From positions 1 to 64,000 of the forward strand of contig PCAK01000016.1 of assembly GCA_002730525.1 (NCBI GenBank): DNA of 64,000 nucleotides, read 5' to 3'. The position numbers and the translations under genes were made by a program. This DNA comes from Acidobacteriota bacterium. GTDB taxonomy: Bacteria > Acidobacteriota > Vicinamibacteria > Vicinamibacterales > UBA823. This document shows positions 1 through 64,000 of this stretch, one piece after another (the first letter of the stretch is position 1; every line of letters begins with the position of its first letter). The notes beneath the pieces are model-generated. The model worked only from the letters and a program-made list of their open reading frames with translations. It had not been told where the DNA came from and made no database searches.

Positions 1-180
1 CGGCGGTGTTCCAGCTCCAAGGCCCTGAGCCGCTTCAGATGATTCACGCGTAAGCCCCCGTATTCCTTACGCCACCGGGAGTACGTCTGCTCACTCGTGT
101 CGAGCTTGCGCCAGACCTCGGCGGTGGTCTGCCCTCGAACGAGCTCGACTTCGGCCTGGCGCAACTTGGTTCGGTGAGGC
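1..180 (-). mobile_element. IS3-family transposase OrfA remnant
   Basis: Read on the minus strand from about 180 to 1, the frame gives KLRQAEVELVRG, then TTAEVWRKLDTSEQTYSRWR, then KEYGGLRVNHLKRLRALELE. This is the helix-turn-helix and leucine-zipper start of OrfA from IS3-group insertion sequences. The usual first dozen residues are missing or frameshifted: the next upstream codons read DHLPHRT instead of the familiar HTPEQII. No terminal inverted repeat is visible before sulfatase-like sequence begins at about 182, so this is a degraded end and not an intact element. The remainder of the element, including any OrfB, lies off the left edge. Confidence 0.75.
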
Positions 181-181
181 A

Positions 182-385
182 AATGATCTTGCCGAGGCCC
201 TACCGGAGAAGGCCGCCGAGCTGGGGGCGATGCTTGCAGCCTGGCGTGATGATGCCGGCGCGTTGATGCCGACCTTGAACGAAGACTTCGACCGGGAACG
301 TCGCGGCGAGTGGGGAGAACACCCGAACCGCCTCGGTTGGAACCCGGACCAGGAGTGGGAGCCAGAGCGGCGGCAGCCGCGTTGA
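182..385 (+). pseudogene. C-terminal fragment of a sulfatase
   Basis: An open frame without a start codon runs from 182 to the TGA at 383-385 and encodes 67 residues. It begins NDLAEALPEKAAELGAMLAA and continues WRDDAGALMPTLNEDF. The N-D-L-A-E, P-E-K, L and W pattern is the typical tail of arylsulfatase-type enzymes of the alkaline phosphatase superfamily, where it follows the catalytic domain. The rest of the gene, including the C/S-x-P-x-R active site, is replaced by the transposase remnant at 1-180. It is therefore a dead gene end, most likely left by insertion and later deletion. Confidence 0.7.
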
Positions 386-446
386 CCTGGCGACTCGGAG
401 CGGGTGCCGGTCACTCCTCTCCCGCGCCCCACCGACGAGAGATCTT

Positions 447-790
447 ATGACTCCAGGAATCGCCAGGTGCGTGCTCGCTGTCGTGATTGTCCCATCCATG
501 CTCGGGTGCAGCACCATCACAGACCTCTTCACCGGACCGTCCAACGTTGAGTATCGCGCCAGTGGGACAGCGGCTCGGGTGTCACTCGCGTATGCCACGG
601 AAGATGGAACCGAGCAGGTCAGCAGCAGCACCTTGTCGTGGGCGTATTCACGGAAGGCGGACGACGGGGATTTTCTCTCTGTCTCGGCCCAGATCCTCGA
701 GGGTGGCGATCAAGACACCGTCACCGTTTCAAGACCGCGACCAGCATAGGGTTCCCGTCCACCGCTACAGCGTCGGGGACTTTGGAGTAG
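447..790 (+). pseudogene. MmpS-like lipoprotein, frameshifted near its C-terminus
   Basis: The frame opens with MTPGIARCVLAVVIVPSM followed by LGC, a lipoprotein signal with cleavage before Cys21. A short beta-rich domain follows (VEYRASGTAARVSLAYA, later LSVSAQ and DTVTVS), the pattern of small MmpS-type or immunoglobulin-like exported lipoproteins. As written, the frame ends at 749 after six unrelated residues (RPRPA). The other forward frame from 731 reads KTATSIGFPSTATASGTLE and stops at 788-790. That is the expected ending of this family (KTATS...ATASGTL). The family normally has several residues between VTV and KTATS, so a small deletion that also shifts the frame near 728-731 is likely. 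Family assignment is from recalled sequence patterns. Confidence 0.55.
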
Positions 791-849
791 AAGCCCGACA
801 CAAGGAACAGGGCGGATCCGGGACCCGCCGTAGGCGAAGCCCCTCACCG

Positions 850-878
850 TTGTTCTCGCCTTCCCTACCCTCTACAAT
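850..878 (+). promoter_or_regulatory. sigma70-type promoter upstream of the NTF2-like gene
   Basis: TTGTTC at 850-855 and TACAAT at 873-878 are separated by 17 bases. The -10 matches consensus at five of six positions and the -35 is weak. The next gene starts at 957, which leaves room for an untranslated leader of about 70 bases. TACAAT or TAGAAT hexamers recur before several other genes in the window. Confidence 0.35.
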
Positions 879-956
879 TGGGCCTGTTTCTTGAGGCGGC
901 ATGCCCCTCGAACGCGGCATCGCCTCGACCCGAATGTTTGTTTCCCGGGAGACCTC

Positions 957-1469
957 ATGAAAGCTGCCTATGGCACGGTCACCGTCGCAACGCTGTTCTC
1001 CATCATGGCCGGCTCCGGCATCGCCGGCGCCCAGGAGTTGACGTCCGCCCAGGAGACCGCGACCGGCATGGAGGCGCGGCAGCATGTCGAGCGGTACTAC
1101 GGCTACTACTACGAGAGAAACCCGGAGGCACTCTCCACCGAGATCTTCACCATCCCGTGGATCTCGGTCGGCGCGAACGGCGTTCAGGTCACGATGACCG
1201 AGGAAGAGAATCTGGCGAGATTCGAGGCGGCGATCGCCACCCTGGTCGAGCGAGGCTGGAACCGGTCGATCTTTACGACGAGGAATGTCTGCGTGCTCAG
1301 TGAGGGCTCCGCCATCGTGAGCGGCATGAATACCCGCACGCGCGCGGACGGAAGCATCATGTCGGTCAACGGGGTGTCGTACATCGTCGCCAAGACCGAC
1401 CAGGGTTGGCGAACGATCTCCTTCTCGAGCCACTCTCCGGAGAAGGTCGTGCGGTGCGATGGTGCGTGA
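957..1469 (+). CDS. exported NTF2/SnoaL-like protein
   Basis: A 170-residue protein starting MKAAYGTVTVATLFSIMA, a Sec signal peptide with probable cleavage after the AGA near residue 22. ATG 957 is preferred over a longer reading from 891 because it directly precedes the signal peptide and has GGGAG six bases upstream. The mature part begins with a helix rich in Tyr and Glu (VERYYGYYYERNPEAL). Beta-rich segments with conserved Trp and Gly follow, ending GWRTISFSSHSPEKV, which looks like a small cone-shaped NTF2 fold (DUF4440/DUF6841-like). No catalytic residues are identifiable and the ligand is unknown. It stands alone between the lipoprotein pseudogene and bactofilin. Confidence 0.7.
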   Translation: MKAAYGTVTVATLFSIMAGSGIAGAQELTSAQETATGMEARQHVERYYGYYYERNPEALSTEIFTIPWISVGANGVQVTMTEEENLARFEAAIATLVERGWNRSIFTTRNVCVLSEGSAIVSGMNTRTRADGSIMSVNGVSYIVAKTDQGWRTISFSSHSPEKVVRCDGA

Positions 1470-1554
1470 AGACCGCGAGCGCGACCCCCGCCCAGGTCGA
1501 CGTCGTGCGCCAGCATCGGGCGCCGACGGTCCGGTAGGTGTAGGAGGCTAGCTA

Positions 1555-1983
1555 ATGCGTATCCGTCGAGGGCAACCCACCGCAAGTGAACAGAAGCTGA
1601 CCCCGAACGTCGCTCCCGCGGCCCCGTCGAAGCGAGTACCCGTTCGTACGCCAGAGGCCACGGCCACGTTGCGGTTCGGCACCTCGGTCGTCATCAAGGG
1701 CCACCTGGCAGCCTCAGAGAATCTGACGCTCCACGGTCCGTTCGAAGGGGAGATCGAGGTGCGGGCGCATACGGTGACGATCGGCCGACTCGCGCACATC
1801 GAGGCACCGATTGTCGCGAAAGGCGTGGTGGTCGAGGGCACGGTTCGGGGCAACGTGACCGCGACCGATCTCATTGAGCTTCGTGATACCGCGCGGCTCC
1901 ACGGCAACGTCGCCGCGCCACGCATCGTGATGGCCGACGGCGCGTGGGTTTGCGGGAGCATGGAGACTCGACCCGTCGACTGA
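1555..1983 (+). CDS. bactofilin, polymer-forming cytoskeletal protein
   Basis: A 142-residue protein with a basic, proline-rich N-terminus (to about residue 38) and a single right-handed beta-helix domain made of short hydrophobic repeats. Examples are [39 protein letters not shown] and [19 protein letters not shown]. These features and the length are those of bactofilins, which assemble without nucleotide into filaments and anchor cell-wall or envelope machinery. AGGAGG lies upstream of ATG 1555. There is no transmembrane segment, so membrane association would have to come through the N-terminal tail. The next gene starts 10 bases downstream, possibly in the same transcript. Confidence 0.85.
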
Positions 1984-1993
1984 CGAGAGAGCG

Positions 1994-3370
1994 ATGCCCG
2001 TCCTCTTCGCGATCCTCATCGGGTGGGGAGCGGTGTTCCCCGCGCAGGCCCGATCGGACGGTCAGACAGACCCGGCGGCAGCCATGCCGGCCCAGTCGGA
2101 GCCACAGCCCGCACCGGTGGTCATCTACGACGAAGCCGACGTTCCACCCTACGACCTCCCCGATCCGCTCACCCTGCTGGACGGGACCCCGGTCACCGAC
2201 GAACGGGACTGGTGGGAGCGGCGGCGTCCCGAGATCCTCAGCCTGTTCGAGGCACACGTCTACGGCAGGGCGCCGGGCCGTCCCGACATGCAGTTCGAGA
2301 TCCGATCGGTCGACGACCAGGCCCTCGGTGGACGGGCGCGGCGCAAGGAGGTCACGATCTCCTTCACCGGCCGGGCGTCCAGTCCCCGGCTGGAAGTGCT
2401 CATCCTGATGCCCCGCGAGTCATCAGGGCCGGCGCCCGCATTCCTCGGCCTGAATTTCTTCGGCAATCATTCGATTCACCCGGATCCAGGCATTACACGC
2501 TCCACACAGTGGATGCGCGATAACGATGCGGTCGGCATCGTCGACAACCAGGCCACGGAGGGGTCACGTGGCGCGCGCGCCGGGCGGTGGGCGGTCGAGC
2601 GTCTCCTCGAGCGAGGCTACGCGCTCGTGACGATGTACTACGGCGACATCGACCCCGACTTCGATGACGGCTTCGCGAACGGCGTGCACTCGCTGTTCTA
2701 TGCCGACGGGCAGACCCGGCCGGCGCCCGATGCCTGGGGCAGCATTGGCGCCTGGGCCTGGGGGCTGAGCCGCGCGCTGGACTATCTCGAAACCGACCCG
2801 GACGTCGATCACGCGCGCGTGGCGGGCATGGGACACTCGCGGCTCGGGAAGGCGGCGCTGTGGGCAGGCGCGCAGGACCAGCGCTTCGCGCTCGTGATCT
2901 CGAACGATTCCGGCTGCGGCGGCGCGGCGCTGTCGAGACGCCGATTCGGTGAAACGGTCTCACGGATCAACGCCAGCTTTCCGCACTGGTTCTGCGCCAA
3001 CTTCAAGCAGTACGACGACCGGGAAGACGCCCTACCCGTCGACCAGCACATGCTGCTCGCCCTCATCGCGCCCCGGCCCCTCTATGTCGCCAGCGCGGAG
3101 GACGACCGCTGGGCCGACCCGCGCGGAGAGTTCCTGGCAGCCAAGCATGCCGATCCGGTCTACCGCCTGCTCGGCACCGACGGTCTCGCCGTTGAGACAG
3201 ACGAGATGCCCGGGGTCTCACGGCCGGTCACGAGCACCATCGGCCACCATGTTCGGCCCGGACCGCACGACGTCACCGCATACGACTGGGAGCGATTCAT
3301 GGATTTCGCGGACCTCCACCTCGGGCACCCATCGGGCGCCCCGATGATGCTCAGGGGCGGCTATAACTAG
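1994..3370 (+). CDS. exported CE15-like glucuronoyl esterase / alpha-beta hydrolase
   Basis: A 458-residue protein with a signal peptide ([15 protein letters not shown], cleavage after AQA) and an alpha/beta-hydrolase domain. The nucleophile elbow GMGHSRLGK places Ser282 next to Arg, as in carbohydrate esterase family 15. Further on come [14 protein letters not shown] (about 303-317), [11 protein letters not shown] (332-342) and [16 protein letters not shown] (361-376). His425 lies in [12 protein letters not shown]. Bacterial CE15 enzymes cleave the ester between glucuronoyl side chains of xylan and lignin alcohols, but some members act on other uronate esters. The family call is firm and the substrate is inferred. 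A peroxidase fragment follows immediately. Confidence 0.75.
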
Positions 3371-4176
3371 GCAGGACGCAGACGGTCGCGTCGGTCGATC
3401 AGGCACGGGCCCCGATGTTCTGGGACAACCGGGTCAGAAGCCTCGAAGCGCAGGTGCTGGAACCGCTCAAGGCGTTGGAGGAGATGCGCGGCATGGCGTA
3501 CGCCGAGGACGCGGCGGTCGACCGCGTCGTGGCGAGGCTCCAGGCGATTCCAGAATACGTTTCGCTGTTCGCAGCCGCCTTCGGTTCTGGACCGATCGTG
3601 GCGGACCATCTCGTGAGCGCGATCGCCGAGTTCGAACGATCGCTCGTGGCAATGAACAGCCCCTTCGACCGGTTCCGGGCGGGCGACACCGAGGCGCTGA
3701 GCGAGCAGCAGCGGCGCGGGATGGAGACCTTCGACGACGTCGGCTGCGACCGGTGCCACGAAGGCGTGATGTTCTCCGACTTCGACCTGCGGGCCGAGGG
3801 CGTTGCCGAGCATCCGCTGCTCACCGAACCCGACACCGGCGGCGGTCGCTTCAGGTTCCGCACGCCGTCGCTCCGCAACGTGGCGCTCACGGCGCCCTAC
3901 ATGCACAACGGCGTTCTGGAGACGCTCGAGGATGTGCTCCGCTTCTACAACACCGGCCGCTCCGAGAACCCCAACGTCTCGAACGAACGGGGCCGCCGAG
4001 GCGATCGAACGACGCCGCGCGTCGACGGTCGCTTCCGCGGGATCGACGAGATGAGCGAGGGCGACATGCAGGACATCGTCGCGTTCATGGAAGCGCTGAC
4101 CGACGAGGAGTTCGACCGGGCGATCCCCGCGCGGGTGCCGAGCGGGCTACCGGTCTGTGGACGGATCGAGCGGTGA
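3367..4176 (+). pseudogene. cytochrome c peroxidase (CcpA/MauG family), N-terminus missing
   Basis: The open frame runs from just inside the end of the esterase gene to 4176, with the first ATG at 3415 (MFWDNRVRSLEAQVLEPLKA). Everything after this matches the second half of di-haem peroxidases: the FWDNR and EAQ signature, one haem site CDRCH (residues 111-115 from ATG 3415), and FRTPSLRNVALTAPYMHNG, which carries the distal Met/His region. The N-terminal haem domain with its own CxxCH and the signal peptide, about 100 residues, are absent. There is no ribosome-binding site before 3415. I read it as a decapitated gene. Expression as a mono-haem domain is possible but would lack an export signal. 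Confidence 0.7.
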
Positions 4177-4273
4177 CGAGCCAGACCGGCCAGCGGTCGA
4201 AGTCGGCCGGCCTCGGCGATGAACGGCCCGCGCTGCCCGCTGACGCGCTCGGCTGACCTCCCCCGGCGTCGCC

Positions 4274-5560
4274 CTACCGGGCGCACGTTCGGAACCCGGC
4301 CACGATATTGCGCCGGTGCCGGATGAAGAAGTTCCGCCAGGTGTTCCGGACCATCCGCGACCGCGTCGTCCAGCCGCCCCCTCGCAGCACCGGTTTCTGC
4401 CCGAAGTAAGGCTGCGAGTACTCCCGGTAGGGGCCGGGCACGAAGCCCGGGTAGGGCTCGAGGTAGCTGCCGGTCCACTCCCAGACGTTGCCGATCATCT
4501 GGCGGCAGCCGCACGAACTGTCGCCCGCCGGGAACGCGCGCACGTCGACGACGCCGCCGTGCCGGTAGTCGAGGTTGGCCCGCTCGGTCGTCGGCGCGGC
4601 CTCGCCCCACGGAAAGTGGTCCTTCTCGGGCCCGCTAGCCGCGCACTCCCACTCGGCCTCGGTCGGGAGGCGCCGCCCGGCCCAGACGCAGTAGGCCTGC
4701 GCTTCGTACCAGTTCACGTGGACGACCGGACACCACGGATCGAGCGGCACGACGCGATCGAACAGGTGCTGGCACCACGCCCCGTCCCGCTTCGTCCAGA
4801 AACGTGGATGTTCGGCGCCTTCCCGCCGCCGCCACTCCCACGCGTGCTTGGCCCAGTGGCGCCGCGTCACGTAGCCGCCGTCGTCGACGAACTCGACGAA
4901 CTGGGCGTTCGTCACCGGGGTGTTCGCGATGCGAAACGGGGCGATCTCCACCGGATGCGCCCACTTCTCGTTGTCGAAGACGAACGGGTCGACCCTCGGC
5001 GCACCAAGGAGATGGGTGCCGCCCGGCACGTCGACATCGCGCGGCGTGTAGGCCGGGTCGACCTCGACGTTGCGCAGGCGCTGGGCCAGGCCCTCGAGCG
5101 CCGGTCGCGGGTAGGCCAGCGTCTGGCGAACCATCGTCAGATTCTCGGCGTGCATCTGTTCGTGCTGCGTGACGAGGCGATAGACGTGCGCCTCCTGCTC
5201 GGTCGGCTCGCGTTGCTCGAGGCGGCCCACGCAGCGGTCCAGCACGGCCTGCAGATACGCCAGCGTCTCGGCGCGCGATGGAAACGGGTGGTCCCAGCGC
5301 ACCTTGTACACGACGTTGAACGCGTCGTAGATCGAATCGCCGTTGGCGAGGGCCGGCGCCTCGTCGTAGAGGTGGCGGAGCACGAAGAACTCCTGGAACC
5401 AGCCGACGTGGCCGACCTCCCAGATGGGCGGCTCCAGAGAATGCTCCCGAGGACCGAGCATCTGGTCGTCGGTCAACCCCTCGAAGATCGCCAGTTCCAC
5501 CCGGCGAGCGTCGCGCAGATCGTCGATGAGGTCGGCGGCTATGGTGCGGGTCGCGTGCAT
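4274..5560 (-). CDS. EgtB/SenA-like nonhaem iron sulfoxide/selenoxide synthase family protein
   Basis: A 428-residue cytoplasmic protein. Residues 1-150 form a DinB-type helical bundle with the iron ligands of the family: His51 (EVGHVGWFQ) and His133/His137 in QHEQMHAENL. A formylglycine-generating-enzyme-like domain fills about 160-428 (GGTHLLGAP, FVEFVDDGGY, WAGRRLPTEAEWECA, GNVWEWTGS, LRGGGWTTR). EgtB makes the C-S bond of ergothioneine; SenA uses selenosugar to make selenoneine. I cannot separate the two by eye, and neither an EgtD methyltransferase nor SenB/SenC lies nearby. The gene is divergent from the ThuA-like gene, with about 50 bases between starts. Confidence 0.75.
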   Translation of the reverse strand: MHATRTIAADLIDDLRDARRVELAIFEGLTDDQMLGPREHSLEPPIWEVGHVGWFQEFFVLRHLYDEAPALANGDSIYDAFNVVYKVRWDHPFPSRAETLAYLQAVLDRCVGRLEQREPTEQEAHVYRLVTQHEQMHAENLTMVRQTLAYPRPALEGLAQRLRNVEVDPAYTPRDVDVPGGTHLLGAPRVDPFVFDNEKWAHPVEIAPFRIANTPVTNAQFVEFVDDGGYVTRRHWAKHAWEWRRREGAEHPRFWTKRDGAWCQHLFDRVVPLDPWCPVVHVNWYEAQAYCVWAGRRLPTEAEWECAASGPEKDHFPWGEAAPTTERANLDYRHGGVVDVRAFPAGDSSCGCRQMIGNVWEWTGSYLEPYPGFVPGPYREYSQPYFGQKPVLRGGGWTTRSRMVRNTWRNFFIRHRRNIVAGFRTCAR

Positions 5561-5613
5561 AATCGATTGTCAGCCCGGCGCGGCAGAGGCAGTATAGGCC
5601 ACGGAGGTCGTCC

Positions 5614-6462
5614 ATGCCTGATCTGACCCGTCGCGCGTTTCTCGCCTCGGCCTCGGCCCCGGCCTCGGCCGTGTTCGCGCTGCCGAGACGCCAGCCGGCG
5701 GAACCGGCGACCGCCCTCGCCCTGGTCGGCGATCGCTATCACAACGCCGATCACTATCGCTCCGCCTTCGGCAAGACGTTCGTGCGTGACATGGGCCTGT
5801 CGATCGACTTCTCGGACGACGTGACGGTGCTCAACGAAGAGCGTCTCGGACGTTACCGGATGCTCATCGTCCTGCGCGACGGCATGATCTGGCCCGACGG
5901 CCACGGCAATCCGAGCAGCAACGCCGGCTGGTGGGCGCAGGGCCAGCCCGAGATCGTCAGCGACCCGCCGCTCCCGGTGATCGAGCCGCGATCGGTCGGC
6001 TTCATGACGCCGGCGATGGGCCGCGCGGTGAAGCGCTTCGTCGAACGTGGCGGGGCTGCCCTGCTGTATCACAACGTCACCTACATCGCGCCGTACAACG
6101 ACGACTTCCGCGACGTGTTGGGCGCCGTCACCCGGGGACACCCGCCGACGCGCACATTCAAGGTCAGGGTGATCGACCCCGACCACCCGATCACGCGGGG
6201 GGTCCGCGACTTCATCGTCACCGATGAACAGCACTTCGTGGAGTACCAGAAAGACCCCCAGCACCTGCTGCTCGAGAGCGTCAACGAGGATGGGTTGACC
6301 CACGGGGACTGGGGCACGCGGTCGGCCGCCGGCTGGGCCCACGCGTACGGACAGGGCCGGGTCTGCTATCTTGCGCCGGGCCATCTGATCTCCGCGATGT
6401 GGAACCCGGAGTACGAGAAGATCCAGCGCAACGCCGCGCGATGGCTGCTGCGCCAGGCCTAA
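5614..6462 (+). CDS. Tat-exported ThuA-like domain protein
   Basis: A 282-residue protein starting MPDLTRRAFLASASAPASA, a twin-arginine signal. The rest is the flavodoxin-like fold of ThuA/trehalose-utilisation proteins: LALVGDRYHNADHYRSAF, a central RAVKRFVERGGAALLYHN with the glycine turn, DPDHPITRGVRDFIVTDEQH, and a closing GRVCYLAPGHL...NPEYEKIQRNAARWLL. ThuA-like domains are usually encoded with sugar 3-dehydrogenases or other periplasmic sugar enzymes, and their exact reaction is not settled. It probably shares a transcript with the next gene, 32 bases downstream. The start is supported by GGAGG nine bases upstream. A low-complexity GCCTCGGCC run lies in the signal region. Confidence 0.75.
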   Translation: MPDLTRRAFLASASAPASAVFALPRRQPAEPATALALVGDRYHNADHYRSAFGKTFVRDMGLSIDFSDDVTVLNEERLGRYRMLIVLRDGMIWPDGHGNPSSNAGWWAQGQPEIVSDPPLPVIEPRSVGFMTPAMGRAVKRFVERGGAALLYHNVTYIAPYNDDFRDVLGAVTRGHPPTRTFKVRVIDPDHPITRGVRDFIVTDEQHFVEYQKDPQHLLLESVNEDGLTHGDWGTRSAAGWAHAYGQGRVCYLAPGHLISAMWNPEYEKIQRNAARWLLRQA

Positions 6463-6494
6463 TGGTCGGCGCGGACCGACAGAGGAGTCAGATC

Positions 6495-8546
6495 ATGCCG
6501 TGGTCACGATTGGCGGTCGCTTCCCTCCTGCTCCTGACCTGTTCGTCGAGGGCTCACGCGGCCGCCGTGCCGCTCGACATGAGCGCGGTGCGCCCGGGAC
6601 CGGTCTCGGTCCGGGCCGACGGTGATGCGCTGGTCGTGGCCTGGCCCGACGAGACGGGCCGCGACTGGACGGCGACGTTCTCGCTCGACCCCGAGCAGCC
6701 ACTGATCAGGTCGATCGCCGTCGCGAACGCCGTCGTCGTGAGTGCGGCCGAGCCGGTCTACCGTGGCGAGACCGGCATCCGCCGGCGGGGGTGGAACGCG
6801 TTCTTCGACTACCCGCCCAGCCATCCCGACGGGACACGCCAGGCGCAGGGCGTGTTCACACTCCGCTCGGCACGCGTCCGCAGCGTCGGCGACCGCATCG
6901 AAGTGTTGTTCGATGGCCTGCGGATGGGGCCGTTCGACGGCGGAATCGCCTACACGTTCTTTCCGGGCAGCCGGCTGCTGCAGCAAGAAGCGCTGATGAC
7001 AACCTACGACGCGGACGTCGCCTACTACTACGACGCCGGGATCGAGATGGCCGCCGCGGACGATCGGACGCCCGGCAACAACATGCAGACCGCGATCGCC
7101 TACTACGACACGCGCGGCGATCTCACCCACGAGACCGCTAGCGGACTCGAACCCGAGCGCGTGCCAGTCCGGGTGCGGCATCGCACGCTCGCGATGCAGA
7201 CCGACGGCGGCAGCGTGGCGGTGTTCCCGGCGCCGCACCAGTACTTCTTCCCGCGGGACTTCACGTCCAATCTGGGCTACCTCTGGCACCGCGCCTGGCG
7301 CGGCCGGGTCGCGCTCGGCATCCGACAGATCGGCGACACGAACTGGCAGTTCTACCCGTGGATGAATGCCCCACCTGGCCGGCCGCAGCGGATGTCACTG
7401 TTCCTGCTGCTGACGGACGGCGCGCCCTCACCCGCCCTCGAGCAGGTCCTGCGCTACACCAATGCCGATCGATTCCCGCCGCTCGACGGGTACAAGACGC
7501 TCAGCACGCACTGGCACCTCGCGTACACGGTGCAGGCGCTGGCCAACGGGTTCGACTGGACGCCGCCGTTCAAGCCGGTGCTCAAAGCGATGGGGGTCGA
7601 CGCGTCGATCATCATGGACTTTCACGGCGACGGACACCCGCGTGACCTCACCGACGTGCGGCTCGAGGAACTCGACGCTTACTTCGGGGCGCTTCGGGCG
7701 CAGTCAGACGAGGACTTCCTGCTCATCCCCAGCGAAGAAGCCAACGTCCACCTCGGCGGGCACTGGGCCGTGACCTTCCCGAAGCCGGTGTACTGGTTCA
7801 TGGACCGGCCGGAGGGCGGCGCCTTCGAGATGCCACACGCCGAGTACGGCACGGTCTACAGCACGGCCGACGCCGCGGAACTGCTCGACCTGGTCCGCCG
7901 CGAGGGCGGCTTCATGTACCAGACACATCCGCGGACCAAGGGCTCAACCGGCTTTCCCGATCGGATTCTCGCGACCGACCACTTCCAGGACCCGCGCTAT
8001 CTGGGCGCGGGCTGGAAGGCGATGCCGTCGGACCTGTCGTCGCGGCGGCTGGGCGACCGCTCCCTCGACCTGCTCGACGACCTCAGCAACCTCGGACACC
8101 GGAAGCAGATCTTCGGCGAGGTCGACGTCTTCCAGTTCGACGCGACGCACGAACTGTATGCCCATATGAACATCAACTACGTGAAGCTCGACCGGCTGCC
8201 GGCGTTCGACGACTGGGGTGAGGTGCTCGAGCCCTTGGCCAGCGGCGAGTTCTTCACGACAACCGGCGAGGTGCTCCTGCCCAACGTCGATCTCTCGGCG
8301 TCCACGACCGGTCGCATCGTCGCGCAGGTCAGCGCCGCGTGGACGTTCCCCCTCCACGCGGCGGAGATCGTCTGGGGCGACGGCACCCAGATTCACCGGG
8401 AAACGATCCCGCTCGGCGCCGCGCGTGAATTCGGGCGTGACACCTTCGAGTGGTCGGCCGAGGCCCCGGGGTGGACCTGGGCCCGCATCGCCCTGTGGGA
8501 TGTGGCCGGCAACGGCGCGTTCGTGAACCCGGTGTGGCGGGACTAG
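6495..8546 (+). CDS. large exported PHP/CehA-like metallohydrolase-type protein
   Basis: A 683-residue protein with signal peptide MPWSRLAVASLLLLTCSSRA. ATG 6495 follows GAGGAG and directly precedes the signal, so it is preferred over an in-frame ATG at 6399 inside the previous gene. The first half (about 25-330) is beta-rich and lacks recognisable motifs. The second half has His/Asp clusters typical of PHP or CehA/McbA metal-dependent hydrolases: LSTHWHLAYT, MDFHGDGHPRDLTD, IPSEEANVHLGGHW and MYQTHPRTKGS. The C-terminus is a beta-sandwich. I infer a periplasmic metal-dependent hydrolase of unknown substrate, functionally close to the ThuA-like gene before it. Confidence 0.6.
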   Translation: MPWSRLAVASLLLLTCSSRAHAAAVPLDMSAVRPGPVSVRADGDALVVAWPDETGRDWTATFSLDPEQPLIRSIAVANAVVVSAAEPVYRGETGIRRRGWNAFFDYPPSHPDGTRQAQGVFTLRSARVRSVGDRIEVLFDGLRMGPFDGGIAYTFFPGSRLLQQEALMTTYDADVAYYYDAGIEMAAADDRTPGNNMQTAIAYYDTRGDLTHETASGLEPERVPVRVRHRTLAMQTDGGSVAVFPAPHQYFFPRDFTSNLGYLWHRAWRGRVALGIRQIGDTNWQFYPWMNAPPGRPQRMSLFLLLTDGAPSPALEQVLRYTNADRFPPLDGYKTLSTHWHLAYTVQALANGFDWTPPFKPVLKAMGVDASIIMDFHGDGHPRDLTDVRLEELDAYFGALRAQSDEDFLLIPSEEANVHLGGHWAVTFPKPVYWFMDRPEGGAFEMPHAEYGTVYSTADAAELLDLVRREGGFMYQTHPRTKGSTGFPDRILATDHFQDPRYLGAGWKAMPSDLSSRRLGDRSLDLLDDLSNLGHRKQIFGEVDVFQFDATHELYAHMNINYVKLDRLPAFDDWGEVLEPLASGEFFTTTGEVLLPNVDLSASTTGRIVAQVSAAWTFPLHAAEIVWGDGTQIHRETIPLGAAREFGRDTFEWSAEAPGWTWARIALWDVAGNGAFVNPVWRD

Positions 8547-8602
8547 ACGGCCACTCCCGGGCCACTGGGCCCACATCAGGGTGCCAGTCGATCGGTGATG
8601 AC

Positions 8603-10159
8603 CTAGGGTCTGCACCCGTCAGCTTCATCCAGGTAGCGATGGCCGTCGACGGTGGACACGCCCGCGGAGACGACATAGCTCGCGCCGTCCGCCGCTGACT
8701 CGCTGGTATGCATGGTGAATTCCACAGGGACGCCTGCGGACGATCCGCCGCGCAAGGCCTCCTCGATCGCCCGGCCCTGCATCGTGTCCGGCGTCTCGAG
8801 ACCGAGCAGACGGAGCAGCGTCGGCGCCAGGTCGACGTTCGCCGTCGGCACGTCGCTGACGGCGCCCTCGCGGAAGTCCGGGCCGACCGCGATCAGCGTG
8901 GCGTGAATGTCGAACGGGCTCGTCGAGCCGTGGCCGGCGGTGCCACGCTGGCTCGTCGTCCCGGCGTAGCCGTGTTCGTTGACGTCCGGCGTCCAGTCCG
9001 CCGACACCAGAATGTCCGCCGCGCGCGCGTGGTCCCAGTGGACGAGCGCCCGGGAGAGTGTCCCCGGCACGATCCCCTCCGGCGCGCCGGGCGCGGACGG
9101 GCGCGTGAAGATCGCACCGTAGCCCGGCGCGCGCTGGAGCGCGGAGACGATTCTGGCGACCTTCTCGTCTTTCGCGTCATCCTCGTCATCCCCATTAGAG
9201 CCGTCGCGGACGTAGATGGCGCCTTCCGCCCTCACGACGTCAGGCAAGCCGTCCGCGAGCGTGCCGGTGTAGGGTGCGAGCAGCGCATCCAGCTCCATCT
9301 CGCCGGTGAGCGTCGAGAACCCGTGGTCAGAGGCGACCAGAAGGTTGACGTCATCGAGGGTCGCCATGATCCGGGCGATTTCGCCATCGACGGCTTCAAG
9401 GGCCGCGAGCGCCTCGGGTGAGCCGACACCGCTCGCGTGGGACGCCCCGTCCAGGTCGCCCATCCACAGGATCGTCACGTCGGGCCGGAGTTCGGTCACC
9501 ACGTACCGCAGGTAGACGTCGACGATCCACCGCGTCCGGTCGGCCACCTCGGCCTCGGGTGCGAGACGCCGGCCGAGCGCATCCGCGAGCTCCGCGTCGA
9601 GTTCCTCGGGAAGGGTGTAGTCGGGATGGATCACCGCCCCGCCCGCGACGGTGGGGTTGAGCAACATCCCGGAGCCTTGCGTGCCGGAGCTGAGCACCAC
9701 GAGCGAGCGGCCCGCCTCGGCGAGCACCTCCCCGAGGGTCGTCGCGGTGAGCAGTCGCCCGTCGCTCGCGAGGGCGATCGCGTCGAGCACGCTCTTCGAG
9801 CCGGTACTCACGCCGCTCCCGGCATCCACGGCGGGCACGTACACCGTGTTACCCATCAGGCCGTGGGCGGCGGGATAGGCGCCGGTGGAGATCGACGCCG
9901 CGTTGACCCGCGTCACCGTCGGAAACACGGCATGATGATTCGTGAAGACCACGCCACGCTGACCGAGGTCGTGAAGCACCGGCGTCAGCTCGGCGGTCAC
10001 GAGGTCGGGACGCAGACCGTCCACGACGATCAGGAGGTGTGTGCGCTCGTCAGGCTCGCGGGCGTCGTCGGCTGGCTGACAGCCGGCGGAGAGCGCCGCC
10101 ACGAGCAGCCCTGCCAGACCGCATCGCGCGAGCGTGTCCGGCCGCCAGAACGCGTGCAT
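8603..10159 (-). CDS. type I phosphodiesterase / nucleotide pyrophosphatase lipoprotein
   Basis: A 518-residue protein starting MHAFWRPDTLARCGLAGLLV, with lipobox LSAGC, so it is probably a lipid-anchored periplasmic protein. AGGAG seven bases upstream supports ATG 10159 over the more distal ATG at 10255. Alkaline-phosphatase-superfamily motifs follow: LIVVDGLRPDLV (first metal Asp), the nucleophile Thr in FPTVTRVNAASISTG, MGDLDGASHASG, and VASDHGFSTL. Members hydrolyse phosphodiester or pyrophosphate bonds of nucleotides, or phosphonate analogues. A short acidic insert (NGDDEDDAKDEK) sits at about residue 330. It is transcribed alone, convergent with the PHP-like gene. Confidence 0.8.
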   Translation of the reverse strand: MHAFWRPDTLARCGLAGLLVAALSAGCQPADDAREPDERTHLLIVVDGLRPDLVTAELTPVLHDLGQRGVVFTNHHAVFPTVTRVNAASISTGAYPAAHGLMGNTVYVPAVDAGSGVSTGSKSVLDAIALASDGRLLTATTLGEVLAEAGRSLVVLSSGTQGSGMLLNPTVAGGAVIHPDYTLPEELDAELADALGRRLAPEAEVADRTRWIVDVYLRYVVTELRPDVTILWMGDLDGASHASGVGSPEALAALEAVDGEIARIMATLDDVNLLVASDHGFSTLTGEMELDALLAPYTGTLADGLPDVVRAEGAIYVRDGSNGDDEDDAKDEKVARIVSALQRAPGYGAIFTRPSAPGAPEGIVPGTLSRALVHWDHARAADILVSADWTPDVNEHGYAGTTSQRGTAGHGSTSPFDIHATLIAVGPDFREGAVSDVPTANVDLAPTLLRLLGLETPDTMQGRAIEEALRGGSSAGVPVEFTMHTSESAADGASYVVSAGVSTVDGHRYLDEADGCRP

Positions 10160-10244
10160 CGGAACTCCTCTTCCCACCACCCGGCGTTCACGCGATCGAC
10201 AGCCTGTTCGTGCTGTCACCGATGCGGTCCCACCCGATGCCATA

Positions 10245-10334
10245 ATGGAGTACATCTGTCAGGAGAACAACCGGCATCAGTATCCGCTGACGGATGACTT
10301 CGGGGACCCGAGCTTCACGATCCGCCGCAACTAG
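10245..10334 (+). pseudogene. 29-residue tail of an unrecognised exported protein family
   Basis: A short frame from ATG 10245 to TAG 10334 reads MEYICQENNRHQYPLTDD and then FGDPSFTIRRN. The EYICQENN pattern resembles the C-terminal end of larger acidobacterial exported proteins (recalled EYxCxExN endings), so this is more likely a leftover gene tail than a functional peptide. There is no ribosome-binding site. It ends 2 bases before the PheC-like frame begins. Confidence 0.35.
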
Positions 10335-10336
10335 CA

Positions 10337-11485
10337 GTGTCATTCCCGAGTGACGTGAGTTCTCGATCGGCCCGAATCCTCGGCGCGCTGGCTCTCGTCG
10401 TAGCCCTCACGCCGCCCGCCGCGGGAGTGCCGCCGCCACCATCGGGACAAGACGCCACCTCTCCAGCGTCCCAGCTCGAAGCCATCCTGGCGCAGGGCGA
10501 GATCCGTGTCGGCACGACCGGCGACTACCGCCCGTTCAGCTATCGCAGGCCCGACGGGACCTACGAGGGGTTCGATATCGACGCCGCGCGCCGGCTGGGT
10601 GAGGCCTTGGGCGTCGTGGTCAGGTTCGTGCAGACGAGCTGGCCGACGCTCGTGGACGACCTGGACGCCGGCCGCTTCGACATCGCGATGTCTGGGATCA
10701 CGCGCACGCCCGAGCGGCTCGCCGTAGCCACGCTGTCGGATCCGTATCTCTCGATCGGGAAGTCGCCGCTCGTGCGCGCCGCGGACCGGGAGCGCTTTCC
10801 CGATCTCGACGCGATCGATCGCCCAGGAGTGCGGATCGGCGTCAACCCCGGGGGCACGAACGAGACATTCGTGCGGGTGCGGATCACGCGGGCCACGATC
10901 GTCGTCATCGAGGACAACCTCTCCATCCCCGACGCGGTCGCGACGGGACGCGTCGACGTCATGGTGACCGACAACGTCGAGGCGGTGCTCGTCGCCGGTG
11001 AGGATCCGCGCCTGGCGGCCGTCTCGCCGGACACGCCGTTCACGCGCGAAGCGCTGAGCTACCTGCTCCCGCGCGGCGACTCCGCGCTGCTGGAGCGAGT
11101 CAACCTCTGGCTCCGCCGAATGACGGCGACCGGCGAACTCGATCGGCTGCGCGAACGGTGGATGACGGATCCGGCATCGAGCGGCGCCGCCCTGGCCAGC
11201 CCGACTCAGCGCCGCTCGAACGTCGCGTCCATGAGGACCCAGACGTCGGGATCCAGCACCACGGACGGCGGCTCGCCGTCGACCGCGATCGTGAACCGGC
11301 CGGTCCGCTCGCGCAGCTCGATCCGCTCGACGCGGCGCTCGGCCTGCCCGTCAACGGACAGGCCCACAGTCAGCGGCAGCCGGAACGAGTCGCCGGACTG
11401 CGTCTGGCGCAGCTCGATCTCCACCCGGCCGCCGTCCGCGTCGTACCGCCAGCTGCCGTCGACGCGCGGCACGCCACCGCGATAG
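10337..11485 (+). CDS. PheC-like cyclohexadienyl dehydratase / periplasmic binding protein with anomalous C-terminal tail
   Basis: The 382-codon frame has a GTG start without a clear ribosome-binding site and a signal-like segment (SARILGALALVVALTPPAA). A family 3 solute-binding domain follows: RVGTTGDYRPFSYRRPDG, YEGFDIDAARRLGEALGV, DIAMSGITRTPERL, GVRIGVNPGGTNE, VMVTDNVEAVLV. This TTGDYRPF start is typical of PheC, which converts prephenate or arogenate to phenylpyruvate or phenylalanine in the periplasm. The natural domain ends near LDRLRERWM (about 11164). The remaining roughly 105 codons are Ser/Arg/Thr-rich and mostly lie antisense to the M1 peptidase gene. This suggests the original stop was lost. 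Domain call is sound; the tail is probably junk. Confidence 0.65.
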   Translation: MSFPSDVSSRSARILGALALVVALTPPAAGVPPPPSGQDATSPASQLEAILAQGEIRVGTTGDYRPFSYRRPDGTYEGFDIDAARRLGEALGVVVRFVQTSWPTLVDDLDAGRFDIAMSGITRTPERLAVATLSDPYLSIGKSPLVRAADRERFPDLDAIDRPGVRIGVNPGGTNETFVRVRITRATIVVIEDNLSIPDAVATGRVDVMVTDNVEAVLVAGEDPRLAAVSPDTPFTREALSYLLPRGDSALLERVNLWLRRMTATGELDRLRERWMTDPASSGAALASPTQRRSNVASMRTQTSGSSTTDGGSPSTAIVNRPVRSRSSIRSTRRSACPSTDRPTVSGSRNESPDCVWRSSISTRPPSASYRQLPSTRGTPPR

Positions 11486-12867
11486 AGCCACTGCTCGAAG
11501 AACCAGCCGAGATCCTGGCCGCCCACCTCCTCCATCACCCGCCGGAAGTCGTCGGTCGAGGCGTTGGTGTCGCGGTAGCGCCGGTAGTACTCGCGGATGC
11601 CCGACCAGAACTCGTCGGTGCCGAGGACGCCGCGCAGCATGTGCAGCGTCCAGCCGCCCTTCTGGTAGATCTGACGGCTCAGGACGTCAGCCATGTCCGA
11701 CAACTCGTCGTGCACGACGCGGTAGTCGGGGTTCGACGCGTCGAAGCGGATCACGGCGTCCCGGCTGCGCTCCAACCCCGCGACGAACCGGTCGCGGCCG
11801 AACGCGTGCTCGGTGAACAGCAGTGCGAAGTACGTCGCGAACCCCTCGCTCAGCCAGACATCGTCCCAGTCGTCCTCGGTCACCGAATCGCCGAACCACT
11901 GGTGCGCTATCTCGTGCGCGACCAGTCCGGTCAACCGGCCCTCTCCCTTTACGCTGTTCTCGCCGTAGAAGATCGCCGAGGCCAGTTCCATGCCGCCGCC
12001 GAGATCGGCCGCCTGCACGTTCGCCAGCTTCTCGTACGGGTACGGACCGATCTGTTCGCTGAAGAACTCCATCACCTGGCGAGCGGGCGGCTCGAAATCC
12101 CGAATGCCGGCGTCGCGATCCTGACGGAAGACCCAGGTCTGCAGCGGGACGCCCGCGACCTCGCCCGCATGATGTACGGCGAAGCGCGCCGCGCCGAGCG
12201 CGTTGAGCCACGACGCGATCGGCACCGACTGCTTCCAGTGCGTCCGGCGGAGATCGCCCGGAAGGTCGAGGGTCTCCTGCAGCCGCCCGTTCGACACGAC
12301 CTGATAGTGGCTCGGGGCCGTCACGATGAACTCGCTGGTCGCCTTGTCGTAGGGATGATCGACGGTTGGCAGCCACTGGCGGGCGCGGTGCGGCCAGTTG
12401 TTACTGAAGAACGACCGCTCCCCATGCTTGTTCGAACCGATCGACAATCCGGCCGCAGGCTCGCCCTGGTACACGACGGTGAAGCCGCCAAGCTCGCCCG
12501 CGCGAGACGGGGTCGGGAGCGTCACCCGCAGCCGGTCGTCTTGATGCACGAACGCCAGCGCCTGACCACCGAGCGGCATTGCCTCGATGGCCATGACGGC
12601 CGTCACCGTCATCCCGGTCCCGGCGGAGACCGACGCAAGATCCAGGGCTACCTCGGTCAGGCCGTCGGTACGGAAGCGGATCCGGACGGTCGCTTCCCCT
12701 GAAATCTCATCGGTCGCGTCGCTGAGCCCGATCCGGAAGACGTAGTGTTCGACGTCGATGCCGGGCTGCCGGGGGAAGATGTCGGCGCTCACGGGTGCGG
12801 AACCGAACCCCACGAACAGCAAGGGCAGGAGGAGCAGCAGCGGATACCGGATCATGTCCCTCAGCAT
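11206..12867 (-). CDS. exported M1-family metallopeptidase
   Basis: A 553-residue protein with signal peptide MLRDMIRYPLLLLLPLLF (cleavage after VSA near residue 28). Zinc-binding HEIAHQWFG is at about 318-326 and the third ligand Glu341 lies in WLSEGFATYF. The usual GAMEN substrate motif appears as GGMELAS (291-297). A helical C-terminal region contains GGWTLHMLRGVLG. M1 enzymes remove N-terminal residues from peptides. At 553 residues it is short for M1, as is common in exported bacterial members lacking domain IV. Its last 280 bases overlap the antisense tail of the PheC-like frame. A second ATG at 12855 is also possible. Confidence 0.85.
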   Translation of the reverse strand: MLRDMIRYPLLLLLPLLFVGFGSAPVSADIFPRQPGIDVEHYVFRIGLSDATDEISGEATVRIRFRTDGLTEVALDLASVSAGTGMTVTAVMAIEAMPLGGQALAFVHQDDRLRVTLPTPSRAGELGGFTVVYQGEPAAGLSIGSNKHGERSFFSNNWPHRARQWLPTVDHPYDKATSEFIVTAPSHYQVVSNGRLQETLDLPGDLRRTHWKQSVPIASWLNALGAARFAVHHAGEVAGVPLQTWVFRQDRDAGIRDFEPPARQVMEFFSEQIGPYPYEKLANVQAADLGGGMELASAIFYGENSVKGEGRLTGLVAHEIAHQWFGDSVTEDDWDDVWLSEGFATYFALLFTEHAFGRDRFVAGLERSRDAVIRFDASNPDYRVVHDELSDMADVLSRQIYQKGGWTLHMLRGVLGTDEFWSGIREYYRRYRDTNASTDDFRRVMEEVGGQDLGWFFEQWLYRGGVPRVDGSWRYDADGGRVEIELRQTQSGDSFRLPLTVGLSVDGQAERRVERIELRERTGRFTIAVDGEPPSVVLDPDVWVLMDATFERR

Positions 12868-12954
12868 ATCGTGGGGTCCCCCGTGAGCCGATTCTCCGCC
12901 GCTTCACGCATTCCCAAGTAGAGCCCGGCACGTGGGGGCGCCGAAGGAGGGGGC

Positions 12955-13140
12955 ATGAAAGAAATGGGACGGGCGGGGACGGAACGGCGGACGGAGCGAC
13001 GGGCCAAACGGGCGCGACCACGGCGGCCCTCGACGCGGTACAGGGCGCCGCTGAGGGCGCTGCTCGACGAGCAGGCCCGATCGGTGGTCGCACCCTTCCC
13101 ATCGCAGGTGCGGTGGATGGTGCGAGCCTACGGCGACTGA
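12955..13140 (+). CDS. small arginine-rich protein, unknown
   Basis: A 61-residue frame preceded by GGAGGGGGC, a good ribosome-binding site, starting MKEMGRAGTERRTERRAKRA and ending SVVAPFPSQVRWMVRAYGD. The first 35 residues are almost all Arg, Ala, Thr and Pro, giving a strongly basic tail, followed by a short amphipathic segment. Such proteins may bind nucleic acid, but no family is recognisable. The GC-rich context makes chance frames likely, so this rests mainly on the start signal. If it is not a gene, 12868-13247 holds nothing else that I can see. Confidence 0.35.
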   Translation: MKEMGRAGTERRTERRAKRARPRRPSTRYRAPLRALLDEQARSVVAPFPSQVRWMVRAYGD

Positions 13141-13247
13141 GGATCCGAAACCGCTACTGCCTCGGAGTCCCAGGCCGGCGCGTCCGAAGGCCCAAGAATA
13201 GGGGCTGTTTTGACGGATCGCCTTCCGCTCGCCCGAAACGACCCCGA

Positions 13248-13279
13248 TTGACACAAATTCATCCGCGATATGCGACACT
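13248..13279 (+). promoter_or_regulatory. probable promoter of the cold-shock gene
   Basis: TTGACA at 13248-13253 is a perfect -35 hexamer. The best -10 candidates are TATGCG at 13269 (15-base spacing) and GACACT at 13274 (20-base spacing), neither ideal. The stretch is notably less GC-rich than its surroundings. The cold-shock start codon is at 13338. Confidence 0.4.
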
Positions 13280-13303
13280 AAGAGGGCACAACGCGACGTA
13301 GAC

Positions 13304-13318
13304 GGCCCCAACGGGGCC
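13304..13318 (+). promoter_or_regulatory. hairpin in the cold-shock 5' leader
   Basis: GGCCCC at 13304-13309 pairs with GGGGCC at 13313-13318 across an AAC loop, six GC pairs. It ends seven bases before the A-rich AAAAGGAA ribosome-binding region, so it lies in the mRNA leader. Leaders of cold-shock genes often fold differently with temperature. The role here is inferred from position only. Confidence 0.35.
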
Positions 13319-13337
13319 ACTTCTAAAAGGAACGAGC

Positions 13338-13541
13338 ATGTCCACGACGACCGGTACCATTTCGCGGCTGACTGACAAAGGATTCGGGTTCATCGCTGGC
13401 CCCGACGGCACGGAGTATTTCTTCCATCAGTCGGCATGCATCGGCACGCCCTTCGATCAGCTCCGGGAAGGTCAGACCGTCTCGATGACGATCGGCCAAG
13501 GCCCGAAAGGCCCCCGCGCAGAGGACGTCAAGGCCGAATAG
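13338..13541 (+). CDS. CspA-family cold-shock protein
   Basis: A 67-residue single cold-shock domain protein that binds single-stranded RNA and DNA. RNP1 appears as KGFGFIAG (about 15-22) and RNP2 as YFFHQSA (28-34), followed by LREGQTVSMTIGQGPKGPRA. RNP1 lacks the second aromatic of the usual KGFGFI-E/T form. RNP2 FFHQS differs from the common VFVHFS, but such variants exist in acidobacteria and related groups. AAAAGGAACGAGC precedes ATG 13338. It is a single-gene unit with its own leader. Confidence 0.9.
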   Translation: MSTTTGTISRLTDKGFGFIAGPDGTEYFFHQSACIGTPFDQLREGQTVSMTIGQGPKGPRAEDVKAE

Positions 13542-13691
13542 CCCTTCATCTCACCGGTCCCAACAACCACGAGTAACTTCCAAGGACTGGGGTGTTCGAG
13601 AGCACCCCGGCCGGCGGAGTGGTGTGGCCGGCGGCCGCGCGAACGGGTGCGCCGTTTCCTTCGCGACAGGCAAGAAGTAGACTGGGGTCGG

Positions 13692-14159
13692 ATGCACGAT
13701 CCACCGCTGCACGACGAAACGGCCCTCCGCTGGAACTTCCTCGAAGCCGAGAGCGACCCCTGCGTCGTCGTTTCCGAACGGATGGAGTTCGTCTACGTGA
13801 ACGAGGCGGCACAGGCCCTCGTGCCGGCGCAATGGTTCGGCAAGCGTTGTTTCGAGGTGTTGCCGGTCGTCGACGAGACGTGCGCGTTCCACTGCCCGAA
13901 GATCGACGCCCTCAGCGAGGGCGCTGACTCGGCCTCGGCCGATGTCGTGTACTGCGAGGAGACCCTCTACACGGACCGCCTCGATCAGGTGGTCCTGGGC
14001 GTCGGCCTCATTCCGCTGGGCACGGAGCGCACCGATAGAGCCCGAGCCGTGTTCGTCCTGCGAGCCAAGGAAGGCACCGCGGACCCCGCGCAGTTCGAAG
14101 CGCAGCTGTTGCAGGACGCCGCCAGGGTGCGGGCGCGTATCCTGACCAGTGCTCGCTGA
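13692..14159 (+). CDS. PAS-like sensor domain protein
   Basis: A 155-residue soluble protein starting MHDPPLHDETALRWNFLEAE. ATG 13692 is chosen over 13647 because the domain begins directly after it. The core WNFLEAESDPCVVVSERMEF then VYVNEAAQALVPAQWFGK is the N-terminal strand-helix pattern of a PAS domain. CFEVLPVVDETCAFHCPKI carries three Cys (two as CAFHC), which could hold a metal or haem or serve as redox thiols. The C-terminal half (VVYCEETLYTDR, VVLGVGLIPLG) supplies the remaining PAS strands. There is no output domain, so it would act through a partner. Its last 11 bases overlap the next frame. Confidence 0.6.
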   Translation: MHDPPLHDETALRWNFLEAESDPCVVVSERMEFVYVNEAAQALVPAQWFGKRCFEVLPVVDETCAFHCPKIDALSEGADSASADVVYCEETLYTDRLDQVVLGVGLIPLGTERTDRARAVFVLRAKEGTADPAQFEAQLLQDAARVRARILTSAR

Positions 14160-14325
14160 TCTGCAGCTGTCCACGACCGACTGGATCGTCGGCGGCTTCT
14201 TCATCTACATCGCGATACTCGGCGCGTTCCGCCCGCTGGCATTCGGGCAGCGGGTGCGCGTGCTGCTCATTGCCCTGGCCTGTATCGGAGCCGCGGCGCT
14301 GCTGGCCGCCGAGCCTCCCTGGCCG
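14149..14325 (+). pseudogene. truncated membrane protein start
   Basis: GTG 14149 opens a frame overlapping the end of the PAS gene. Its first 55 residues look genuine: LADLQLSTTDWIVGGFFIYI, then ILGAFRPLAFGQRVRVLLIA and LACIGAAALLAA, giving two likely membrane segments. The frame formally continues to 14547, but from about 14320 it runs antisense to a permease fragment and becomes Arg/Ser/Pro-rich. The rest of the membrane protein therefore appears to have been lost by rearrangement. The overlap with the PAS gene suggests the two were once co-translated, possibly as sensor and membrane partner. Confidence 0.5.
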
Positions 14326-14440
14326 GCGCCGATCACGAGCAGCAACGCCAGGCTCGTTTCGGCCACGACCAGACCGCTTCTGAGCCGCTCGTGCCGGAGG
14401 GACGCCGTCGCGCCCTTCGTCCCATCCTTCAGGTCCATCG
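14320..14440 (-). pseudogene. fragment of an ADOP/MacB-type ABC permease
   Basis: The minus strand reads ASPAMDLKDGTKGATASLRH, then ERLRSGLVVAETSLALLLVI and GAG. This is the segment before the second membrane block of acidobacterial duplicated orphan permeases (typical wording LK-G-RG...R-RLRGALVVAEVALALVLL-GAG). Only about 40 residues are recognisable. Both the preceding periplasmic domain and the following membrane helices are absent. It is a gene relic, joined tail-on to the truncated membrane gene at 14149. Confidence 0.55.
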
Positions 14441-14501
14441 CGGGGCTGGCGCCCGCGCTCGAGACGGCCGGCCGTCGCACTGGCGTTGCCGCCCCCTGGA
14501 A

Positions 14502-14535
14502 AGAAAAAAGGCGGGGCTCGTTACCGAACCCCGCC
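14502..14535 (-). terminator. rho-independent terminator of the quinoprotein gene
   Basis: On the minus strand GGCGGGGTTCG (14535-14525) pairs over 11 positions, one of them G-U, with CGAGCCCCGCC (14520-14510). The loop is GTAA and a T-rich tail follows (TTTTTTCTTT). It lies about 50 bases after the stop of the quinoprotein gene. Confidence 0.85.
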
Positions 14536-14552
14536 TGCTACTACTAGAGGTC

Positions 14553-14577
14553 CGCGGGACTGAAGTCCCGCGCCACA
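14553..14577. repeat. covarying palindromic repeat, copy 1 (inverted orientation)
   Basis: CGCGGGACT and AGTCCCGCG form a perfect nine-base-pair palindrome around GA, followed by CCAC. Read on the minus strand this is GTGG, CGCGGGACT, TC, AGTCCCGCG. Three more copies with different but still complementary stems lie at 28696-28897. It sits between the quinoprotein stop codon and its terminator. Confidence 0.75.
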
Positions 14578-14584
14578 GCATTGA

Positions 14585-16669
14585 CTACGGCAATGCCATG
14601 GCCGCCAGGCCGCCGGCGAGCTGGATGATCACGTACTGCTTTCCATCGTGGACCCAGGTCGACATCCCGTATCGCGTGTTGCCGGGAATCTCGACCGTGC
14701 CCAACCGCTCGCCAGTCTGCTTGTCGATGGCGAAGAACGCCGCGGTGTCGTCGGCCAGTTGACCCGACGCCAGGAGCAGATTCGGCGTGACCGTCATCGC
14801 CGAGTGGCCACGCCGGCCCGGGTTGGTCGGTACATCCTCGACACCCTGCAACATCGGATGATTCGTGATGAGTTCCTGCTGCTCCGTGGGCGCATCGCCG
14901 TGCGGGATGACCCAGAGATACTCACCGGTGCTCAGGTCGATCGCGCTGATCCGGCCGATCGGCCCCTTCCAGATCGACAACCCGTCGATCGACTCGGGGT
15001 CCGGGCCTCGGCGTCCAAAGCCGCCGCCACCGCGGCCGATCTGGCGGGCCCAATCGACGATCGTCGTGCCGGTCTGGTTCCGGTTCTCGAGCGGCGAGTC
15101 GACCGCCGGCGCCAGCAGCGTCGTGCCGCACCCGCTGTGCGACGTGATGAAGATGACACCCGACGTCGGGTCCGCCACGGCCGGGCCCGTGATGTTCACG
15201 CCACCGGTCGACCCCGGACAGATCCGCGCGCCGGCGAGGCCCTGCTCGTTGCCGACGTGGGTCGGCGGGTTGAAGAGCGGGGCGAACGAGTTGTTCTCGA
15301 GGGCGACCTCGAGCGCACGCGCTCTGATCTCGGGCGTGTAGTCGATCAGGTGGTCTTCCTGACGCCCCTGGAGATCGAACGGCGCCGGCTTCGTCGGAAA
15401 CGGCTGCGTCGGTGAGAGCCTCTCACCCGGCACGTTCGACTCGGGCACTTCGCGATCCTCGATCGGCCAGATCGGCTCGCCGGTCTCGCGGTTGAGTGCG
15501 TAGAGGAACGCCTGCTTGGTCGCCTGGTAGATCCCCTTCACCGGACGGCCGTCAACCTCGACGTCGAGCAGGACCGGCGCGGTCGGCGTGTCGTAGTTCC
15601 AGATGTCATGGCGCACCATCTGGTAGTGCCACTTCCGCTCGCCGGTCTTCACATCGAGCGCAATGAGGCTCGTCGTGTAGAGGTTGTCCCCCGGGCGGAA
15701 GCCGCCGTAAAAGTCCATCGTCCCGCCGTTGGTCGGGATGTAGACCAGACCCAGCTCGGGATCGGACGCCATCGGCGCCCAGGACGAGACGTCGCCCGAC
15801 CACTGCCAGGCGTCGTTCTCCCAGGTCTCGTGGCCGAACTCACCCGGCCGCGGGATGACGTTGAACTTCCAGAGCAGGTCGCCGGTCCGCGCGTCGTAGC
15901 CGAGGATGTCGCCGGGAACGTTCTCCTGGCGGGTCTGGTTGTAGCCCTGCTCCGCCGAGTTGCCCACGACGACGACGTCGTTGACGACGATCGGCGGCGA
16001 GGAACTCGTGATGTAGCCCAGTTCGAGCGGGATCCCCTGGTAGGGGTCGTACTCCTGGTTGGCGTTCACCCACGGACCCCAGTCGCTGATCAGGTCCTCG
16101 ACCATGTCGACGGTGCCGCTCGCGCGGAACCCGTCGACTGCCACCGGACGGCCCCAGTTCTCGAGCGGGATGCCGGTGTCGGCGTCGAGCGCGTGCAGGA
16201 AGAACGCCGGGCTCGAGATGTAGATGACGCCGCGTCCGTCGATCTCGCCGTAGGCGATACCCTTGCCGTAGCCCTTCCGCATCGAGTACTCGTGCCGGAA
16301 GGTGTTCGGCTCGGTGAAGCTCCAGATCAGCTCACCGGTCGCCGGATCGAGCGCGATCACGTGGCGTCGGCTGCCGGTCACGGTGATCAGCTTGCCGTCG
16401 ATGTAGCTCGGCGTCGCCCGGCTCGTGCTCGAGCCGAAGCTGCCAGCGTCCCACTCCCAGGCCACTTCGAGGAGCTCGAAGTTCTCGGAGTCGATCTCGT
16501 CAGCCGGTGAGTAGCGCGTGTGCCAGGCGTCTCCGCCGAGATAGGTCCACGCGCCGTTCTCGGTCCCCGGGCCCTGCGCGGTAGCGGCCATCGGCGCCGC
16601 CAGCAAGATGCCGCACGCAAGAACCAGCCAGACGGCGGGGCGCCTCGTGCCTTCCCTCGTTCGTTTCAT
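14585..16669 (-). CDS. exported PQQ-dependent dehydrogenase (quinoprotein)
   Basis: A 694-residue protein starting [20 protein letters not shown] (signal peptide, cleavage after ATA). AGGAGTTCTTG before ATG 16669 fixes the start well inside the longest frame. The body is an eight-bladed quinoprotein propeller with repeated tryptophan-docking motifs: [83 protein letters not shown]. It resembles membrane-type glucose/alcohol dehydrogenases, but with no N-terminal membrane helices and no CxxCH haem domain, so electrons must leave through a separate carrier. Substrate unknown. Single-gene unit ending at a strong terminator. Confidence 0.85.
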
Positions 16670-16801
16670 CAAGAACTCCTGTGTCAGGTCGAGCCTCAAT
16701 TCGTGGGCCATTATAGATAATCGCGCGCCGGACCGCCTATCGCGCCCATCCCCCCGGGCTAACCCCGGCGCTACCCTTTCCTGACGCCCGGGCCAGGGGT
16801 T

Positions 16802-16829
16802 TTGTTTCTCTTGCCCGAACACCTAGAAT
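16802..16829 (+). promoter_or_regulatory. promoter of the peptidase E gene
   Basis: TTGTTT at 16802-16807 and TAGAAT at 16824-16829 are 16 bases apart. The gene starts at 16871. The region between the divergent quinoprotein (start 16669) and this gene otherwise shows no coding signal. Confidence 0.45.
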
Positions 16830-16870
16830 TGGACCCGTTTACCACTCCAACCACGAAGGAACCAACCATC

Positions 16871-17662
16871 ATGGAACGACGTGAATTCATCAAATCAACG
16901 GCAATGGGCTCGATCGGACTGGGCGCGGCGGATCTAGCTGCGAGCAGCTCGCGAACGGACTCGGCACAGGCAGCCACCCCGAAGATCCTGATCGCCGGGG
17001 GCGGCTTCGGCACGACGTTCATCAGGTACATGGCGGAGCTAACCGGCAAGCCGCGGCCGAAGATCTGCTACCTGCCGACCGCTTCGGCCAGCAGCGAGGT
17101 CAACCCGACCCGCTGGTACGAGAACTGCGCGCCGCTCGACGTCATTCCCTCGGTTCAGCGGAGTTTCATCGCCAGCACCCGGATGGACCAGACCTGGGAG
17201 GAGGCGCTGCTCTCGGTCGACGGCATCGTGGTATCGGGCGGCAACACGCTGAATCAGCAGGTCATCTGGAAGGCCCACGGCATCGACGAGGTGCTCAGGA
17301 AGGCCTGGAACCAGGGGATCGTTCTCGGCGGCGCGAGCGCCGGGTCGCTCTGCTGGTTCGAGGAGGGCACGACCGACTCGCGGCCGATCGAATTGACGAA
17401 GGTCGAATGCCTCGGTCTCCTCGCGGGCAGCCACTCGCCGCATTACAGCTCGGAGGAGGCCCGCCGGCCCGACTATCACCGGATGATCCTCTCGGGCGAA
17501 CTGAAGCCTGGTTATGCCTGCGACAACAACGCGGGGATCTACTTCGAGGGTACCGAGGTCAGGCGCGTCGTCCACACGCGTGACGACGCGAAGGTGTACT
17601 ACGTCAGCGTCCAGAACGGCGAGATCGTCGAGGAGGAACTGACAGCGGAGATGATCGAATAG
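16871..17662 (+). CDS. Tat-exported peptidase family S51 (peptidase E / cyanophycinase-like)
   Basis: A 263-residue protein. The N-terminus MERREFIKSTAMGSIGLGAA resembles a Tat signal but with a single R-R-E-F-I-K core. ATG 16871 follows AAGGAA. Characteristic S51 features are ILIAGGGFGTTFIRYMAEL, DGIVVSGGNTLNQQVIWKA and the nucleophile elbow GGASAGSLCWFEEGTTDS with Ser159. GSHSPHYSSEEARRPDYH, and then ACDNNAGIYFEG, close the active site. S51 enzymes cleave dipeptides with N-terminal Asp, or cyanophycin. The specificity of this exported version is unknown. Confidence 0.85.
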   Translation: MERREFIKSTAMGSIGLGAADLAASSSRTDSAQAATPKILIAGGGFGTTFIRYMAELTGKPRPKICYLPTASASSEVNPTRWYENCAPLDVIPSVQRSFIASTRMDQTWEEALLSVDGIVVSGGNTLNQQVIWKAHGIDEVLRKAWNQGIVLGGASAGSLCWFEEGTTDSRPIELTKVECLGLLAGSHSPHYSSEEARRPDYHRMILSGELKPGYACDNNAGIYFEGTEVRRVVHTRDDAKVYYVSVQNGEIVEEELTAEMIE

Positions 17663-17684
17663 CGGGGCATGCGGGCGCGCAGCT

Positions 17685-17753
17685 CCCCTTCACCGTGACG
17701 ACGTCCCCGACGTTCATCGTCCGCCGGGTCCGGCCGGATCGGATGAGCTGATT
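17685..17753 (-). pseudogene. possible DUF6152-like fragment
   Basis: The minus strand reads NQLIRSGRTRRTMNVGDVVT and VKG. This fits the pattern NxLxRxGxTRxxLxxGDxVTVxG of the small exported DUF6152 proteins common in proteobacteria and acidobacteria. Nothing recognisable flanks it, so only about 23 residues survive. The match is by eye on a short stretch and could be chance. Confidence 0.3.
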
Positions 17754-17815
17754 CGGACCCCGGTTCTCGGCTTCTGGCAATGACAATGTCTGCGGACTGG
17801 ATAGGAGAGATGATC

Positions 17816-18868
17816 ATGTCGAACGTGAAGCGCGGTGGACTCGTAGCAGCGATGGCGCTCCTCGCGCAGTTCGTCTGCGGAGGGCACGTCTTCGCCCAGG
17901 CGCTGCCGAACCCGTATCGCGCGGTCGACGGCTGGGCGCAGCTGCCCAATGGCCGGACGATGGGCGCCGTGGGCGGCGTGACGATCGACGCGACGGGCGA
18001 CCACGTCTGGGCGGTCATCAGATGCGACGCGACGGCCCCGGAACGTTTCGGCAACGAGTGCCTCGACTCCGACCTCGACTCGGTCCTCCAGTTCGATCTC
18101 GAGGGCCGCGTCGTCGAGAGCTTCGGCGGCGGGATGTTCATCTGGCCCCACGGCATCGACGTCGGTCCGGACGGCAACGTCTGGGTGACCGACGCGGTCG
18201 CCGCAGGACGGACGCCGGAGGGCACCCGCGGCCATCAGGTCGTCAAGTTCAGCCCGACAGGCGACGTCCTGATGACGCTCGGCACGCCCGGCGAGCCGGG
18301 CGCCGGTCGGGACCATTTCAACGCCCCGAGCGATGTCGTCGTCGCCGACAACGGCGACATCTTCATCGCGGATGGCCACGGCGACGACACGAACAACCGG
18401 GTCGTGAAGTTCTCTAGCGACGGCACCTATCTGATGGAGTGGGGCCGGACCGGCTACGCGCCTGGCGAGTTCCGAACGCTTCATGCCATCGCGATCGACT
18501 CGCAAGGCCGCGTCTTCGTGGGCGACCGCTCGAACAATCGCGTCCAGATCTTCGATCAGGACGGCGAGGTGCTGGCCGTCTGGACGCAGTTCGGCCGGCC
18601 GAGCGGTGTCTTCTTCGGAGAGAACGATCGGATCTATGTCGCCGACTCGGAATCGGACGACGTCCAGAACCCGGGCTGGGAGATGGGGATCCGCATCGGC
18701 GATGCCCGCACCGGCTGGGTCGACGAGTTCATCCTCTACCCGTGGGGGGACCCGCGCTCGACTGCCGGGAACGGCGCGGAGTTCGTCGCCGTCGACCGTC
18801 TCAGGAACCTCTACGGGGGTGAGCCGCGTCCTAGAAAGCTACAGAAGTACGTCCGGGTTAGACCGTAA
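17816..18868 (+). CDS. exported NHL-repeat beta-propeller protein
   Basis: A 350-residue protein with signal peptide MSNVKRGGLVAAMALLAQFV. AGGAGAG nine bases upstream supports ATG 17816 (ATG 17810 is also possible). The rest is a six-bladed NHL propeller: WPHGIDVGPDGNVWVTD, GHQVVKFSPTGDVLMTLG, APSDVVVADNGDIFIADGHG, NRVVKFSSDGTYLMEWG, HAIAIDSQGRVFVGDRSNNR, QIFDQDGEVLAVW. This is the layout of the peptidyl-alpha-hydroxyglycine lyase family, whose bacterial members are mostly of unknown role. It heads a co-directional set with the next two genes (18916 and 19543), all exported. Confidence 0.8.
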   Translation: MSNVKRGGLVAAMALLAQFVCGGHVFAQALPNPYRAVDGWAQLPNGRTMGAVGGVTIDATGDHVWAVIRCDATAPERFGNECLDSDLDSVLQFDLEGRVVESFGGGMFIWPHGIDVGPDGNVWVTDAVAAGRTPEGTRGHQVVKFSPTGDVLMTLGTPGEPGAGRDHFNAPSDVVVADNGDIFIADGHGDDTNNRVVKFSSDGTYLMEWGRTGYAPGEFRTLHAIAIDSQGRVFVGDRSNNRVQIFDQDGEVLAVWTQFGRPSGVFFGENDRIYVADSESDDVQNPGWEMGIRIGDARTGWVDEFILYPWGDPRSTAGNGAEFVAVDRLRNLYGGEPRPRKLQKYVRVRP

Positions 18869-18915
18869 ATTTGTCGCCACGGACGTCGTCGTTACGAGTA
18901 TATGGAGGGAATCCG

Positions 18916-19467
18916 ATGAAACGAGTCATGTTGGTACTACTCGTCGTGCTGGCCGCTGCCGCGGCAGCGGAGGCTCAATCGAACGAAGAAATCATCGCCC
19001 GCGCCGTCCTCGCGGCGCCCGGGCGCGCTCAGGAAGGGGCCGGCGTCGTCAACTGGGACGCCGATGGCAACCGGGTGATGCTCAAGGAGAGCGAGAACGG
19101 GTTTGTCTGCTGGGACCGGTCAGGCCAGTTCGGTCAGCGCCCGTTCAGCGTCCAGTGCACCAACGTGGGCAACATCGAGCGCTACGAGCAGAACCGGGAG
19201 TTCTTCAAGGCCGGCGGCGATCGCGACGGCTGGAACGCACTGATGGCCGAGGCCGAGGAGAACGGTACGCGCAAAGTGGCCGTGTTCGGCTCGATCTACT
19301 ACTACATGTCGGGTGACGACCAGGAGAGTGCCGGGCAGCATCTGGTGATCGCCGTGCCCTTCGCAACCGCCGAGTCGATCGGCATCCCGGCCGGGCGCAC
19401 CGGCGGCGCTGTGTCAATCATGGGCGCGGGCACGTCCGGCGCGCACCTGATGATCGCCGGTCGCTAG
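18916..19467 (+). CDS. exported single-module protein of an unrecognised family (module A)
   Basis: A 183-residue protein starting MKRVMLVLLVVLAAAAAA (signal peptide, cleavage after AEA), with GGAGGG before ATG 18916. The mature part begins NEEIIARAVLAAPGRAQEGA, then VVNWDADGNRVMLKESENGF and VCW. It ends VAVPFATAESIGIPAGRTGG with GTSGAHLMIAGR. The same skeleton (IAxAVL, acidic turn, LRxGxNxVEC, PGATxESIG, GTPxAHIMIPIN) recurs in the genes at 26936 and 28086, so this is a diverged member. I do not know a function. Its place between an NHL propeller and a PQQ sugar dehydrogenase suggests a periplasmic accessory or ligand-binding role. Confidence 0.7.
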   Translation: MKRVMLVLLVVLAAAAAAEAQSNEEIIARAVLAAPGRAQEGAGVVNWDADGNRVMLKESENGFVCWDRSGQFGQRPFSVQCTNVGNIERYEQNREFFKAGGDRDGWNALMAEAEENGTRKVAVFGSIYYYMSGDDQESAGQHLVIAVPFATAESIGIPAGRTGGAVSIMGAGTSGAHLMIAGR

Positions 19468-19542
19468 CCGCGGCAGTGTTGCGGCCGCGGGTGGTTGGTG
19501 AACACCGACGCCGCCCGCGGCCGTCATTTCGAGGAGAGTGAG

Positions 19543-20697
19543 ATGATCCGGAAAACGCTAGTCGTTCTGGCCGTGGGCCTGCTGTCATTCACAGTGTCGG
19601 TGGAGGCACAGGAGGTCCATGGCACGGCCCTTCACGACTTCACGGTCGTGACCGTCGTCGATGGGCTGGAAATCCCCTGGTCGATCGCCTTCCTGCCCGA
19701 TGGCGACATGCTGGTCACCGAGCGGCCGGGTCGCCTCCGCATCGTCCGGGAAGGCATCCTCCTCCCTGACCCGGTGCCCGGCTTACCCGAGGTTCACGCG
19801 GAGGGCCAGGGTGGTCTGTTCGACGTTCGCCCGCATCCGCAGTTCGCGTCGAACCGGCTCCTCTACATCGCCTACGCCGACCCGAACGACGGCGCGTCGA
19901 CGACGCACGTCATCCGAGGCCGATTCGAGAACGACCGCCTGAGCGACATCGAGGACATCTTCATCGCCGTCGCCGAGGGCCGGAACGGCCACTACGGCGG
20001 GAAGCTCGCCTTCGACCGCGACGGGTATCTCTTCATCACGACGGGTGACCGCCAGGCGCCGTCGACAGGCGATCTCGAGGCACATCCGGCGCAGGACCTG
20101 ATGAATCATCACGGCGTCACCGTGCGGCTCCACGACGACGGCCGGGTGCCGGACGACAATCCGTTCGTCGGGCGCGACGATGCGCTGCCCGAGATCTGGA
20201 GCTACGGCCACCGGAACATGCAGGGCCTCGTGATTCATCCGGACACGAACGACGTCTGGGTCACCGAGCACGGCCCGCAGGGCGGCGACGAACTGAACCG
20301 CGACCAGGTCGGGCTGAACTACGGCTGGCCGGTCATCGGCTACGGCGTGAACTACCGGAGCGGGTCGGCGATTCACGAGGGGACGATGCGCGAGGAGATG
20401 GAGCACCCCGACCACTTCTGGGTGCCGTCGATCGCCGCGTCGGGGCTGATGGTCTACACCGGCGATCAGTTCCCCGAGTGGCAGGGCAACATCTTCGCCG
20501 GCGGCCTCGCGGGTCAGCAACTCGCACGCCTCACGATGAGTGTCGACGCGCGGACCGTCGAACGCGAGGAAACGCTGCTGCAGGGTCTGGGCCGGGTCCG
20601 CGACGTGCGGCAGGGGCCGGACGGCTACATCTATCTGGCCATCGAGAATCGCGGCGGCGCCCTCACGCCGATCGTGCGCCTCGAACCGGTGAACTGA
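19543..20697 (+). CDS. exported PQQ-dependent aldose sugar dehydrogenase
   Basis: A 384-residue protein starting MIRKTLVVLAVGLLSFTVSV (signal peptide) with GAGGAGAGTGAG before ATG 19543. It is the six-bladed soluble quinoprotein type (YliI/Asd/sGDH): GLEIPWSIAFLPDGDMLVTE, GGLFDVRPHPQF, NGHYGGKLAFDRDGYLF (catalytic His), the signature SYGHRNMQGLVIHP, WVTEHGPQGGDELN, NYGWPVIGYG, and RVRDVRQGPDGYIYL. It oxidises aldoses at C1 in the periplasm. Third gene of the group starting at 17816, ending at a strong terminator. Confidence 0.9.
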   Translation: MIRKTLVVLAVGLLSFTVSVEAQEVHGTALHDFTVVTVVDGLEIPWSIAFLPDGDMLVTERPGRLRIVREGILLPDPVPGLPEVHAEGQGGLFDVRPHPQFASNRLLYIAYADPNDGASTTHVIRGRFENDRLSDIEDIFIAVAEGRNGHYGGKLAFDRDGYLFITTGDRQAPSTGDLEAHPAQDLMNHHGVTVRLHDDGRVPDDNPFVGRDDALPEIWSYGHRNMQGLVIHPDTNDVWVTEHGPQGGDELNRDQVGLNYGWPVIGYGVNYRSGSAIHEGTMREEMEHPDHFWVPSIAASGLMVYTGDQFPEWQGNIFAGGLAGQQLARLTMSVDARTVEREETLLQGLGRVRDVRQGPDGYIYLAIENRGGALTPIVRLEPVN

Positions 20698-20708
20698 ACA
20701 ATGCGCAG

Positions 20709-20728
20709 GGCAGGGCTCTAGCCCTGCC
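20709..20728. repeat. intergenic palindrome
   Basis: GGCAGGGCT and AGCCCTGCC form a nine-pair hairpin with a CT loop. The closing GCT/AGC pairs resemble the core of the covarying palindrome family at 14553 and 28696, but the GTGGCGCG lead is absent. It lies just before the terminator of the sugar dehydrogenase. Confidence 0.6.
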
Positions 20729-20740
20729 GTTCGACTCAGA

Positions 20741-20772
20741 GGGCGGCACGCCTTGGCGTGCCGCCCTTTTTT
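20741..20772 (+). terminator. rho-independent terminator of the sugar dehydrogenase gene
   Basis: GGGCGGCACGCC (20741-20752) pairs perfectly with GGCGTGCCGCCC (20755-20766) across TT, followed by six T. It touches the stop codon of the convergent M28 peptidase gene at 20773. Confidence 0.85.
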
Positions 20773-22365
20773 CTACCGTCGCCCCGACCACTCCCGGCGC
20801 GCCGGCTGGCACTCGGGCCATCCGCCGACCTCGCCCGTCGTCGGGTTCACAGGGAACTCGGTCCTTCTGTCGCGCGGCACCCGCTCGGTCTCCTCCGACG
20901 CCATGTAGGTGAGGAGCGCGTAGAGCGTCGCGTTGTGCTGGAGATCCGAGAAGACGACCTTGTCGAAGGTGTCGCGGTTGGTGTGCCAGGTGTACGGGCT
21001 GTAGCTCCAGTTGAGCGCCCGCAGGCTGAACGCCGGGGCACCGTAGCAGACGAACGACGCGTAGTCGCTGCCGCCGCCGCCCGGCATCCCGGGGAAGCTG
21101 AAGTCTACTTCCGCCGAGAACTCCGCCGGCAGCCCCGAGAACCAACGCGCCATGAAGCCCGACGCGCCGATCAAGCCCTGATTGCCCACGGCGATGATCC
21201 GCCCGGTGCCGTTGTCCTGGTTGAACAGCGCCTGGAGGTTCTCGACGACCTCCGGGTTGTCCTCGGTGTAGGCGCGCGAGCCGTTCAGCCCCTGCTCTTC
21301 GCCACCCCAGTGGCCGACGATGATCGTCCGGCGCGGGTTGGGATACGCCACCTTCAGGATCCGCATCGCCTCGAGCATCACCAGCGACCCGGTGCCGTTG
21401 TCGGTCGCGCCCGACGCGAGATCCCACGAATCGAAGTGCGCCGACAGGACGATGTACTCGTTGGGCAGTTCGGTCCCGGGAATCCGACCGATCGTGTTGA
21501 AGACCGGCCCCTCGCCGAGCAACTCGGCGTCGGAAACGACCTCGATGACCGGGCCCTGACCGTTCTCGGCCAGGCGATGCAGCAGGCCGTAGTCCTCGCA
21601 GCCCGCCGTCAACGACACCATCTGCTCCGATCCGATACTGGAGAACATCTGGTGCGCGCCCCATCCACGTGACCAGCGCGACGCGATGATGCCGGCCGCG
21701 CCGGCCGCCTCCATCCGCTGGGCGATCGCGGTTTCCGAGCCGCGGCCGACGATCTCCAGGCCGATCCGGCCCATCTTCGCCCGCCAGGCCTCCTCGGCCT
21801 CGGTCCGCGCTTCGCGCATCTCGGTGAACGATGACTCGGTCGCCCACTGATCCCAGTCGGCGTCGGGCCGGCAGGTCGGCTGCGCGAAGGCGATCGCGAC
21901 GAACTTGCCGCGCACGCTCGGCAGCCAGCCCTCGAACGCCGCCTCGTCGCCCAGGTCGGGGATCGTCACGACCTCGGCGCGCAGTGGCTGTCCGCCGGTT
22001 CCCGGGCTCCAGGAGAGGAGCGCCGCCTCGAGCGTCCGGACGCGCGGCTCGACGAGATCGACGTGCGTCCGGCCGCGCTCCCACTGCATCCAGGTGCCGT
22101 ACTCCTGATTCTCGGCCTCGATCCCCCACCCGGTGTAGGTGTCGACCAGCCAGTCGTTCGCCTTCTTCTTGCCTGGGGTGCCGGTCAGGCGCGGCCCCAG
22201 TTCGTCGAAGAGCGTCTGCGCGAGGGTCCGGGCCTGGGATCGCTCCATCCCTTCCTCCCACATCCGGCGGACGACCGGATCGTTAGTCGGATAGGTCTGG
22301 GCGGTCAGCGGCAGCGTCGAGCCGAGCAACGCGGCGAGGCTCGAGAGAAACACGAGACGTCTCAT
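20773..22365 (-). CDS. exported M28-family metallopeptidase
   Basis: A 530-residue protein starting MRRLVFLSSLAALLGSTLPL (signal peptide, cleavage after TAQ). GGGGGA precedes ATG 22365. A PA-type insert spans about 130-260 (RIGLEIVGRGSETAIAQRME). The co-catalytic zinc core follows: VLSAHFDSWDLASGATDNGTG (His and bridging Asp), GHWGGEEQGLNGSRAY (Glu-Glu), NQDNGTGR (Asp) and HTNRDTFDKV (His). These are the ligands of aminopeptidase/carboxypeptidase M28 enzymes. It lies downstream of the CBM9, serine hydrolase and RidA genes on the same strand, with only 26 bases from the CBM9 stop. Confidence 0.9.
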   Translation of the reverse strand: MRRLVFLSSLAALLGSTLPLTAQTYPTNDPVVRRMWEEGMERSQARTLAQTLFDELGPRLTGTPGKKKANDWLVDTYTGWGIEAENQEYGTWMQWERGRTHVDLVEPRVRTLEAALLSWSPGTGGQPLRAEVVTIPDLGDEAAFEGWLPSVRGKFVAIAFAQPTCRPDADWDQWATESSFTEMREARTEAEEAWRAKMGRIGLEIVGRGSETAIAQRMEAAGAAGIIASRWSRGWGAHQMFSSIGSEQMVSLTAGCEDYGLLHRLAENGQGPVIEVVSDAELLGEGPVFNTIGRIPGTELPNEYIVLSAHFDSWDLASGATDNGTGSLVMLEAMRILKVAYPNPRRTIIVGHWGGEEQGLNGSRAYTEDNPEVVENLQALFNQDNGTGRIIAVGNQGLIGASGFMARWFSGLPAEFSAEVDFSFPGMPGGGGSDYASFVCYGAPAFSLRALNWSYSPYTWHTNRDTFDKVVFSDLQHNATLYALLTYMASEETERVPRDRRTEFPVNPTTGEVGGWPECQPARREWSGRR

Positions 22366-22391
22366 GGCAAGTCCCCCAACAGGTCTGATGG

Positions 22392-23333
22392 TCACTGGCG
22401 GTCCGGCGCGATCGTCGTCAGACCGCGCGTCGAGAACTCAATATACGGGAAGCACTCCGGGACGTGCGAGTCCCAGACATGGTGTGGGCTCCAGGCCCAG
22501 CCGCCAGTGTCGGCGGCCGGCGGTGCCTCGAGGTACTGGTTGAACCGGGAAAAGTCGATCCGCCAGGCATCGCCGTCCTCGGGCGGCAGCGCCCGGCCGT
22601 CGGCTCGGGCCAGCAGTCCCATGCCCGCCCAGGGGAAGGCCAGTTCGACTGTCCAGCCGCGGTCTCGGTCGGTCGCGTCGTTCAGCGTGCCGTCGACGTC
22701 GACGCCCCAGCTGATCCCTGGGAAGTCCCAGGCCCACGAGCCGATTCTCGCGCCGCGCGGATGGTTCTTGAGGCCGACACCGTTGAACGGTCGGACGAGT
22801 TCGTGATCGCGCCGAAGCTCGGGCACCTCGGCGAAGCCGCCACCGTCGTAGGCCTCCTCCCAGATGAAGAAGACCTCGTAGATAGTGCCCAGCGCGTTGA
22901 TCTCGAACTCGTAGTAGGCGTCGCGGCCGGCGATGAAAATCTCGGCATCGTTGTCGTTGTAGATCAGGTCGTCGCGCTCAGTGAGGTCACCTCGAATGTC
23001 GGGCTCCTCCAGCCAGATCCCGATGTAGAGGGTCTCGGCGTCCCAGAGTACGGCCGCGCGCGTGTCGTGAATCGTCGGCCCGGCCGAGACCAGATCGACG
23101 TAGCGCGACGAGCGTGGAGCGCGCTGCCACGCGGCGTCATCCAGCCGGCCGTCGATGGTGATCGGGCCGGCGGTGCGATAGGCGGTATACCTCGGGATGC
23201 CGACGGCGGGACAGGGGATGATCGATTCTTCTATCTGCAGTCGTTCCTGCGCCGGCGTCGCAACCGTGGCCGCCCAGGCGCCGAGCGCAACGGCAACGAG
23301 CGTACGGAGCGACCGTGGCCCGTCGAGCATCAT
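22392..23333 (-). CDS. exported carbohydrate-binding family 9-like protein
   Basis: A 313-residue protein starting MMLDGPRSLRTLVAVALGAW (signal peptide, cleavage after TPA). GGAGAC inside the end of the previous gene supports the ATG pair at 23333/23330 over an upstream ATG at 23363. It is a single CBM9-type beta-sandwich: ITIDGRLDDAAWQRAPRSSR, AAVLWDAETLYIGIWLEEPD, NDNDAEIFIAGRDAYYEFEI, GWTVELAFPWAGM, WRIDFSRFNQYL. Such domains bind sugar ends, and in acidobacterial exported proteins they usually occur alone. The start lies 4 bases after the serine hydrolase stop, so the two are probably translationally coupled. Confidence 0.8.
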   Translation of the reverse strand: MMLDGPRSLRTLVAVALGAWAATVATPAQERLQIEESIIPCPAVGIPRYTAYRTAGPITIDGRLDDAAWQRAPRSSRYVDLVSAGPTIHDTRAAVLWDAETLYIGIWLEEPDIRGDLTERDDLIYNDNDAEIFIAGRDAYYEFEINALGTIYEVFFIWEEAYDGGGFAEVPELRRDHELVRPFNGVGLKNHPRGARIGSWAWDFPGISWGVDVDGTLNDATDRDRGWTVELAFPWAGMGLLARADGRALPPEDGDAWRIDFSRFNQYLEAPPAADTGGWAWSPHHVWDSHVPECFPYIEFSTRGLTTIAPDRQ

Positions 23334-23337
23334 CAGG

Positions 23338-24678
23338 TCAGGCTGTCTCCGGAACCGCGGCAACGATCTTCCGGATCAGCGTGTCACTGAATGGCTGGTC
23401 GTCGACCGACCGCCGGTTGTCGTTGCCCTGGCGGACAACGACCAGATCGCGACTCGGGATGATGTAGCTGTGGTTCTGGTTGTGGCCGCGCGACATGAAC
23501 GCGTCGGCGGGGACGCCGTCGGTCCCATCCTGCACCCAGAAGGTGTAGCCGTAGGGACTCGGCGAACTGCCATCGTCGCGGACATGCCGCGTCGTGGCCA
23601 CGTCGAGCCACTCGGCCGGCACGAGTTGGCGGCTCCCCCACCGGCCCTTGTGCAGCCAGAGGTAGGCGAGTCGCGCGAAGTCGCGCGCCGTGCAGCGGAA
23701 CGTGCTGCCGGCGATCGAGTTGTAGCCGTACGGGCTCTCGCTCTTATCGGCGCCGTAGGCATCGCAGCCGGCGCTACCACCGACGCCCCACCCGGGCGCC
23801 TCGGCGAAGTTCAGCTCCCGGTTGTCGGCGTAGGGCATGTCCCGGTACTGGGTGTCGCGCAGGCCGCGATCCATTCCGATCGGCCCGAGAACGCGGTCGT
23901 AGACGTAGGGACCGACCGCCTCGCCCGAGACATTCCGCATCGCCAGCGCCATCTGCTCGAGCCCGTAGTTGCTGTAGGTGAAATCGGTCCCGGGCTCGAA
24001 CTTCAGGGTGTGGTGATCCGCGATGCCGTCGAACCGCCACCAGCCAAAGCAGTACTCGTACATCTGGCAGGCACCGGGATAGCCGTCGTAGCGATGCCGC
24101 GCCGCCGGCGCGAGCCACGGCTCGCGCGTCTCGTGCCCCGAGGTCATCGAGATGGCGTGCCTCACCTTGATCCGGGTCTTCCGCTCGTCGGTCAGCGGCT
24201 GATCCCAGGCCTGCGGGATGAGCGACGCGTCGCGCGAGTCACCGACCAGGTAGCTGTCGAGCGTCACGCGACCACGGTACTCGTCGAGAAAGACGCCGAC
24301 CGCCGTTCCGAAGACCGACTTGGTCGACGACTTCATGTCATTGCAGGTCTGCGCGGTCCAGCGCGCCGGCCCGTCGGCGCCGGTCGTGTAGCTCTCGCCG
24401 ATGATGTGTCCCTGATAGATGACGACGATCGCACCACCATGACTCGTCGTGACCGGGCTCGTGTCGTGGTACGTCATCGCGCCGCGCAGCAACGCTGCGT
24501 CCACACCGAGCGACGCCGGATCGGCGACGCGCCAGCCTCCTTCCGCTTCCGACGGCGGCGCGTAGGGGGCCGCTCGCCCGAAGACCGGCAGCGGTGAGAG
24601 ACCCAGGCCGGCGGCGCCGACCCCGGCCGTGGCAAGGAAGCGCCGCCGCGTGACGTGTCGCTGATTGGGCGTACTCAT
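23338..24678 (-). CDS. Tat-exported serine hydrolase (class C beta-lactamase fold)
   Basis: A 446-residue protein with Tat signal MSTPNQRHVTRRRFLATAGV. The catalytic SxxK is in MKSSTKSVFG (Ser117, Lys120) and the YxN motif in FTYSNYGLEQMA. Surrounding sequence (GGAIVVIYQGHIIGES, AISMTSGHETREPW, GSTFRCTARDFARLAYLWL, SRGHNQNHSYIIPSRDLVV) matches the exported beta-lactamase-related esterase/peptidase group. Members hydrolyse esters, amides or D-peptides, and sequence does not show which. A CBM9-like protein is coupled downstream and RidA lies close upstream. Confidence 0.85.
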   Translation of the reverse strand: MSTPNQRHVTRRRFLATAGVGAAGLGLSPLPVFGRAAPYAPPSEAEGGWRVADPASLGVDAALLRGAMTYHDTSPVTTSHGGAIVVIYQGHIIGESYTTGADGPARWTAQTCNDMKSSTKSVFGTAVGVFLDEYRGRVTLDSYLVGDSRDASLIPQAWDQPLTDERKTRIKVRHAISMTSGHETREPWLAPAARHRYDGYPGACQMYEYCFGWWRFDGIADHHTLKFEPGTDFTYSNYGLEQMALAMRNVSGEAVGPYVYDRVLGPIGMDRGLRDTQYRDMPYADNRELNFAEAPGWGVGGSAGCDAYGADKSESPYGYNSIAGSTFRCTARDFARLAYLWLHKGRWGSRQLVPAEWLDVATTRHVRDDGSSPSPYGYTFWVQDGTDGVPADAFMSRGHNQNHSYIIPSRDLVVVRQGNDNRRSVDDQPFSDTLIRKIVAAVPETA

Positions 24679-24687
24679 GATCGATCC

Positions 24688-25164
24688 CTACTCACTCACC
24701 GCCGTCCCCATGATCTCGAAGTGCGAGTTACCCAGGATCGTGCTGGTGCCGATAAAGGCGCGCGTCGGCAACGGCCCACTGAAATAACTCATGTAGATCT
24801 CGTTGAACATGTCGTAGAGCGCCAAGTCGGTGCAGAATACCTGCACCCAGACCAGATCGTCCATCGTCATGCCGCCCGCCTCGATGTTGCCCTTGAAGCT
24901 CTCCAGCAGGTTCCTGATCTCGGCCTCGACATCAGCCTCGATGCTGCCGGTGTTCTGCACCTGCCCGGTGTTGCCGGCGACGTAGAGCGTATTGCCGATC
25001 AGGATGTTCCGGCTGTACGCGGTGTTCGGATTCTCGGTTCCCGGGCCGCCGGGATCGCCGATCTGACGCCCCGCCTGCTGGGTGCTGACCACGCCGGTCA
25101 GGATGAACGTCGTCACGCTGCCAAGCACGAACGCAAGAGCGAAGGATCGAGAAAGGGGTCGCAT
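24688..25164 (-). CDS. exported RidA/YjgF-family protein
   Basis: A 158-residue protein starting MRPLSRSFALAFVLGSVTTF, a signal peptide or membrane anchor, absent from ordinary cytoplasmic RidA. GGAGGCAGC before ATG 25164 fixes the start. RidA features are AYSRNILIGNTLYVAGNTGQ, the MDDLVWVQVFCTD segment, PTRAFIG with the conserved Arg, and HFEIMGTAVS with the Glu. Cytoplasmic RidA hydrolyses reactive enamines and imines released by PLP enzymes. An exported copy beside genes for exported PLP enzymes (30455 and 34367) hints at imine removal in the periplasm. It is 10 bases upstream of the serine hydrolase. Confidence 0.85.
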   Translation of the reverse strand: MRPLSRSFALAFVLGSVTTFILTGVVSTQQAGRQIGDPGGPGTENPNTAYSRNILIGNTLYVAGNTGQVQNTGSIEADVEAEIRNLLESFKGNIEAGGMTMDDLVWVQVFCTDLALYDMFNEIYMSYFSGPLPTRAFIGTSTILGNSHFEIMGTAVSE

Positions 25165-25231
25165 GCTGCCTCCTTTTGCGGGCCAAACACCACGGTTTGT
25201 CGGGTGAGACTGCCGATCATACACTCTGGCG

Positions 25232-25645
25232 ATGCCGACGACCCCACGCCCCGATTCGCGTCGCAGGTTCCTGAAGCAGCTCGGCGGCGGGCTTGGCCTG
25301 CTGCCGGTCACGGCGGCGCTCGGCCGCGGAGCGGATCGCCAGCCTGACGTCGGATCGTGGGACGCCGTGCGCGCGCAGTTCCCGTTCGAGGACGCGGTGG
25401 TGCCGATGAATGCCGGCAACCTCTGTCCGTCGCCCATGCGGGTCGTCCGGCACCAGAATGCATTGGCGGGGCAGATCGAAATCGACGTTTCTCACGGCCA
25501 CCGCGACGGATTCCGAGCCTTGATCGAAGCCTCGCGGACGCAGGTGGCCGGGCATCTCCACACCGACCCTGAAGAGATCGCGCTGGTCCGAAACACGACG
25601 GAGGCGAACGCCGCGGTGGGGGCGCTCCGCGACAGGCTCGGCTGA
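25232..25645 (+). pseudogene. truncated Tat-exported class V aminotransferase
   Basis: A 137-residue frame with signal MPTTPRPDSRRRFLKQLGGG. It continues with the N-terminal segment of class V PLP enzymes: DAVVPMNAGNLCPSPMRVV, then FRALIEASRTQVAGHLHTDP and EEIALVRNTTEANAAVGALR. This matches the first third of the complete homologue at 34367 (YINISLVGPMPTP, then EEIALLFSTSDAENIV). It stops at 25645, before the cofactor-binding Lys and most of the large domain. About 270 residues are missing, so it cannot bind PLP normally. The following 110 bases show no continuation in any frame. Confidence 0.75.
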
Positions 25646-25756
25646 GGGCTCGCCAGAACGGAATCGACTCGCGACTCACCGTCGTGGTAAAAGTTGAGGT
25701 CTGTTTTCCGAACATTTGCTCGCCAGACCTCTAGCCGAAAGGGTTAGGAGACGACG

Positions 25757-26914
25757 ATGGACAGTACCCGGCGTAACCTCGTGAAGGGCGGCCTCGCGGC
25801 CGCCGGAGTAGGCATTCTCGGCATTCCGGAGTGGGCGGTCCCGGCCCTGGCTCAGGGCGAAACGCTCGTTGAATTCACCGATCTCCCGGATCCACTGACG
25901 CTGGTGCGCGGCCCCGAGTCGCGGATGATCGACGTCCGGATGATCGACGGCAAGTTCATCGATCGCGACATCTTCGCGACGACGCAGCATTTCGGCCACC
26001 CGGAGCTGGACGAGGCGGCCTACCGCCTCGAGGTTTCTGGCTTGGTCGACCGGCCGCTCTCGCTGTCGATGAGCGACCTGCGCGCGATGGCCGGCGAGGA
26101 GATGGCCATCGGCTTCGAGTGCTCGGGCAACCGCGGCCCCATCAACGGGCTGTCCGGTAACGGCCTCTGGAGTGGTGTTCCGCTACGCGACGTGTTGAAC
26201 CGCGCCGGCGTCCAGGCGAACGCGAAGGAATTCGTCTTCTTCGGCGCCGACCGCGGAGAGGAAGAGGTGCAGTTCCGCGGCCAGTCGTTCACCGTCGAAC
26301 AGCAGTACGGCCGGAGCGCCCCGCGCGAGACGGCGCTCTCGGACGGTCCGCTCCTGATCTACGCAATGAACGGCGAACCGCTGACGCGCCATCAGGGCTT
26401 CCCGCTGCGTCTGCTGATCCCCGGCTGGTACGGCATGGCGCAGGTGAAGTGGCTCTCCGAGATCCACGTTCAGAAGGACCAGTATCTCGGGAAGTACCAG
26501 GCGCGCTGGTACCGGACGCTGAAGGGCGAGATGGTCAACGGCGAGATGAAGTGGAAGGAAACGGCGATCACGACGCAGCAGTTGAAGTCGTTCGTCGCGC
26601 GCGTGACCAGCAACGGCCGCCGCCATCAGGTCTTCGGCGTCGTCCTGAACGACGGCACGCCGATCCGTTCGGTCGAGGTGAAGATCGACGACGGCGGCTG
26701 GCAGTCGGCCGCGATGGACCCGAGCACGACCGAGCAGTACGGGTGGAAGTACTTCACCTACGACTGGCAGGGTGCCACGCCAGGAGAGCACACGGTCGTC
26801 TCGCGCGTGACCGACGTCAACGGCGTCGTGCAGCCGACCGCAGAGGAACTCGAAGTGAAGCGGACGTTCCTGGAGCACAACGCCCAGCATCCGCGCACGC
26901 TCGTGATCGCGTAA
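25757..26914 (+). CDS. Tat-exported sulfite-oxidase-family molybdoenzyme
   Basis: A 385-residue protein starting MDSTRRNLVKGGLAAAGVGI, a Tat signal with cleavage after ALA. The molybdopterin domain contains GLVDRPLSLSMSDLRAMAGE, the molybdenum-ligand Cys122 in GFECSGNRG, and NGLWSGVPLRDVLNRAGV. Further on are NGEPLTRHQGFPLRLLIPGW and MAQVKWLSEIHV. A dimerisation Ig-like domain begins at about 275 (KSFVARVTSNGRRHQVFGVV, PIRSVEVKIDDGGW). There is no haem domain, as in the SorA/YedY-like bacterial set, so it needs a partner for electrons. It begins a run with two genes of the unrecognised module family, 21 and 19 bases apart. Confidence 0.85.
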   Translation: MDSTRRNLVKGGLAAAGVGILGIPEWAVPALAQGETLVEFTDLPDPLTLVRGPESRMIDVRMIDGKFIDRDIFATTQHFGHPELDEAAYRLEVSGLVDRPLSLSMSDLRAMAGEEMAIGFECSGNRGPINGLSGNGLWSGVPLRDVLNRAGVQANAKEFVFFGADRGEEEVQFRGQSFTVEQQYGRSAPRETALSDGPLLIYAMNGEPLTRHQGFPLRLLIPGWYGMAQVKWLSEIHVQKDQYLGKYQARWYRTLKGEMVNGEMKWKETAITTQQLKSFVARVTSNGRRHQVFGVVLNDGTPIRSVEVKIDDGGWQSAAMDPSTTEQYGWKYFTYDWQGATPGEHTVVSRVTDVNGVVQPTAEELEVKRTFLEHNAQHPRTLVIA

Positions 26915-26935
26915 TCGTTGTCTTTGGAGGTTGTG

Positions 26936-28066
26936 ATGAGAAGTCTCGTAAGCCTGTTTACTGCCGTTCTCGTGTCTGCCCTGCTGGCCGCGCCGGCCGC
27001 CGCACAAGGCCCCGGTGGAGGCGCGGATCCAAGAATCGCCCCAGCCGTCCGGCCGCTACCGATCAACCTGAGAGCCGACGCCACCGTCATCACCTACGAC
27101 GAGAACACGGGCGAGCGGATCGTCATCCGCGAAGGCTCGAACATCGTCGAGTGCCAGCCCGAGAATGAGGCATCGGGCTTCACCCGCTGCTACAACAAGG
27201 CGCTGGCTCCACGGAACGACATGGCGGCGAAGCTCCGCGCCGAAGGCAAGTCGGGCGAGGAGGTCCAGGCGGCGATCGCCGCGGCGGTCGCGGCCGGCGA
27301 CATTCCCGAACCGCCGACCGGCACGATGACCTACCGGCTGTACAACCGTGACGACCGGATCAGGTATCTCTGGGTGATGCGGGTCCCCGGCGCGACCTCG
27401 GAGTCGATCGGCATCTCGACCGAAAGCCAGCGCAACAATGCGCTCGCGGGCAAGGGCTTCCCCTGGCTGATGGCCGAGGGCACGCCGGCGGCGCACGTCA
27501 TGATGCCGATCAACAACACGCTGTACTCGAACAAGACGACCGAGCAGAAGATCGCCGAGGCGGTCTTGCCGCTGCCCGCGGACCTGCAGGCCGACGCGAC
27601 CGTCTTCACCTACGACCCCGACTCGGGTGAGCGGATCACGCTGCGCCAGGGCTCGAACCAGGTCGAGTGCACGCCGCCCGACCCGGCCACAGAGCAGACA
27701 ATGTGCTACAACCGGCGCGGCGCGGCCGGGCGCGACATCTCGGCAAAGATGAGGGCCGAGGGCCGCTCCGGCCAGGAGGTCCAGGCCGCGATGGCTGCCG
27801 CGCGCGAGCGCGGCGAGGTGCCGGCCCCGCAGTTCGGCGAGATGATGTACTTCCTCCGCCACAACGACCGGCAGATCAAGCTGCTCTGGGTGATGGTCAC
27901 GCCGGGCGCCACGCCGGAATCGATCGGCGTCTCGACCGAGAGCCAGCGGAACAATGCGCTCGCCGGCGAGGGCCGGCCGTGGCTGATGCGTCCGGGTACG
28001 CCCGGCGCGCACATCATGATCCCGATCAACAACACACCGCTGTCGAGCGGCTACACGCCCGAATAG
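26936..28066 (+). CDS. exported protein with two tandem modules of an unrecognised family (module B)
   Basis: A 376-residue protein starting MRSLVSLFTAVLVSALLAAP (signal peptide, cleavage after AAA). TGGAGG lies before ATG 26936. Two near-identical modules follow, about 30-195 and 197-370. Each runs IAxAVLPLP, ATVxTYDxxSGERI, LRxGSNxVEC, CYN, a helix with RAEGxSGxEVQAA, then MxYxL and LWVMxxPGATxESIGxSTESQRNNALAG. Each closes with PWLM, GTPxAHxMxPINNT. Conserved Cys pairs (one in VEC, one about 15 residues on) could form a disulfide in each module. Function is unknown. Position directly after the molybdoenzyme suggests a periplasmic partner. Confidence 0.75.
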   Translation: MRSLVSLFTAVLVSALLAAPAAAQGPGGGADPRIAPAVRPLPINLRADATVITYDENTGERIVIREGSNIVECQPENEASGFTRCYNKALAPRNDMAAKLRAEGKSGEEVQAAIAAAVAAGDIPEPPTGTMTYRLYNRDDRIRYLWVMRVPGATSESIGISTESQRNNALAGKGFPWLMAEGTPAAHVMMPINNTLYSNKTTEQKIAEAVLPLPADLQADATVFTYDPDSGERITLRQGSNQVECTPPDPATEQTMCYNRRGAAGRDISAKMRAEGRSGQEVQAAMAAARERGEVPAPQFGEMMYFLRHNDRQIKLLWVMVTPGATPESIGVSTESQRNNALAGEGRPWLMRPGTPGAHIMIPINNTPLSSGYTPE

Positions 28067-28085
28067 GCGCGGTCAGGAGGCCATC

Positions 28086-28691
28086 ATGCAGAAAAGCTTC
28101 GGACTGGCCGTTGCACTCGTTCTCGTCGCCGGCGCGCTGCTGGCCGCGCCGGCCGGCGCGCAGGCCCAGTCGACGGCCGAACAGATCGCCGACGCGGTGC
28201 TACCACTGTCGGACGATCTGAGGGCGGGCGCGGCAGTCGTGACGTACGACAAGGCCACCGGCGCCCGCAAGGTACTTCGCGAGGGCACGAACCAGGTCGA
28301 GTGCCAGTCGCCCGACATGGAGGCGATGCAGACGGTCTGCTACGCCAAGTCGTTAGCGCCTCAGATGGACCTCCAGGCGAAGCTCACTGCCGAGGGAAAG
28401 TCTCCCGAGGAGGTGCAGGCCGGCATCGCGGCCGCCCGAGACGCAGGCACGCTGGCCCCTGTGCCATTCGGCGCAATGGCCTACGCGTTACGGCACGACG
28501 ATCGGCGGATCAAGTTGATGTGGGTGATGATGGTGCCGGGCGCGACGTCGGAGTCGATCGGCGTCTCGACCGTCACCGAGCGGAACGACGGCCTCGCGGG
28601 CAAGGGGCGCCCCTGGCTCATGGCGGCCGGCACGCCGAACGCACACATCATGATCCCGATCAACGGCACCGAGTACTCGGACGGGCAGTAG
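28086..28691 (+). CDS. exported single-module protein of an unrecognised family (module C)
   Basis: A 201-residue protein starting MQKSFGLAVALVLVAGALLA (signal peptide), with CAGGAGGCC before ATG 28086. One module follows: EQIADAVLPLSDDLRAGAA, TYDKATGARKVLREGTNQVEC, MQTVCYAKSLAPQMD, EVQAGIAAARDAG, IKLMWVMMVPGATSESIGVS, GRPWLMAAGTPNAHIMIPIN. It is closest to the second module of the preceding gene and keeps both Cys. Probably in one transcript with 25757 and 26936, ending at the hairpin terminator 28728-28762. Confidence 0.75.
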   Translation: MQKSFGLAVALVLVAGALLAAPAGAQAQSTAEQIADAVLPLSDDLRAGAAVVTYDKATGARKVLREGTNQVECQSPDMEAMQTVCYAKSLAPQMDLQAKLTAEGKSPEEVQAGIAAARDAGTLAPVPFGAMAYALRHDDRRIKLMWVMMVPGATSESIGVSTVTERNDGLAGKGRPWLMAAGTPNAHIMIPINGTEYSDGQ

Positions 28692-28695
28692 CCTT

Positions 28696-28719
28696 GTGGC
28701 GCGGGGCTTCAGCCCCGCG
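28696..28719. repeat. covarying palindromic repeat, copy 2
   Basis: GTGG followed by CGCGGGGCT, TC and AGCCCCGCG: nine perfect pairs with the same TC loop and GTGG lead as the copy at 14553, but with a different stem sequence. Confidence 0.75.
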
Positions 28720-28727
28720 ATCCTTCG

Positions 28728-28762
28728 AAAGGCCGGACGGTCGAACGACCGCCCGGCCTTTT
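28728..28762 (+). terminator. terminator after the module C gene
   Basis: AAAGGCCGG-A-CGGTCG pairs with CGACCG-C-CCGGCCTTT across an AA loop, with one A-C mismatch, and ends in TTTT. It lies 37 bases after the module C stop codon. Confidence 0.75.
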
Positions 28763-28791
28763 CTCCGTACCGATCAGAATGCGGAGCAGCG

Positions 28792-28839
28792 GTGGCGCGA
28801 GACTTCAGTCTCGCGGGCGGGCAATCCGAAGGATTGCCC
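28792..28839. repeat. covarying palindromic repeat, copy 3, plus a second palindrome
   Basis: GTGG, CGCGAGACT, TC, AGTCTCGCG (28796-28815) repeats the family with a third stem sequence that still pairs at all nine positions. Directly after it GGGCAATCC and GGATTGCCC (28819-28827 and 28831-28839) form an independent nine-pair hairpin around GAA. Confidence 0.75.
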
Positions 28840-28872
28840 AAAGACCCAAGGCGCGGCTCTCGCCGCACCGAT

Positions 28873-28897
28873 CGCGCCCCTGAAGGGGCGCGCCACC
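28873..28897. repeat. covarying palindromic repeat, copy 4 (inverted orientation)
   Basis: CGCGCCCCT, GA, AGGGGCGCG, CCACC. On the minus strand this is GGTGG, CGCGCCCCT, TC, AGGGGCGCG, so the lead, loop and closing CT/AG are the same as in copies 1-3 with yet another complementary stem. The 226-base gap 28692-28917 thus holds a terminator and several hairpins and no gene. Confidence 0.75.
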
Positions 28898-28917
28898 GAC
28901 GAATAGGGAGTCTGCCC

Positions 28918-30369
28918 CTATTCTTCCCCGAAGGCCCAAAGGGTTTCTTCCGTGCGGATGTAGATGCGGCCGTCGGCGATCGCCGGGGTCGCGTAGGCGG
29001 GCGATCCGAGATCGTTGAGCGCGACGACGTCGAAACCGCCGCCCGGTGCCACGACCGCCACCTTGCCCATCTCGCTCACGAAGAAGACCTTGCCGTCGGC
29101 CGCGATCGGCGACGCGTAGTAGCTGTCAATGGCACCGCGGATCCGGCCACGCGTGATCACCTCGCCCGTCTCGGGCTCGAACGACGTCGCGATGCCGCCG
29201 TCATTGATCATGTAGAGCACACCCTCGTAGAGCAGCGGCGACGGCAGTTGCGGCACCGACCGGTGGTAGCGCCAGACGACGCTCTCGTCGGTCATGTCGC
29301 CCGAGCCGCCCAGGCGGATCGCCACCATGCCGTTCAGGCTCGCCATGGCGGCCGCGTAGTAGTTCCAGCTCGCTTCTTCGAGAAAGCCGTCGACGTCGAG
29401 GTCGACGAAGTCGAAGAATCCCCGCGTCCGCTCGTCGGGAAACTCGTCGGGCGAGATCAACCCATCGCCGTCAGCGTCGTGCGCCGCGATCGTCTCGCTC
29501 CAGGACGTCACGTCGACCTGGCGGCCCGGCTGGTTGAGCGGCGTGGCGAACCCGTGGACGTACAGCGTGTCGCCGTCCATGACCGGCGTCGACTTCATCT
29601 CGAACGGCAGGCCGCCGACCCACCAGATCTTCTCGCCGGTCGCCACGTCGTAGGCGGTGAGCAGGAACGACCCGACGACGAGCACCTGCAGCGGCCCGTC
29701 CGGCGCGTCGTAGAGCACCGGTGACGAGTGGCCGCTCTTCGCCTCGGGCCGCTCGACGCGCCAGCGCTCCTCCCCCGTCGCGGCGTCCACCGCCAGCAGG
29801 AACGAGCCCCGCTGCTGGTCGCACGGAAGAATGACGAATCCCTCCGCGACGATCGGCGACGCGCCCATGCCGTAGACGTTGTTGAACGGCCCCAGCGGAT
29901 GCTGCCACAGTTCAGCCCCCTCACGGTCGTAGGCCACCAGGCCGAACTCGCCGAAGAAGGCGTAGACATCGCCGGCGGGACCGATGGCGACACTGGGCGC
30001 CGCCGGGTGGTTGCGCGAATCGAGGACTTCCTCGCGCGGCCGTGCCACCGCGCCCCGCCAGAGGGTGCGTCCGGATTCGCGATCGAGCGAGAGCGTGACG
30101 AACTCGCCGTCCTCGAACGCGGTCAGCAGAATCCGGTCGCCGTCGATGATTGGCGAGGAGTAGCCCGGCGGAACGGTCGCCTCCCAGACGACGTTGGTCT
30201 CGGGTCCGAAGGTTGACGGCACCCCGACGGCATCGATGACCCCGGAACCGTTCGGTCCGCGGAACCTGTTCCAGTCGTCGGCCGCCCGGAGAGACACGAC
30301 AGGACCGGCCACGACGGCCGCGAGCAGCAGCGCTCCGAGCGTTCGCTCCCTCCGCGCGTCGCGTGACAT
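28918..30369 (-). CDS. exported PQQ-like beta-propeller protein with an inserted EF-hand
   Basis: A 483-residue protein starting MSRDARRERTLGALLLAAVV (signal peptide, cleavage after LRA), with GGAGAGGAGCG before ATG 30369. It is a BamB-like propeller: DWNRFRGPNGSGV, SLDRESGRTLWRG, AYDREGAELWQHPLG, AVDAATGEERWRVE, AYDVATGEKIWWVGG, SFEPETGEVITRG. Between blades, at about 325-365, sits HDADGDGLISPDEF, a complete 12-residue EF-hand calcium loop, followed by a second partial one (DLDVDGFLEEASW). This resembles dockerin/EF-hand inserts of planctomycete and acidobacterial exported propellers. No catalytic site is recognisable, so the role may be structural or PQQ-independent. Confidence 0.75.
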   Translation of the reverse strand: MSRDARRERTLGALLLAAVVAGPVVSLRAADDWNRFRGPNGSGVIDAVGVPSTFGPETNVVWEATVPPGYSSPIIDGDRILLTAFEDGEFVTLSLDRESGRTLWRGAVARPREEVLDSRNHPAAPSVAIGPAGDVYAFFGEFGLVAYDREGAELWQHPLGPFNNVYGMGASPIVAEGFVILPCDQQRGSFLLAVDAATGEERWRVERPEAKSGHSSPVLYDAPDGPLQVLVVGSFLLTAYDVATGEKIWWVGGLPFEMKSTPVMDGDTLYVHGFATPLNQPGRQVDVTSWSETIAAHDADGDGLISPDEFPDERTRGFFDFVDLDVDGFLEEASWNYYAAAMASLNGMVAIRLGGSGDMTDESVVWRYHRSVPQLPSPLLYEGVLYMINDGGIATSFEPETGEVITRGRIRGAIDSYYASPIAADGKVFFVSEMGKVAVVAPGGGFDVVALNDLGSPAYATPAIADGRIYIRTEETLWAFGEE

Positions 30370-30401
30370 CGAACCGCTCCTCTCCAAACCGGTGGATATA
30401 G

Positions 30402-30429
30402 AAAAAGGGGGTCCGGGAAGGACCCCCTT
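30402..30429 (-). terminator. terminator of the MalY-like gene
   Basis: On the minus strand AAGGGGGTCC and GGACCCCCTT form ten perfect pairs around TTCCC and end in TTTTTC. It lies 26 bases after the stop at 30455 and 32 bases before the next gene start on the same strand. Confidence 0.85.
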
Positions 30430-30454
30430 GATGGTCGTACTCGCGCCGGCGCCT

Positions 30455-31816
30455 CTAGAGGTCGCTGACCGCCGCCGCGATGTTGTCGAGCGCCAGCTTG
30501 ATGAGCTGCCGCGACGTGCCAAGGTTCATCCGCATATGGCCCTCGCCGCCAGGGCCGTACGACGACCCGGCGTTGACATACACGTTGGCGTTCTCGACCA
30601 GCCAGCGAGAAACGATCGTCTCCGGTGTAACCGGCCGCGGCGCGTTCCGACTCGCTTCCGCCGCCGCCGCCACCGCGCCGATCCGCTCGGCCAGTTCACT
30701 GACATCCAGCCACGCCAGGTACGTGCCCTGCGCCTTGGTGTACTTGATCAGCGGGATGTTCTCGCGGATGTAGTCCTCGAGGTAGTTGTGGTTGCCATCG
30801 ATATAGATGAGCAACTCGTCGAGCCAGTCCTCGCCGCCGCGCAAGCCGGCATGGTGCGCAATGACGCCGAGCGTGTTCGTCTGCCCGCGGTGCTGGGCCT
30901 GCACCAGCCGCATGTACTCCGGGTTGGTCGAGAAGAACCAGGCGACCTTCATCGCCGCCAGGCTGAACGTCTTGCTTCCCGACTTGAAGGTCACGCTGTT
31001 GGCGACGACCTCCTGATCGGGCAGGCTCTGGAACGGGACGTACGTCTGGCCCTGGTTAACGAAGTCGCAGTGAATCTCGTCGGCCAGGACGACCACGCGC
31101 TTCTCGAGGCAAATCCGGCCCAGCCGGAGCAGATCCTGTTCCGACCAGCAGTTGCCCGTGGGATTCTGCGGATTGCAAAGGATCAGCGCGTCGGTGTCGC
31201 GACCGATCCGCCGCTCGAGGTCGTCGAAGTCCATCCGGTAGCGGCCGTTCTCGAGAATCATCGGACTGTTCTCGGCCACCGTGTCCGAGGCCAGGAGGTC
31301 ACCGTAGAAGCCGTTGTACGTGGAGGTCGTCAGCAGCACCTTGCTGCCCGGCCGCGCGAACGCCTTCAACGCGGCGATGAGCGCCGGGTGGACGCCGTCC
31401 GACAGTTGAATCGTCTCGGGGTCCACTTCCAGACCGTAGCGCTTCTGGTTCCAGTCGGCGATCGCCTGGCGGAAGTCCGCCGGCATGCTCAGATAGCCCC
31501 AGTTCTCGTGCTGGATCCGCTCCGTAAGCGCCTGGGTAATCGCCGGCGCGCACTTGAAGTCCATGTCGGCGACGCCCATGGCCACCCGGATGTTCTCGGC
31601 GCCGTAGGCGCGCATGATGCCGTCCCACTTCGCCGAGTCGGTGCCGACCCGGTCGTACGGCGTATCGAAATCGAAATCACTGTTGCCCATCTGGGCCGGC
31701 GTCGCGGCGGCGACTGGGGCGACCAGCGAGGTCCCCGACGTGGCCGCACCCGCGAGCGCGGTCATGCCGGCACTCTTCAGGAACATCCTGCGATTCAACT
31801 GAATCATTTCTGCCAT
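30455..31816 (-). CDS. Tat-exported MalY/PatB-like class I PLP enzyme (C-S lyase type)
   Basis: A 453-residue protein. Its N-terminus MAEMIQLNRRMFLKSAGMTA is a Tat signal with cleavage after AAA near residue 38. The rest aligns by eye with PatB/MalY cystathionine beta-lyases: FDFDTPYDRVGTDSAKWDG, MGVADMDFKCAPAITQAL, LSDGVHPALIAALKAF, ILCNPQNPTGNCW, VVLADEIHCDF, and the PLP Lys in SGSKTFSLAAMK. NAGSSYGPGGEGHMRMNLG provides the carboxylate Arg. Cytoplasmic relatives split cysteine conjugates or transaminate. Export is unusual for a PLP enzyme, since the cofactor must be loaded before Tat transport. Single gene with its own terminator. Confidence 0.85.
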   Translation of the reverse strand: MAEMIQLNRRMFLKSAGMTALAGAATSGTSLVAPVAAATPAQMGNSDFDFDTPYDRVGTDSAKWDGIMRAYGAENIRVAMGVADMDFKCAPAITQALTERIQHENWGYLSMPADFRQAIADWNQKRYGLEVDPETIQLSDGVHPALIAALKAFARPGSKVLLTTSTYNGFYGDLLASDTVAENSPMILENGRYRMDFDDLERRIGRDTDALILCNPQNPTGNCWSEQDLLRLGRICLEKRVVVLADEIHCDFVNQGQTYVPFQSLPDQEVVANSVTFKSGSKTFSLAAMKVAWFFSTNPEYMRLVQAQHRGQTNTLGVIAHHAGLRGGEDWLDELLIYIDGNHNYLEDYIRENIPLIKYTKAQGTYLAWLDVSELAERIGAVAAAAEASRNAPRPVTPETIVSRWLVENANVYVNAGSSYGPGGEGHMRMNLGTSRQLIKLALDNIAAAVSDL

Positions 31817-32020
31817 TGCGTCACTCCTCGCTAGTTTCGGGATCCCCCACGGCCGGCTCCGGCCCTGCGTGATACTACACTAACGTCGACCCTGGCAACT
31901 ACCGGCCAAACGTTGCCGTCTGACGGAAGTCATTTCAAGCTCCTGAACAGGAAGGGATGTCGCTCAGTGCCTATTTGCAGTACAGTTATTGAGTTCCACT
32001 AAACTTATCGGCTGAATCGA

Positions 32021-33199
32021 GTGGGCCGTAGGTCGGCTTTCGCCCCGGGGGGTGAGGGCGGCTGGCGAGCCGGGCCGATGTGGTCCGACTCGGCCGACTT
32101 TCCGAAGGGAGGAAACGACGACCTGGTAGACACGAAGGTAAGACGACGCGGCTCCATCTTCGACAAGATGTGGGCGAGGTATCGTGCCACAGCCCGCGGA
32201 CCGTTCCTCTCCTATGGCACGTCGGCTGGCCTTTACTTCTTTGGGCAGTATCCCTGCCGGCGCTGCGGCGCCTGGCTTCGTGAACACCCCACGCGCTCCC
32301 ACTCCATCCCCACGACCAAGAAGCAAGGGCGCAAAGGATGCCCCCAGTACCACGGCTCAGGCCGGGCCGCGAGGGCGGCAGACCAACTGCCCACGCGCTG
32401 CGCCTGCGTGCATGAGGTGGCGACCATCGAGTATCGATACGCCTGGACCTGTCTTCGGTGCCAGCGTGAACGGACGGCGAGCACGTCCTGGTCGCCCGCG
32501 CTCGTGCGCCCGGGGCCGTGGAAGGTCGTGAACCTACCCGGCAGCTTCCCAGCTCAGGAGACGTGGTGGTTGGATCGTCGCCTGGTTGACACCGTGCTTC
32601 GGACGACGCACGACGTGGTCCCCGACGCGGGGCGTGTGGCCATCGCGGGGAAGGAATCGCTGCTTGACCACGAAGGGTGCCGGGTCGTGGCGTGGGGCAC
32701 GTATCGCGGTGACGTGAGCGATGCGACGGGCATTCGGCGAGCGCTGGCCATCCTGCGCCACGGGGCTCACGGAGCCGAGGGACAGGCGCTCTGCGCCCTT
32801 GTCGAGCGCGCCGTGCTGACGACGGCGGTTGTGCACGGCGAAGTGCACGCCGGGGGCTACGGCGGGGCCACGGACCCGATGGGCTCCGAAGCGCGGGCGC
32901 ACCTCCTACCCGTGACCCCGGTCATCGGTGCCGGGCGCCTGAGCCTCACGCGCCGGTTCGACCGCTGGATTGAGCAGCACGATCTGGCCGAGTCGGCCTT
33001 TGACCGCGGCCCGGGGAACAAGCGGCTCACGGGGCCCCTCACCTTCGTGAATCGGATTCGCTTGGGAGATGAAGTCTTGCTCGCCTTCAACCTCTATGGG
33101 ACAGGAGATAGTTCTCTCGACACGGACAGGGATGTCATCAGGATCCGTGGGTTACTGGGCGGCTGGCGCGAGACGGTTCGGCCGAGGCGCGAATCGTAG
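32021..33199 (+). CDS. unknown cysteine-rich protein
   Basis: A 392-codon frame from GTG 32021; the true start may be later (ATG 32078 or 32168), and GGGAGGA at 32107 precedes only an in-frame CTG. Codon third positions are strongly G/C through 32200-33190, so the body is convincingly coding. Two Cys-pair clusters suggest a zinc ribbon: YPCRRCGAWLREHP and later RCACVHEVATIEYRYAWTCL-RCQRE, about 60 residues apart. The second half (LVDTVLRTTHDVVPDAGRVA, LLAFNLYGTGD) resembles nothing I recognise. No signal peptide is seen. It stands with a second small unknown gene between ordinary metabolic genes, in a stretch that looks inserted. Confidence 0.5.
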   Translation: MGRRSAFAPGGEGGWRAGPMWSDSADFPKGGNDDLVDTKVRRRGSIFDKMWARYRATARGPFLSYGTSAGLYFFGQYPCRRCGAWLREHPTRSHSIPTTKKQGRKGCPQYHGSGRAARAADQLPTRCACVHEVATIEYRYAWTCLRCQRERTASTSWSPALVRPGPWKVVNLPGSFPAQETWWLDRRLVDTVLRTTHDVVPDAGRVAIAGKESLLDHEGCRVVAWGTYRGDVSDATGIRRALAILRHGAHGAEGQALCALVERAVLTTAVVHGEVHAGGYGGATDPMGSEARAHLLPVTPVIGAGRLSLTRRFDRWIEQHDLAESAFDRGPGNKRLTGPLTFVNRIRLGDEVLLAFNLYGTGDSSLDTDRDVIRIRGLLGGWRETVRPRRES

Positions 33200-33210
33200 C
33201 CGTTTGCGGA

Positions 33211-33468
33211 TCAGTTGGCTTGATCGACGGGGGGAATAAACTTCGCCATCCCGTCCTGGATCGCCTGGAGCGCGTCCTCGTCATGGACGTGGGTCTTCAC
33301 GAGGTCCGCCAGACGGTCCACGAGCTGAAACACTTGATCGAGCGAGAGCATCTGGAAGAGGTCTTTCGCGAGGCGCGCCTGCGCCTCAGTCGCGCCACAG
33401 GCCGCCGCGAGGGTCAGAAGCCACGCCGGAGTCAAACGCCGGAGTGACACACAGCGGGCTGATGGCAT
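33211..33468 (-). CDS. small helical protein, unknown
   Basis: An 85-residue frame convergent with the Cys-rich gene. The likely functional part is helical: LAKDLFQMLSLDQVFQLVDR, LADLVKTHVHDEDALQAIQD, GMAKFIPP. Heptad-like leucines suggest a coiled coil or helical bundle. The N-terminal third contains a hydrophobic stretch (PAWLLTLAAACGATEAQ) that could be a signal peptide or an HTH-like segment. There is no clear ribosome-binding site, and an overlapping 75-codon frame exists on the other strand, so this is a tentative gene. Confidence 0.4.
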   Translation of the reverse strand: MPSARCVSLRRLTPAWLLTLAAACGATEAQARLAKDLFQMLSLDQVFQLVDRLADLVKTHVHDEDALQAIQDGMAKFIPPVDQAN

Positions 33469-33477
33469 CGGCGTCGA

Positions 33478-34119
33478 TCAGGAACGCGTGGCATCCCACG
33501 CCGGCGGGTCCTCTTGGTAGGCGGCGAAGGTCGGCAACGCTGCGTCGCGCTCCGAAACGAGCGGACGCTCCATCGGCCACCTGATCCCAAGCTGCGCGTC
33601 ATTCCAGCGGACGCCGCCTTCACCGGCCGGCCCGTACGGCGCGTCGACCTTGTAGTAGACGTCGGCCGGCTCATCCCCGAGGACGCAGAATCCATGCGCG
33701 AAACCCGGCGGAATCCAGAGCAGCCGTCCGTTCATGTCGCTCAACTCCAGGCCGATGTGCTGCCCGAACGTCGGCGAGGCGGGTCGGATATCGACCGCCA
33801 CGTCCCAGACCCGGCCGCGAACGACGCCGACCAGCTTGCCCTGCGCCGGCTGGTGCTGGTAGTGCAGCCCCCGCAGGACGCCGGGCGCAGAACGGGAATG
33901 GTTGTCCTGGGCGAACGCGGTCGGCAGCCCGTGTGCCTCGAACCGCTCGAGATGAAACCGCTCGGCCAAGAAGCCGCGGGAATCGCCGTGAACGACCAGC
34001 TCGACCAGCACCAGGCCGTCGAGCGGGAGCGACGTCACGCTGTGTTCGGGATTGGCGCGCGACGGCACGATCAGCGCCGCAGACGGCGCACGGCCGGCCA
34101 GCGTCCCTTCGGGGCTCAT
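33478..34119 (-). CDS. rmlC: dTDP-4-dehydrorhamnose 3,5-epimerase
   Basis: A 213-residue cupin enzyme acting third in dTDP-L-rhamnose synthesis for surface polysaccharide. Motifs: DSRGFLAERFHLERF, FAQDNHSRSAPGVLRGLHYQ with the catalytic His, GKLVGVVRGRVWDVAVDIR, the Pro/Gly-rich WIPPGFAHGFCVL, and the acid Tyr/Asp region YYKVDAPYGPAGEGGVRWND. A 25-residue N-terminal extension before the domain suggests that the start may lie downstream of ATG 34119. No rmlA, rmlB or rmlD is adjacent; the RmlA-like nucleotidyltransferase at 44830 belongs to another operon. Confidence 0.9.
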   Translation of the reverse strand: MSPEGTLAGRAPSAALIVPSRANPEHSVTSLPLDGLVLVELVVHGDSRGFLAERFHLERFEAHGLPTAFAQDNHSRSAPGVLRGLHYQHQPAQGKLVGVVRGRVWDVAVDIRPASPTFGQHIGLELSDMNGRLLWIPPGFAHGFCVLGDEPADVYYKVDAPYGPAGEGGVRWNDAQLGIRWPMERPLVSERDAALPTFAAYQEDPPAWDATRS

Positions 34120-34366
34120 GAGCCGCTATCTTATCGAAGAGGCGCGTCGTTCGCGCATAATCCTGCGGTTGCAATTCTCGCAACAATTTAAGGAGCACCC
34201 GCCGCGGCGCAGTCACCCGCTGGCGACAACGAGCCGAACAAGATTTCCCTCTGGGCCGATTTCGGCGCCCTGGTCACCGTCGACGCTGGTCACGAATCGA
34301 CCTAGAATGAGGGCCATCCGGTGAAACGGTCCTCGACGGGGCCGGCCTGCAACAAGGAGAGACGCC

Positions 34367-35596
34367 ATGCGCTCACTCGACAGACGGAGTTTCCTGAAGA
34401 CCGCCGCCGCGACTGGCCTGGCGACGCTACCCGCCTCTGCCCGGGCCCGAGCGCTCGGAAAGTCGGCCCAGGACGATCCTCTCGGTGTCCGCGACGACTT
34501 TCACGTCACGCGGGAGCAGACCTACATCAACATCTCGCTGGTCGGCCCGATGCCGACGCCGGTCTACGAGGCCGCCATCGAGTTCGCCGACGCTCAGCGA
34601 CTGGACCCGGCTCCGGCCTACTTCGAATCGCTCCGGATCAGAAACGAGACGCGGGGTGTGTTCGCCGACCTGTTCGGCGCCAAGCCGGAAGAGATCGCGC
34701 TGCTCTTCTCGACGAGCGACGCCGAGAACATCGTGACCGACGCCGTCGACCTCAAAGCGGGTGACAACGTCGTCGTCGACGAACTGCACTTCGCAACGAC
34801 GTTCGTCCTCTACCGGCAGCTCGAGCGGACGAAAGGGATCGAGCTGAGGATTGTGCCGCACGCCGAGGGGCGATCCCACTTCGAGGATTTCGCGGAACGG
34901 ACCGACAGCCGGACGCGGCTCATCTCGGTCGCCTGGGTCTCGAACCGGAACGGCTTCAGGCACGACGTGAAGGCGCTGGCCGATCTGGTCCACGGCCATG
35001 GTGGCCTGCTCTTCGCCGACGGCATCCAGGGACTCGGCGCCTTCCCGGTCGACCTCCACGAGACCGGCGTCGACTTCGCGGTGGCGAACTCCTACAAGTA
35101 CCTGCTGTCGGCTTGGGGCGCAGCGCCGTTCTACGTCCGCGAGGAGCACCTCGACCGGATCCCGCCCGACCGCTTCGGCCACAATCACGTCGCCGAGACG
35201 CAGCCCGACTTCCATTTCAAACTGCGCGAGACCGCGGCCAAGTACGAGTATTCGGGGTCGGTCTACGGGACGATACGCCAACTCAAGGCCGCGCTCGAGT
35301 ATCTCGGCGGCGTGGGGCTCGATCGGATCGAGCGACACACCGTGGGTCTCGCCAAGCGGCTCAATTCGGGCCTGGTCGATCTCGGCTTTGACATGTTCAC
35401 ACCGCCCGACAACCCGTCGTGGATCGTCAGCTTCAACCACGGCCGCGATCGTCAAGAGGTTCAGGAACTGCTCGACGCCGAGAAGATCAGCGTCTCGATG
35501 AGAGAGCGCGGCACGCAGATCCGCGCCAGCGTCGGCCTCTACAACAACGACGCCGACATCGATCATCTGCTAAAGATAATGGCGCGCCTGGCGTGA
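34367..35596 (+). CDS. Tat-exported class V aminotransferase / cysteine desulfurase-like enzyme
   Basis: A 409-residue protein starting MRSLDRRSFLKTAAATGLAT, a Tat signal, with AAGGAGAGACGCC before the ATG. Class V PLP features: YINISLVGPMPTPVYEA, FSTSDAENIVTDAVDLKAGD, HGGLLFADGIQGLGAFPVDL (cofactor Asp/Gln), PLP Lys in NSYKYLLSAWG, and the C-terminal MRERGTQIRASVGLYNNDAD. Relatives include isopenicillin-N epimerase and exported desulfurase-like enzymes, and no mobile-loop Cys of true desulfurases is evident. A TAGAAT hexamer at 34303 may be its -10. The gene at 25232 is a truncated relative. Confidence 0.85.
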   Translation: MRSLDRRSFLKTAAATGLATLPASARARALGKSAQDDPLGVRDDFHVTREQTYINISLVGPMPTPVYEAAIEFADAQRLDPAPAYFESLRIRNETRGVFADLFGAKPEEIALLFSTSDAENIVTDAVDLKAGDNVVVDELHFATTFVLYRQLERTKGIELRIVPHAEGRSHFEDFAERTDSRTRLISVAWVSNRNGFRHDVKALADLVHGHGGLLFADGIQGLGAFPVDLHETGVDFAVANSYKYLLSAWGAAPFYVREEHLDRIPPDRFGHNHVAETQPDFHFKLRETAAKYEYSGSVYGTIRQLKAALEYLGGVGLDRIERHTVGLAKRLNSGLVDLGFDMFTPPDNPSWIVSFNHGRDRQEVQELLDAEKISVSMRERGTQIRASVGLYNNDADIDHLLKIMARLA

Positions 35597-35652
35597 TCGC
35601 GATGGGCAGGCGACACGCCGTCGGATAGGTCTTCCCGGCGTTCCACGCCGCT

Positions 35653-36326
35653 TCAGATCCTGTCGAGCGAGGCAACCCGCCAGGTGCGCATCGTGCGCCC
35701 ATCGCGCGACTCTCTGGCGAGCCGGAGCGCGTCGTGACAACGAGGTAGTGGCCACGAACGAACGAACCCGACACGGTGAACGCGCCAAATCGCTCGATAA
35801 CGGTCATTCCCTCGCCTCGGCTCCGGCCGTCGACGGTGCGGCCAGTCATGAACTGGAGTACCCCGCCGGCATCGACCGTGCCGCTCACACTGTCGCTCAG
35901 GTCGAGAAAGTCGGAGACGCCAGTCACCGAATCCATCGACTGCTCGAGTCTCATCTCGAACGGCGCGATCTGTCCGACGGACGCGGCACACGCAGCGCGC
36001 AGCTCGGCATCGGCGACGGTGGTCTCGCAGGTCTGCACGCGCAACGTGCCCACCCAGCGCCCGGCCACCATCGGCCGCGCGGGCGGGATCGACTCGGTTG
36101 TCGGATCCGCCGGGGGTCTCACACGCGGCGGCGGCTTCACGTCGGGCGTCGGCGAGGTCGTGGTGGGTGGGGGCAGCGTTTGCGAGCCGCCGGCAACGTT
36201 GATGTCCACGGGGAACCGCCCGGCGCAGGCGCCAACCGACGCAGCCAGCGTGACCCCGATGAGGGACGCGCATGCGGCGTGGCGCCTCGGCTCGGACCGG
36301 ACGCGGCGGCAATTCGACGGAGGCAT
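35653..36326 (-). pseudogene. lipoprotein gene with a probable frameshift
   Basis: From ATG 36326 the frame gives MPPSNCRRVRSEPRRHAACA and a lipobox (LAASVGAC), a proline/threonine-rich linker (about 45-80), and a beta-rich domain (VAGRWVGTLRVQTCETTVAD to SGSFVRGHYLVVTTR). After TTR at about 35731 the original frame runs 80 more codons of low-quality sequence into the end of the aminotransferase gene. The neighbouring frame instead continues LRLARESRDGRTMRTWRVAS and LDRI and stops at 35653. That ending fits better, so a one-base deletion near 35727-35733 is likely. It may be a real mutation or an assembly error. The domain has no known function. Confidence 0.5.
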
Positions 36327-36472
36327 GTCGACTCAGCGCGCTGCGGCGCCAGTGTACTCCAACTTCGAAGCCGAACTTCGGCAGCCGGAGGCCCGTGTTG
36401 CTACCCGACAACGGCCGACCTTCAATCGCTTCATCGACGGCGCCCGTCGACCAAGAGGAGTCCAGAGGCGGT

Positions 36473-36478
36473 ACAATT
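36473..36478 (+). promoter_or_regulatory. -10 element of tyrA
   Basis: TACAAT ends 5 bases before the GTG start at 36484, a spacing that would give a leaderless or near-leaderless mRNA. No convincing -35 is seen. Confidence 0.35.
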
Positions 36479-36483
36479 CAGCC

Positions 36484-37581
36484 GTGTCCAAGCCTCTGAA
36501 CGACCTGCGCGCGCGCCTCGCTGAGATCGACCGGCAGATCCTGGCGCTCGTCGGCGAGCGGCAGAGCCTGTCCACGGAGATCGGCGCCGCCAAGCGCGAA
36601 GCCGGCCTCCCGCTACGCGACTATCGACAGGAGAAGGTGGTCATCGATCGGTCGAGGGCTGCCGCCACCGATTTGGGCTTCGACCCCGGTCTGGCCGAGC
36701 AACTGCTGGTGTCGCTCATCCGCGCCTCCCTGGCCGTCCAGGAGCGCGGCGAGGTGACGGCCCGCGCCGACGGCGCCGGCCGGCGCGCACTGGTCATCGG
36801 CGGCGCCGGTAAGATGGGCCGCTGGTTCGTCCGGTTCCTGGCCTCCCAGGGCTACCAGGTCGAAATCGCCGATCCGTCGGGCGGCGTCGAAGGACACGTC
36901 CACCACGCCGACTGGCGTCCGCTCGAACTCACGCACGATCTCATCGTCGTCGCGGCACCGCTGCGCGCCTCGAACACGATCCTGCTGGAGCTCGCCGAGC
37001 GGGCGATCGCCGGCGTCGTCTTCGACATCGGGTCGTTGAAGAGTCCGGTGCGCTCCGGCCTGACCGCGCTGGCGCAGGCCGGCGCGCGCGTCACGTCGAT
37101 CCACCCGATGTTCGGGCCCGATACCGACCTGCTCTCGGGCCGGCACGTGATTTTCATCGATGTCGGCGTCGCCGGAGCGACCGCGGAAGCGGAAACGCTC
37201 TTCGGCTCGACCATGGCGGTCCGCGTCAGCATGGACCTGGAGAGCCACGACCGGCTCATCGCCTGGGTCCTCGGGCTGTCCCACGCCACCAACCTCGTCT
37301 TCCTGACGGCGCTTGGCGACAGCGGCGAGGCGGCACCGACCCTGGCCGATCTGTCGAGCACGACGTTCGACGAACAGCTGCGGGTCGCCGACCGCGTCGT
37401 GCACGACAGCCCGCAGCTCTACTACGAGATTCAATCGCTCAATGAGTTCGGCGGAGAGTCGCTGACGGCGCTACGCGCGGCGGCCGAGCGCGTCCAAGCG
37501 ATCATCGAGGCGGGCGACGAGGAGGGATTCGAGAGCCTGATGCGGGCCGGCCGGCGGTATCTCGAAGAGCGGCGGCCCTAG
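36484..37581 (+). CDS. tyrA: bifunctional chorismate mutase / prephenate dehydrogenase
   Basis: A 365-residue enzyme for tyrosine synthesis. Residues 1-90 are an AroQ-type chorismate mutase (LNDLRARLAEIDRQILALVG, ERQSLSTEIGAAKREAGLPL). Next is the NAD-binding start ALVIGGAGKMGRWFVRFLAS at about 100. Prephenate dehydrogenase motifs follow: HDLIVVAAPLRAS, VVFDIGSLKSP, SIHPMFGPDTDLLSGRHVIF, and HATNLVFLTAL. GTG 36484 is chosen because upstream codons belong to the antisense lipoprotein region. This is the E. coli-like T-protein fusion order. It overlaps nothing downstream (convergent gene 9 bases away). Confidence 0.9.
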   Translation: MSKPLNDLRARLAEIDRQILALVGERQSLSTEIGAAKREAGLPLRDYRQEKVVIDRSRAAATDLGFDPGLAEQLLVSLIRASLAVQERGEVTARADGAGRRALVIGGAGKMGRWFVRFLASQGYQVEIADPSGGVEGHVHHADWRPLELTHDLIVVAAPLRASNTILLELAERAIAGVVFDIGSLKSPVRSGLTALAQAGARVTSIHPMFGPDTDLLSGRHVIFIDVGVAGATAEAETLFGSTMAVRVSMDLESHDRLIAWVLGLSHATNLVFLTALGDSGEAAPTLADLSSTTFDEQLRVADRVVHDSPQLYYEIQSLNEFGGESLTALRAAAERVQAIIEAGDEEGFESLMRAGRRYLEERRP

Positions 37582-37590
37582 GACCGACCG

Positions 37591-38448
37591 TCAGCCCTTC
37601 CCTCCTGCAAGCGCGCCGCGCATGTAGGCAAACGACTCCTTCATCCCGGGCAGCGGGTCGTCGGCGTCGATCTCGTACTCCAGATTGACGTAGCCGCCGT
37701 AGGCCATCCGCTCCAGCTGCCGGAAGATGGCTGGAATCGGCATCGCACCCTGGCCGACGATGCACTGGCTCTCCTTGACGGCCAGGTCGCGCAGGTCTTT
37801 CAGATGAATGTCGAGCACCCGATCACCCGCCTCGGCGATCGCCTCGACGACGTCGACGCCGGTGCGCGCCGTGTGCCCGAGATCGACGCACAGCCCAACA
37901 CGCGGGTCCATCCCCTCGACGACTTTCAGCGCATCGCGCGGACCGGGGAAGAACCCGTCTTCGGGTCCGTGGTTGTGAATGGCCACCTGAATGTCATAGG
38001 TCTGGACGAAGCGCTCAATCCGCGGCATCGCCTCGGGAATCGGCGCGATGACCATCAGTGGCATGCCGCTGTGCTTCGCGTACTCGAAGTAGCTCCGGAT
38101 GTCGTCGTCGTCGTCCTTGGCTAGCGTGATCGTGCCGCCGCCGACGATCTGGAGGCCGGCGCGCTCGAACGCACGACGACCGTCGGCCAGTTCCGCGCGC
38201 GTGCCCTCGTAGGGCTGGTGAAACGACTTGATGTTCACCCAGGGTGAGTCCAGCGCCTGAATCGCGGCGATCGCGTCGGCCCGGCTGAGATTCCTCAGCG
38301 AGTAGCTCGCCACGCCTAGGCTGACCGCGTCCTCGGCGATGGCGGCACGGCCAGTTCCCGCCGCAGCCGTGCGCGGGGCCAGAGCGGTCCCCACGACACC
38401 CCCCGCCAACGTCCCCAGGAACCGCCGACGTGGAATCTCCGGACTCAT
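37591..38448 (-). CDS. Tat-exported sugar phosphate isomerase/epimerase-family TIM-barrel protein
   Basis: A 285-residue protein starting MSPEIPRRRFLGTLAGGVVG, a Tat signal. ATG 38448 overlaps the stop of the previous gene as ATGA, which fixes the start. The AP-endonuclease-2-like barrel has SLGVASYSLRNLSRADAIAA, FHQPYEGT, DIQVAIHNHGPEDGFFPGPR (metal ligands), VGLCVDLGHTARTGVD, DRVLDIHLKDLRD and GYVNLEYEIDADDP. With an exported Gfo/Idh oxidoreductase and a DUF1080 lipoprotein in the same operon it fits the eliminase/hydratase or isomerase step that processes 3-keto-glycosides. That reaction is inferred from context. Confidence 0.8.
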   Translation of the reverse strand: MSPEIPRRRFLGTLAGGVVGTALAPRTAAAGTGRAAIAEDAVSLGVASYSLRNLSRADAIAAIQALDSPWVNIKSFHQPYEGTRAELADGRRAFERAGLQIVGGGTITLAKDDDDDIRSYFEYAKHSGMPLMVIAPIPEAMPRIERFVQTYDIQVAIHNHGPEDGFFPGPRDALKVVEGMDPRVGLCVDLGHTARTGVDVVEAIAEAGDRVLDIHLKDLRDLAVKESQCIVGQGAMPIPAIFRQLERMAYGGYVNLEYEIDADDPLPGMKESFAYMRGALAGGKG

Positions 38449-39797
38449 ACCCTTGGCTCCCATCCGGGCGCGTACTCGCGCCCCCAGAGCGCGGCCGCTT
38501 CGGCATCGCCGACGATATGGCCGTTCGACGGATCGCAGGTCAGCGCCCGCCCCGTGCGCTGGGCGATATTGCCCAGGTGACACAACAGGACGCTCTTGTG
38601 TCCTTCGTCGATCGGCGCGTTTGGACTCGCGTTGCCGTGGACCGCATCAACGAAATTCTGAATGTGCGTGTCGGTCATCGGCCCGGCGCCGAGGACGCTC
38701 AGCCCCGATCCGCCGCCCTCATCGAGATCGCGCTTGATCTCCTGATTGTCGTTGTCGTAGACGACGTAGCCATTGCGGTCGAGGACGACCGTACCGCGTT
38801 CGCCGTGGATCGACGTCCCCCGGCCGCGGCCCTCGATCGGCCGGCCGTTGCAGCTCCGGCCTTCCCAGGAGATCGTCTTGTTCTCGGCGAAGTCGAACGA
38901 CGCCACCTGTGTGTCGACCATCTCCCAGTCATCGCCGGTGAAATGGTACCGTCCGCCGGCGGACGTCACGCGCGTCGGGTAGTCGACGCCGAGCGCCCAG
39001 CGCGCCATGTCGATCTCGTGGGCGCCGTTGTTGTTGATCTCGGCCGTGCCCCAGCGCCAGAACCAGTGCCAGTTGTAGTGGATGACGTTGTCACGGTACG
39101 CCGTCCGCGGCGCCGGCCCCTGCCACAGCTCGTAGTCGAGCCAGGCCGGCGACGGCGCGACCTTCCCGCGGCCGATCGTCCCGCGCGTGTTCGCGTACCA
39201 GGCGCGGGCGTAGTAGGGACGCCCGATCAACCCGTCGCGGATCTCCTCGATGATCCGGATCGACTCGGGTGCCGAACGTTGCTGGTTGCCCATCTGGACG
39301 ACCTGGCCGTACTTCCGCTGCGCGGCCACGAGCCACTCGCCCTCCTGGGCATTATGACCGCACGGCTTCTCGACGTAGACGTGCTTGCCCGCCTCGAGCG
39401 CCATGATCGTCGCCGGCGCGTGCCAGTGGTCCGGCGCGGCGATCACGAGGGCGTCGACCTCCTGATCGTCGAGGATCCGCCGAACGTCACCTTCGCCGAC
39501 CGGCTGGATCGACTGCTTCGCGGCCACGCCATCCGCACGGGTGAGATCAGCGATCACCTTCTCCATCGCGCGGCTGTCGACGTCGCAGATGTAGGCGACG
39601 TCCGCGCCGCGCGCCAGGGCGAAGCCCCGCGCAAGCGCCGCGCCGCGGCCGTTCACGCCCATGACCCCGACACGCATCGTGTCGCTGGGTGCCCGCTGGC
39701 CGAAGGCCGGTGTGCGCGTGAGACCCAAGCCGACGCCGGCGGTCGCCGCCGACGTGATGAAGGTTCGCCGATCGAGTCTTCTGGGCATCCTGGTCAT
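38445..39797 (-). CDS. Tat-exported Gfo/Idh/MocA-family oxidoreductase
   Basis: A 450-residue protein starting MTRMPRRLDRRTFITSAATA, a Tat signal. The start overlaps the previous stop as ATGA. The NAD(P) domain begins MRVGVMGVNGRGAALARGFA; AYICDVDSR, LVIAAPDHWHAPATIMALEA, and the family signature GKHVYVEKPCGHN with catalytic Lys follow. The C-terminal sheet carries NWHWFWRWGTAEINNNGAHE-IDMARWALG. Exported members often hold NAD(H) permanently and pass hydride between sugars, giving 3-keto sugars. The central gene of the three-gene operon 40645-37591. Confidence 0.85.
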   Translation of the reverse strand: MTRMPRRLDRRTFITSAATAGVGLGLTRTPAFGQRAPSDTMRVGVMGVNGRGAALARGFALARGADVAYICDVDSRAMEKVIADLTRADGVAAKQSIQPVGEGDVRRILDDQEVDALVIAAPDHWHAPATIMALEAGKHVYVEKPCGHNAQEGEWLVAAQRKYGQVVQMGNQQRSAPESIRIIEEIRDGLIGRPYYARAWYANTRGTIGRGKVAPSPAWLDYELWQGPAPRTAYRDNVIHYNWHWFWRWGTAEINNNGAHEIDMARWALGVDYPTRVTSAGGRYHFTGDDWEMVDTQVASFDFAENKTISWEGRSCNGRPIEGRGRGTSIHGERGTVVLDRNGYVVYDNDNQEIKRDLDEGGGSGLSVLGAGPMTDTHIQNFVDAVHGNASPNAPIDEGHKSVLLCHLGNIAQRTGRALTCDPSNGHIVGDAEAAALWGREYAPGWEPRV

Positions 39798-40645
39798 GGC
39801 AGTATCCGAATCTTGATGTCACGGAACCAGACGTCGTTGCCGTGGTCCTGCAGGACGATATGGCCGGAGCGCCGGTCGCCGAAGCCGGGGATCGGCTCGT
39901 ACTTGCTGGCCGCGTAGTGCGCGGCGAAGTCGGCGGAGTCGAGGTCGAACTCGACGACCTTCACGCCGTTCAGCCAGTGCTCGCCGCGCGGCCCGTGGAA
40001 GACGATCCGCGAATCGTTGAATTCCCCAACGGGACGCAGCTGCTTGGCGTCGGTTGGGCCGAGCAGATCGTAGAGCGCGCCCGCCGTCCGGTTCGGGCCG
40101 TTCAGCGCGTCGGGGTGCAGGTCGTCATCGAGCACCTGAAACTCGAAGCCGAGCGCGGCATGCGCCGGCGGCTCGGAGACCGACATCGTCTCTGAGACGT
40201 TGTACTTGATGCCGCCGTTCGCGCCCGGCGCAACCTTCCACTGGAACCGCAACTCGAAGTCGTCGTAGGTCGCCACGGTCATGATGTCGCCGCCCTCGAG
40301 CGGCTGACCATCGGGCGCAAGGGGCACGACGCCGCTGTCCACCTTCCGGATCGCGCCGTCCTCGACGACCCAGTGCTTGGCGGGTACCTCCTCGCGGCCG
40401 AGCCCGCGCCACCCGGCGAACGTCTCGCCATCGAATAGCCGTGTCCAGCCTTCCGCCGCTTCGTCGGCGAGGAGCGTGTTCGGCTCGGCGTCGGCTGTCG
40501 GCGTGGTGGACGCCTCGGCCGGGGCCACGTCGGTCGAAGGCTCGGACGTGCCGGAGCAGGCCGCCACGAGGAGCGCCAAGCTCCCGAGTCCAACTGCCGC
40601 CAGGGGTCGACGCATCTGGGGATGATAGATCAGGATCTCCTTCAT
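39794..40645 (-). CDS. DUF1080 (3-keto-disaccharide hydrolase) lipoprotein
   Basis: A 283-residue protein with N-terminus MKEILIYHPQMRRPLAAVGL and lipobox LLVAAC, followed by an Ala/Thr/Glu-rich linker. GGAGG lies 11 bases before ATG 40645; ATG 40615 (MRRPLAAVG) is an alternative. The jelly-roll domain matches 3-keto-glycoside hydrolases (PF06439): GWTRLFDGETFAGWRGLG, FELRFQWKVAPGANGGIKY, HAALGFEFQVLDDDLHPDAL, EFNDSRIVFHGPRGEHWLNG, GHIVLQDHGNDVWFRDIKIR. Established members cleave 3-ketoglycosidic bonds. First gene of the coupled operon with Gfo/Idh and the TIM-barrel protein. Confidence 0.85.
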   Translation of the reverse strand: MKEILIYHPQMRRPLAAVGLGSLALLVAACSGTSEPSTDVAPAEASTTPTADAEPNTLLADEAAEGWTRLFDGETFAGWRGLGREEVPAKHWVVEDGAIRKVDSGVVPLAPDGQPLEGGDIMTVATYDDFELRFQWKVAPGANGGIKYNVSETMSVSEPPAHAALGFEFQVLDDDLHPDALNGPNRTAGALYDLLGPTDAKQLRPVGEFNDSRIVFHGPRGEHWLNGVKVVEFDLDSADFAAHYAASKYEPIPGFGDRRSGHIVLQDHGNDVWFRDIKIRILP

Positions 40646-40833
40646 CACAGAAGCTGCCTCCGGCGGGCGGCGCCGGACCGGGGGGGGGCGCTGGCGCGGA
40701 GGCCAAGGCCGAGGCCTGCGCGGGGCGACGGCCGCAGGCTGAGCACCAGTGGGGGAAGGCCGGCGACAGGACCCGCCAAGACCTCACTCCGCGCCGGGTC
40801 GAACCCTCCCTGCGTGCTATTCTGCCCACCCCG

Positions 40834-41817
40834 ATGCCCCGCGCCCTGGCCATCATCCGGACCGGCCTCGCTCTCGTCAGTCTGTCCGCCGCGGCGTGCG
40901 CGCCGACGCACGACGTCACGGTCCTCAAGCTCGGGCACGGCCTCGACGTCGAGCATCCGGTGCATCTGGCGATGGAACTGATGGCCGAGGCCGTCGGCGA
41001 GCACTCCGGCGGCAGCCTGCGGATCGACGTCTATCCCGGCGAGCAACTCGGATCCGAGCGCGAGCTGCTGGAACTCGTGCAGCTGGGCATTCTCGCGATG
41101 ACGAAGTCCTCTTCGGCCCCGATGGAGAGCTTCGTGCCGACGATGAAGGTGTTCGGCCTCCCCTACCTCTTCCGCGACAGCAACCATCTCTGGAGCGTGC
41201 TGCAAGGCCAGGTGGGCAGAGAGATTCTGGAATCGGGCACGCGCTACGGCCTCAAGGGCCTTGGTTACTACGATGCCGGTGCGCGGAGCTTCTACACCCG
41301 TGACACGCCGATTCGCGGACCGGCCGATCTCCAGGGGTTGAAGATCCGGGTGCAGAAGAGCGTGATGGCGATGCAGATGGTGGAGACACTGGGCGGCGCC
41401 CCGACGCCGATCGACTGGGGCGAGCTGTACTCGGCCCTGGACCAGGGCGTCGTGGACGGCGCCGAGAACAACCGGCCGAGCTACGTGGTCGCACGCCACC
41501 ACGAGATCGCCCGCTACTACTCCCTCGACGAACACTCACGTCAACCCGACGTGCTCGTCATCAATCCAGATGCCTGGGCCTCGCTCTCGGCCGATCACCA
41601 GGCGGCCCTCACGCGGGCGATCGACGACTCGGTCGCCTTTCAGCGCGATTTGTGGCGCCAGGCGGCCACCGACAATCTGGCTGACGCCGAGCGCGCCGGG
41701 GTCGAGATCATCCGGCCCGACCAGGACCTGTTCCGGCAGGCGGTGCAGCCGCTCTGGCGGGCGTACGACGACACCGACATCGGCGAGCTGGCGCGTCGGA
41801 TCCAAGAGGTCGACTAG
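40834..41817 (+). CDS. TRAP transporter substrate-binding lipoprotein (DctP family)
   Basis: A 327-residue protein starting MPRALAIIRTGLALVSLSAA with lipobox SAAAC, so it is membrane-anchored. Body: KLGHGLDVEHPVHLAMELMA, GGSLRIDVYPGEQLGSEREL, SSSAPMESFVPTMKVFGLPY, LKGLGYYDAGARSFYT, LQGLKIRVQKSVMAMQMVET with the conserved carboxylate-binding Arg, and IDWGELYSALDQGVVDGAENNRP. DctP proteins bind sugar acids, dicarboxylates or keto acids. The IRVQ...M pattern and the nearby galacturonokinase-like gene suggest a uronate or aldonate. ATG 40834 follows TATTCT at 40818, leaving a very short leader. First gene of a five-gene operon. Confidence 0.85.
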   Translation: MPRALAIIRTGLALVSLSAAACAPTHDVTVLKLGHGLDVEHPVHLAMELMAEAVGEHSGGSLRIDVYPGEQLGSERELLELVQLGILAMTKSSSAPMESFVPTMKVFGLPYLFRDSNHLWSVLQGQVGREILESGTRYGLKGLGYYDAGARSFYTRDTPIRGPADLQGLKIRVQKSVMAMQMVETLGGAPTPIDWGELYSALDQGVVDGAENNRPSYVVARHHEIARYYSLDEHSRQPDVLVINPDAWASLSADHQAALTRAIDDSVAFQRDLWRQAATDNLADAERAGVEIIRPDQDLFRQAVQPLWRAYDDTDIGELARRIQEVD

Positions 41818-41819
41818 CC

Positions 41820-42317
41820 GTGTCGGTCGGTGGCATCCGTCGCGCGGTGGATCGTACGCTGGACATGGTCGTCATCGCGTTGATGGCGGCGCTCGTGCTC
41901 GACGTACTGTGGCAAGTCTCGACGCGCTACCTTCTGGGCGCGCCGAGCTCGTGGTCCGAAGAGCTGGCGACGTTCCTGCTGATCTGGCTGACGCTGCTCG
42001 CGGCCGCGGTCGGACTACGGGATCAGGCTCACCTGGGCATCGACTACGTCACCTCGAAGCTCCAGCCCAGCGGTCGCCGTCGTGTCGAACTGTTCGCCCA
42101 CGGGTCGGTCGCTGCGTTCTGCGCGATCGTCCTCACCTACGGCGGATCGACGTTGGCCTTCCGGACGCTGGCACTCGACCAGACGTCCCCAGCCCTCGGC
42201 ATCCCGATGGGCTATGTCTACCTCGCGCTGCCGGTGGGCGGCCTCGCCATGGTGTGGTACAGCGTGCACTTCCTGGTCGCGCGGCTCGCTGCGCCGCCCG
42301 AGGCCTCCGAACACTGA
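41820..42317 (+). CDS. TRAP transporter small permease (DctQ family)
   Basis: A 165-residue membrane protein starting at GTG 41820, 2 bases after the dctP stop. Four predicted helices: VIALMAALVLDVLWQVSTRY, LATFLLIWLTLLAAAVGL, GSVAAFCAIVLTYGGSTLAF, and GYVYLALPVGGLAMVWYSVH. WSEELATFLLIW is the family signature, followed by LGIDYVTSKLQP, as in DctQ subunits. It forms the small membrane part of the TRAP complex with the following DctM. Confidence 0.9.
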   Translation: MSVGGIRRAVDRTLDMVVIALMAALVLDVLWQVSTRYLLGAPSSWSEELATFLLIWLTLLAAAVGLRDQAHLGIDYVTSKLQPSGRRRVELFAHGSVAAFCAIVLTYGGSTLAFRTLALDQTSPALGIPMGYVYLALPVGGLAMVWYSVHFLVARLAAPPEASEH

Positions 42318-42347
42318 TCACTGACCGGCGCGCGCCGAGTCGTAACA

Positions 42348-43634
42348 ATGGCCACCCTCACGCTCGTCGTCAGCTTCATCCTGCTGCTCGCCCTCAACGT
42401 GCCAGTGGCCTTCGCCATCGGCATCGCGACGGCGCTGGGCGTCGTGGCCACGAGTGAACTACCCGGGGCGCTCCTCGTCGCTCAGCGGATGGCCACCGGG
42501 ATCGACAGCTTTACGCTGCTCGCCATCCCCTTCTTCATTCTGGCAGGGCTGCTGATGGGCCAGGGCGGAATCGCGCGACGGCTGATCGACCTCGCGGACG
42601 TGCTCGTCGGGCGGCTGCGCGGCGGCCTCTCCTCTGTCACCATCCTGACCTGCATGCTGTTCGGCTCGGTCTCCGGCTCGGCGGCCGCCGCCGTGTCGTC
42701 GATCGGCAGCTTCATGGTGCCGGCGATGAACGAACGGAACGACAACCCGCCGCTCAACACCGCGATCGTCGTGACCGCCTCGACGACCGGCCTGCTCATC
42801 CCGCCGAGCAACATTATGATCATCTACGCGATGGCCACGGGCGGTGCGGTGTCGGTGGCCGCGATCTTCCTGGCCGGCGTCGTGCCGGGCGTGCTCGTCG
42901 GGTTGGCCCTGATGGCGGTCGCCGCTGTCGTGGCGCCGGATAGCTCGGGTGGCACCGGATGGTCGCTCCGCGAACTCGTCATCAGACTCGGTCGTGCCGT
43001 GCCCGCCCTCGCGATGGTCGTCATCGTCCTCGGCGGGATCGTCGCCGGCGTCTTCACAGCGACCGAGGCCTCGGCGATCGCCGTGCTCTACGCGCTCGTA
43101 CTCTCCCTGGGCGTCTATCGGGAGGTCGGCGTCCGCGAACTCCCCGCCCTGCTGCTGCGCTGCGGCGTGATCACGTCGGTCGTGATGCTGCTGGTCGGCG
43201 CCTCGAGCGCCATGGCGTGGATTCTGGCGTACGAGAACGTCCCGCAGGTGCTCGGCACGGCGCTCCTGCGCCTGAGCGACGACCCCGTCGTGATCCTGCT
43301 GCTCATCAACATCTTCATGCTGGCAGCCGGTACGGTCATCGACATGACACCGGCCGTGCTGCTGTTCACGCCGATCTTCTGGCCGGTCGTCCTCTCTCTG
43401 GGCATCGACCCGTTACACTTCGGCGTCGTCCTGATCATGAACCTCTGCATCGGCCTCTGCACGCCGCCGGTGGGCACCTGCTTGTTCCTCGGATGCGGCA
43501 TCGGTGACACGACCGTCCCGCGCATGTTGCCGAAACTGCTCCCGTTCTACGCGGCGATGATTGCGGCGCTGCTCCTCACGACGCTCGTTCCGAGTCTCAC
43601 GCTGGCGCTGCCGCGCGCCCTCGGTGCGTGGTGA
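42348..43634 (+). CDS. TRAP transporter large permease (DctM family)
   Basis: A 428-residue protein with about 12 membrane segments, 30 bases after dctQ. Family motifs include LNVPVAFAIGIATALG, LLAIPFFILAGLLMGQGGIA, MLFGSVSGSAAAAVSSIGSF, STTGLLIPPSNIMIIYAMAT, and the C-terminal MNLCIGLCTPPVGTCLFLGC. It drives sodium- or proton-coupled uptake of the DctP ligand. Full length, no defects. Its stop overlaps the GTG alternative start of the kinase gene. Confidence 0.92.
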   Translation: MATLTLVVSFILLLALNVPVAFAIGIATALGVVATSELPGALLVAQRMATGIDSFTLLAIPFFILAGLLMGQGGIARRLIDLADVLVGRLRGGLSSVTILTCMLFGSVSGSAAAAVSSIGSFMVPAMNERNDNPPLNTAIVVTASTTGLLIPPSNIMIIYAMATGGAVSVAAIFLAGVVPGVLVGLALMAVAAVVAPDSSGGTGWSLRELVIRLGRAVPALAMVVIVLGGIVAGVFTATEASAIAVLYALVLSLGVYREVGVRELPALLLRCGVITSVVMLLVGASSAMAWILAYENVPQVLGTALLRLSDDPVVILLLINIFMLAAGTVIDMTPAVLLFTPIFWPVVLSLGIDPLHFGVVLIMNLCIGLCTPPVGTCLFLGCGIGDTTVPRMLPKLLPFYAAMIAALLLTTLVPSLTLALPRALGAW

Positions 43635-43639
43635 CGTCG

Positions 43640-44833
43640 ATGAGCACACCGCTTGCCGCGAGCATCGACGACGCCAGGTGCCGTATGGCGGCACGCGCCG
43701 GCCTGCCGACAAACGAGGTGAGGGTCGTCGTCTCGCCGTACCGAATCTGCCCGATCGGCGCCCACAGCGACCACCAGGGTGGCCCGGTGCTGGCGATGGC
43801 CGTCAGCGCCTACACGCTCGTCGCCTTCGTGCCGGCACCGTCATCGGAGGTGAAGGTCACGAGCGACAACTTTTCCGGTGAGGTCATCTTCGACCTCTCG
43901 CATCCGGCCGTCGACGACCTACCGGACTGGGGCGTGTACGCGGTCGGAGCAGCCCGCGCGTTCGACGAGCGCTGGTCGACCGCGCACGGGATCGTCGCCC
44001 AGGTCGGCGGCACGCTGCCCGGCGGCGGCCTCAGTTCGTCGGCCTCGGTCACCCTCGCGTACCTGATGGCCTTCGCCGACGCAAACACCGTGACGCTCGA
44101 CGCCCCGGCGCTCGTTGCCCTGGCGCTGCGTGCCGAGCGAGACTTCGTCGGCGTGAAGGTCGGCATCCTCGATCCGGCCGCCATCGCCGGCGCGCGGCGG
44201 GACCATCTGCTCGCGATCGAGACGCGCGACCGAAGATGGACCCCGCTCGCGGCCGGACCGGATGCGCCCGACTACCGGATTCTGGTCGCGTTTTCCGGGA
44301 TCACCCGCAACCTTTCGGGAACCGACTTCAACCGTCGGATCGAGGAGTGCTTCGACGCGGCCCGGCGGCTCGCCGCGCGGGCGGGGCGCGACGACGTGGC
44401 GGGGCTCCACGATCTGCCCGACGCGGTGTTCGAGGATTACGGCGGCGAACTGCCTGGGCCGCAGCAGCGACGGGCTCGCCACTTCTTCGGCGAGCGCGCG
44501 CGGGTCCGGCGCGGCGCGGCCGCGTGGGAGGCCGGCGACCTGGTCACCTTCGGCCGGCTAATGCGTGAGTCGTGCGTGAGTTCGATCGACAACTGGGAGG
44601 CTGGTTCGCCCGAGCTGATCGCGATTCAGCAGATCCTCACCGACACCGACGGTGTCTTCGGATCGCGCTTCAGCGGCGCGGGCTGGGGCGGGTGCTGCGT
44701 GGCGTTCATCGAGGCCGAGCGGGCCGGCACGATCGTCTCCGCCATCGAAGGCGCCCTGGCCTCCCGTCTACCCGACCTGACCGACGCGAGGGTCCTGCTC
44801 GTCGAGAGCGAGGACGGCTTACGCCTGGGATGA
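43640..44833 (+). CDS. GHMP-family sugar kinase, galacturonokinase-like
   Basis: A 397-residue protein from ATG 43640 (GTG 43628, overlapping the dctM stop, is an alternative). GHMP kinase motifs are VRVVVSPYRICPIGAHSDHQ near the N-terminus, the phosphate loop GGTLPGGGLSSSASVTLAYL, and FSGAGWGGCCVAFIEAE near the end. In galactokinases the first motif reads GRVNLIGEHTDY. The form here, SPYRIC-P-GAH-DHQGG, is the one I recall from plant galacturonokinase, which makes galacturonate 1-phosphate. I infer an anomeric kinase for a uronate or related sugar imported by the upstream TRAP system. Confidence 0.75.
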   Translation: MSTPLAASIDDARCRMAARAGLPTNEVRVVVSPYRICPIGAHSDHQGGPVLAMAVSAYTLVAFVPAPSSEVKVTSDNFSGEVIFDLSHPAVDDLPDWGVYAVGAARAFDERWSTAHGIVAQVGGTLPGGGLSSSASVTLAYLMAFADANTVTLDAPALVALALRAERDFVGVKVGILDPAAIAGARRDHLLAIETRDRRWTPLAAGPDAPDYRILVAFSGITRNLSGTDFNRRIEECFDAARRLAARAGRDDVAGLHDLPDAVFEDYGGELPGPQQRRARHFFGERARVRRGAAAWEAGDLVTFGRLMRESCVSSIDNWEAGSPELIAIQQILTDTDGVFGSRFSGAGWGGCCVAFIEAERAGTIVSAIEGALASRLPDLTDARVLLVESEDGLRLG

Positions 44834-45606
44834 ATCTGAACGCCATCTTGCTCTGCGCCGGTTTCGGCACGCGCCTCGGTTCCCTGACGCGGGAGACCGC
44901 CAAACCGCTGCTTCCGGTCGCCGGCAAGCCGATCGTCGACTATCTCGTCGAGCAGCTCGCGGCGACTGATCGCGTAAAGGAACTCACTGTCGTCAGCAAC
45001 CATCGGTTCGCGGCCCAGTTCGACCGATGGCGGGCCGGCGTGTCGCGCCGACTCCCCGGCCTCGGGATCACGGTGGTCGACGATGGGGCAACGACGAACG
45101 AGCATCGGCTGGGTGCCGTGCGCGATCTGGCGTGGGCAGTGGGAACGGCGAAGATCGAGAGCCCGGCGCTCGTCTCTGCCGGCGACAACCTGTTCGACTT
45201 CGATGTCAGTGGGATGCTCGACGACCATGCGGCAGGTCCGAGGAACCTGGTCCTCGCGTACCGGGAGACTGATCGGGCCAAGCTACAGCGAACCGGTGTG
45301 GCCGAACTCGATGCCGGCCGCCGGATCGTCCGCTTCACGGAGAAGCCGTCAGAGCCGGCGTCGGACTGGGCCTGCCCCGCCTTCTATCTCCTGCAACCTG
45401 ACGCGCTAGCGCTGCTCCCGAGCTTTCTGGAGGCAGCGCCCGAAGCCGACGCCCCGGGCAGCTTCGTCGGCTGGCTGGTCGAGCGGCAGGCGGTCTTCGC
45501 GTATGAAATGGAAGGTCGGCGGCTCTCGGTCGGCGATCCCGAGAGCTACCGGGCGGCCGAAGCCTGGATCGGACAGCCCGGTTCCAGGCTCCGGCCTCCG
45601 GAATGA
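44830..45606 (+). CDS. sugar-1-phosphate nucleotidyltransferase
   Basis: A 258-residue RmlA/GalU-like enzyme starting MNLNAILLCAGFGTRLGSLT. The start overlaps the kinase stop as ATGA. The nucleotide-binding loop GFGTRLGSLT, Lys in ETAKPLLPVAGKPIVDYLVE, ALVSAGDNLFDFDVSG (metal Asp), VRFTEKPSEPASDWACPAFY, and LSVGDPESYRAAEAWI are all present. It would join the sugar 1-phosphate from the kinase to an NTP, giving an NDP-sugar. Kinase plus nucleotidyltransferase is the logic of a monosaccharide salvage pathway. The nucleobase and sugar cannot be read from the sequence. Confidence 0.85.
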   Translation: MNLNAILLCAGFGTRLGSLTRETAKPLLPVAGKPIVDYLVEQLAATDRVKELTVVSNHRFAAQFDRWRAGVSRRLPGLGITVVDDGATTNEHRLGAVRDLAWAVGTAKIESPALVSAGDNLFDFDVSGMLDDHAAGPRNLVLAYRETDRAKLQRTGVAELDAGRRIVRFTEKPSEPASDWACPAFYLLQPDALALLPSFLEAAPEADAPGSFVGWLVERQAVFAYEMEGRRLSVGDPESYRAAEAWIGQPGSRLRPPE

Positions 45607-45631
45607 CACGACCGGCGACGCCTGACGTCCG

Positions 45632-46750
45632 TCAGTCCATCGCCGAGCCGCTGAGCAGCGGCTCGATCGGCACCGCCTCGAAGCCGTTCTCGGTGCAGGT
45701 CGCGTAGCGGCTCCGCTCGTTCGCATACATCCCGACGCCGGCGTGCTCACCCTTGGCGTTGAGGACATAGAAGTTGATCCCGAATGCCGGCAGGCCGCGG
45801 CTGTTGAGCAGCCTCTGCTCGACGGTGTTCGCCTGGATGCGCTTCAGCCCTTCCATCCCGGCATCCTTCGGCGACATGCCGCGCCTGAGGTTTTCGACGA
45901 TCAGGTACGACGTCAGGTTGTAGAGGTTCGCCTCACCCCGACCGGTCGAACCGGCCGCGCCGACGTCCCCGTCGAGGTACAGACCGGCGCCAAGGACCGG
46001 CGAGTCGCCGACCCGGCCTGGGATCTTGAACGCCAGGCCGCTCGTCGTCGTCACGCCGCAGATCTCGCCGCGCGAGTTGATCCCGTCGCAATTGATGGTC
46101 CCAAAGAAGTGGTCCATGTCGATGAGCCCTTCCATCGCCATCTGCAACCCGACCCGATAGCCCAGCTCGGCGCGCTTGGCCGGATCGAGGTAGTGGCCCG
46201 GATCGGTCCGGCGCTTCCACTCCATCCAGCGCTCACGCGACCGCTCGGTGTTGAGATCGTCGTGGACCGCGAAGCCCATGTTGCGCGCGAACGACTGGGC
46301 ACCATCGCCGACCAGTAGATGGTGGTCGGTATGTTGGAGGACCGCCTGCGCAACCTTGGCCGCCTGCTTGACGCCCTCGAGGCCGCCGACGCCGCCGGCC
46401 CGCTTGGTCGGGCCGTGCATGCAGCAGGCATCGAGCTGCACGACACCTTCGGCGTTCGGCGTGCCGCCGAAGCCGACGCCACCCGTCGCCGGATCCTCCT
46501 CGACGATCGTCACGCCTTCGACGACCGCATCGAGGACATCCTCGCCGCCGGCGATCATCTTGAACGCACGCTCGACGCAGTTCAGCCCCTCGGCGTCCCG
46601 GGAATTGCTGGCCCCCGACGCGATGACTAGCGGCCGGGCGCTGTTCATCTGGACGGCCGGCGCCCGGCCGAAAGCCGGCTTCGGCGCGGCGGCGGCCAAC
46701 CCGGCCGCACCGGCCAGGACGAAGTCACGACGCTTGATCTTGTGTCCCAT
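45632..46750 (-). CDS. Tat-exported glycosylasparaginase / isoaspartyl peptidase (Ntn hydrolase)
   Basis: A 372-residue precursor. The N-terminus MGHKIKRRDFVLAGAAGLAA is a Tat signal. The alpha subunit has LNCVERAFKMIAGGEDVLDA-VVEGV and the DACCMHGPTKRAG-GVGGLEGVK pattern. The autocleavage site lies in ICGVTTTSGLAFKIPGRVGD, where a Thr after GV becomes the nucleophile, and SPVLGAGLYLDGDVGAAG binds substrate. The family removes Asn-linked N-acetylglucosamine or isoaspartyl residues, an exported use of which would be glycopeptide degradation. Single gene, convergent with the nucleotidyltransferase. Confidence 0.85.
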   Translation of the reverse strand: MGHKIKRRDFVLAGAAGLAAAAPKPAFGRAPAVQMNSARPLVIASGASNSRDAEGLNCVERAFKMIAGGEDVLDAVVEGVTIVEEDPATGGVGFGGTPNAEGVVQLDACCMHGPTKRAGGVGGLEGVKQAAKVAQAVLQHTDHHLLVGDGAQSFARNMGFAVHDDLNTERSRERWMEWKRRTDPGHYLDPAKRAELGYRVGLQMAMEGLIDMDHFFGTINCDGINSRGEICGVTTTSGLAFKIPGRVGDSPVLGAGLYLDGDVGAAGSTGRGEANLYNLTSYLIVENLRRGMSPKDAGMEGLKRIQANTVEQRLLNSRGLPAFGINFYVLNAKGEHAGVGMYANERSRYATCTENGFEAVPIEPLLSGSAMD

Positions 46751-46906
46751 TAATCTGCCCCCCTGCGGCCCTCACGATACGCCGATTCCTACGGGATGAC
46801 CATGCCCTTTCCGCCGTCGGTCCGCGCTTCCGCGACGGGCGCCCGCGGCATACAATTGGCTCGATTTCTCAGATCCAACAGACTGGACCGGACGAGAGGA
46901 ATCCGA

Positions 46907-47008
46907 GTGACCCTACGAACCTCATTCGCAACGACGGTGGCGGTGGCCGGCCTCGGCGCGGCCGGGCCGCCACAACCGGGCGCACCCGCACCGGGATCTC
47001 GCCCCTGA
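46907..47008 (+). CDS. short frame with a strong start signal, doubtful
   Basis: GTG 46907 follows GAGAGGAATCC and a TACAAT hexamer at 46851-46856. The 33-residue product MTLRTSFATTVAVAGLGAAG looks like the beginning of a signal peptide that ends in Pro/Gly-rich residues. It may be a truncated secreted-protein gene or a leader for the amidohydrolase 38 bases downstream. Otherwise 46751-47045 holds no gene. Confidence 0.3.
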   Translation: MTLRTSFATTVAVAGLGAAGPPQPGAPAPGSRP

Positions 47009-47045
47009 AGAGTAACGGCCTGTCTCGGTGAGGAGGAACCAAGCG

Positions 47046-48323
47046 ATGTCGATCCGTGTCATAGCACTCGTCACGACCCTGCTCGCGCTCGCTCCCTCGA
47101 CGTCGTGGTCGCAGGCCGGAGGCGGCCCCGTAGCCAGCTGGACGATCGTCCACGCCGGCACGATCCTGCCGGTTCCCGGACAACCGCCGCTGGCCGAACA
47201 ATCGCTTGTGATCGAGGGCGACCGGATCGACCGGATCGTCGCCGGCTATGCGACGGCCGACTCTCTCGGCCTCGGCGGCGGCGCCGACATCACCGTGATC
47301 GATCTCAGGGAGTACTTCGTCCTACCGGGCCTCATGGACATGCACGTCCACCTGACCGGCGGCGGCGCACCCGCGGGAATGCCCGACGAGGCGGACGATG
47401 TCTACCGCCTGACGACGGGCATCGTCAACGCGGGGCTGACGCTCAGGGCCGGCTACACGACGGTCAGGAATCCCGGCTCGGCCGGCTGGTCGATCTTTGC
47501 GCTGCGCGACGGCGTCGACGCCGGCGACCTCGAGGGCCCGCGGATGTTCGTGGCGGGCCACACGATCCGCAGCTCGGCCAGCGACGGCTCGGGCTCATGC
47601 TACAGCGTGGAGAGCTGCCGGCAGGCAGTCCGCCGCCAGATCGCCATGGGCGCCGACGTCATCAAGGTCTACGCGACGTGCAGCGGGTCCCAGCCGTGCG
47701 CCCACAAGGACGCGCCGGGCGTCTTCCTCATGGACGAACTTGTCGCGGCCGTCGAAACCGCCCGGACGCGCCAGTTGAAGGTCGCGGCGCACGCGCACAC
47801 CACCGCCGGCATCAACATGGCGCTCGAAGCCGGCGTCGATTCGATCGAGCACGGCTCCTGGCTCGACGCGCGGTCGTACGAACTGCTGGTCGAAACCGGC
47901 GCCTACCTGGTGCCGACGCTGGCGGTGAAGGATTTCGTGCGGGAGAGCCTCGCGCAACGTTCACCGGAAGTTCGCGCGCGGCTGGAAGCCTCGATCGCCG
48001 AGCATCCGCGGCGGGTCTTCGAGGCCTTTCAGGCCGGTGCCAAGATTGCGTCAGGCAGCGACGCCGGTGTCTCGCGCCACGGGAAGAACGCGCGCGAACT
48101 GGAGTGGTACGTCGACATCGGCCTGACCGAGATGGAAGCGATTGTCACCGCGACGGTCAACGCCGCGGACCTGCTGGGCGAGGCCGACCTGGGCACGTTG
48201 GAGGCCGGCAAGCTGGCCGACGTCATCGCCGTATCGGAGAGCCCGCTCGAGAACATCTCGGCCCTGACCGATGTCGACTTCGTCATGAAGGGTGGAACGG
48301 TCTACGTCGGCCTGCACCCCTGA
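47046..48323 (+). CDS. exported amidohydrolase (imidazolonepropionase/prolidase-like)
   Basis: A 425-residue protein starting MSIRVIALVTTLLALAPSTS (signal peptide, cleavage after WSQ), with GAGGAGGAACC before ATG 47046. Metal ligands of the amidohydrolase superfamily are visible: LPGLMDMHVHLTGG (HxH), a Lys site ADVIKVYATCSG, AAHAHTTAGINMALEAGVDS, IEHGSWLD, and GSDAGVSRHGKN (Asp). Relatives act as periplasmic Xaa-Pro dipeptidases or cyclic amide hydrolases. A Cys-rich stretch (GSCYSVESCRQ and later CSGSQPCAHKD) may form disulfides. Confidence 0.85.
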   Translation: MSIRVIALVTTLLALAPSTSWSQAGGGPVASWTIVHAGTILPVPGQPPLAEQSLVIEGDRIDRIVAGYATADSLGLGGGADITVIDLREYFVLPGLMDMHVHLTGGGAPAGMPDEADDVYRLTTGIVNAGLTLRAGYTTVRNPGSAGWSIFALRDGVDAGDLEGPRMFVAGHTIRSSASDGSGSCYSVESCRQAVRRQIAMGADVIKVYATCSGSQPCAHKDAPGVFLMDELVAAVETARTRQLKVAAHAHTTAGINMALEAGVDSIEHGSWLDARSYELLVETGAYLVPTLAVKDFVRESLAQRSPEVRARLEASIAEHPRRVFEAFQAGAKIASGSDAGVSRHGKNARELEWYVDIGLTEMEAIVTATVNAADLLGEADLGTLEAGKLADVIAVSESPLENISALTDVDFVMKGGTVYVGLHP

Positions 48324-48351
48324 ACTCGTGCAACTCATATAGCCGCCATCG

Positions 48352-48468
48352 ATGGAGCCGTACACCGTCGTCTGCCCATACTGCGGGCAGCGTACGCCGC
48401 CACCCACGCACCGTGTTGTTATCCACCGGCGTACAATCCATTCACACACGATAGCGCGCAGTCGGTGA
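48352..48468 (+). pseudogene. N-terminal remnant of a CPXCG-type small protein
   Basis: ATG 48352 gives MEPYTVVCPYCGQRTPPPTH, then unrelated basic residues to a stop at 48468. The opening resembles the small CPxCG zinc-ribbon proteins (typical start Y-V-CPYCGE followed by a second C-x-x-C about 25 residues later), but the second Cys pair is missing. So only the first half of the knuckle survives. It overlaps the promoter-like TACAAT at 48432. Confidence 0.4.
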
Positions 48469-48495
48469 ATCACGGCTGCCTCACTGGAGGAACAG

Positions 48496-48660
48496 ATGCC
48501 CGGCTCCTGGGGCGACTACCTCTACGAGACCTTCAAGAGCACCCTGACCTTCAACCTGATGGACGACCAAGCGGGTGAAGTCGACCTCGTCTTCTCGCCC
48601 GACGGCCGCGCCATGGAATATGAGATCAGCCGCGACCGAACGATCCGGCTGGAACGGTGA
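48496..48660 (+). CDS. 54-residue protein resembling a lipocalin-like C-terminal domain
   Basis: ATG 48496 is preceded by TGGAGGAAC and ends at TGA 48660. The product MPGSWGDYLYETFKSTLTFN then LMDDQAGEVDLVFSPDGRAM resembles the tail domain attached to some exported serine hydrolases (recalled pattern WHYDTF...LTFxLDxxGxVxxLxF). A free-standing domain without signal peptide could be a remnant or a small cytoplasmic protein. The start signal is good. TACAAT at 48432-48437 could serve as -10. Confidence 0.45.
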   Translation: MPGSWGDYLYETFKSTLTFNLMDDQAGEVDLVFSPDGRAMEYEISRDRTIRLER

Positions 48661-48669
48661 GGCGGCAGG

Positions 48670-50379
48670 TCACGGCACAATCTCGAACAGCGTGTCGCGG
48701 TGGACGTCGCCGAAATCCCGGCCGAGCCGGAACCGGGCGTAGCCGTCGGCCTCGACCGGCACAGTCATCGTCACCCAGTCGCCCATCTCGCCGCGCACAC
48801 GCATCCGGTTGCGCGGCAGCAGGTCGCCGGCGAGCGTCACACCCTGGTAGAAGACCTGCTCCACCTGGCCCTGCGAGATCCACTCCCCATCGCGCGTCAG
48901 GTTGATCGCGAGCGCGCAGACCAGGCCGCGCACCTCGACGACCTCGCCCGGCGTACCCGTCACGGCGAAGTAGCGCCAGTCCTTCTCGGCGACATGGTCG
49001 TTGAGGCTGTAGTAGCCAGGCGGCACCGCGGCCGCGGTCTCGACCGACGTTCCGCCATCGACTCGGGCCACCGGCGAGGGGAACGACGGCAGGGCTCGAC
49101 CACCCATGACGAACTCGCTCGCGGACTCGACCACTTGCTCGACCCCGCTGACGAGGTCGGTCGCCGTCGGCGCATCGAAGTAGTCGCCTCCACCCGCGGT
49201 CGCCAGCGCTCGGAGCGCAGCCGCCGAGTCGGCGTCAACGCCAAGACCGACCGTGTGCAGCACGAATGTGAGGCCGCTCGCGGCGATCTGCGCCGCCACC
49301 GCAGTCGGGTCACCGCCGCACGACTCGACACCGTCGGTCAGCAGTAGCACGACGCCGGCGCCGCCGGCCGCCGCGAGGTCGTCCGCCGCGGCGCGCAAGC
49401 TCAAGGCGATCGGCGTCTGCCCCGTCGGCGTCAGGCTGGAGGCTTCGGCTAGCACCTGGGCCGACCCGCCCTCCGTCGGCGGGATGAGGAGCTCGGTCTC
49501 CTGGCACGACTGCGCCTCGTCACCGAACGGTGTGAGGTGGCCATAGGCCCGGAGCGCGACGCGAACGTTCAATGGCAGTTCGATGAGCGAGGCGGCCAGC
49601 GCCTCGCGCGCCAGATCCATCTTGACCCTGCCGTCGACCTGCCCCCACATGCTATTGCTCACATCAAGAATGACTTCGAGCACTGGCCCCGGCCCATCGG
49701 CCGCGGCCTCAGGCAGATCTTCGGGCGCAGGCAGCGACTCCTCGGTGGCCGCCGCGAAGGTCGTATCGTCGAACGCCATCGCATAGCTACCGCCGGTCAC
49801 CAGCGCGATGCCCGCCAGTTGGTCCGACGGACGATCGCCAAGGCTGATCGTGTGAACGCGGATGCCGCCGGCCTCGGCACGGGCCACCGCAACGGGATCT
49901 TCCCCGCAGGTCTCCTCCCCATCGCCGATGATCAGCACTTCCTTGCTCACCGCATCTACCGCGGCAAGATCGGCGAGCGCCGCACGCAGCGTGAACGTCA
50001 GAGGCGTCGCCCCTTCCCAGCGGACGCGCCCGATCGCCCGCCGCCACGCACCGGAGTCGAACGGACCAAACGGAAGCGCCTGACGGGACGCCCGGCACTC
50101 GTCGTCATCGCCTCCGCTCCCCTCACCGAGCAGACGGAGCGACATCCGCGTGTCGCCCGGAAGCCGTTCGAGCGTGGGTAACAGCCCGCGCGGCGCCAGT
50201 TCGGCCTTGACGCCGCCCTCGACGGCTTCCTTCATGCTGCCGGAGGCGTCCAGAATCACGACGAGGGCGGAGTCGGCCTGGGCCTCGGCCGCACCGGGCT
50301 GCACCAGCAGCACCCACGCACAGGCCAGACCGACGGCCACCGCGCGTGTAGACGGTCGGCGTCGCGTCAACTGCTGCAT
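48670..50379 (-). CDS. exported protein with two tandem VWA domains
   Basis: A 569-residue protein starting MQQLTRRRPSTRAVAVGLAC (signal peptide, cleavage after AEA). Two von Willebrand A domains follow, each with an intact metal-ion site: SALVVILDASGSMKEAV (about 38-54) with IGDGEETCGED, and LEVILDVSNSMWGQVDG (about 233-250) with LLTDGVESCGGDP. Each domain thus has DxSxS plus an acidic DGxE-x-C-G loop with a Cys. The last 130 residues form a beta-rich domain (YYSLNDHVAEKDWRYFAVTG, FRLGRDFGDVHRDTLFE). The pair resembles D-amino-acid dehydrogenase-unrelated, TerY- or Ca-activated chloride channel-type VWA proteins. A ligand-binding or complex-organising role outside the cytoplasm is inferred. 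Confidence 0.75.
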   Translation of the reverse strand: MQQLTRRRPSTRAVAVGLACAWVLLVQPGAAEAQADSALVVILDASGSMKEAVEGGVKAELAPRGLLPTLERLPGDTRMSLRLLGEGSGGDDDECRASRQALPFGPFDSGAWRRAIGRVRWEGATPLTFTLRAALADLAAVDAVSKEVLIIGDGEETCGEDPVAVARAEAGGIRVHTISLGDRPSDQLAGIALVTGGSYAMAFDDTTFAAATEESLPAPEDLPEAAADGPGPVLEVILDVSNSMWGQVDGRVKMDLAREALAASLIELPLNVRVALRAYGHLTPFGDEAQSCQETELLIPPTEGGSAQVLAEASSLTPTGQTPIALSLRAAADDLAAAGGAGVVLLLTDGVESCGGDPTAVAAQIAASGLTFVLHTVGLGVDADSAAALRALATAGGGDYFDAPTATDLVSGVEQVVESASEFVMGGRALPSFPSPVARVDGGTSVETAAAVPPGYYSLNDHVAEKDWRYFAVTGTPGEVVEVRGLVCALAINLTRDGEWISQGQVEQVFYQGVTLAGDLLPRNRMRVRGEMGDWVTMTVPVEADGYARFRLGRDFGDVHRDTLFEIVP

Positions 50380-50451
50380 CTTCTCAATCCAGGGAAACGG
50401 GGGGGCGCCAGCCGGACCCCGAATCGATCGGCTTTGGCCTGTCAGGCCGAG

Positions 50452-50979
50452 TCAGGGGCCGTCGCCGAGCAATCGATCGACGGCGGCCGTCATCGCTTCA
50501 AACTGTTCGGGGAGAAATCCCTCGACCCGGAGGCGCAGCCGCCCGGAGCGATCGATCACGAAGCTGGTCGGAAAGACGATCACCTCGTAGCGTTCGGCCA
50601 AGCCGTCGTCGAGCAGGACCGGATAGGTCATGCCGAACTCCTCGACGAACGGCGGCAGCGCCTCGGGTTGATCGCCCCAGTCGGCACCGAGGATGACGAG
50701 GCCCCGATCTCGCCACTGCTGATCCAGGGCGATCAACTCTGGAATCTCGTGCCGGCAGTTGGTGCACCAGACCCCCCAGAAATTGATCAGCACGACCTGG
50801 CCTGCCAAATCGGAGAGCCGGACGGTCTTCCCCTCGAGGTCCGTTGCCTCGAACTCGAGAGCCGGCTCGTCGATGAGTCCGGCGGCTCCCGGCTCGGCTT
50901 CACTCTGAGCGGCGACCGGCGCGACGAGATGGCTCCCCAGGAGAAAGAGAACGGTCGCGAGCGCTGCCCGCGTCCTCAT
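50452..50979 (-). CDS. TlpA-family periplasmic thioredoxin
   Basis: A 175-residue protein starting MRTRAALATVLFLLGSHLVA (signal peptide, cleavage after VAA-QS). The thioredoxin domain has EATDLEGKTVRLSDLAGQVV-LINFWGVWCTNCRHEIPELI with active site CTNC. LVILGADWGDQPEALPPFVE, the cis-Pro segment YEVIVFPTSFVIDRSGRLRL, and FLPEQFEAMTAAVDRLL follow. TlpA proteins reduce disulfides of specific periplasmic clients, for example copper or cytochrome assembly factors. The start overlaps the upstream gene's stop as ATGA, so it is co-translated with the CxCC-containing BNR protein, a likely client. Confidence 0.9.
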   Translation of the reverse strand: MRTRAALATVLFLLGSHLVAPVAAQSEAEPGAAGLIDEPALEFEATDLEGKTVRLSDLAGQVVLINFWGVWCTNCRHEIPELIALDQQWRDRGLVILGADWGDQPEALPPFVEEFGMTYPVLLDDGLAERYEVIVFPTSFVIDRSGRLRLRVEGFLPEQFEAMTAAVDRLLGDGP

Positions 50980-52214
50980 TCGAACACCACCTTCGCGATC
51001 TCGACCTGCGAGGCACCTTCTCGCGAGTAGGCCTCGGTCCAGGTCACGTAGACGTCACCCTTGAAGACCGCCGTCCGCACGAACCCGCTGGCCCGCCCGG
51101 CACCGGTGCGCGCGATCGCGTGAGACGCGTCAACCTCGCCCGACGACGTCACGCGTCTGAACTTCACCTCGGCCTCGCCCTCGTCACCCCGCTCGAGCCA
51201 GGAGACGATCGCCGAGCCACGAGCATGCTCGATGTCGACGCGACCGACCGGACGGCCATCGTCGACCCGCACCGCGCCGCCGAACGTGACCCCACTATCG
51301 TCAGAGAACTTCACCTGGACGCGCGGGTCGCCGCCTTCCCCGGTGAACCAGGCCACGGCCACCTGACCGCCGTCGGCCGCCAACTGCGGACCATTCACGG
51401 GACACCCGGGAATCTGCCATCCGTCATCATGCAGGGTCACCGGGTCGGTCCACGCGCCGTCGGCATACCGGATGATGGAGATGTCCCTGACCTCGTCCGC
51501 CGAGCGATCGCGATACGCCACGAGCAGGCCGTCAGCCGTACGGGCCATGCCGGTCTGACAGCACTCGCACACCCGGCCATCGAGAAGCCGCTCGGTCTGG
51601 AACCGTCCATCCGTGTAGGTCGTGAACATGAGCGCCATCTCGTTGTCGCTGGCGCCCTGCTTGAACTGACGCCCGTCGAGCCAGACCCCGGCGAGGCCCG
51701 ATTCGCCGTAGCCGGTCAACGAGACGAACCCGTGCTCGCTCAGTGTGCCGTCGCGGTGCGGCCGGTCGGGTGCACTCCAGGTCTCACCTCCGTCGTCGGA
51801 AAGCGACATCCAGATGTCGTACTGATAGGTGCCGCCCGCGGCCTTCTCGAGCCAGTGCGCCGCAAGTCGGCCATCGGCAAGCGGCAGCATCGACCCGAAG
51901 TCGGCCCAGTTGGCGAAGAACCGATCGGACGTTCTGATCGTCCGCGGCGCGCTGAACGCCTCACCGTCCCATACCGCGAACTGGAATCTGTGGCCGGGCC
52001 CGTCCGACCGCGCCTCGAGCCAGCTCAAGTAGAGACCGCTCTCGGCGGCGACGAGATTGCCGGTGATGCTGGACGCCGGGGCGGGCGACGCCAGCGCGCG
52101 CAGCTTCACCGCGTCGTCGGCCCGAGCGGGCGTCGCGACCACGACGCACGTGACCGCCAATGCCAGAGACCATCCGCCGAACCGGGCGCCGAGGCGGAAT
52201 GATGAACTTGTCAT
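50976..52214 (-). CDS. exported BNR/sialidase-like propeller with a CxCC motif
   Basis: A 412-residue protein starting MTSSSFRLGARFGGWSLALA (signal peptide, cleavage after ARA). ATG 52214 is preferred because it precedes the signal, and TATGAT at about 52242 could be a -10. Asp-box repeats mark a six-bladed sialidase-type propeller: SLSDDGGETWSAPDR and KFSDDSGVTFGGAVR. The sialidase arginine triad is not evident. A striking segment, DGRVCECCQTGMARTADGLL (about 207-226), carries three Cys, with another in GWQIPGCPVNGP. Coupled translation with TlpA suggests that these Cys are kept reduced or hold a metal. Confidence 0.75.
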   Translation of the reverse strand: MTSSSFRLGARFGGWSLALAVTCVVVATPARADDAVKLRALASPAPASSITGNLVAAESGLYLSWLEARSDGPGHRFQFAVWDGEAFSAPRTIRTSDRFFANWADFGSMLPLADGRLAAHWLEKAAGGTYQYDIWMSLSDDGGETWSAPDRPHRDGTLSEHGFVSLTGYGESGLAGVWLDGRQFKQGASDNEMALMFTTYTDGRFQTERLLDGRVCECCQTGMARTADGLLVAYRDRSADEVRDISIIRYADGAWTDPVTLHDDGWQIPGCPVNGPQLAADGGQVAVAWFTGEGGDPRVQVKFSDDSGVTFGGAVRVDDGRPVGRVDIEHARGSAIVSWLERGDEGEAEVKFRRVTSSGEVDASHAIARTGAGRASGFVRTAVFKGDVYVTWTEAYSREGASQVEIAKVVFE

Positions 52215-52249
52215 GCCAAATGAGGCGTACAGTGAATCATACCCCGGTC

Positions 52250-53686
52250 TCACGCGCGGGCCGGACCGATGTCGACCTCGATCGAGCGCCACTTGCCCTG
52301 TTCGAACCTGATGACGCTGAGGCCGCACCGCAGGACGTGGCCCAGGACGATCGCCAGCCAGATGTCCGACGCCTCGAGTCCACGCAGCGCCTGCAAGACG
52401 AAGCAGAACCCGACCGGCACGACGACCTGCGAGACGATCGAGATGTACAAAGGCCCCTTCGTATCACCCGTGCCCTGCAGCGCGCCGGTGAACGTCAGCG
52501 CGACGGTCACGAAGAGGCCGGACACCGCCAGATAGCCGAGCAACTGGCGGCCCAGCGCGAGCGCCGGTCCGTCGGTCATACCAAACACGGCGAGCAGCGC
52601 CTCGGGCGCGAAGACGAACGCGGCACCGATGCCGGCGGCGAGCCCGAGGCCGACACCGGCGGCCACCCGCGCCGATCGCGCGCTGCGATCGGGATGGCCC
52701 GCGCCGAGGTTCTGCCCCGCCACTGCCGACGCCGCGCCCATAAGTCCAACTGACGTCCAGGTGATGAGCGAGAAGAGCTGCGTGTACCCGACCGAGTAGA
52801 CGGCCTGCGCCTCGGCGCTGAAGGTCAGCCCGCCGATGAACCGGAGCATCAACAGGCCGCCGAGGTTCATGACGACGCCCTGGAACCCCGCCGGCAGCCC
52901 GAACCGAAACAGCTCGCGAATGATCCCGAAGTCCGGCCGGTAGGACATCGTGCGAGAAAAGTGGATCACCAGTCGGTTGGACGCCAGGAGGTAGAGGAAC
53001 ACCAGCCCAACGGTGCCACTGGCGATCACGGTGCCCATCGCCGCGCCCTGCGTTCCGAACGACGGGATCGGACCGAGCCCGCGGATGAGGACGACGCTGA
53101 GGACGACGTTCAGCCCGGTCATGAGGATGCCGAGGCGCATCGGCGTCTTCACGTCGCCGGCGGCACGCAAGGCGCCGCTGAAAAGGAAGAACATCAGCAT
53201 GCCGAAGCTGAAGACGAACATGATCCGGATGTAGGGCAGCGCCTCGACCTGCACCTCGGGCGCGGCGTTGATCAGGTTCAACAGCGAAGGCGCGAAGTAG
53301 TACCCCAGGGGCGCGAGCACGCCGAACGCCAGCGCCAGCGAGACGATGAACGCTTGATAGACCGAACGGTTGACCTTGTCATGGTCGCCGGCACCGGCGA
53401 ACCGCGCCACCAGCACAGCCATCCCGGTGAAGATCGAGGCGACGAAGACAATGACGAGGATGAAGATCTGCATGCTCACGCCGATCGCGGCGTTGCCGAT
53501 ATGGCCGACGTAGTTGCCGACCATCGCCTGGTCGATGGCGCCCTGGAGCCCACCGATGATGTTTTGCAGCATCGTCGGCCAGGCGAGGCGCCAGACGGCG
53601 CGGCCGAGCGGGCCCTCGACGATCCGGCGATCGAACTGCTTCGTGGGCTTCGCCGAGTCGGTCATCCGGTGGCTTGTCTCGGCCAC
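52250..53686 (-). CDS. MATE-family multidrug/cation efflux transporter
   Basis: A 478-residue membrane protein with about 12 helices in two related halves. N-terminal signature: LGRAVWRLAWPTMLQNIIGG, then GAIDQAMVGNYVGHIGNAAI. The second half begins ELFRFGLPAGFQGVVMNLGG and continues GLMGAASAVAGQNLGAGHPDR (the conserved VGQNLGA-type motif), ending ALQGTGDTKGPLYIS. Full length. These antiporters export drugs or metabolites using sodium or proton gradients. A short 35-base gap separates it from the BNR gene start. Confidence 0.92.
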   Translation of the reverse strand: MAETSHRMTDSAKPTKQFDRRIVEGPLGRAVWRLAWPTMLQNIIGGLQGAIDQAMVGNYVGHIGNAAIGVSMQIFILVIVFVASIFTGMAVLVARFAGAGDHDKVNRSVYQAFIVSLALAFGVLAPLGYYFAPSLLNLINAAPEVQVEALPYIRIMFVFSFGMLMFFLFSGALRAAGDVKTPMRLGILMTGLNVVLSVVLIRGLGPIPSFGTQGAAMGTVIASGTVGLVFLYLLASNRLVIHFSRTMSYRPDFGIIRELFRFGLPAGFQGVVMNLGGLLMLRFIGGLTFSAEAQAVYSVGYTQLFSLITWTSVGLMGAASAVAGQNLGAGHPDRSARSARVAAGVGLGLAAGIGAAFVFAPEALLAVFGMTDGPALALGRQLLGYLAVSGLFVTVALTFTGALQGTGDTKGPLYISIVSQVVVPVGFCFVLQALRGLEASDIWLAIVLGHVLRCGLSVIRFEQGKWRSIEVDIGPARA

Positions 53687-53803
53687 GGACGCACCGTAGC
53701 AGGTGTGGGAGTCGCTCTAGGTGATGGCGATGGCGCCTGAACGCACCGCTCATCATGTCATAGACGAACCGGGCGGAGCGCCCGTTTCGCCGGAGACACG
53801 AGG

Positions 53804-55255
53804 CTAACGAGGGTCGGAAGGAAGGTGCGCGCTACGAGCGTCAGCCACTCGCGCCGCCTCGAACGGACCGTAGTGCATTGCCGACACGCGCGCCGCGCCG
53901 TCGCGATCGAATCTGACGCGGAACCACTGCTGCCGGTGGATGAACGTGGGATCGCCGGACGCTGACGCCTCGACGAGTTGGAGCAGCGCCCCCGCGGGAC
54001 TTCCGGCCACGGCCAGATGGTCGCCGGCGGGCAAGAGGATCATCGACGCGTTCGGCACGTAGAAGTCTTCGCTGAACCGGTACTCCCCCGCCAGTTCATC
54101 AGCGAGTGACGCCTCGAGCGGCGCGGCGGCGAGCCGCAGAGGCGTCGGCTCCTCGCCGAGCGCGAGCGGCGCCAGACCGTCGGCCAATTCGGTCGGCACC
54201 GTGCTGATGCTGAGGTTGCACAGCACGATCACGGTCACCTGCTCCCCTTCGAAGTGCACGAACTCGGTCGAGAACCCGACGCCGTCTCACCCCGACATAC
54301 TGACCTTCGAACGCCCGAGCCGCTCGTCGAGGATCCACCCGTAGCCACGGGCGTCGACGTGGCGACGGAACATCAGCGCGCGCGACTCCGGCGTCAGGAC
54401 CTCATCCCCAGAGAGCGCTCGGTGCCACCGCAGCAGATCGCTCGCCGTCGAGTAGATCGAACCCGAGCCGGTGCTCGCGGAGTAGTCCACCGGGCTCGAC
54501 GGCTCGATCTCTCGCAATCCGACTGGCACGTGGCCCATCGCCAGCCCCGGCACGGGGGTCGCAGCATCGCCGCGATGCCCGGTCGCCGCCAAGCCGGCAG
54601 GCGCGATGATCTCATCGCGCAGAAACTCGCCGAACGACCGGCCCGACACGAGTTCGATGACGCGGGCAAGGAGCGCGTAGTTCGCGTCGGAGTACGCGCT
54701 GCGCTCCCCAGGCTCGAGCGCCAGCGGCACGCCGGCAATCCAGTCCACGAGATCCGCCGCCGTGTGCGGCCGGCGCGAGCGCTCGGCGTAGTCGGGTTGG
54801 AAGACGTAGCGGGCCAGCCCCGAGGTATGGACGAGCAGCTGGTGAATCGTGATCTAGTCGCCGCGCGGGAACTCCGGCAGAAACCGGCTGAGCGGATCGT
54901 CGAGCGACAAGGCGTGCCGTTCGCGCAAGCGCAGGATGGCCGCAGCCGTGAACGACTTCGACAACGATGCGATCTGGAAGGCGGTCTCCACTGTCGCCGG
55001 CGTGTCCGTCGCGTGATTCGCCGGCCCGAAGCCTTCATGCATGAGCAGTTCGTCACCCCGCGCGACGAGGACGATGCCGCTGAAGCTCCGACTCTCGACG
55101 TAGGGGCTGACCAGCTCGCGGACCGCAGACCGCAACACGTCATGCGTGGCCACGCTGGCCGACGGGCCACTCGTCCGAGCACATCCGAGGACCAAGAGCA
55201 CCCCGGCGAGTGCCGCGACGTATCCGGCGTGACTCCGCCCGAATCGACCGCCCAT
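53804..55255 (-). pseudogene. serine hydrolase lipoprotein gene with two in-frame stop codons
   Basis: One continuous reading frame of 484 codons from ATG 55255 to 53804 encodes a beta-lactamase-fold serine hydrolase: lipobox LVLGC, SxxK in FQIASLSKSF, HTSGLARYVFQPDY, ERSAYSDANYALLA, SGSIYSTASDLLRWH, and a C-terminal FSTEFVHFEGEQVTVIVLCN. It is broken by TAG at 54856-54854 (FPRGD-stop-ITIHQLL, where Glu is usual) and by TGA at 54289-54287 (SMSG-stop-DGVGFSTEF, where Gly is likely). No frameshift occurs. Two independent point mutations, both explainable by single-base changes, make it a recent pseudogene. Confidence 0.85.
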
Positions 55256-55394
55256 GAATGCCCTGCTCGGTGTTTAGCATATCTGTATCAACCACCCGTC
55301 CCCGCCGTCGATTGCGCCGGTCACTCTGCTACTATTGATGCCTCGTGGCGCGGATGTTCGGCGCCGGACGCGGGACCAACAAGTGGGGAACGAT

Positions 55395-55979
55395 ATGACG
55401 AGACGAGCAACCGGGATGGTGAGAGTGCTAGGGCTGGCCACGGCGACCCTGGGGCTGTCGCTGCTGGCGACTGCGCCCGCCAGCGCACAGAACACGCGTG
55501 ACGATCTTCACGACGGCCCGCTGATCGAAGGCTACGGCCGGCACGTCGATCTGCCGACGGCCGACTACCCAACGCCGACCGACGGGGTTTACAGAGTCGC
55601 CTTCGAGCTCCTGGCCCCGCTGAACAATCCCGAACGCGTCCACGGGCGGCTCGAGGCCGCGGCGCGGTTCATGAACATGCACGCCCACGCCGGCGTACCC
55701 AAGGAGAACCTGCAGGTCAAGCTGATCCTGCACGGTGGCGGCACCCGGGCGGCAATGACCAACGAGGGGTTCCGGAAGCGCTACGAGATGGACAATCCGA
55801 ACCTGCCGTTGCTGCAGGCGCTCACCGATGCGGGCGTCGAGATCTTCCTGTGCGAGCAATCGCGCGTCCTCAGCGGGCTCGATGCGAGCGAGGTGGCCGC
55901 GCCGGTCAAGAGCGCCCTGTCGGCGATGACCGCGGTCGTGTCGTTGCAGGCCGAGGGCTATCAGTTCCTGACCTACTGA
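55395..55979 (+). CDS. exported DsrE-family protein
   Basis: A 194-residue protein starting MTRRATGMVRVLGLATATLG (signal peptide, cleavage after ASA), with GGGGAAC before ATG 55395. The DsrE/F fold is recognisable: YRVAFELLAPLNNPERVHGR, MNMHAHAGVPKENLQVKLIL, HGGGTRAAMTNEGFRKRYEM, and the conserved Cys site LTDAGVEIFLCEQSRVLSG. DsrE-type proteins carry sulfur as a persulfide on this Cys. Exported versions occur beside sulfur-oxidising cytochromes, and here a thiosulfate-dehydrogenase-like cytochrome follows 45 bases downstream. Confidence 0.8.
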   Translation: MTRRATGMVRVLGLATATLGLSLLATAPASAQNTRDDLHDGPLIEGYGRHVDLPTADYPTPTDGVYRVAFELLAPLNNPERVHGRLEAAARFMNMHAHAGVPKENLQVKLILHGGGTRAAMTNEGFRKRYEMDNPNLPLLQALTDAGVEIFLCEQSRVLSGLDASEVAAPVKSALSAMTAVVSLQAEGYQFLTY

Positions 55980-56024
55980 GGCCCAGCTGCCCGGCCGTAG
56001 GCCCGATTGAGTATTCGCGAACAA

Positions 56025-57119
56025 ATGCTGACGCTCGCCAGGCTCGCGTTGACCGCGGCCGTGATGCTGCTCATCACGACCGCGTGTTCGCCGCCTCCGG
56101 AGGAGGCCGCTCCCCCGACTGCCGTCGTGGAGCTCCCGCGCATCCCACAACCGGGCGAATTCGGACCGGCTTCACACACCTACGAACTCACCGGGCCGCT
56201 CGTGCCGTTCACGACGACGATGGTGTCGGCATGGGACCTGCCGCAGGACCCGATCACGGATCCGACGCTCGACGCGCGTGACGACGGTGAACTGATCCGC
56301 CGCGGCTTCAGGCTGTTCAGGGACACGCCGAGCGAGACACCGCGCTTCACGCCGAGCGGCATGACGTGCGCCAACTGTCACCTGAACTCGGGCCAACGCG
56401 AACTGGCGCTACCGCTCGTCGGCTCGGCCGGGATGTTCCCGGAGCGCAACGGTCGCGCCGGACGGATGTTCAGCCTCGAGGACCGGATCGTCGGCTGCTT
56501 CTATCGCAGCGAGAACGCCGTGCACGGACCTGACAACGGCGGCCTCGCGGCGGCCAGGGCCGGCGTCGCACCGGTCCCCGCAGCGGACGCCATCAGTGAG
56601 CCGATGCTGCCCGACGTCGACTCCGAGGAGATCGTCGCACTGGCGGCGTACCTTCGATATCTATCCGAGGGCTACACGCCTGGCGAGGATCCGTCCTGGC
56701 GGAAGAAGAATCGGATCCCACAGGACAGCCTGGTGCCCCTCGACGCGTTGAATCCGGCACGTGGCGAGGAAATCTATACGGAACTCTGTGTGAACTGCCA
56801 CGGGCCCGATGGTCAGGGCGTCCAGGTCGGCGACAAGAAGCCCGGGCCGCTCTGGGGGCCGCTCTCCTGGAACGACGGCGCCGGCCTGGCGAGGTTCTAC
56901 ACAATGGCGGGCTTCGTGCGCTACGCGATGCCCTATCTCGATCCGGGCATCCTGAGCGACGAGGACGCGCAGCACGTGTCAGCGTTCATCATCTCGAAGC
57001 CACGGCCGGCCTATCCTTACAAGCACGAAGACTGGCAGACTGATCCGATGCCGATCGACGCCGCGTTCTACCGTCTCGGCAACGACTCGGCCGCGACGCC
57101 AAGCACCCCGCAGCCGTAG
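56025..57119 (+). CDS. di-haem cytochrome c lipoprotein, thiosulfate dehydrogenase (TsdA)-like
   Basis: A 364-residue protein from ATG 56025 (TTG 56007 also possible) with signal MLTLARLALTAAVMLLITTA and lipobox ITTAC. Two haem sites: CANCH (115-119) and CVNCH (255-259). Between them, EDRIVGCFYRSENAV (Cys158) matches the region where TsdA uses a Cys to ligate its active-site haem (recalled RINGCF-RS-NG). The first domain also has SGMTCANCHLNSGQ, as in TsdA and SoxXA-type cytochromes. TsdA couples two thiosulfates to tetrathionate. With DsrE upstream it suggests periplasmic sulfur-compound oxidation. Confidence 0.75.
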   Translation: MLTLARLALTAAVMLLITTACSPPPEEAAPPTAVVELPRIPQPGEFGPASHTYELTGPLVPFTTTMVSAWDLPQDPITDPTLDARDDGELIRRGFRLFRDTPSETPRFTPSGMTCANCHLNSGQRELALPLVGSAGMFPERNGRAGRMFSLEDRIVGCFYRSENAVHGPDNGGLAAARAGVAPVPAADAISEPMLPDVDSEEIVALAAYLRYLSEGYTPGEDPSWRKKNRIPQDSLVPLDALNPARGEEIYTELCVNCHGPDGQGVQVGDKKPGPLWGPLSWNDGAGLARFYTMAGFVRYAMPYLDPGILSDEDAQHVSAFIISKPRPAYPYKHEDWQTDPMPIDAAFYRLGNDSAATPSTPQP

Positions 57120-57164
57120 GCCGCCTCGCCTACTCGTAGCGCACGCTTTTGAGAATGCCGGCAC

Positions 57165-58109
57165 CTACTGCGGCTGCAGCTTCGTCAGCAGATCTTTGGC
57201 CTGCGTGACCTGGGGGGTCTCGCTCGGTGAAAGCTCGACGAACTGGTTGAAGTCGGCGATGGCCTCGTCGTCATTCTCGAGCCTGATGTGCGCCATGCCG
57301 CGGTAGTAGTACGGCAGCGCCGAATTCGGCGCGCGGTCGATCGCCACCCCGAGCACCCGGACGGCGTGGTCAAACTCCTCCGCGTCCATCAGGGTGTTGC
57401 CACTCAAATCGATGAACGCCGTCTCGGCATCGGCGGGCAGCGGATCGTCGAGGTCGTCAATGTAGCCGTGCATCCGGTCGTACTGCCCGGCGGAACCTGC
57501 GCTCAGCATCGCCTGCAGGATGACTTCTCCCGGGGACTCGGGCGTCGGCGCCGGGGCGCCGCCTTCCCACGCCTCGAGCAACGCATCGTAGTGCCCGAGC
57601 GCTTCGGCGTGCAGCCCTTCACCTTGATAGGTGGCGGCAATCGCCTGGTGCAGATCCACGTTCGCGGGCAACGCGGCAAAGATCTTCTCGTAGCTCGCTC
57701 GCGCCCCGCTGAAGTTGCTGGCTCCGAAATCGGCCGTCGCCTGATCGAGCAGTTCCTGCAGGGTCGGCAGGACGACCTCGATGTCGTCATTGTCGCGCTC
57801 CGCGACGTCGAGTTCCAGAATCTCCGCCCCGTACCCGAGATGACCCGCAGCGATCGTAATCCGCCACGCGCCAGGCTTGAGGTCGTCGAGTTCGAACTCC
57901 CCGTCGCCGTCGGCCGTCTCCGGATCCGGCCCGGTGCCGGTTTCCACGAAAATGGCCGTGACGGTCGTCTGAGGCAGCCCCACCCCGTCCGCGTTGGTCA
58001 CCTTGCCGTCGAGATCGACTCGGCCCTTCCAATCCTGACCGGTGACCGCCGCTGGAACGGCCAGCGCCACGAGCAGGACGATGAACCACCGAAGTGTGTA
58101 TTGCTTCAC
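57165..58109 (-). CDS. exported carboxypeptidase-regulatory-like domain plus TPR protein
   Basis: A 314-residue protein starting at GTG 58109 (TTG 58121 is an alternative) with GGGGG five bases upstream. The signal KQYTLRWFIVLLVALAVPAA precedes a transthyretin-like domain at about 28-110 (DLDGKVTNADGVGLPQTTVT, ADGDGEFELDDLKPGAWRIT). Three or more tetratricopeptide units fill 120-310: FSGARASYEKIFAALPANVD, HAEALGHYDALLEAWEGG, DHAVRVLGVAIDRAPNSALP, EAIADFNQFVELSPSE. Probably a periplasmic scaffold for protein interactions. No partner is implied by neighbours. Confidence 0.8.
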   Translation of the reverse strand: MKQYTLRWFIVLLVALAVPAAVTGQDWKGRVDLDGKVTNADGVGLPQTTVTAIFVETGTGPDPETADGDGEFELDDLKPGAWRITIAAGHLGYGAEILELDVAERDNDDIEVVLPTLQELLDQATADFGASNFSGARASYEKIFAALPANVDLHQAIAATYQGEGLHAEALGHYDALLEAWEGGAPAPTPESPGEVILQAMLSAGSAGQYDRMHGYIDDLDDPLPADAETAFIDLSGNTLMDAEEFDHAVRVLGVAIDRAPNSALPYYYRGMAHIRLENDDEAIADFNQFVELSPSETPQVTQAKDLLTKLQPQ

Positions 58110-58313
58110 GTTAGCCCCCAAGAGCTGGAATTTGCCACGCCGTCGCCCTGCGCCCCGCAGCGGCTCCGGCAGCCTTTGATTGTAGATGACTCACCGACCG
58201 GCAGTAAACCCCGGCCGTCAGGATTCGGGCCGCGCGCCCGGGATCCCACCTGGCCGCAACGGAGATAGGACGGGGCATCAGGAGATAAGATGGCACCACA
58301 CGAGGAGCCAACT

Positions 58314-59564
58314 ATGGACAGACGGACCCTGCTGAAGGCCGGCGGCGTCGGACTGTTCGGACTCGGCTTCGGTGGGTGCGCGGGCCGCTCGACCGAGACC
58401 GCCCAACCTGCGGCGGCCACGATCCCGCTCGCGCCGGTCAAGGCGTCGTGGGACCGGGTGATTCGAACGACGGTCGGCCTCCGGCCTCACCGACCATCGG
58501 GGTTCGTCGTGAAGGCGGCCAAGCTCGACGACAAGATGGTCGTCCACAACTACGGCCACGGCGGCGCCGGTCATTCGATCGGCTGGGGCACCGGTTCACT
58601 CGCGGCCGATCTCGCGGATGCGCAGGACGCGCGCCGCGCGGCAGTGCTCGGCTGCGGCACGGTCGGGTTGACCGCCGCCCGCCAGCTCCAGCGGCGCGGC
58701 TACGACGTCACGATCTACACGGCGGCCGTGCCGCCCTACACAACGTCGAACATGGCGTGGGCGGCCTTCACGCCGACCTCCGGCCTCATCGGCCGCGGCG
58801 GCCGAAGCCCGGCGTGGGAGGCACAGTTCCGTGCGGCGGTCGAGATCGCCTACCGCGAACTGCAGTTGCTGGCCGGTCGGGATGAGTACGGCATCGCCTG
58901 GCTCAATTCGTATTCCACGCTCGAATCGCTGCCGAAAGAACGGACGGCGCCGCCGCGAGAGAGCCAGACGGCGGGGCTCCTGCCCGAGTACATGCGCGGC
59001 AGCCGGGAGATCCTCGGACCTGGCGAGCATCCGTTCCCGACGGCCTACGCCAGCCGGCGACCGCGGCTGCGGATCGAACCATCGGTGTACCTGGACGCGC
59101 TCATGCGTGACATCCGGCTCTTCGGAGCGAAGATCGTCCTTCGGAAGTTCGACTCCCCGCGGGATCTCATGACGCTCGACGAACCGCTCATCGTCAACTG
59201 CACCGCGCTGGGCTCGCGCGAACTGTTCGGAGACGAGGAACTGACGCCGGTGAAGGGCCAGCTCACCTTCTTGGTGCCGCAGCCCGAGGTCGACTACGGG
59301 TTCGGGGGGAGCATCGATGGCCCCAACGGCCGCGTGCGCGCGTCGACCAATCCCCGCCGGGACGGCATCGCCTTGAGTGGTGCCGGCAACGCCCCGGGCG
59401 AGTGGTCGCTGACCCCCAACGAGGATGCGGTGCGACAGGTGGTGCAGGGCGCGATCTCGCTGTCGCAGGCGATACTGGCAGTGCCTGCCGGGGAACGGAT
59501 GGTGACTGCGGCGCCGCGGCGGCCCGCGCCGGCTGTCGACGACTTCTTCGATAGAGAATCTTGA
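58314..59564 (+). CDS. circularly permuted D-amino-acid-oxidase-like FAD lipoprotein
   Basis: A 416-residue protein starting MDRRTLLKAGGVGLFGLGFG with a Tat-like RR and lipobox GFGGC. Both ATG 58314 (GAGGAG) and ATG 58290 (AGGAG) have ribosome-binding sites. Residues 55-92 read GLRPHRPSGFVVKAAKLDDK and VVHNYGHGGAGHSIGWG, the sequence that ends ordinary D-amino-acid oxidases. The FAD Rossmann motif AVLGCGTVGLTAARQLQRRG comes after it, at about 110-130. The protein closes with NCTALGSRELFGDEELTPVK and GQLTFLV, normally just before that signature. The domain order is thus permuted. Oxidation of a D-amino acid or glycine-like amine is inferred. Confidence 0.8.
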   Translation: MDRRTLLKAGGVGLFGLGFGGCAGRSTETAQPAAATIPLAPVKASWDRVIRTTVGLRPHRPSGFVVKAAKLDDKMVVHNYGHGGAGHSIGWGTGSLAADLADAQDARRAAVLGCGTVGLTAARQLQRRGYDVTIYTAAVPPYTTSNMAWAAFTPTSGLIGRGGRSPAWEAQFRAAVEIAYRELQLLAGRDEYGIAWLNSYSTLESLPKERTAPPRESQTAGLLPEYMRGSREILGPGEHPFPTAYASRRPRLRIEPSVYLDALMRDIRLFGAKIVLRKFDSPRDLMTLDEPLIVNCTALGSRELFGDEELTPVKGQLTFLVPQPEVDYGFGGSIDGPNGRVRASTNPRRDGIALSGAGNAPGEWSLTPNEDAVRQVVQGAISLSQAILAVPAGERMVTAAPRRPAPAVDDFFDRES

Positions 59565-59567
59565 TGA

Positions 59568-59590
59568 GATGGGGCGCCGTGCGCCCCATC
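59568..59590 (+). terminator. strong hairpin after the oxidase gene
   Basis: GATGGGGCGC (59568-59577) pairs perfectly with GCGCCCCATC (59581-59590) around CGT, starting 3 bases after the stop. There is no T-run, so it may act as a 3' stabilising hairpin or weak terminator. The convergent remnant lies beyond it. Confidence 0.5.
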
Positions 59591-59595
59591 CCTGC

Positions 59596-59790
59596 CTATC
59601 TGACGTTCACCCTGATGTGGGCGTCGGTCCAGCAGCAGCTGAACACGACCTCGTAGTCCTTAGATCAGGCCCATCGCCACGCTGGTGGTCTTGCCGTTCG
59701 CGATCAGCGTCCAGGTGAGCGTCTTGTCACCAAAGTCAGCTGGCACGGGGATGGCGAAGACCCCCCCAGGCCCGCCGGGCCTCACCCGAT
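59596..59790 (-). pseudogene. C-terminal relics of an exported protein with a CCWT ending
   Basis: On the minus strand one frame reads GGPGGVFAIPVPADFGDKTL and TWTLIANGKTTSVAMGLI before a stop at 59660. The neighbouring frame then continues KDYEVVFSCCWTDAHIRVNV and R before TAG at 59596. Both stretches resemble parts of a recalled acidobacterial exported family in which VPADFGKxELTWTLTANGxT occurs mid-protein and CCWTxAxVxVxV ends it. The link between them (and all upstream sequence) is deleted. So this is a gene relic with at least one deletion and frameshift. Confidence 0.5.
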
Positions 59791-59793
59791 CGA

Positions 59794-60804
59794 CTATCCC
59801 AGCACCTCTCGATACAGCCGATGGAGGTTGCCCCCCAGCAATCTGTCCACATCGGCTGCGGCATAGCCGCGGCGAACGATCCCGTCGTGGACGACCTCCA
59901 TGCGACGGGGACCGTTCAACTCGCTGATGTAGAGCGGCCACTGCTCGGGGGAGAACTGGGCCCCCTCCTCGGCGATCAGGAGGTCGATCTCTTCCTGGGT
60001 ATCCGGAATGACCCGATGGTCGCGATCGCTTCCGATACAGACGTGCTCGACGCCGGCCACGCGCACCGCATGGTCGATGTGATCGAAGTAGTGCTCGAGA
60101 TTGTCGCGTGTCTTCGCGGTCACGAAATTCCGGATCTGACAGATCCCCACGACGCCGCCCGAATCTGCCAGCGCCTTCAGGTTCTCGTCGGTCGCGTTTC
60201 GAACGTGCGAGTGGACCTGCTCGCAGCAGGTATGCGACACGATGGTCGGCCGTCGGCTGTGCGCAATCGCGTCGCCCATCGTCTGCATCCCGGCGTGCGA
60301 CGTGTCGACCAGCATGCCGGCGGCGTTCATGCGTTCGATGAGTTCCAGACCGAAGACGGTTAAGCCGCCGTCGTGCCGTTCGCGGCACCCGGCGCCGACA
60401 TAGTTCTGATAGTTGTAGGTGAGCTGAATGCTTCGGACGCCCAGACCGTACAAGAGGTCGACCCGGTCGAGATCCTTCTGAACCGGCGTCGAGTTCTGGA
60501 GTTGGTAGACGAGCGCGAGGCGATGATCGGCCCGCGCGGCGTCGATGTCCCCTACCGTCAGCGCCTTGGCCAGCCGGTCGGCGTGCGCCGCCACGTGTCG
60601 ATCGTAGGCCGCGAGGTCCGCGAGCGCCGACGTGAAGGCCGCCTCGCCGTACACCTTGGGGTCCGTCAGCGTGACGGCAACGCTGTTCGTGCCGCTATCG
60701 AGCACGTCGTCGATGAGGCTCATCGGGTGGGTGAGACGGATCTCGCCCAGCGCATCGAGGACCAACGGGCGGAGAACGGCTGGCTCGGGCATCGGTTGCG
60801 ACAT
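59794..60804 (-). CDS. M19-family membrane dipeptidase-like amidohydrolase
   Basis: A 336-residue protein without an obvious signal peptide. Family features: LGVRSIQLTYNYQNYVGAGC, LTVFGLELIERMNAAGMLVD, TSHAGMQTMGDAIAHSRRPT, IVSHTCCEQVHSHVRNATDE, VCIGSDRD, and DRLLGGNLHRLYREVLG. Two expected metal-site elements are absent: the N-terminal HxD (here VLDALGEIR) and the bridging Glu (LVYQLQNSTP instead of IEGG). I recall the same YQ-QN wording in a populated M19 subgroup, so it may be a functional single-metal or non-peptidase variant. Typical dipeptidase activity should not be assumed. Confidence 0.75.
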   Translation of the reverse strand: MSQPMPEPAVLRPLVLDALGEIRLTHPMSLIDDVLDSGTNSVAVTLTDPKVYGEAAFTSALADLAAYDRHVAAHADRLAKALTVGDIDAARADHRLALVYQLQNSTPVQKDLDRVDLLYGLGVRSIQLTYNYQNYVGAGCRERHDGGLTVFGLELIERMNAAGMLVDTSHAGMQTMGDAIAHSRRPTIVSHTCCEQVHSHVRNATDENLKALADSGGVVGICQIRNFVTAKTRDNLEHYFDHIDHAVRVAGVEHVCIGSDRDHRVIPDTQEEIDLLIAEEGAQFSPEQWPLYISELNGPRRMEVVHDGIVRRGYAAADVDRLLGGNLHRLYREVLG

Positions 60805-60872
60805 TCTGCCGTCAGCACGGGCCCGAGTAAAGCCCGGGTCCGGTGCAGCCCGGGTCGAAGTGGGCGCGGTTT

Positions 60873-60891
60873 CTAATTATTAATCTTATAG
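60873..60891. promoter_or_regulatory. AT-rich candidate operator/promoter of the BlaI-BlaR1 genes
   Basis: A 19-base AT island (CTAATTATTAATCTTATAG) in very GC-rich sequence, containing the palindrome ATTA-T-TAAT at 60876-60884. It lies 67 bases before the BlaI start. BlaI-type repressors bind AT-rich dyads in their own promoter, so this is the natural operator candidate. Confidence 0.4.
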
Positions 60892-60957
60892 TTGTCATGC
60901 CCGTCCGACTCGTGTATCGTTCCCCGCGTGGCGCCGAACTCCGCGAGTCGATGAGCG

Positions 60958-61353
60958 ATGGCCCGAAAGCGATCGACGACGCTGACCGCCGGTGAACTGA
61001 AGCTGATGCGGGTCCTCTGGACGGAGGGCCGCGCGACGGTCAACGACGTGGTCGGGGCGCTGCCTGGTTCGCGCCGTCCGGCCTACAACACGGTGCTCAC
61101 GATGCTCCGGATCCTGGAGCGCAAGGGCTACGTCAAGCACGAGAAGCTGGGACGCGCCTTCGTGTACTATCCGATCATCGATCGGACCCGGGCTCAGCGC
61201 AGCGCCGTGAAGCGACTCGTTCTCGAGCTGTTCGACAACTCGCCCGGTCTACTACTCATGAACGTCCTCGAACACGACAACGTCGATGCTGACGAACTGG
61301 TGCGACTTCGCCAGTTGCTCGGCGAGGACCTGTCACTGCGGAACGCCGACTGA
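60958..61353 (+). CDS. BlaI/MecI/CopY-family transcriptional repressor
   Basis: A 131-residue winged-helix protein: LTAGELKLMRVLWTEGRATV, NDVVGALPGSRRPAYNTVLT, MLRILERKGYVKHEKLGRAF, VYYPIIDRTRAQRSAVKRLV. The recognition helix (RRPAYNTVLTMLRILERKGY) is typical. The C-terminal dimerisation helix ends with LVRLRQLLGEDLS. Such repressors are released by proteolysis through a BlaR1-like membrane peptidase, which is encoded next with overlapping stop and start (TGATG). Target genes beyond its own operon are unknown. Confidence 0.92.
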   Translation: MARKRSTTLTAGELKLMRVLWTEGRATVNDVVGALPGSRRPAYNTVLTMLRILERKGYVKHEKLGRAFVYYPIIDRTRAQRSAVKRLVLELFDNSPGLLLMNVLEHDNVDADELVRLRQLLGEDLSLRNAD

Positions 61354-62822
61354 TGCCAGCGCCGAGCCTACTCGTCGAGTGGTATATCGCCTGGCTGTGG
61401 CAGGGCAGCCTGCTCGTGATCCTGGTCTCGGGCGCGCTCCGGCTCGTGCCGCGGGCGAGTGCGGCGACGAAGCATCTCGTCTGGTGGGCAGCGCTCGTGG
61501 CCCTCTGCCTCCTGGCACTCCTCTCCTGGCCGGGTCGGCCGGCGGCAGACGTCGTGGCAGCGGGCATGCCCCTTCCGATGGCCGCGACCGCTACGGCCTT
61601 GCCGACCGACTGGCTCACGCTTCCGGCCGTCGCGAGCTGGATGGTCGCGCTCGGGATCGCCGCCTGGGTGGGGATTGCCGGGATCAGGCTGATCGGTCTC
61701 GCGCGGGCGATCGTGGCACTCGGCACCATGAAACGCCGATGCCGCCCGTTCCCGGTGTCTCGCGAGCGAGACCTGACCGGCTGGATGTCTGTGGGCACGC
61801 TCGGACGGCGAACTCGGCTCTGCCTGAACCCGCAGGTGCCGGTCTGTTCGGTACTGGGATTGACCGCCCCGATCATCGCGGTTCCGCCCGAGCTCGCGGA
61901 GGCGTTGACCGACGTCGAACTCGATCAGATCGTGCTGCACGAACACGCGCACGTCCGCCGGTGTGACGACTGGGGCCGGCTGCTCCAGGTGATCGCGACC
62001 ACCCTGTCCGGCGCCCACCCCGCCGCCTGGTGGATCTCTCGCCAGCTCCACCTCGAGCGTGAGATCGCCTGCGACGACTGGGTCCTCAGCCAGAGCGCCA
62101 CGCCGCGCGCGTACGCGTCGTGCCTGGCGAAAGTCGCCGAAGTCACGATGTGGCAGCGAGCGCGCGGGCTGGCCCCGAGTGCGCTGCGCTCGCCGCGAGA
62201 GATGTCTCGCCGCGTGGCCCAGATCCTGCGGGGGGATCGGACGATCGCTCGTCGCGGATCGCGCGTGGCGCTGGGCGGCTGGGTCCTCTTGCTGTCGGCG
62301 ACGATCGCGGTACTCGCGGGGCTGCCGCCCGTCATCGTCGTCGACCGGACGGGATCGACACCGACCGCCGACCCGCCGACGCCGACGGTCATCCCCCCAC
62401 TTCCCGGACAGGCCATCGCGCTCACGCTCGCCGCACCGGGCCCGCTGGTTACTCGACGACCACAGCCGCGACTGGCGGCGGCCGAGGTCGTGAGGCTGAC
62501 GTCGCCCGTGGCCTTCGATTGGGTCCCGCGCGCAACCGCCATGCCGGTCGCCGCAACACCAGAGCCCGACCGACTCGCGACGTCCGCGGCGATCTGGCCG
62601 GCCGACCGATGGCGCGGCGGGCGCAACATGCCGAACCTCGACGCCGCAATCCTTGTGTCCAATCCGGCCGGCGCGGCGGAGTCCGATTCGTCGAGATGGA
62701 GGGCGGTCGCCAGAGCAGGCACGGCCGTCGGCTCGGGCTTCGTCAAGGCCGGCGTTTCTACGGCGAAAGCGCTCTCAGGGCTGGGCGCCACACTCTCTCG
62801 ACCCTTTCGCCGCGACAATTGA
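61353..62822 (+). CDS. BlaR1/MecR1-like M56 membrane metallopeptidase without a penicillin-sensor domain
   Basis: A 489-residue protein translationally coupled to the BlaI-like gene. Membrane helices: IAWLWQGSLLVILVSGAL, LVWWAALVALCLLALLSW, VASWMVALGIAAWVGIAG, and one at about 308-326 (VALGGWVLLLSATIAVLAGL). The gluzincin site is LDQIVLHEHAHVRRCDDWGR (His196, His200) with QLHLEREIACDDWVL. The region after 330 is Pro/Thr/Ala-rich and low in structure, not the class D beta-lactamase sensor of true BlaR1. The signal that triggers it must therefore differ from beta-lactam acylation. Confidence 0.88.
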   Translation: MPAPSLLVEWYIAWLWQGSLLVILVSGALRLVPRASAATKHLVWWAALVALCLLALLSWPGRPAADVVAAGMPLPMAATATALPTDWLTLPAVASWMVALGIAAWVGIAGIRLIGLARAIVALGTMKRRCRPFPVSRERDLTGWMSVGTLGRRTRLCLNPQVPVCSVLGLTAPIIAVPPELAEALTDVELDQIVLHEHAHVRRCDDWGRLLQVIATTLSGAHPAAWWISRQLHLEREIACDDWVLSQSATPRAYASCLAKVAEVTMWQRARGLAPSALRSPREMSRRVAQILRGDRTIARRGSRVALGGWVLLLSATIAVLAGLPPVIVVDRTGSTPTADPPTPTVIPPLPGQAIALTLAAPGPLVTRRPQPRLAAAEVVRLTSPVAFDWVPRATAMPVAATPEPDRLATSAAIWPADRWRGGRNMPNLDAAILVSNPAGAAESDSSRWRAVARAGTAVGSGFVKAGVSTAKALSGLGATLSRPFRRDN

Positions 62823-62888
62823 GTCGAGCTGAATCGAGACGCCATGCTTGCCTGCGCTGCACGACCGAATCGATCCCGTCTTCATTTA

Positions 62889-62902
62889 ACTAATTTCTTA
62901 GT
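62889..62902. promoter_or_regulatory. AT-rich dyad upstream of the radical SAM gene
   Basis: ACTAA and TTAGT form an inverted repeat around TTTC, in an AT island (62884-62908) 40 bases before the radical SAM start. It is the second such island near the BlaI-BlaR1 pair and could be another BlaI-type operator. The two sites share TAATT but are not the same sequence. Confidence 0.35.
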
Positions 62903-62942
62903 ATTTCATCCGAGCCCATCGTCGCCTGGAGTCTGAAAACTG

Positions 62943-64000
62943 ATGCGCGTCCACCTGGTCAATCCGAGCAACTTGTCGTTCGGCACGTCGGTCATCACGC
63001 CGCGATGGCTCTTCGTCCTGGCGGGAGCCACACCCGCGTGGTGCGGCGACCCGACCGTCAACGATGAGACGATCGAACCGTTCGACCTCGACACGGTGGA
63101 CGCAGGCGACGTCGTCGGCATCGGCATCCATACGGGGAACGTGCTCAAGGGCTACGAGATCGGCCGGGCCGCGCGCGCGCACGGCGCCACGGTGGTCTTC
63201 GGCGGCATCCACTCGACGCTCTATCCCGACGAGACGCGCGAGCGCGGCGGCGCGCACGCGGTCGTCTGCGGCGACGGCGACCTGGCCTGGGGGCAGGTCC
63301 TCGACGACGTCCGGGGCGGGCGCCTTCAGCCGGTCTACCAGGCCGGGCGCGTCGAGGCCGCCAATCTGGCGGCGGCGCGTTGGGATCTGATGCCGCGCGA
63401 CAAGTACATGTGGGCATCGGTCCAGACCGTCCGCGGCTGCCCGAAGCATTGCTCGTTCTGCTCGGTCTGGCGCACCGATGGCCAGGAGCCACGTCAGCAT
63501 TCCAGCGACGTGGTGATCGAGGAGATCGTGGCGCTGCGCCGGCTGGGCTACCGCTTCCTTATCCTGGCCGATGACAACTTCTACCCGGTGACGCTCGATA
63601 ACGTGAAGACCGCACAGCGACGTGAAGACCCGTCGCATGCGAAGCAACTCGAGGATCTCCGCGCCGAACGCTTCGATCTGATGGAACGGATGGCCGAACT
63701 GCCCAGCGACATGGTCTTCTTCACGCAGCTCACGATGGAGGCCGCCGAGGATCCCGAGTTTCTGGCCGCGATGAAACGGGCCCGGATCAGAGGCGCACTC
63801 GTCGGCGTCGAGTCGGTCACCCCCGAAGGGCTGAAAGCGGTCTACAAGGACTTCAACCTCGCAGGGGATGCACTGGTCGACCGGCTCCGAGCGTTCCGCG
63901 AGCACGGGATGCACGTCCTCGGCTCGTTCATCTTCGGCCTGCCGACCGACCGTGCCCCCGTATTCGAAGCTACGGCCAAGCTGGCGGACGAAGCCGGCAT
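62943..64000 (+). CDS. B12-binding radical SAM protein, 3' end outside the window
   Basis: From ATG 62943 the frame is open to the window edge (352 codons). Residues 1-135 are a cobalamin-binding-like Rossmann domain (VVGIGIHTGNVLKGYEIGRA, VVFGGIHSTLYPDETRERGG, AVVCGDGDLAWGQVLDDV). The radical SAM core has the 4Fe-4S motif CPKHCSFC in VQTVRGCPKHCSFCSVWRTD, then FLILADDNFYPVTLDNV and MKRARIRGALVGVESVTPEG. Such B12-dependent radical SAM enzymes methylate unreactive carbons or do lipid, hopanoid or cofactor chemistry. The substrate is unclear. It may be controlled by the adjacent BlaI pair through the AT-rich dyad upstream. Confidence 0.85.
   Translation, partial: MRVHLVNPSNLSFGTSVITPRWLFVLAGATPAWCGDPTVNDETIEPFDLDTVDAGDVVGIGIHTGNVLKGYEIGRAARAHGATVVFGGIHSTLYPDETRERGGAHAVVCGDGDLAWGQVLDDVRGGRLQPVYQAGRVEAANLAAARWDLMPRDKYMWASVQTVRGCPKHCSFCSVWRTDGQEPRQHSSDVVIEEIVALRRLGYRFLILADDNFYPVTLDNVKTAQRREDPSHAKQLEDLRAERFDLMERMAELPSDMVFFTQLTMEAAEDPEFLAAMKRARIRGALVGVESVTPEGLKAVYKDFNLAGDALVDRLRAFREHGMHVLGSFIFGLPTDRAPVFEATAKLADEAG

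Follow-up and report, generated by a model that had tools for sequence, protein, structure and literature searches.

An unnamed family of exported modules whose gene neighbourhood resembles a thiosulfate-oxidizing respiratory chain

The window, the whole 64,000-nucleotide stretch of acidobacterial DNA analysed here, encodes four modules of one exported family in three genes, one of which (gene B) carries a tandem duplication. The family is an unnamed domain with a confident predicted structure, present in at least four phyla, and its main clade lies in a conserved gene neighbourhood that resembles a thiosulfate-oxidizing respiratory chain. We tentatively propose that the module may be a paired, probably disulfide-stabilized, non-catalytic periplasmic partner of enzymes that oxidize sulfur oxyanions. 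The bacteria bearing such neighbourhoods are uncultured and come from soil, groundwater and marine settings; if the link is functional, the module would be an unrecognized component of environmental sulfur oxidation, and would serve annotators as a marker.

The modules, their genes and their predicted structure

The module genes of the window and the genes next to them are listed in Table 1.

Table 1. Module genes and neighbouring genes in the window
Feature	Coordinates	Strand	Description
NHL-repeat beta-propeller protein	17780..18868	+	PF01436, E 1.4e-18; upstream of gene A
Gene A	18916..19467	+	Sec-type signal peptide and one diverged module, 18973-19464 (HMM coordinates)
Glucose/sorbosone dehydrogenase, PQQ-type (GSDH)	19540..20697	+	PF07995, E 2e-126; downstream of gene A
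Relic of Tat-exported protein gene, internally deleted	25232..25645	+	Upstream of the molybdoenzyme
Molybdoenzyme, Tat-exported, sulfite-oxidase family	25757..26914	+	PF00174; first gene of an operon with genes B and C
Gene B	26936..28066	+	Signal peptide and two tandem modules, 27017-27520 and 27530-28036; linker of 3 residues
Gene C	28086..28691	+	Signal peptide and one module, 28164-28670

The first-pass annotation had grouped the four modules into one family, and their similarity confirms this: the gene C module matches both modules of gene B (E 4e-62 and 2e-61, 58% identity) and, more distantly, that of gene A (E 3e-12, 35% identity), E values that place the likeness far above chance. Every motif quoted as common to the modules is present, and gene A is diverged, as had been said. 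The two cysteines had been described as kept in genes B and C; they are indeed kept there, but the restriction was wrong, because all four modules have them. The signal peptides of genes A, B and C, read from the sequence, are of the Sec type. The second module of gene B is the nearest relative of the gene C module, and a tree built by a quick method places gene A in another clade than B and C. Three further module genes lie elsewhere in the same genome (C40:26689, C40:76888 and C25:23461), giving seven modules in six genes.

As reported earlier, 21 nt separate the molybdoenzyme gene from gene B and 19 nt separate genes B and C; an alternative TTG start at 26918 would bring gene B to within 3 nt of the molybdoenzyme gene. 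The relic upstream of the molybdoenzyme gene has an intact counterpart of 420 aa at the same position in another locus (L015), of which residues 1-129 are matched at 74% identity and residues 389-420 weakly.

The claim that the family is unrecognized held in sequence and structure searches. The HMM search proposed in the first-pass annotation matched no characterized domain of a named family in Pfam or NCBIfam: no family exceeded its cut-off for the module proteins of the window, and no match recurred among 85 members. PDB searches, whether run with profiles or with one protein at a time, yielded chance matches only, as did those in Pfam and NCBIfam. The structure prediction that had also been proposed yielded confident AlphaFold2 models (gene C, pLDDT 96 and pTM 0.88; both modules of gene B, pLDDT 92 and pTM 0.77), but the fold comparison gave no convincing match for gene C in PDB and BFVD (Foldseek, and VIA-align in addition). 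The best PDB results for the single module were a Foldseek E of 0.062 with TM of at most 0.31 and a VIA Z of 3.1, and those for the two-module model were an E of 0.024 and a Z of 4.2. The searches covered PDB and BFVD, and a missing match there does not imply that the fold is new. As modelled, the module is an alpha/beta domain of about 165 residues.

Cytochrome P460 (PF16694) appeared in two weak VIA rows (Z 2.7 and 2.5) among many unrelated results. It was dropped, since the hhalign probability against six P460 sequences was 0.15% and the module lacks the CxxCH that P460 has. Homology of the module to its Tsd-like neighbour (described below) was likewise dropped (hhalign probability below 1%). 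Long module reading frames at some loci (up to 995 aa) look like open frames extended upstream and were not counted as fusions.

Gene neighbourhood and identity of the partner enzymes

Modules were found in Acidobacteriota, Proteobacteria, Gemmatimonadota and Chloroflexota, with one unannotated match in Gemmatirosa (tblastn, on a plasmid). We counted the genes within 6 kb of the module at 64 main-clade and 44 outlying loci, a wider neighbourhood that the first-pass annotation had missed. At 45 of the 64 main-clade loci, in contrast to none of the 44 outlying ones, at least one of three partners was encoded: a thiosulfate-dehydrogenase-like (Tsd-like) protein, a cytochrome of the SoxA/TsdA type or an oxidase of the cbb3 type. 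The Tsd-like protein was present at 43 main-clade loci, the TsdA-like cytochrome at 36, the cbb3-type oxidase at 35 and all three at 33; the commonest partner is thus a Tat-exported Tsd-like protein accompanied by the cytochrome and the oxidase. In both Acidobacteriota and Proteobacteria the Tsd-like gene often precedes a two-module gene by 10-60 nt. Among the papers listed, a literature search found no description of the module, nor of this Tsd/TsdA/cbb3 cluster.

The conserved association with redox enzymes suggested earlier therefore applies to the main clade (52/64 loci) but not to the outlying subfamilies (1/44). Outlying modules are solitary, no recurrent family was found among their flanking genes, and no Pfam family is common to more than 3 of 82 flanking proteins. 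NHL genes occur within 6 kb of 4 of the 64 main-clade loci. Among 199 Acidobacteriota genomes, 30 have the module, 13 the Tsd-like protein and nine both (Fisher p 6e-6); within the order of genome G199, only one of six Tsd-bearing genomes has the module.

Judged by its sequence, the Tsd-like protein is a remote homologue of thiosulfate dehydrogenase and not an equivalog: 18 of 26 proteins match the NF052225 thiosulfate dehydrogenase model (E below 1e-3, best 1.2e-10), three members scored singly reached 29-33 bits, where the cut-off is 300, and no credible match to the family was found in PDB. The neighbouring cytochromes have two CxxCH motifs in all 37 sequences and an IN-x-C motif in 34, and the sole member scanned (from L070) matched SoxA/TsdA (PF21342) at 38.0 bits, above the cut-off of 27. 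The oxidase neighbour matched COX1, FixO and Cytochrome_CBB3, all above cut-off; its fused CcoN-CcoO-cytochrome form falls below the NCBIfam ccoN cut-off. SoxA/TsdA and ccoN matches are only weak in the genome of the window and three relatives.

In the family to which the window belongs, a sulfite-oxidase-like molybdoenzyme takes the place of the Tsd-like partner. Its earlier identification was borne out by a match to Oxidored_molyb (PF00174, E 8.6e-44, 149.5 bits against a cut-off of 24), a GFECSGNR motif and the conserved cysteine; the PQQ sugar dehydrogenase beside gene A was also correctly named. None of the NCBIfam equivalog models searched reached its cut-off with the molybdoenzyme (SorA 148 of 600 bits, SoxC 139 of 420, SorT 127 of 570). 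The order molybdoenzyme-B-C is kept at loci L015-L018 and in five genomes of the window's family. Pairing of the module genes with the molybdoenzyme gene was seen only in this family, and it is not obligatory: 25 of the 30 closest enzyme homologues have no module beside them.

Proposed function and alternative readings

The first-pass annotation had suggested, from position, a periplasmic partner or an electron-transfer accessory. Each of the 156 full modules counted contains two cysteines and no more, spaced too far apart to form CxxCH, and none has a haem-c motif. The module thus lacks the mark of a c-type cytochrome carrier of the SorB/SorU kind, and it is unlikely that it carries electrons itself.

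In the reading that we tentatively prefer, the module would probably be held together by one disulfide, and modules would work in pairs, as repeated tandem duplication, the linkers (3, 6 and 13-15 residues) and the pTM of the two-module model suggest. Two-module genes arose independently at least twice, by separate duplications in the acidobacterial and the proteobacterial clade of the quick tree. The main-clade module may be a docking or ligand-binding subunit that touches the neighbouring enzyme. That enzyme would usually be the Tsd-like protein, passing electrons to the TsdA/SoxA-type di-haem cytochrome and on to the cbb3-type oxidase; for the family of the window it would be the molybdoenzyme. 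The substrate would be thiosulfate or sulfite. In favour of a partner role we counted the neighbourhood frequencies, the co-occurrence in Acidobacteriota, the identities of the partners and the kept operon order. Against it we counted that each of the two enzymes, Tsd-like protein and molybdoenzyme, is also found where modules are absent, that outlying modules are solitary, that the SoxA/TsdA and ccoN matches in the window's genome and three relatives are weak, and that the Tsd-like homology is remote. A stronger version, in which the module has a fold not yet described and also supplies the partner so far lacking in a periplasmic respiratory chain from thiosulfate to oxygen (Tsd-type enzyme, TsdA-type cytochrome, fused cbb3-type oxidase), seems to us improbable.

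The module might instead act on its own, as a generic periplasmic domain for ligand binding or sensing, and lie next to redox genes through shared regulation or inheritance. This would agree with the outlying subfamilies, mostly single genes among unrelated neighbours, with the paralogues within one genome, which sit elsewhere, and with partner enzymes found without a module. However, the Tsd-like neighbourhood is kept in two phyla with different gene orders, for which shared descent of one cluster is by itself a poor account, and we consider a domain acting alone rather unlikely. The neighbouring sulfur-oxidation genes, and the two cysteines (profile columns 46 and 60), which all 104 non-redundant members share, could also point to a thiol or sulfur carrier, in which the pair would alternate between thiol and disulfide states or bind sulfane sulfur, like SoxYZ in function. 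Solitary outlying members that lack sulfur genes, however, conserve both cysteines just as strictly, a pattern consistent with a structural disulfide, and a SoxY-type C-terminal sulfur-binding cysteine was not found in the 156 modules, whose two cysteines are internal; such a carrier has little probability in our estimate. It is very unlikely, though conceivable from the sequences, that the module binds Cu(I) through a Met-x7-His-x-Met set and possibly supplies copper to the cbb3-type oxidase. All three residues are retained in 95 of 104 sequences; in three of the others the final Met is His, and most of the rest have lost at least two of the set. Yet the set also persists at loci with no cbb3-type gene nearby, the window's own lineage among them, and replacements by Phe, Tyr and Leu are equally consistent with core packing.

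Comparison with known systems

The Tat-type signal and the remote homology to NF052225, a model that probably stands for AFE_0042, liken the module's usual neighbour to Tsd of Acidithiobacillus ferrooxidans (AFE_0042); a difference is that the cluster described in that species contains doxDA, rhd and sbp. The molybdoenzyme of the window resembles those of SorAB and SorT/SorU, being of the same superfamily, bearing a Tat-type signal and having small exported proteins encoded after it. The partners of SorA and SorT, however, are haem-c cytochromes, unlike the modules, which lack CxxCH. The TsdA/SoxA di-haem cytochromes and cbb3-type oxidases, both found with the Tsd-like protein at 33 of the 64 main-clade loci, are neighbours of the module and not its relatives.

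Module genes in the window and the family

The first-pass annotation had described three genes carrying four modules, and all are present as described (see table). Identity between the gene C module and the two modules of gene B is 58% (E 4e-62 and 2e-61), against 35% with gene A (E 3e-12); a Sec-type signal peptide can be read at the start of all three genes. Three more copies lie on other contigs of the source genome (3.3 Mb, 99% complete). Its relatives place the window in Acidobacteriota, probably in Vicinamibacterales. Gene A, which has an NHL propeller gene on one side and a sugar-dehydrogenase gene on the other, belongs to a different clade from genes B and C, one whose copies are mostly solitary. 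A 16-kb part of the window contains one NHL propeller gene and three distinct genes for PQQ-type or beta-propeller dehydrogenase-like proteins (PF01011, PF07995, PF13360).

Coordinates of the features discussed (L015 and L199 are module loci in relatives)
Feature	Sequence	Positions	Strand	Content
Dehydrogenase-like genes	window	14585-20697 and 28918-30522		three genes
Gene A	window	18916-19467		one diverged module
Gene relic	window	25232-25645	+	upstream of molybdoenzyme
Molybdoenzyme	window	25757-26914	+	sulfite-oxidase-like
Gene B	window	26936-28066		two modules
Gene C	window	28086-28691		one module
Intact counterpart of relic	L015	5385-6647		420 aa
PAP2 fusion	L199	6548-8971	-	807 aa

The module is an unnamed family: no Pfam or NCBIfam model reached its cut-off with the window proteins, no family recurred among 85 relatives, and a PDB sequence search returned no match. 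An AlphaFold2 model of the gene C module, made from an 85-sequence alignment (mean pLDDT 96, pTM 0.88), gave a best E of 0.062 and TM of at most 0.31 with Foldseek against the PDB, a best Z of 3.1 with VIA-align, and nothing convincing against BFVD; this lack of a match in the PDB or BFVD is no proof of a new fold.

A two-motif scan of 84,980 species genomes, which favours the main clade because its motifs came from the window modules, found 137 relatives, 80 of which were kept, in Acidobacteriota, Gamma- and Alphaproteobacteria, Gemmatimonadota and Chloroflexota. One Caldilineaceae genome (that of locus L082) has 11 module matches, including genes with two and three tandem modules, with a MarR-type regulator gene following at L082 and L085. 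The sole fusion seen, in Chloroflexota, joins two outlying modules to a PAP2-superfamily domain (PF01569, E 4.2e-22).

In a quick maximum-likelihood tree of 150 modules, an Acidobacteriota two-module clade (38 rows) and a Proteobacteria and Gemmatimonadota one (43 rows) each hold both first and second modules, and therefore tandem duplication occurred at least twice, a pattern that gene conversion could mimic. Linker length divides along the same lines, at 3, 6 and 13-15 residues. The second module of gene B groups with gene C, and the window lineage may represent a third duplication. A two-module model (pLDDT 92, pTM 0.77) suggests that the modules pack together and are not freely tethered.

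Genomic neighbourhood

Six-frame HMM searches within 6 kb of 64 main-clade modules found a thiosulfate-dehydrogenase-like (Tsd-like) gene at 43 loci, a TsdA/SoxA-type di-haem cytochrome at 36, a cbb3-type oxidase at 35 and all three together at 33; these are lower bounds because contig ends cut several loci, and the HMMs were made from these same, mutually related loci. The same search found none of the three at 44 outlying loci. By gene calls, at least one partner was present in 19 of 34 dereplicated loci. Counting by genome provides an independent test: among 199 evenly drawn Acidobacteriota genomes, 13 have the Tsd-like gene, 30 the module and nine both (Fisher p 6e-6).

Tsd-like and module genes are often 10-60 nt apart on one strand. 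Gene order varies by phylum: in Acidobacteriota the Tsd-like gene leads into the two-module gene, with oxidase and cytochrome after it; in Woeseiaceae, Tsd-like and two-module genes face cytochrome and oxidase; in other Gammaproteobacteria a single-module gene directly precedes the Tsd-like gene or lies across the oxidase from it. Pseudohongiella-like loci (L058-L063, L066) repeatedly have, upstream of their single-module gene, a pair of small neighbouring genes (~158 and 162 aa, cluster c4), one of which resembles bacterioferritin by eye.

In the window the molybdoenzyme stands where the Tsd-like gene stands elsewhere, and the order molybdoenzyme, two-module gene, one-module gene recurs in L015-L018. 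Of the 30 molybdoenzyme loci that match best, five are of the window's family, with modules adjoining in all five; the other 25 (66-71% identity) have no module within 1.5 kb and no cytochrome called directly downstream, so related families can have the molybdoenzyme without the module. SoxA/TsdA or ccoN matches are weak in the window genome and three relatives, and the window genome's own Tsd-like genes sit elsewhere. The relic corresponds to a 420-aa gene that L015 has intact at the equivalent position: residues 1-129 are retained and, weakly, 389-420, and the loss of the middle may reflect a true deletion or a faulty assembly.

Possible role of the module

The best-supported reading is offered tentatively, since outlying modules occur on their own and both partner enzymes are also found without the module: it would be a paired, non-catalytic periplasmic partner of sulfur-oxyanion-oxidising enzymes, which some lineages have gained and others lack. 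A stand-alone binding domain seems somewhat less probable. Two cysteines are invariant (104/104 sequences, non-redundant at 80%), and a haem-c motif is absent because each of the 156 full-length modules counted has exactly two; their simplest reading from sequence is a structural disulfide, and a thiol or sulfur carrier appears improbable. Also conserved are His 157 (99/104), Met 149 (98/104) and Met 159 (97/104). This Met-x7-His-x-Met set (profile columns 149, 157 and 159) is intact in 95 of 104 sequences, its residues tending to be lost jointly, and might either bind a metal or pack in the core; we regard a copper-binding protein as the least probable reading.

As to the partners of the favoured reading, the cytochrome scores above the Pfam cut-off for SoxA/TsdA and retains two CxxCH motifs. 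The oxidases have COX1, FixO and cytochrome CBB3 domains and, in 34 of 35, a Tyr close to the HH pair, a feature of cbb3 oxidases. The Tsd-like proteins bear Tat-type signals. NF052225 (thiosulfate dehydrogenase) matches 18 of the 26 (best E 1.2e-10), and three scored singly fall far below its cut-off; thiosulfate may be the substrate. We infer that NF052225 represents the A. ferrooxidans thiosulfate dehydrogenase, which is tetrathionate-forming according to a paper as cited by a review (PMC6335251).
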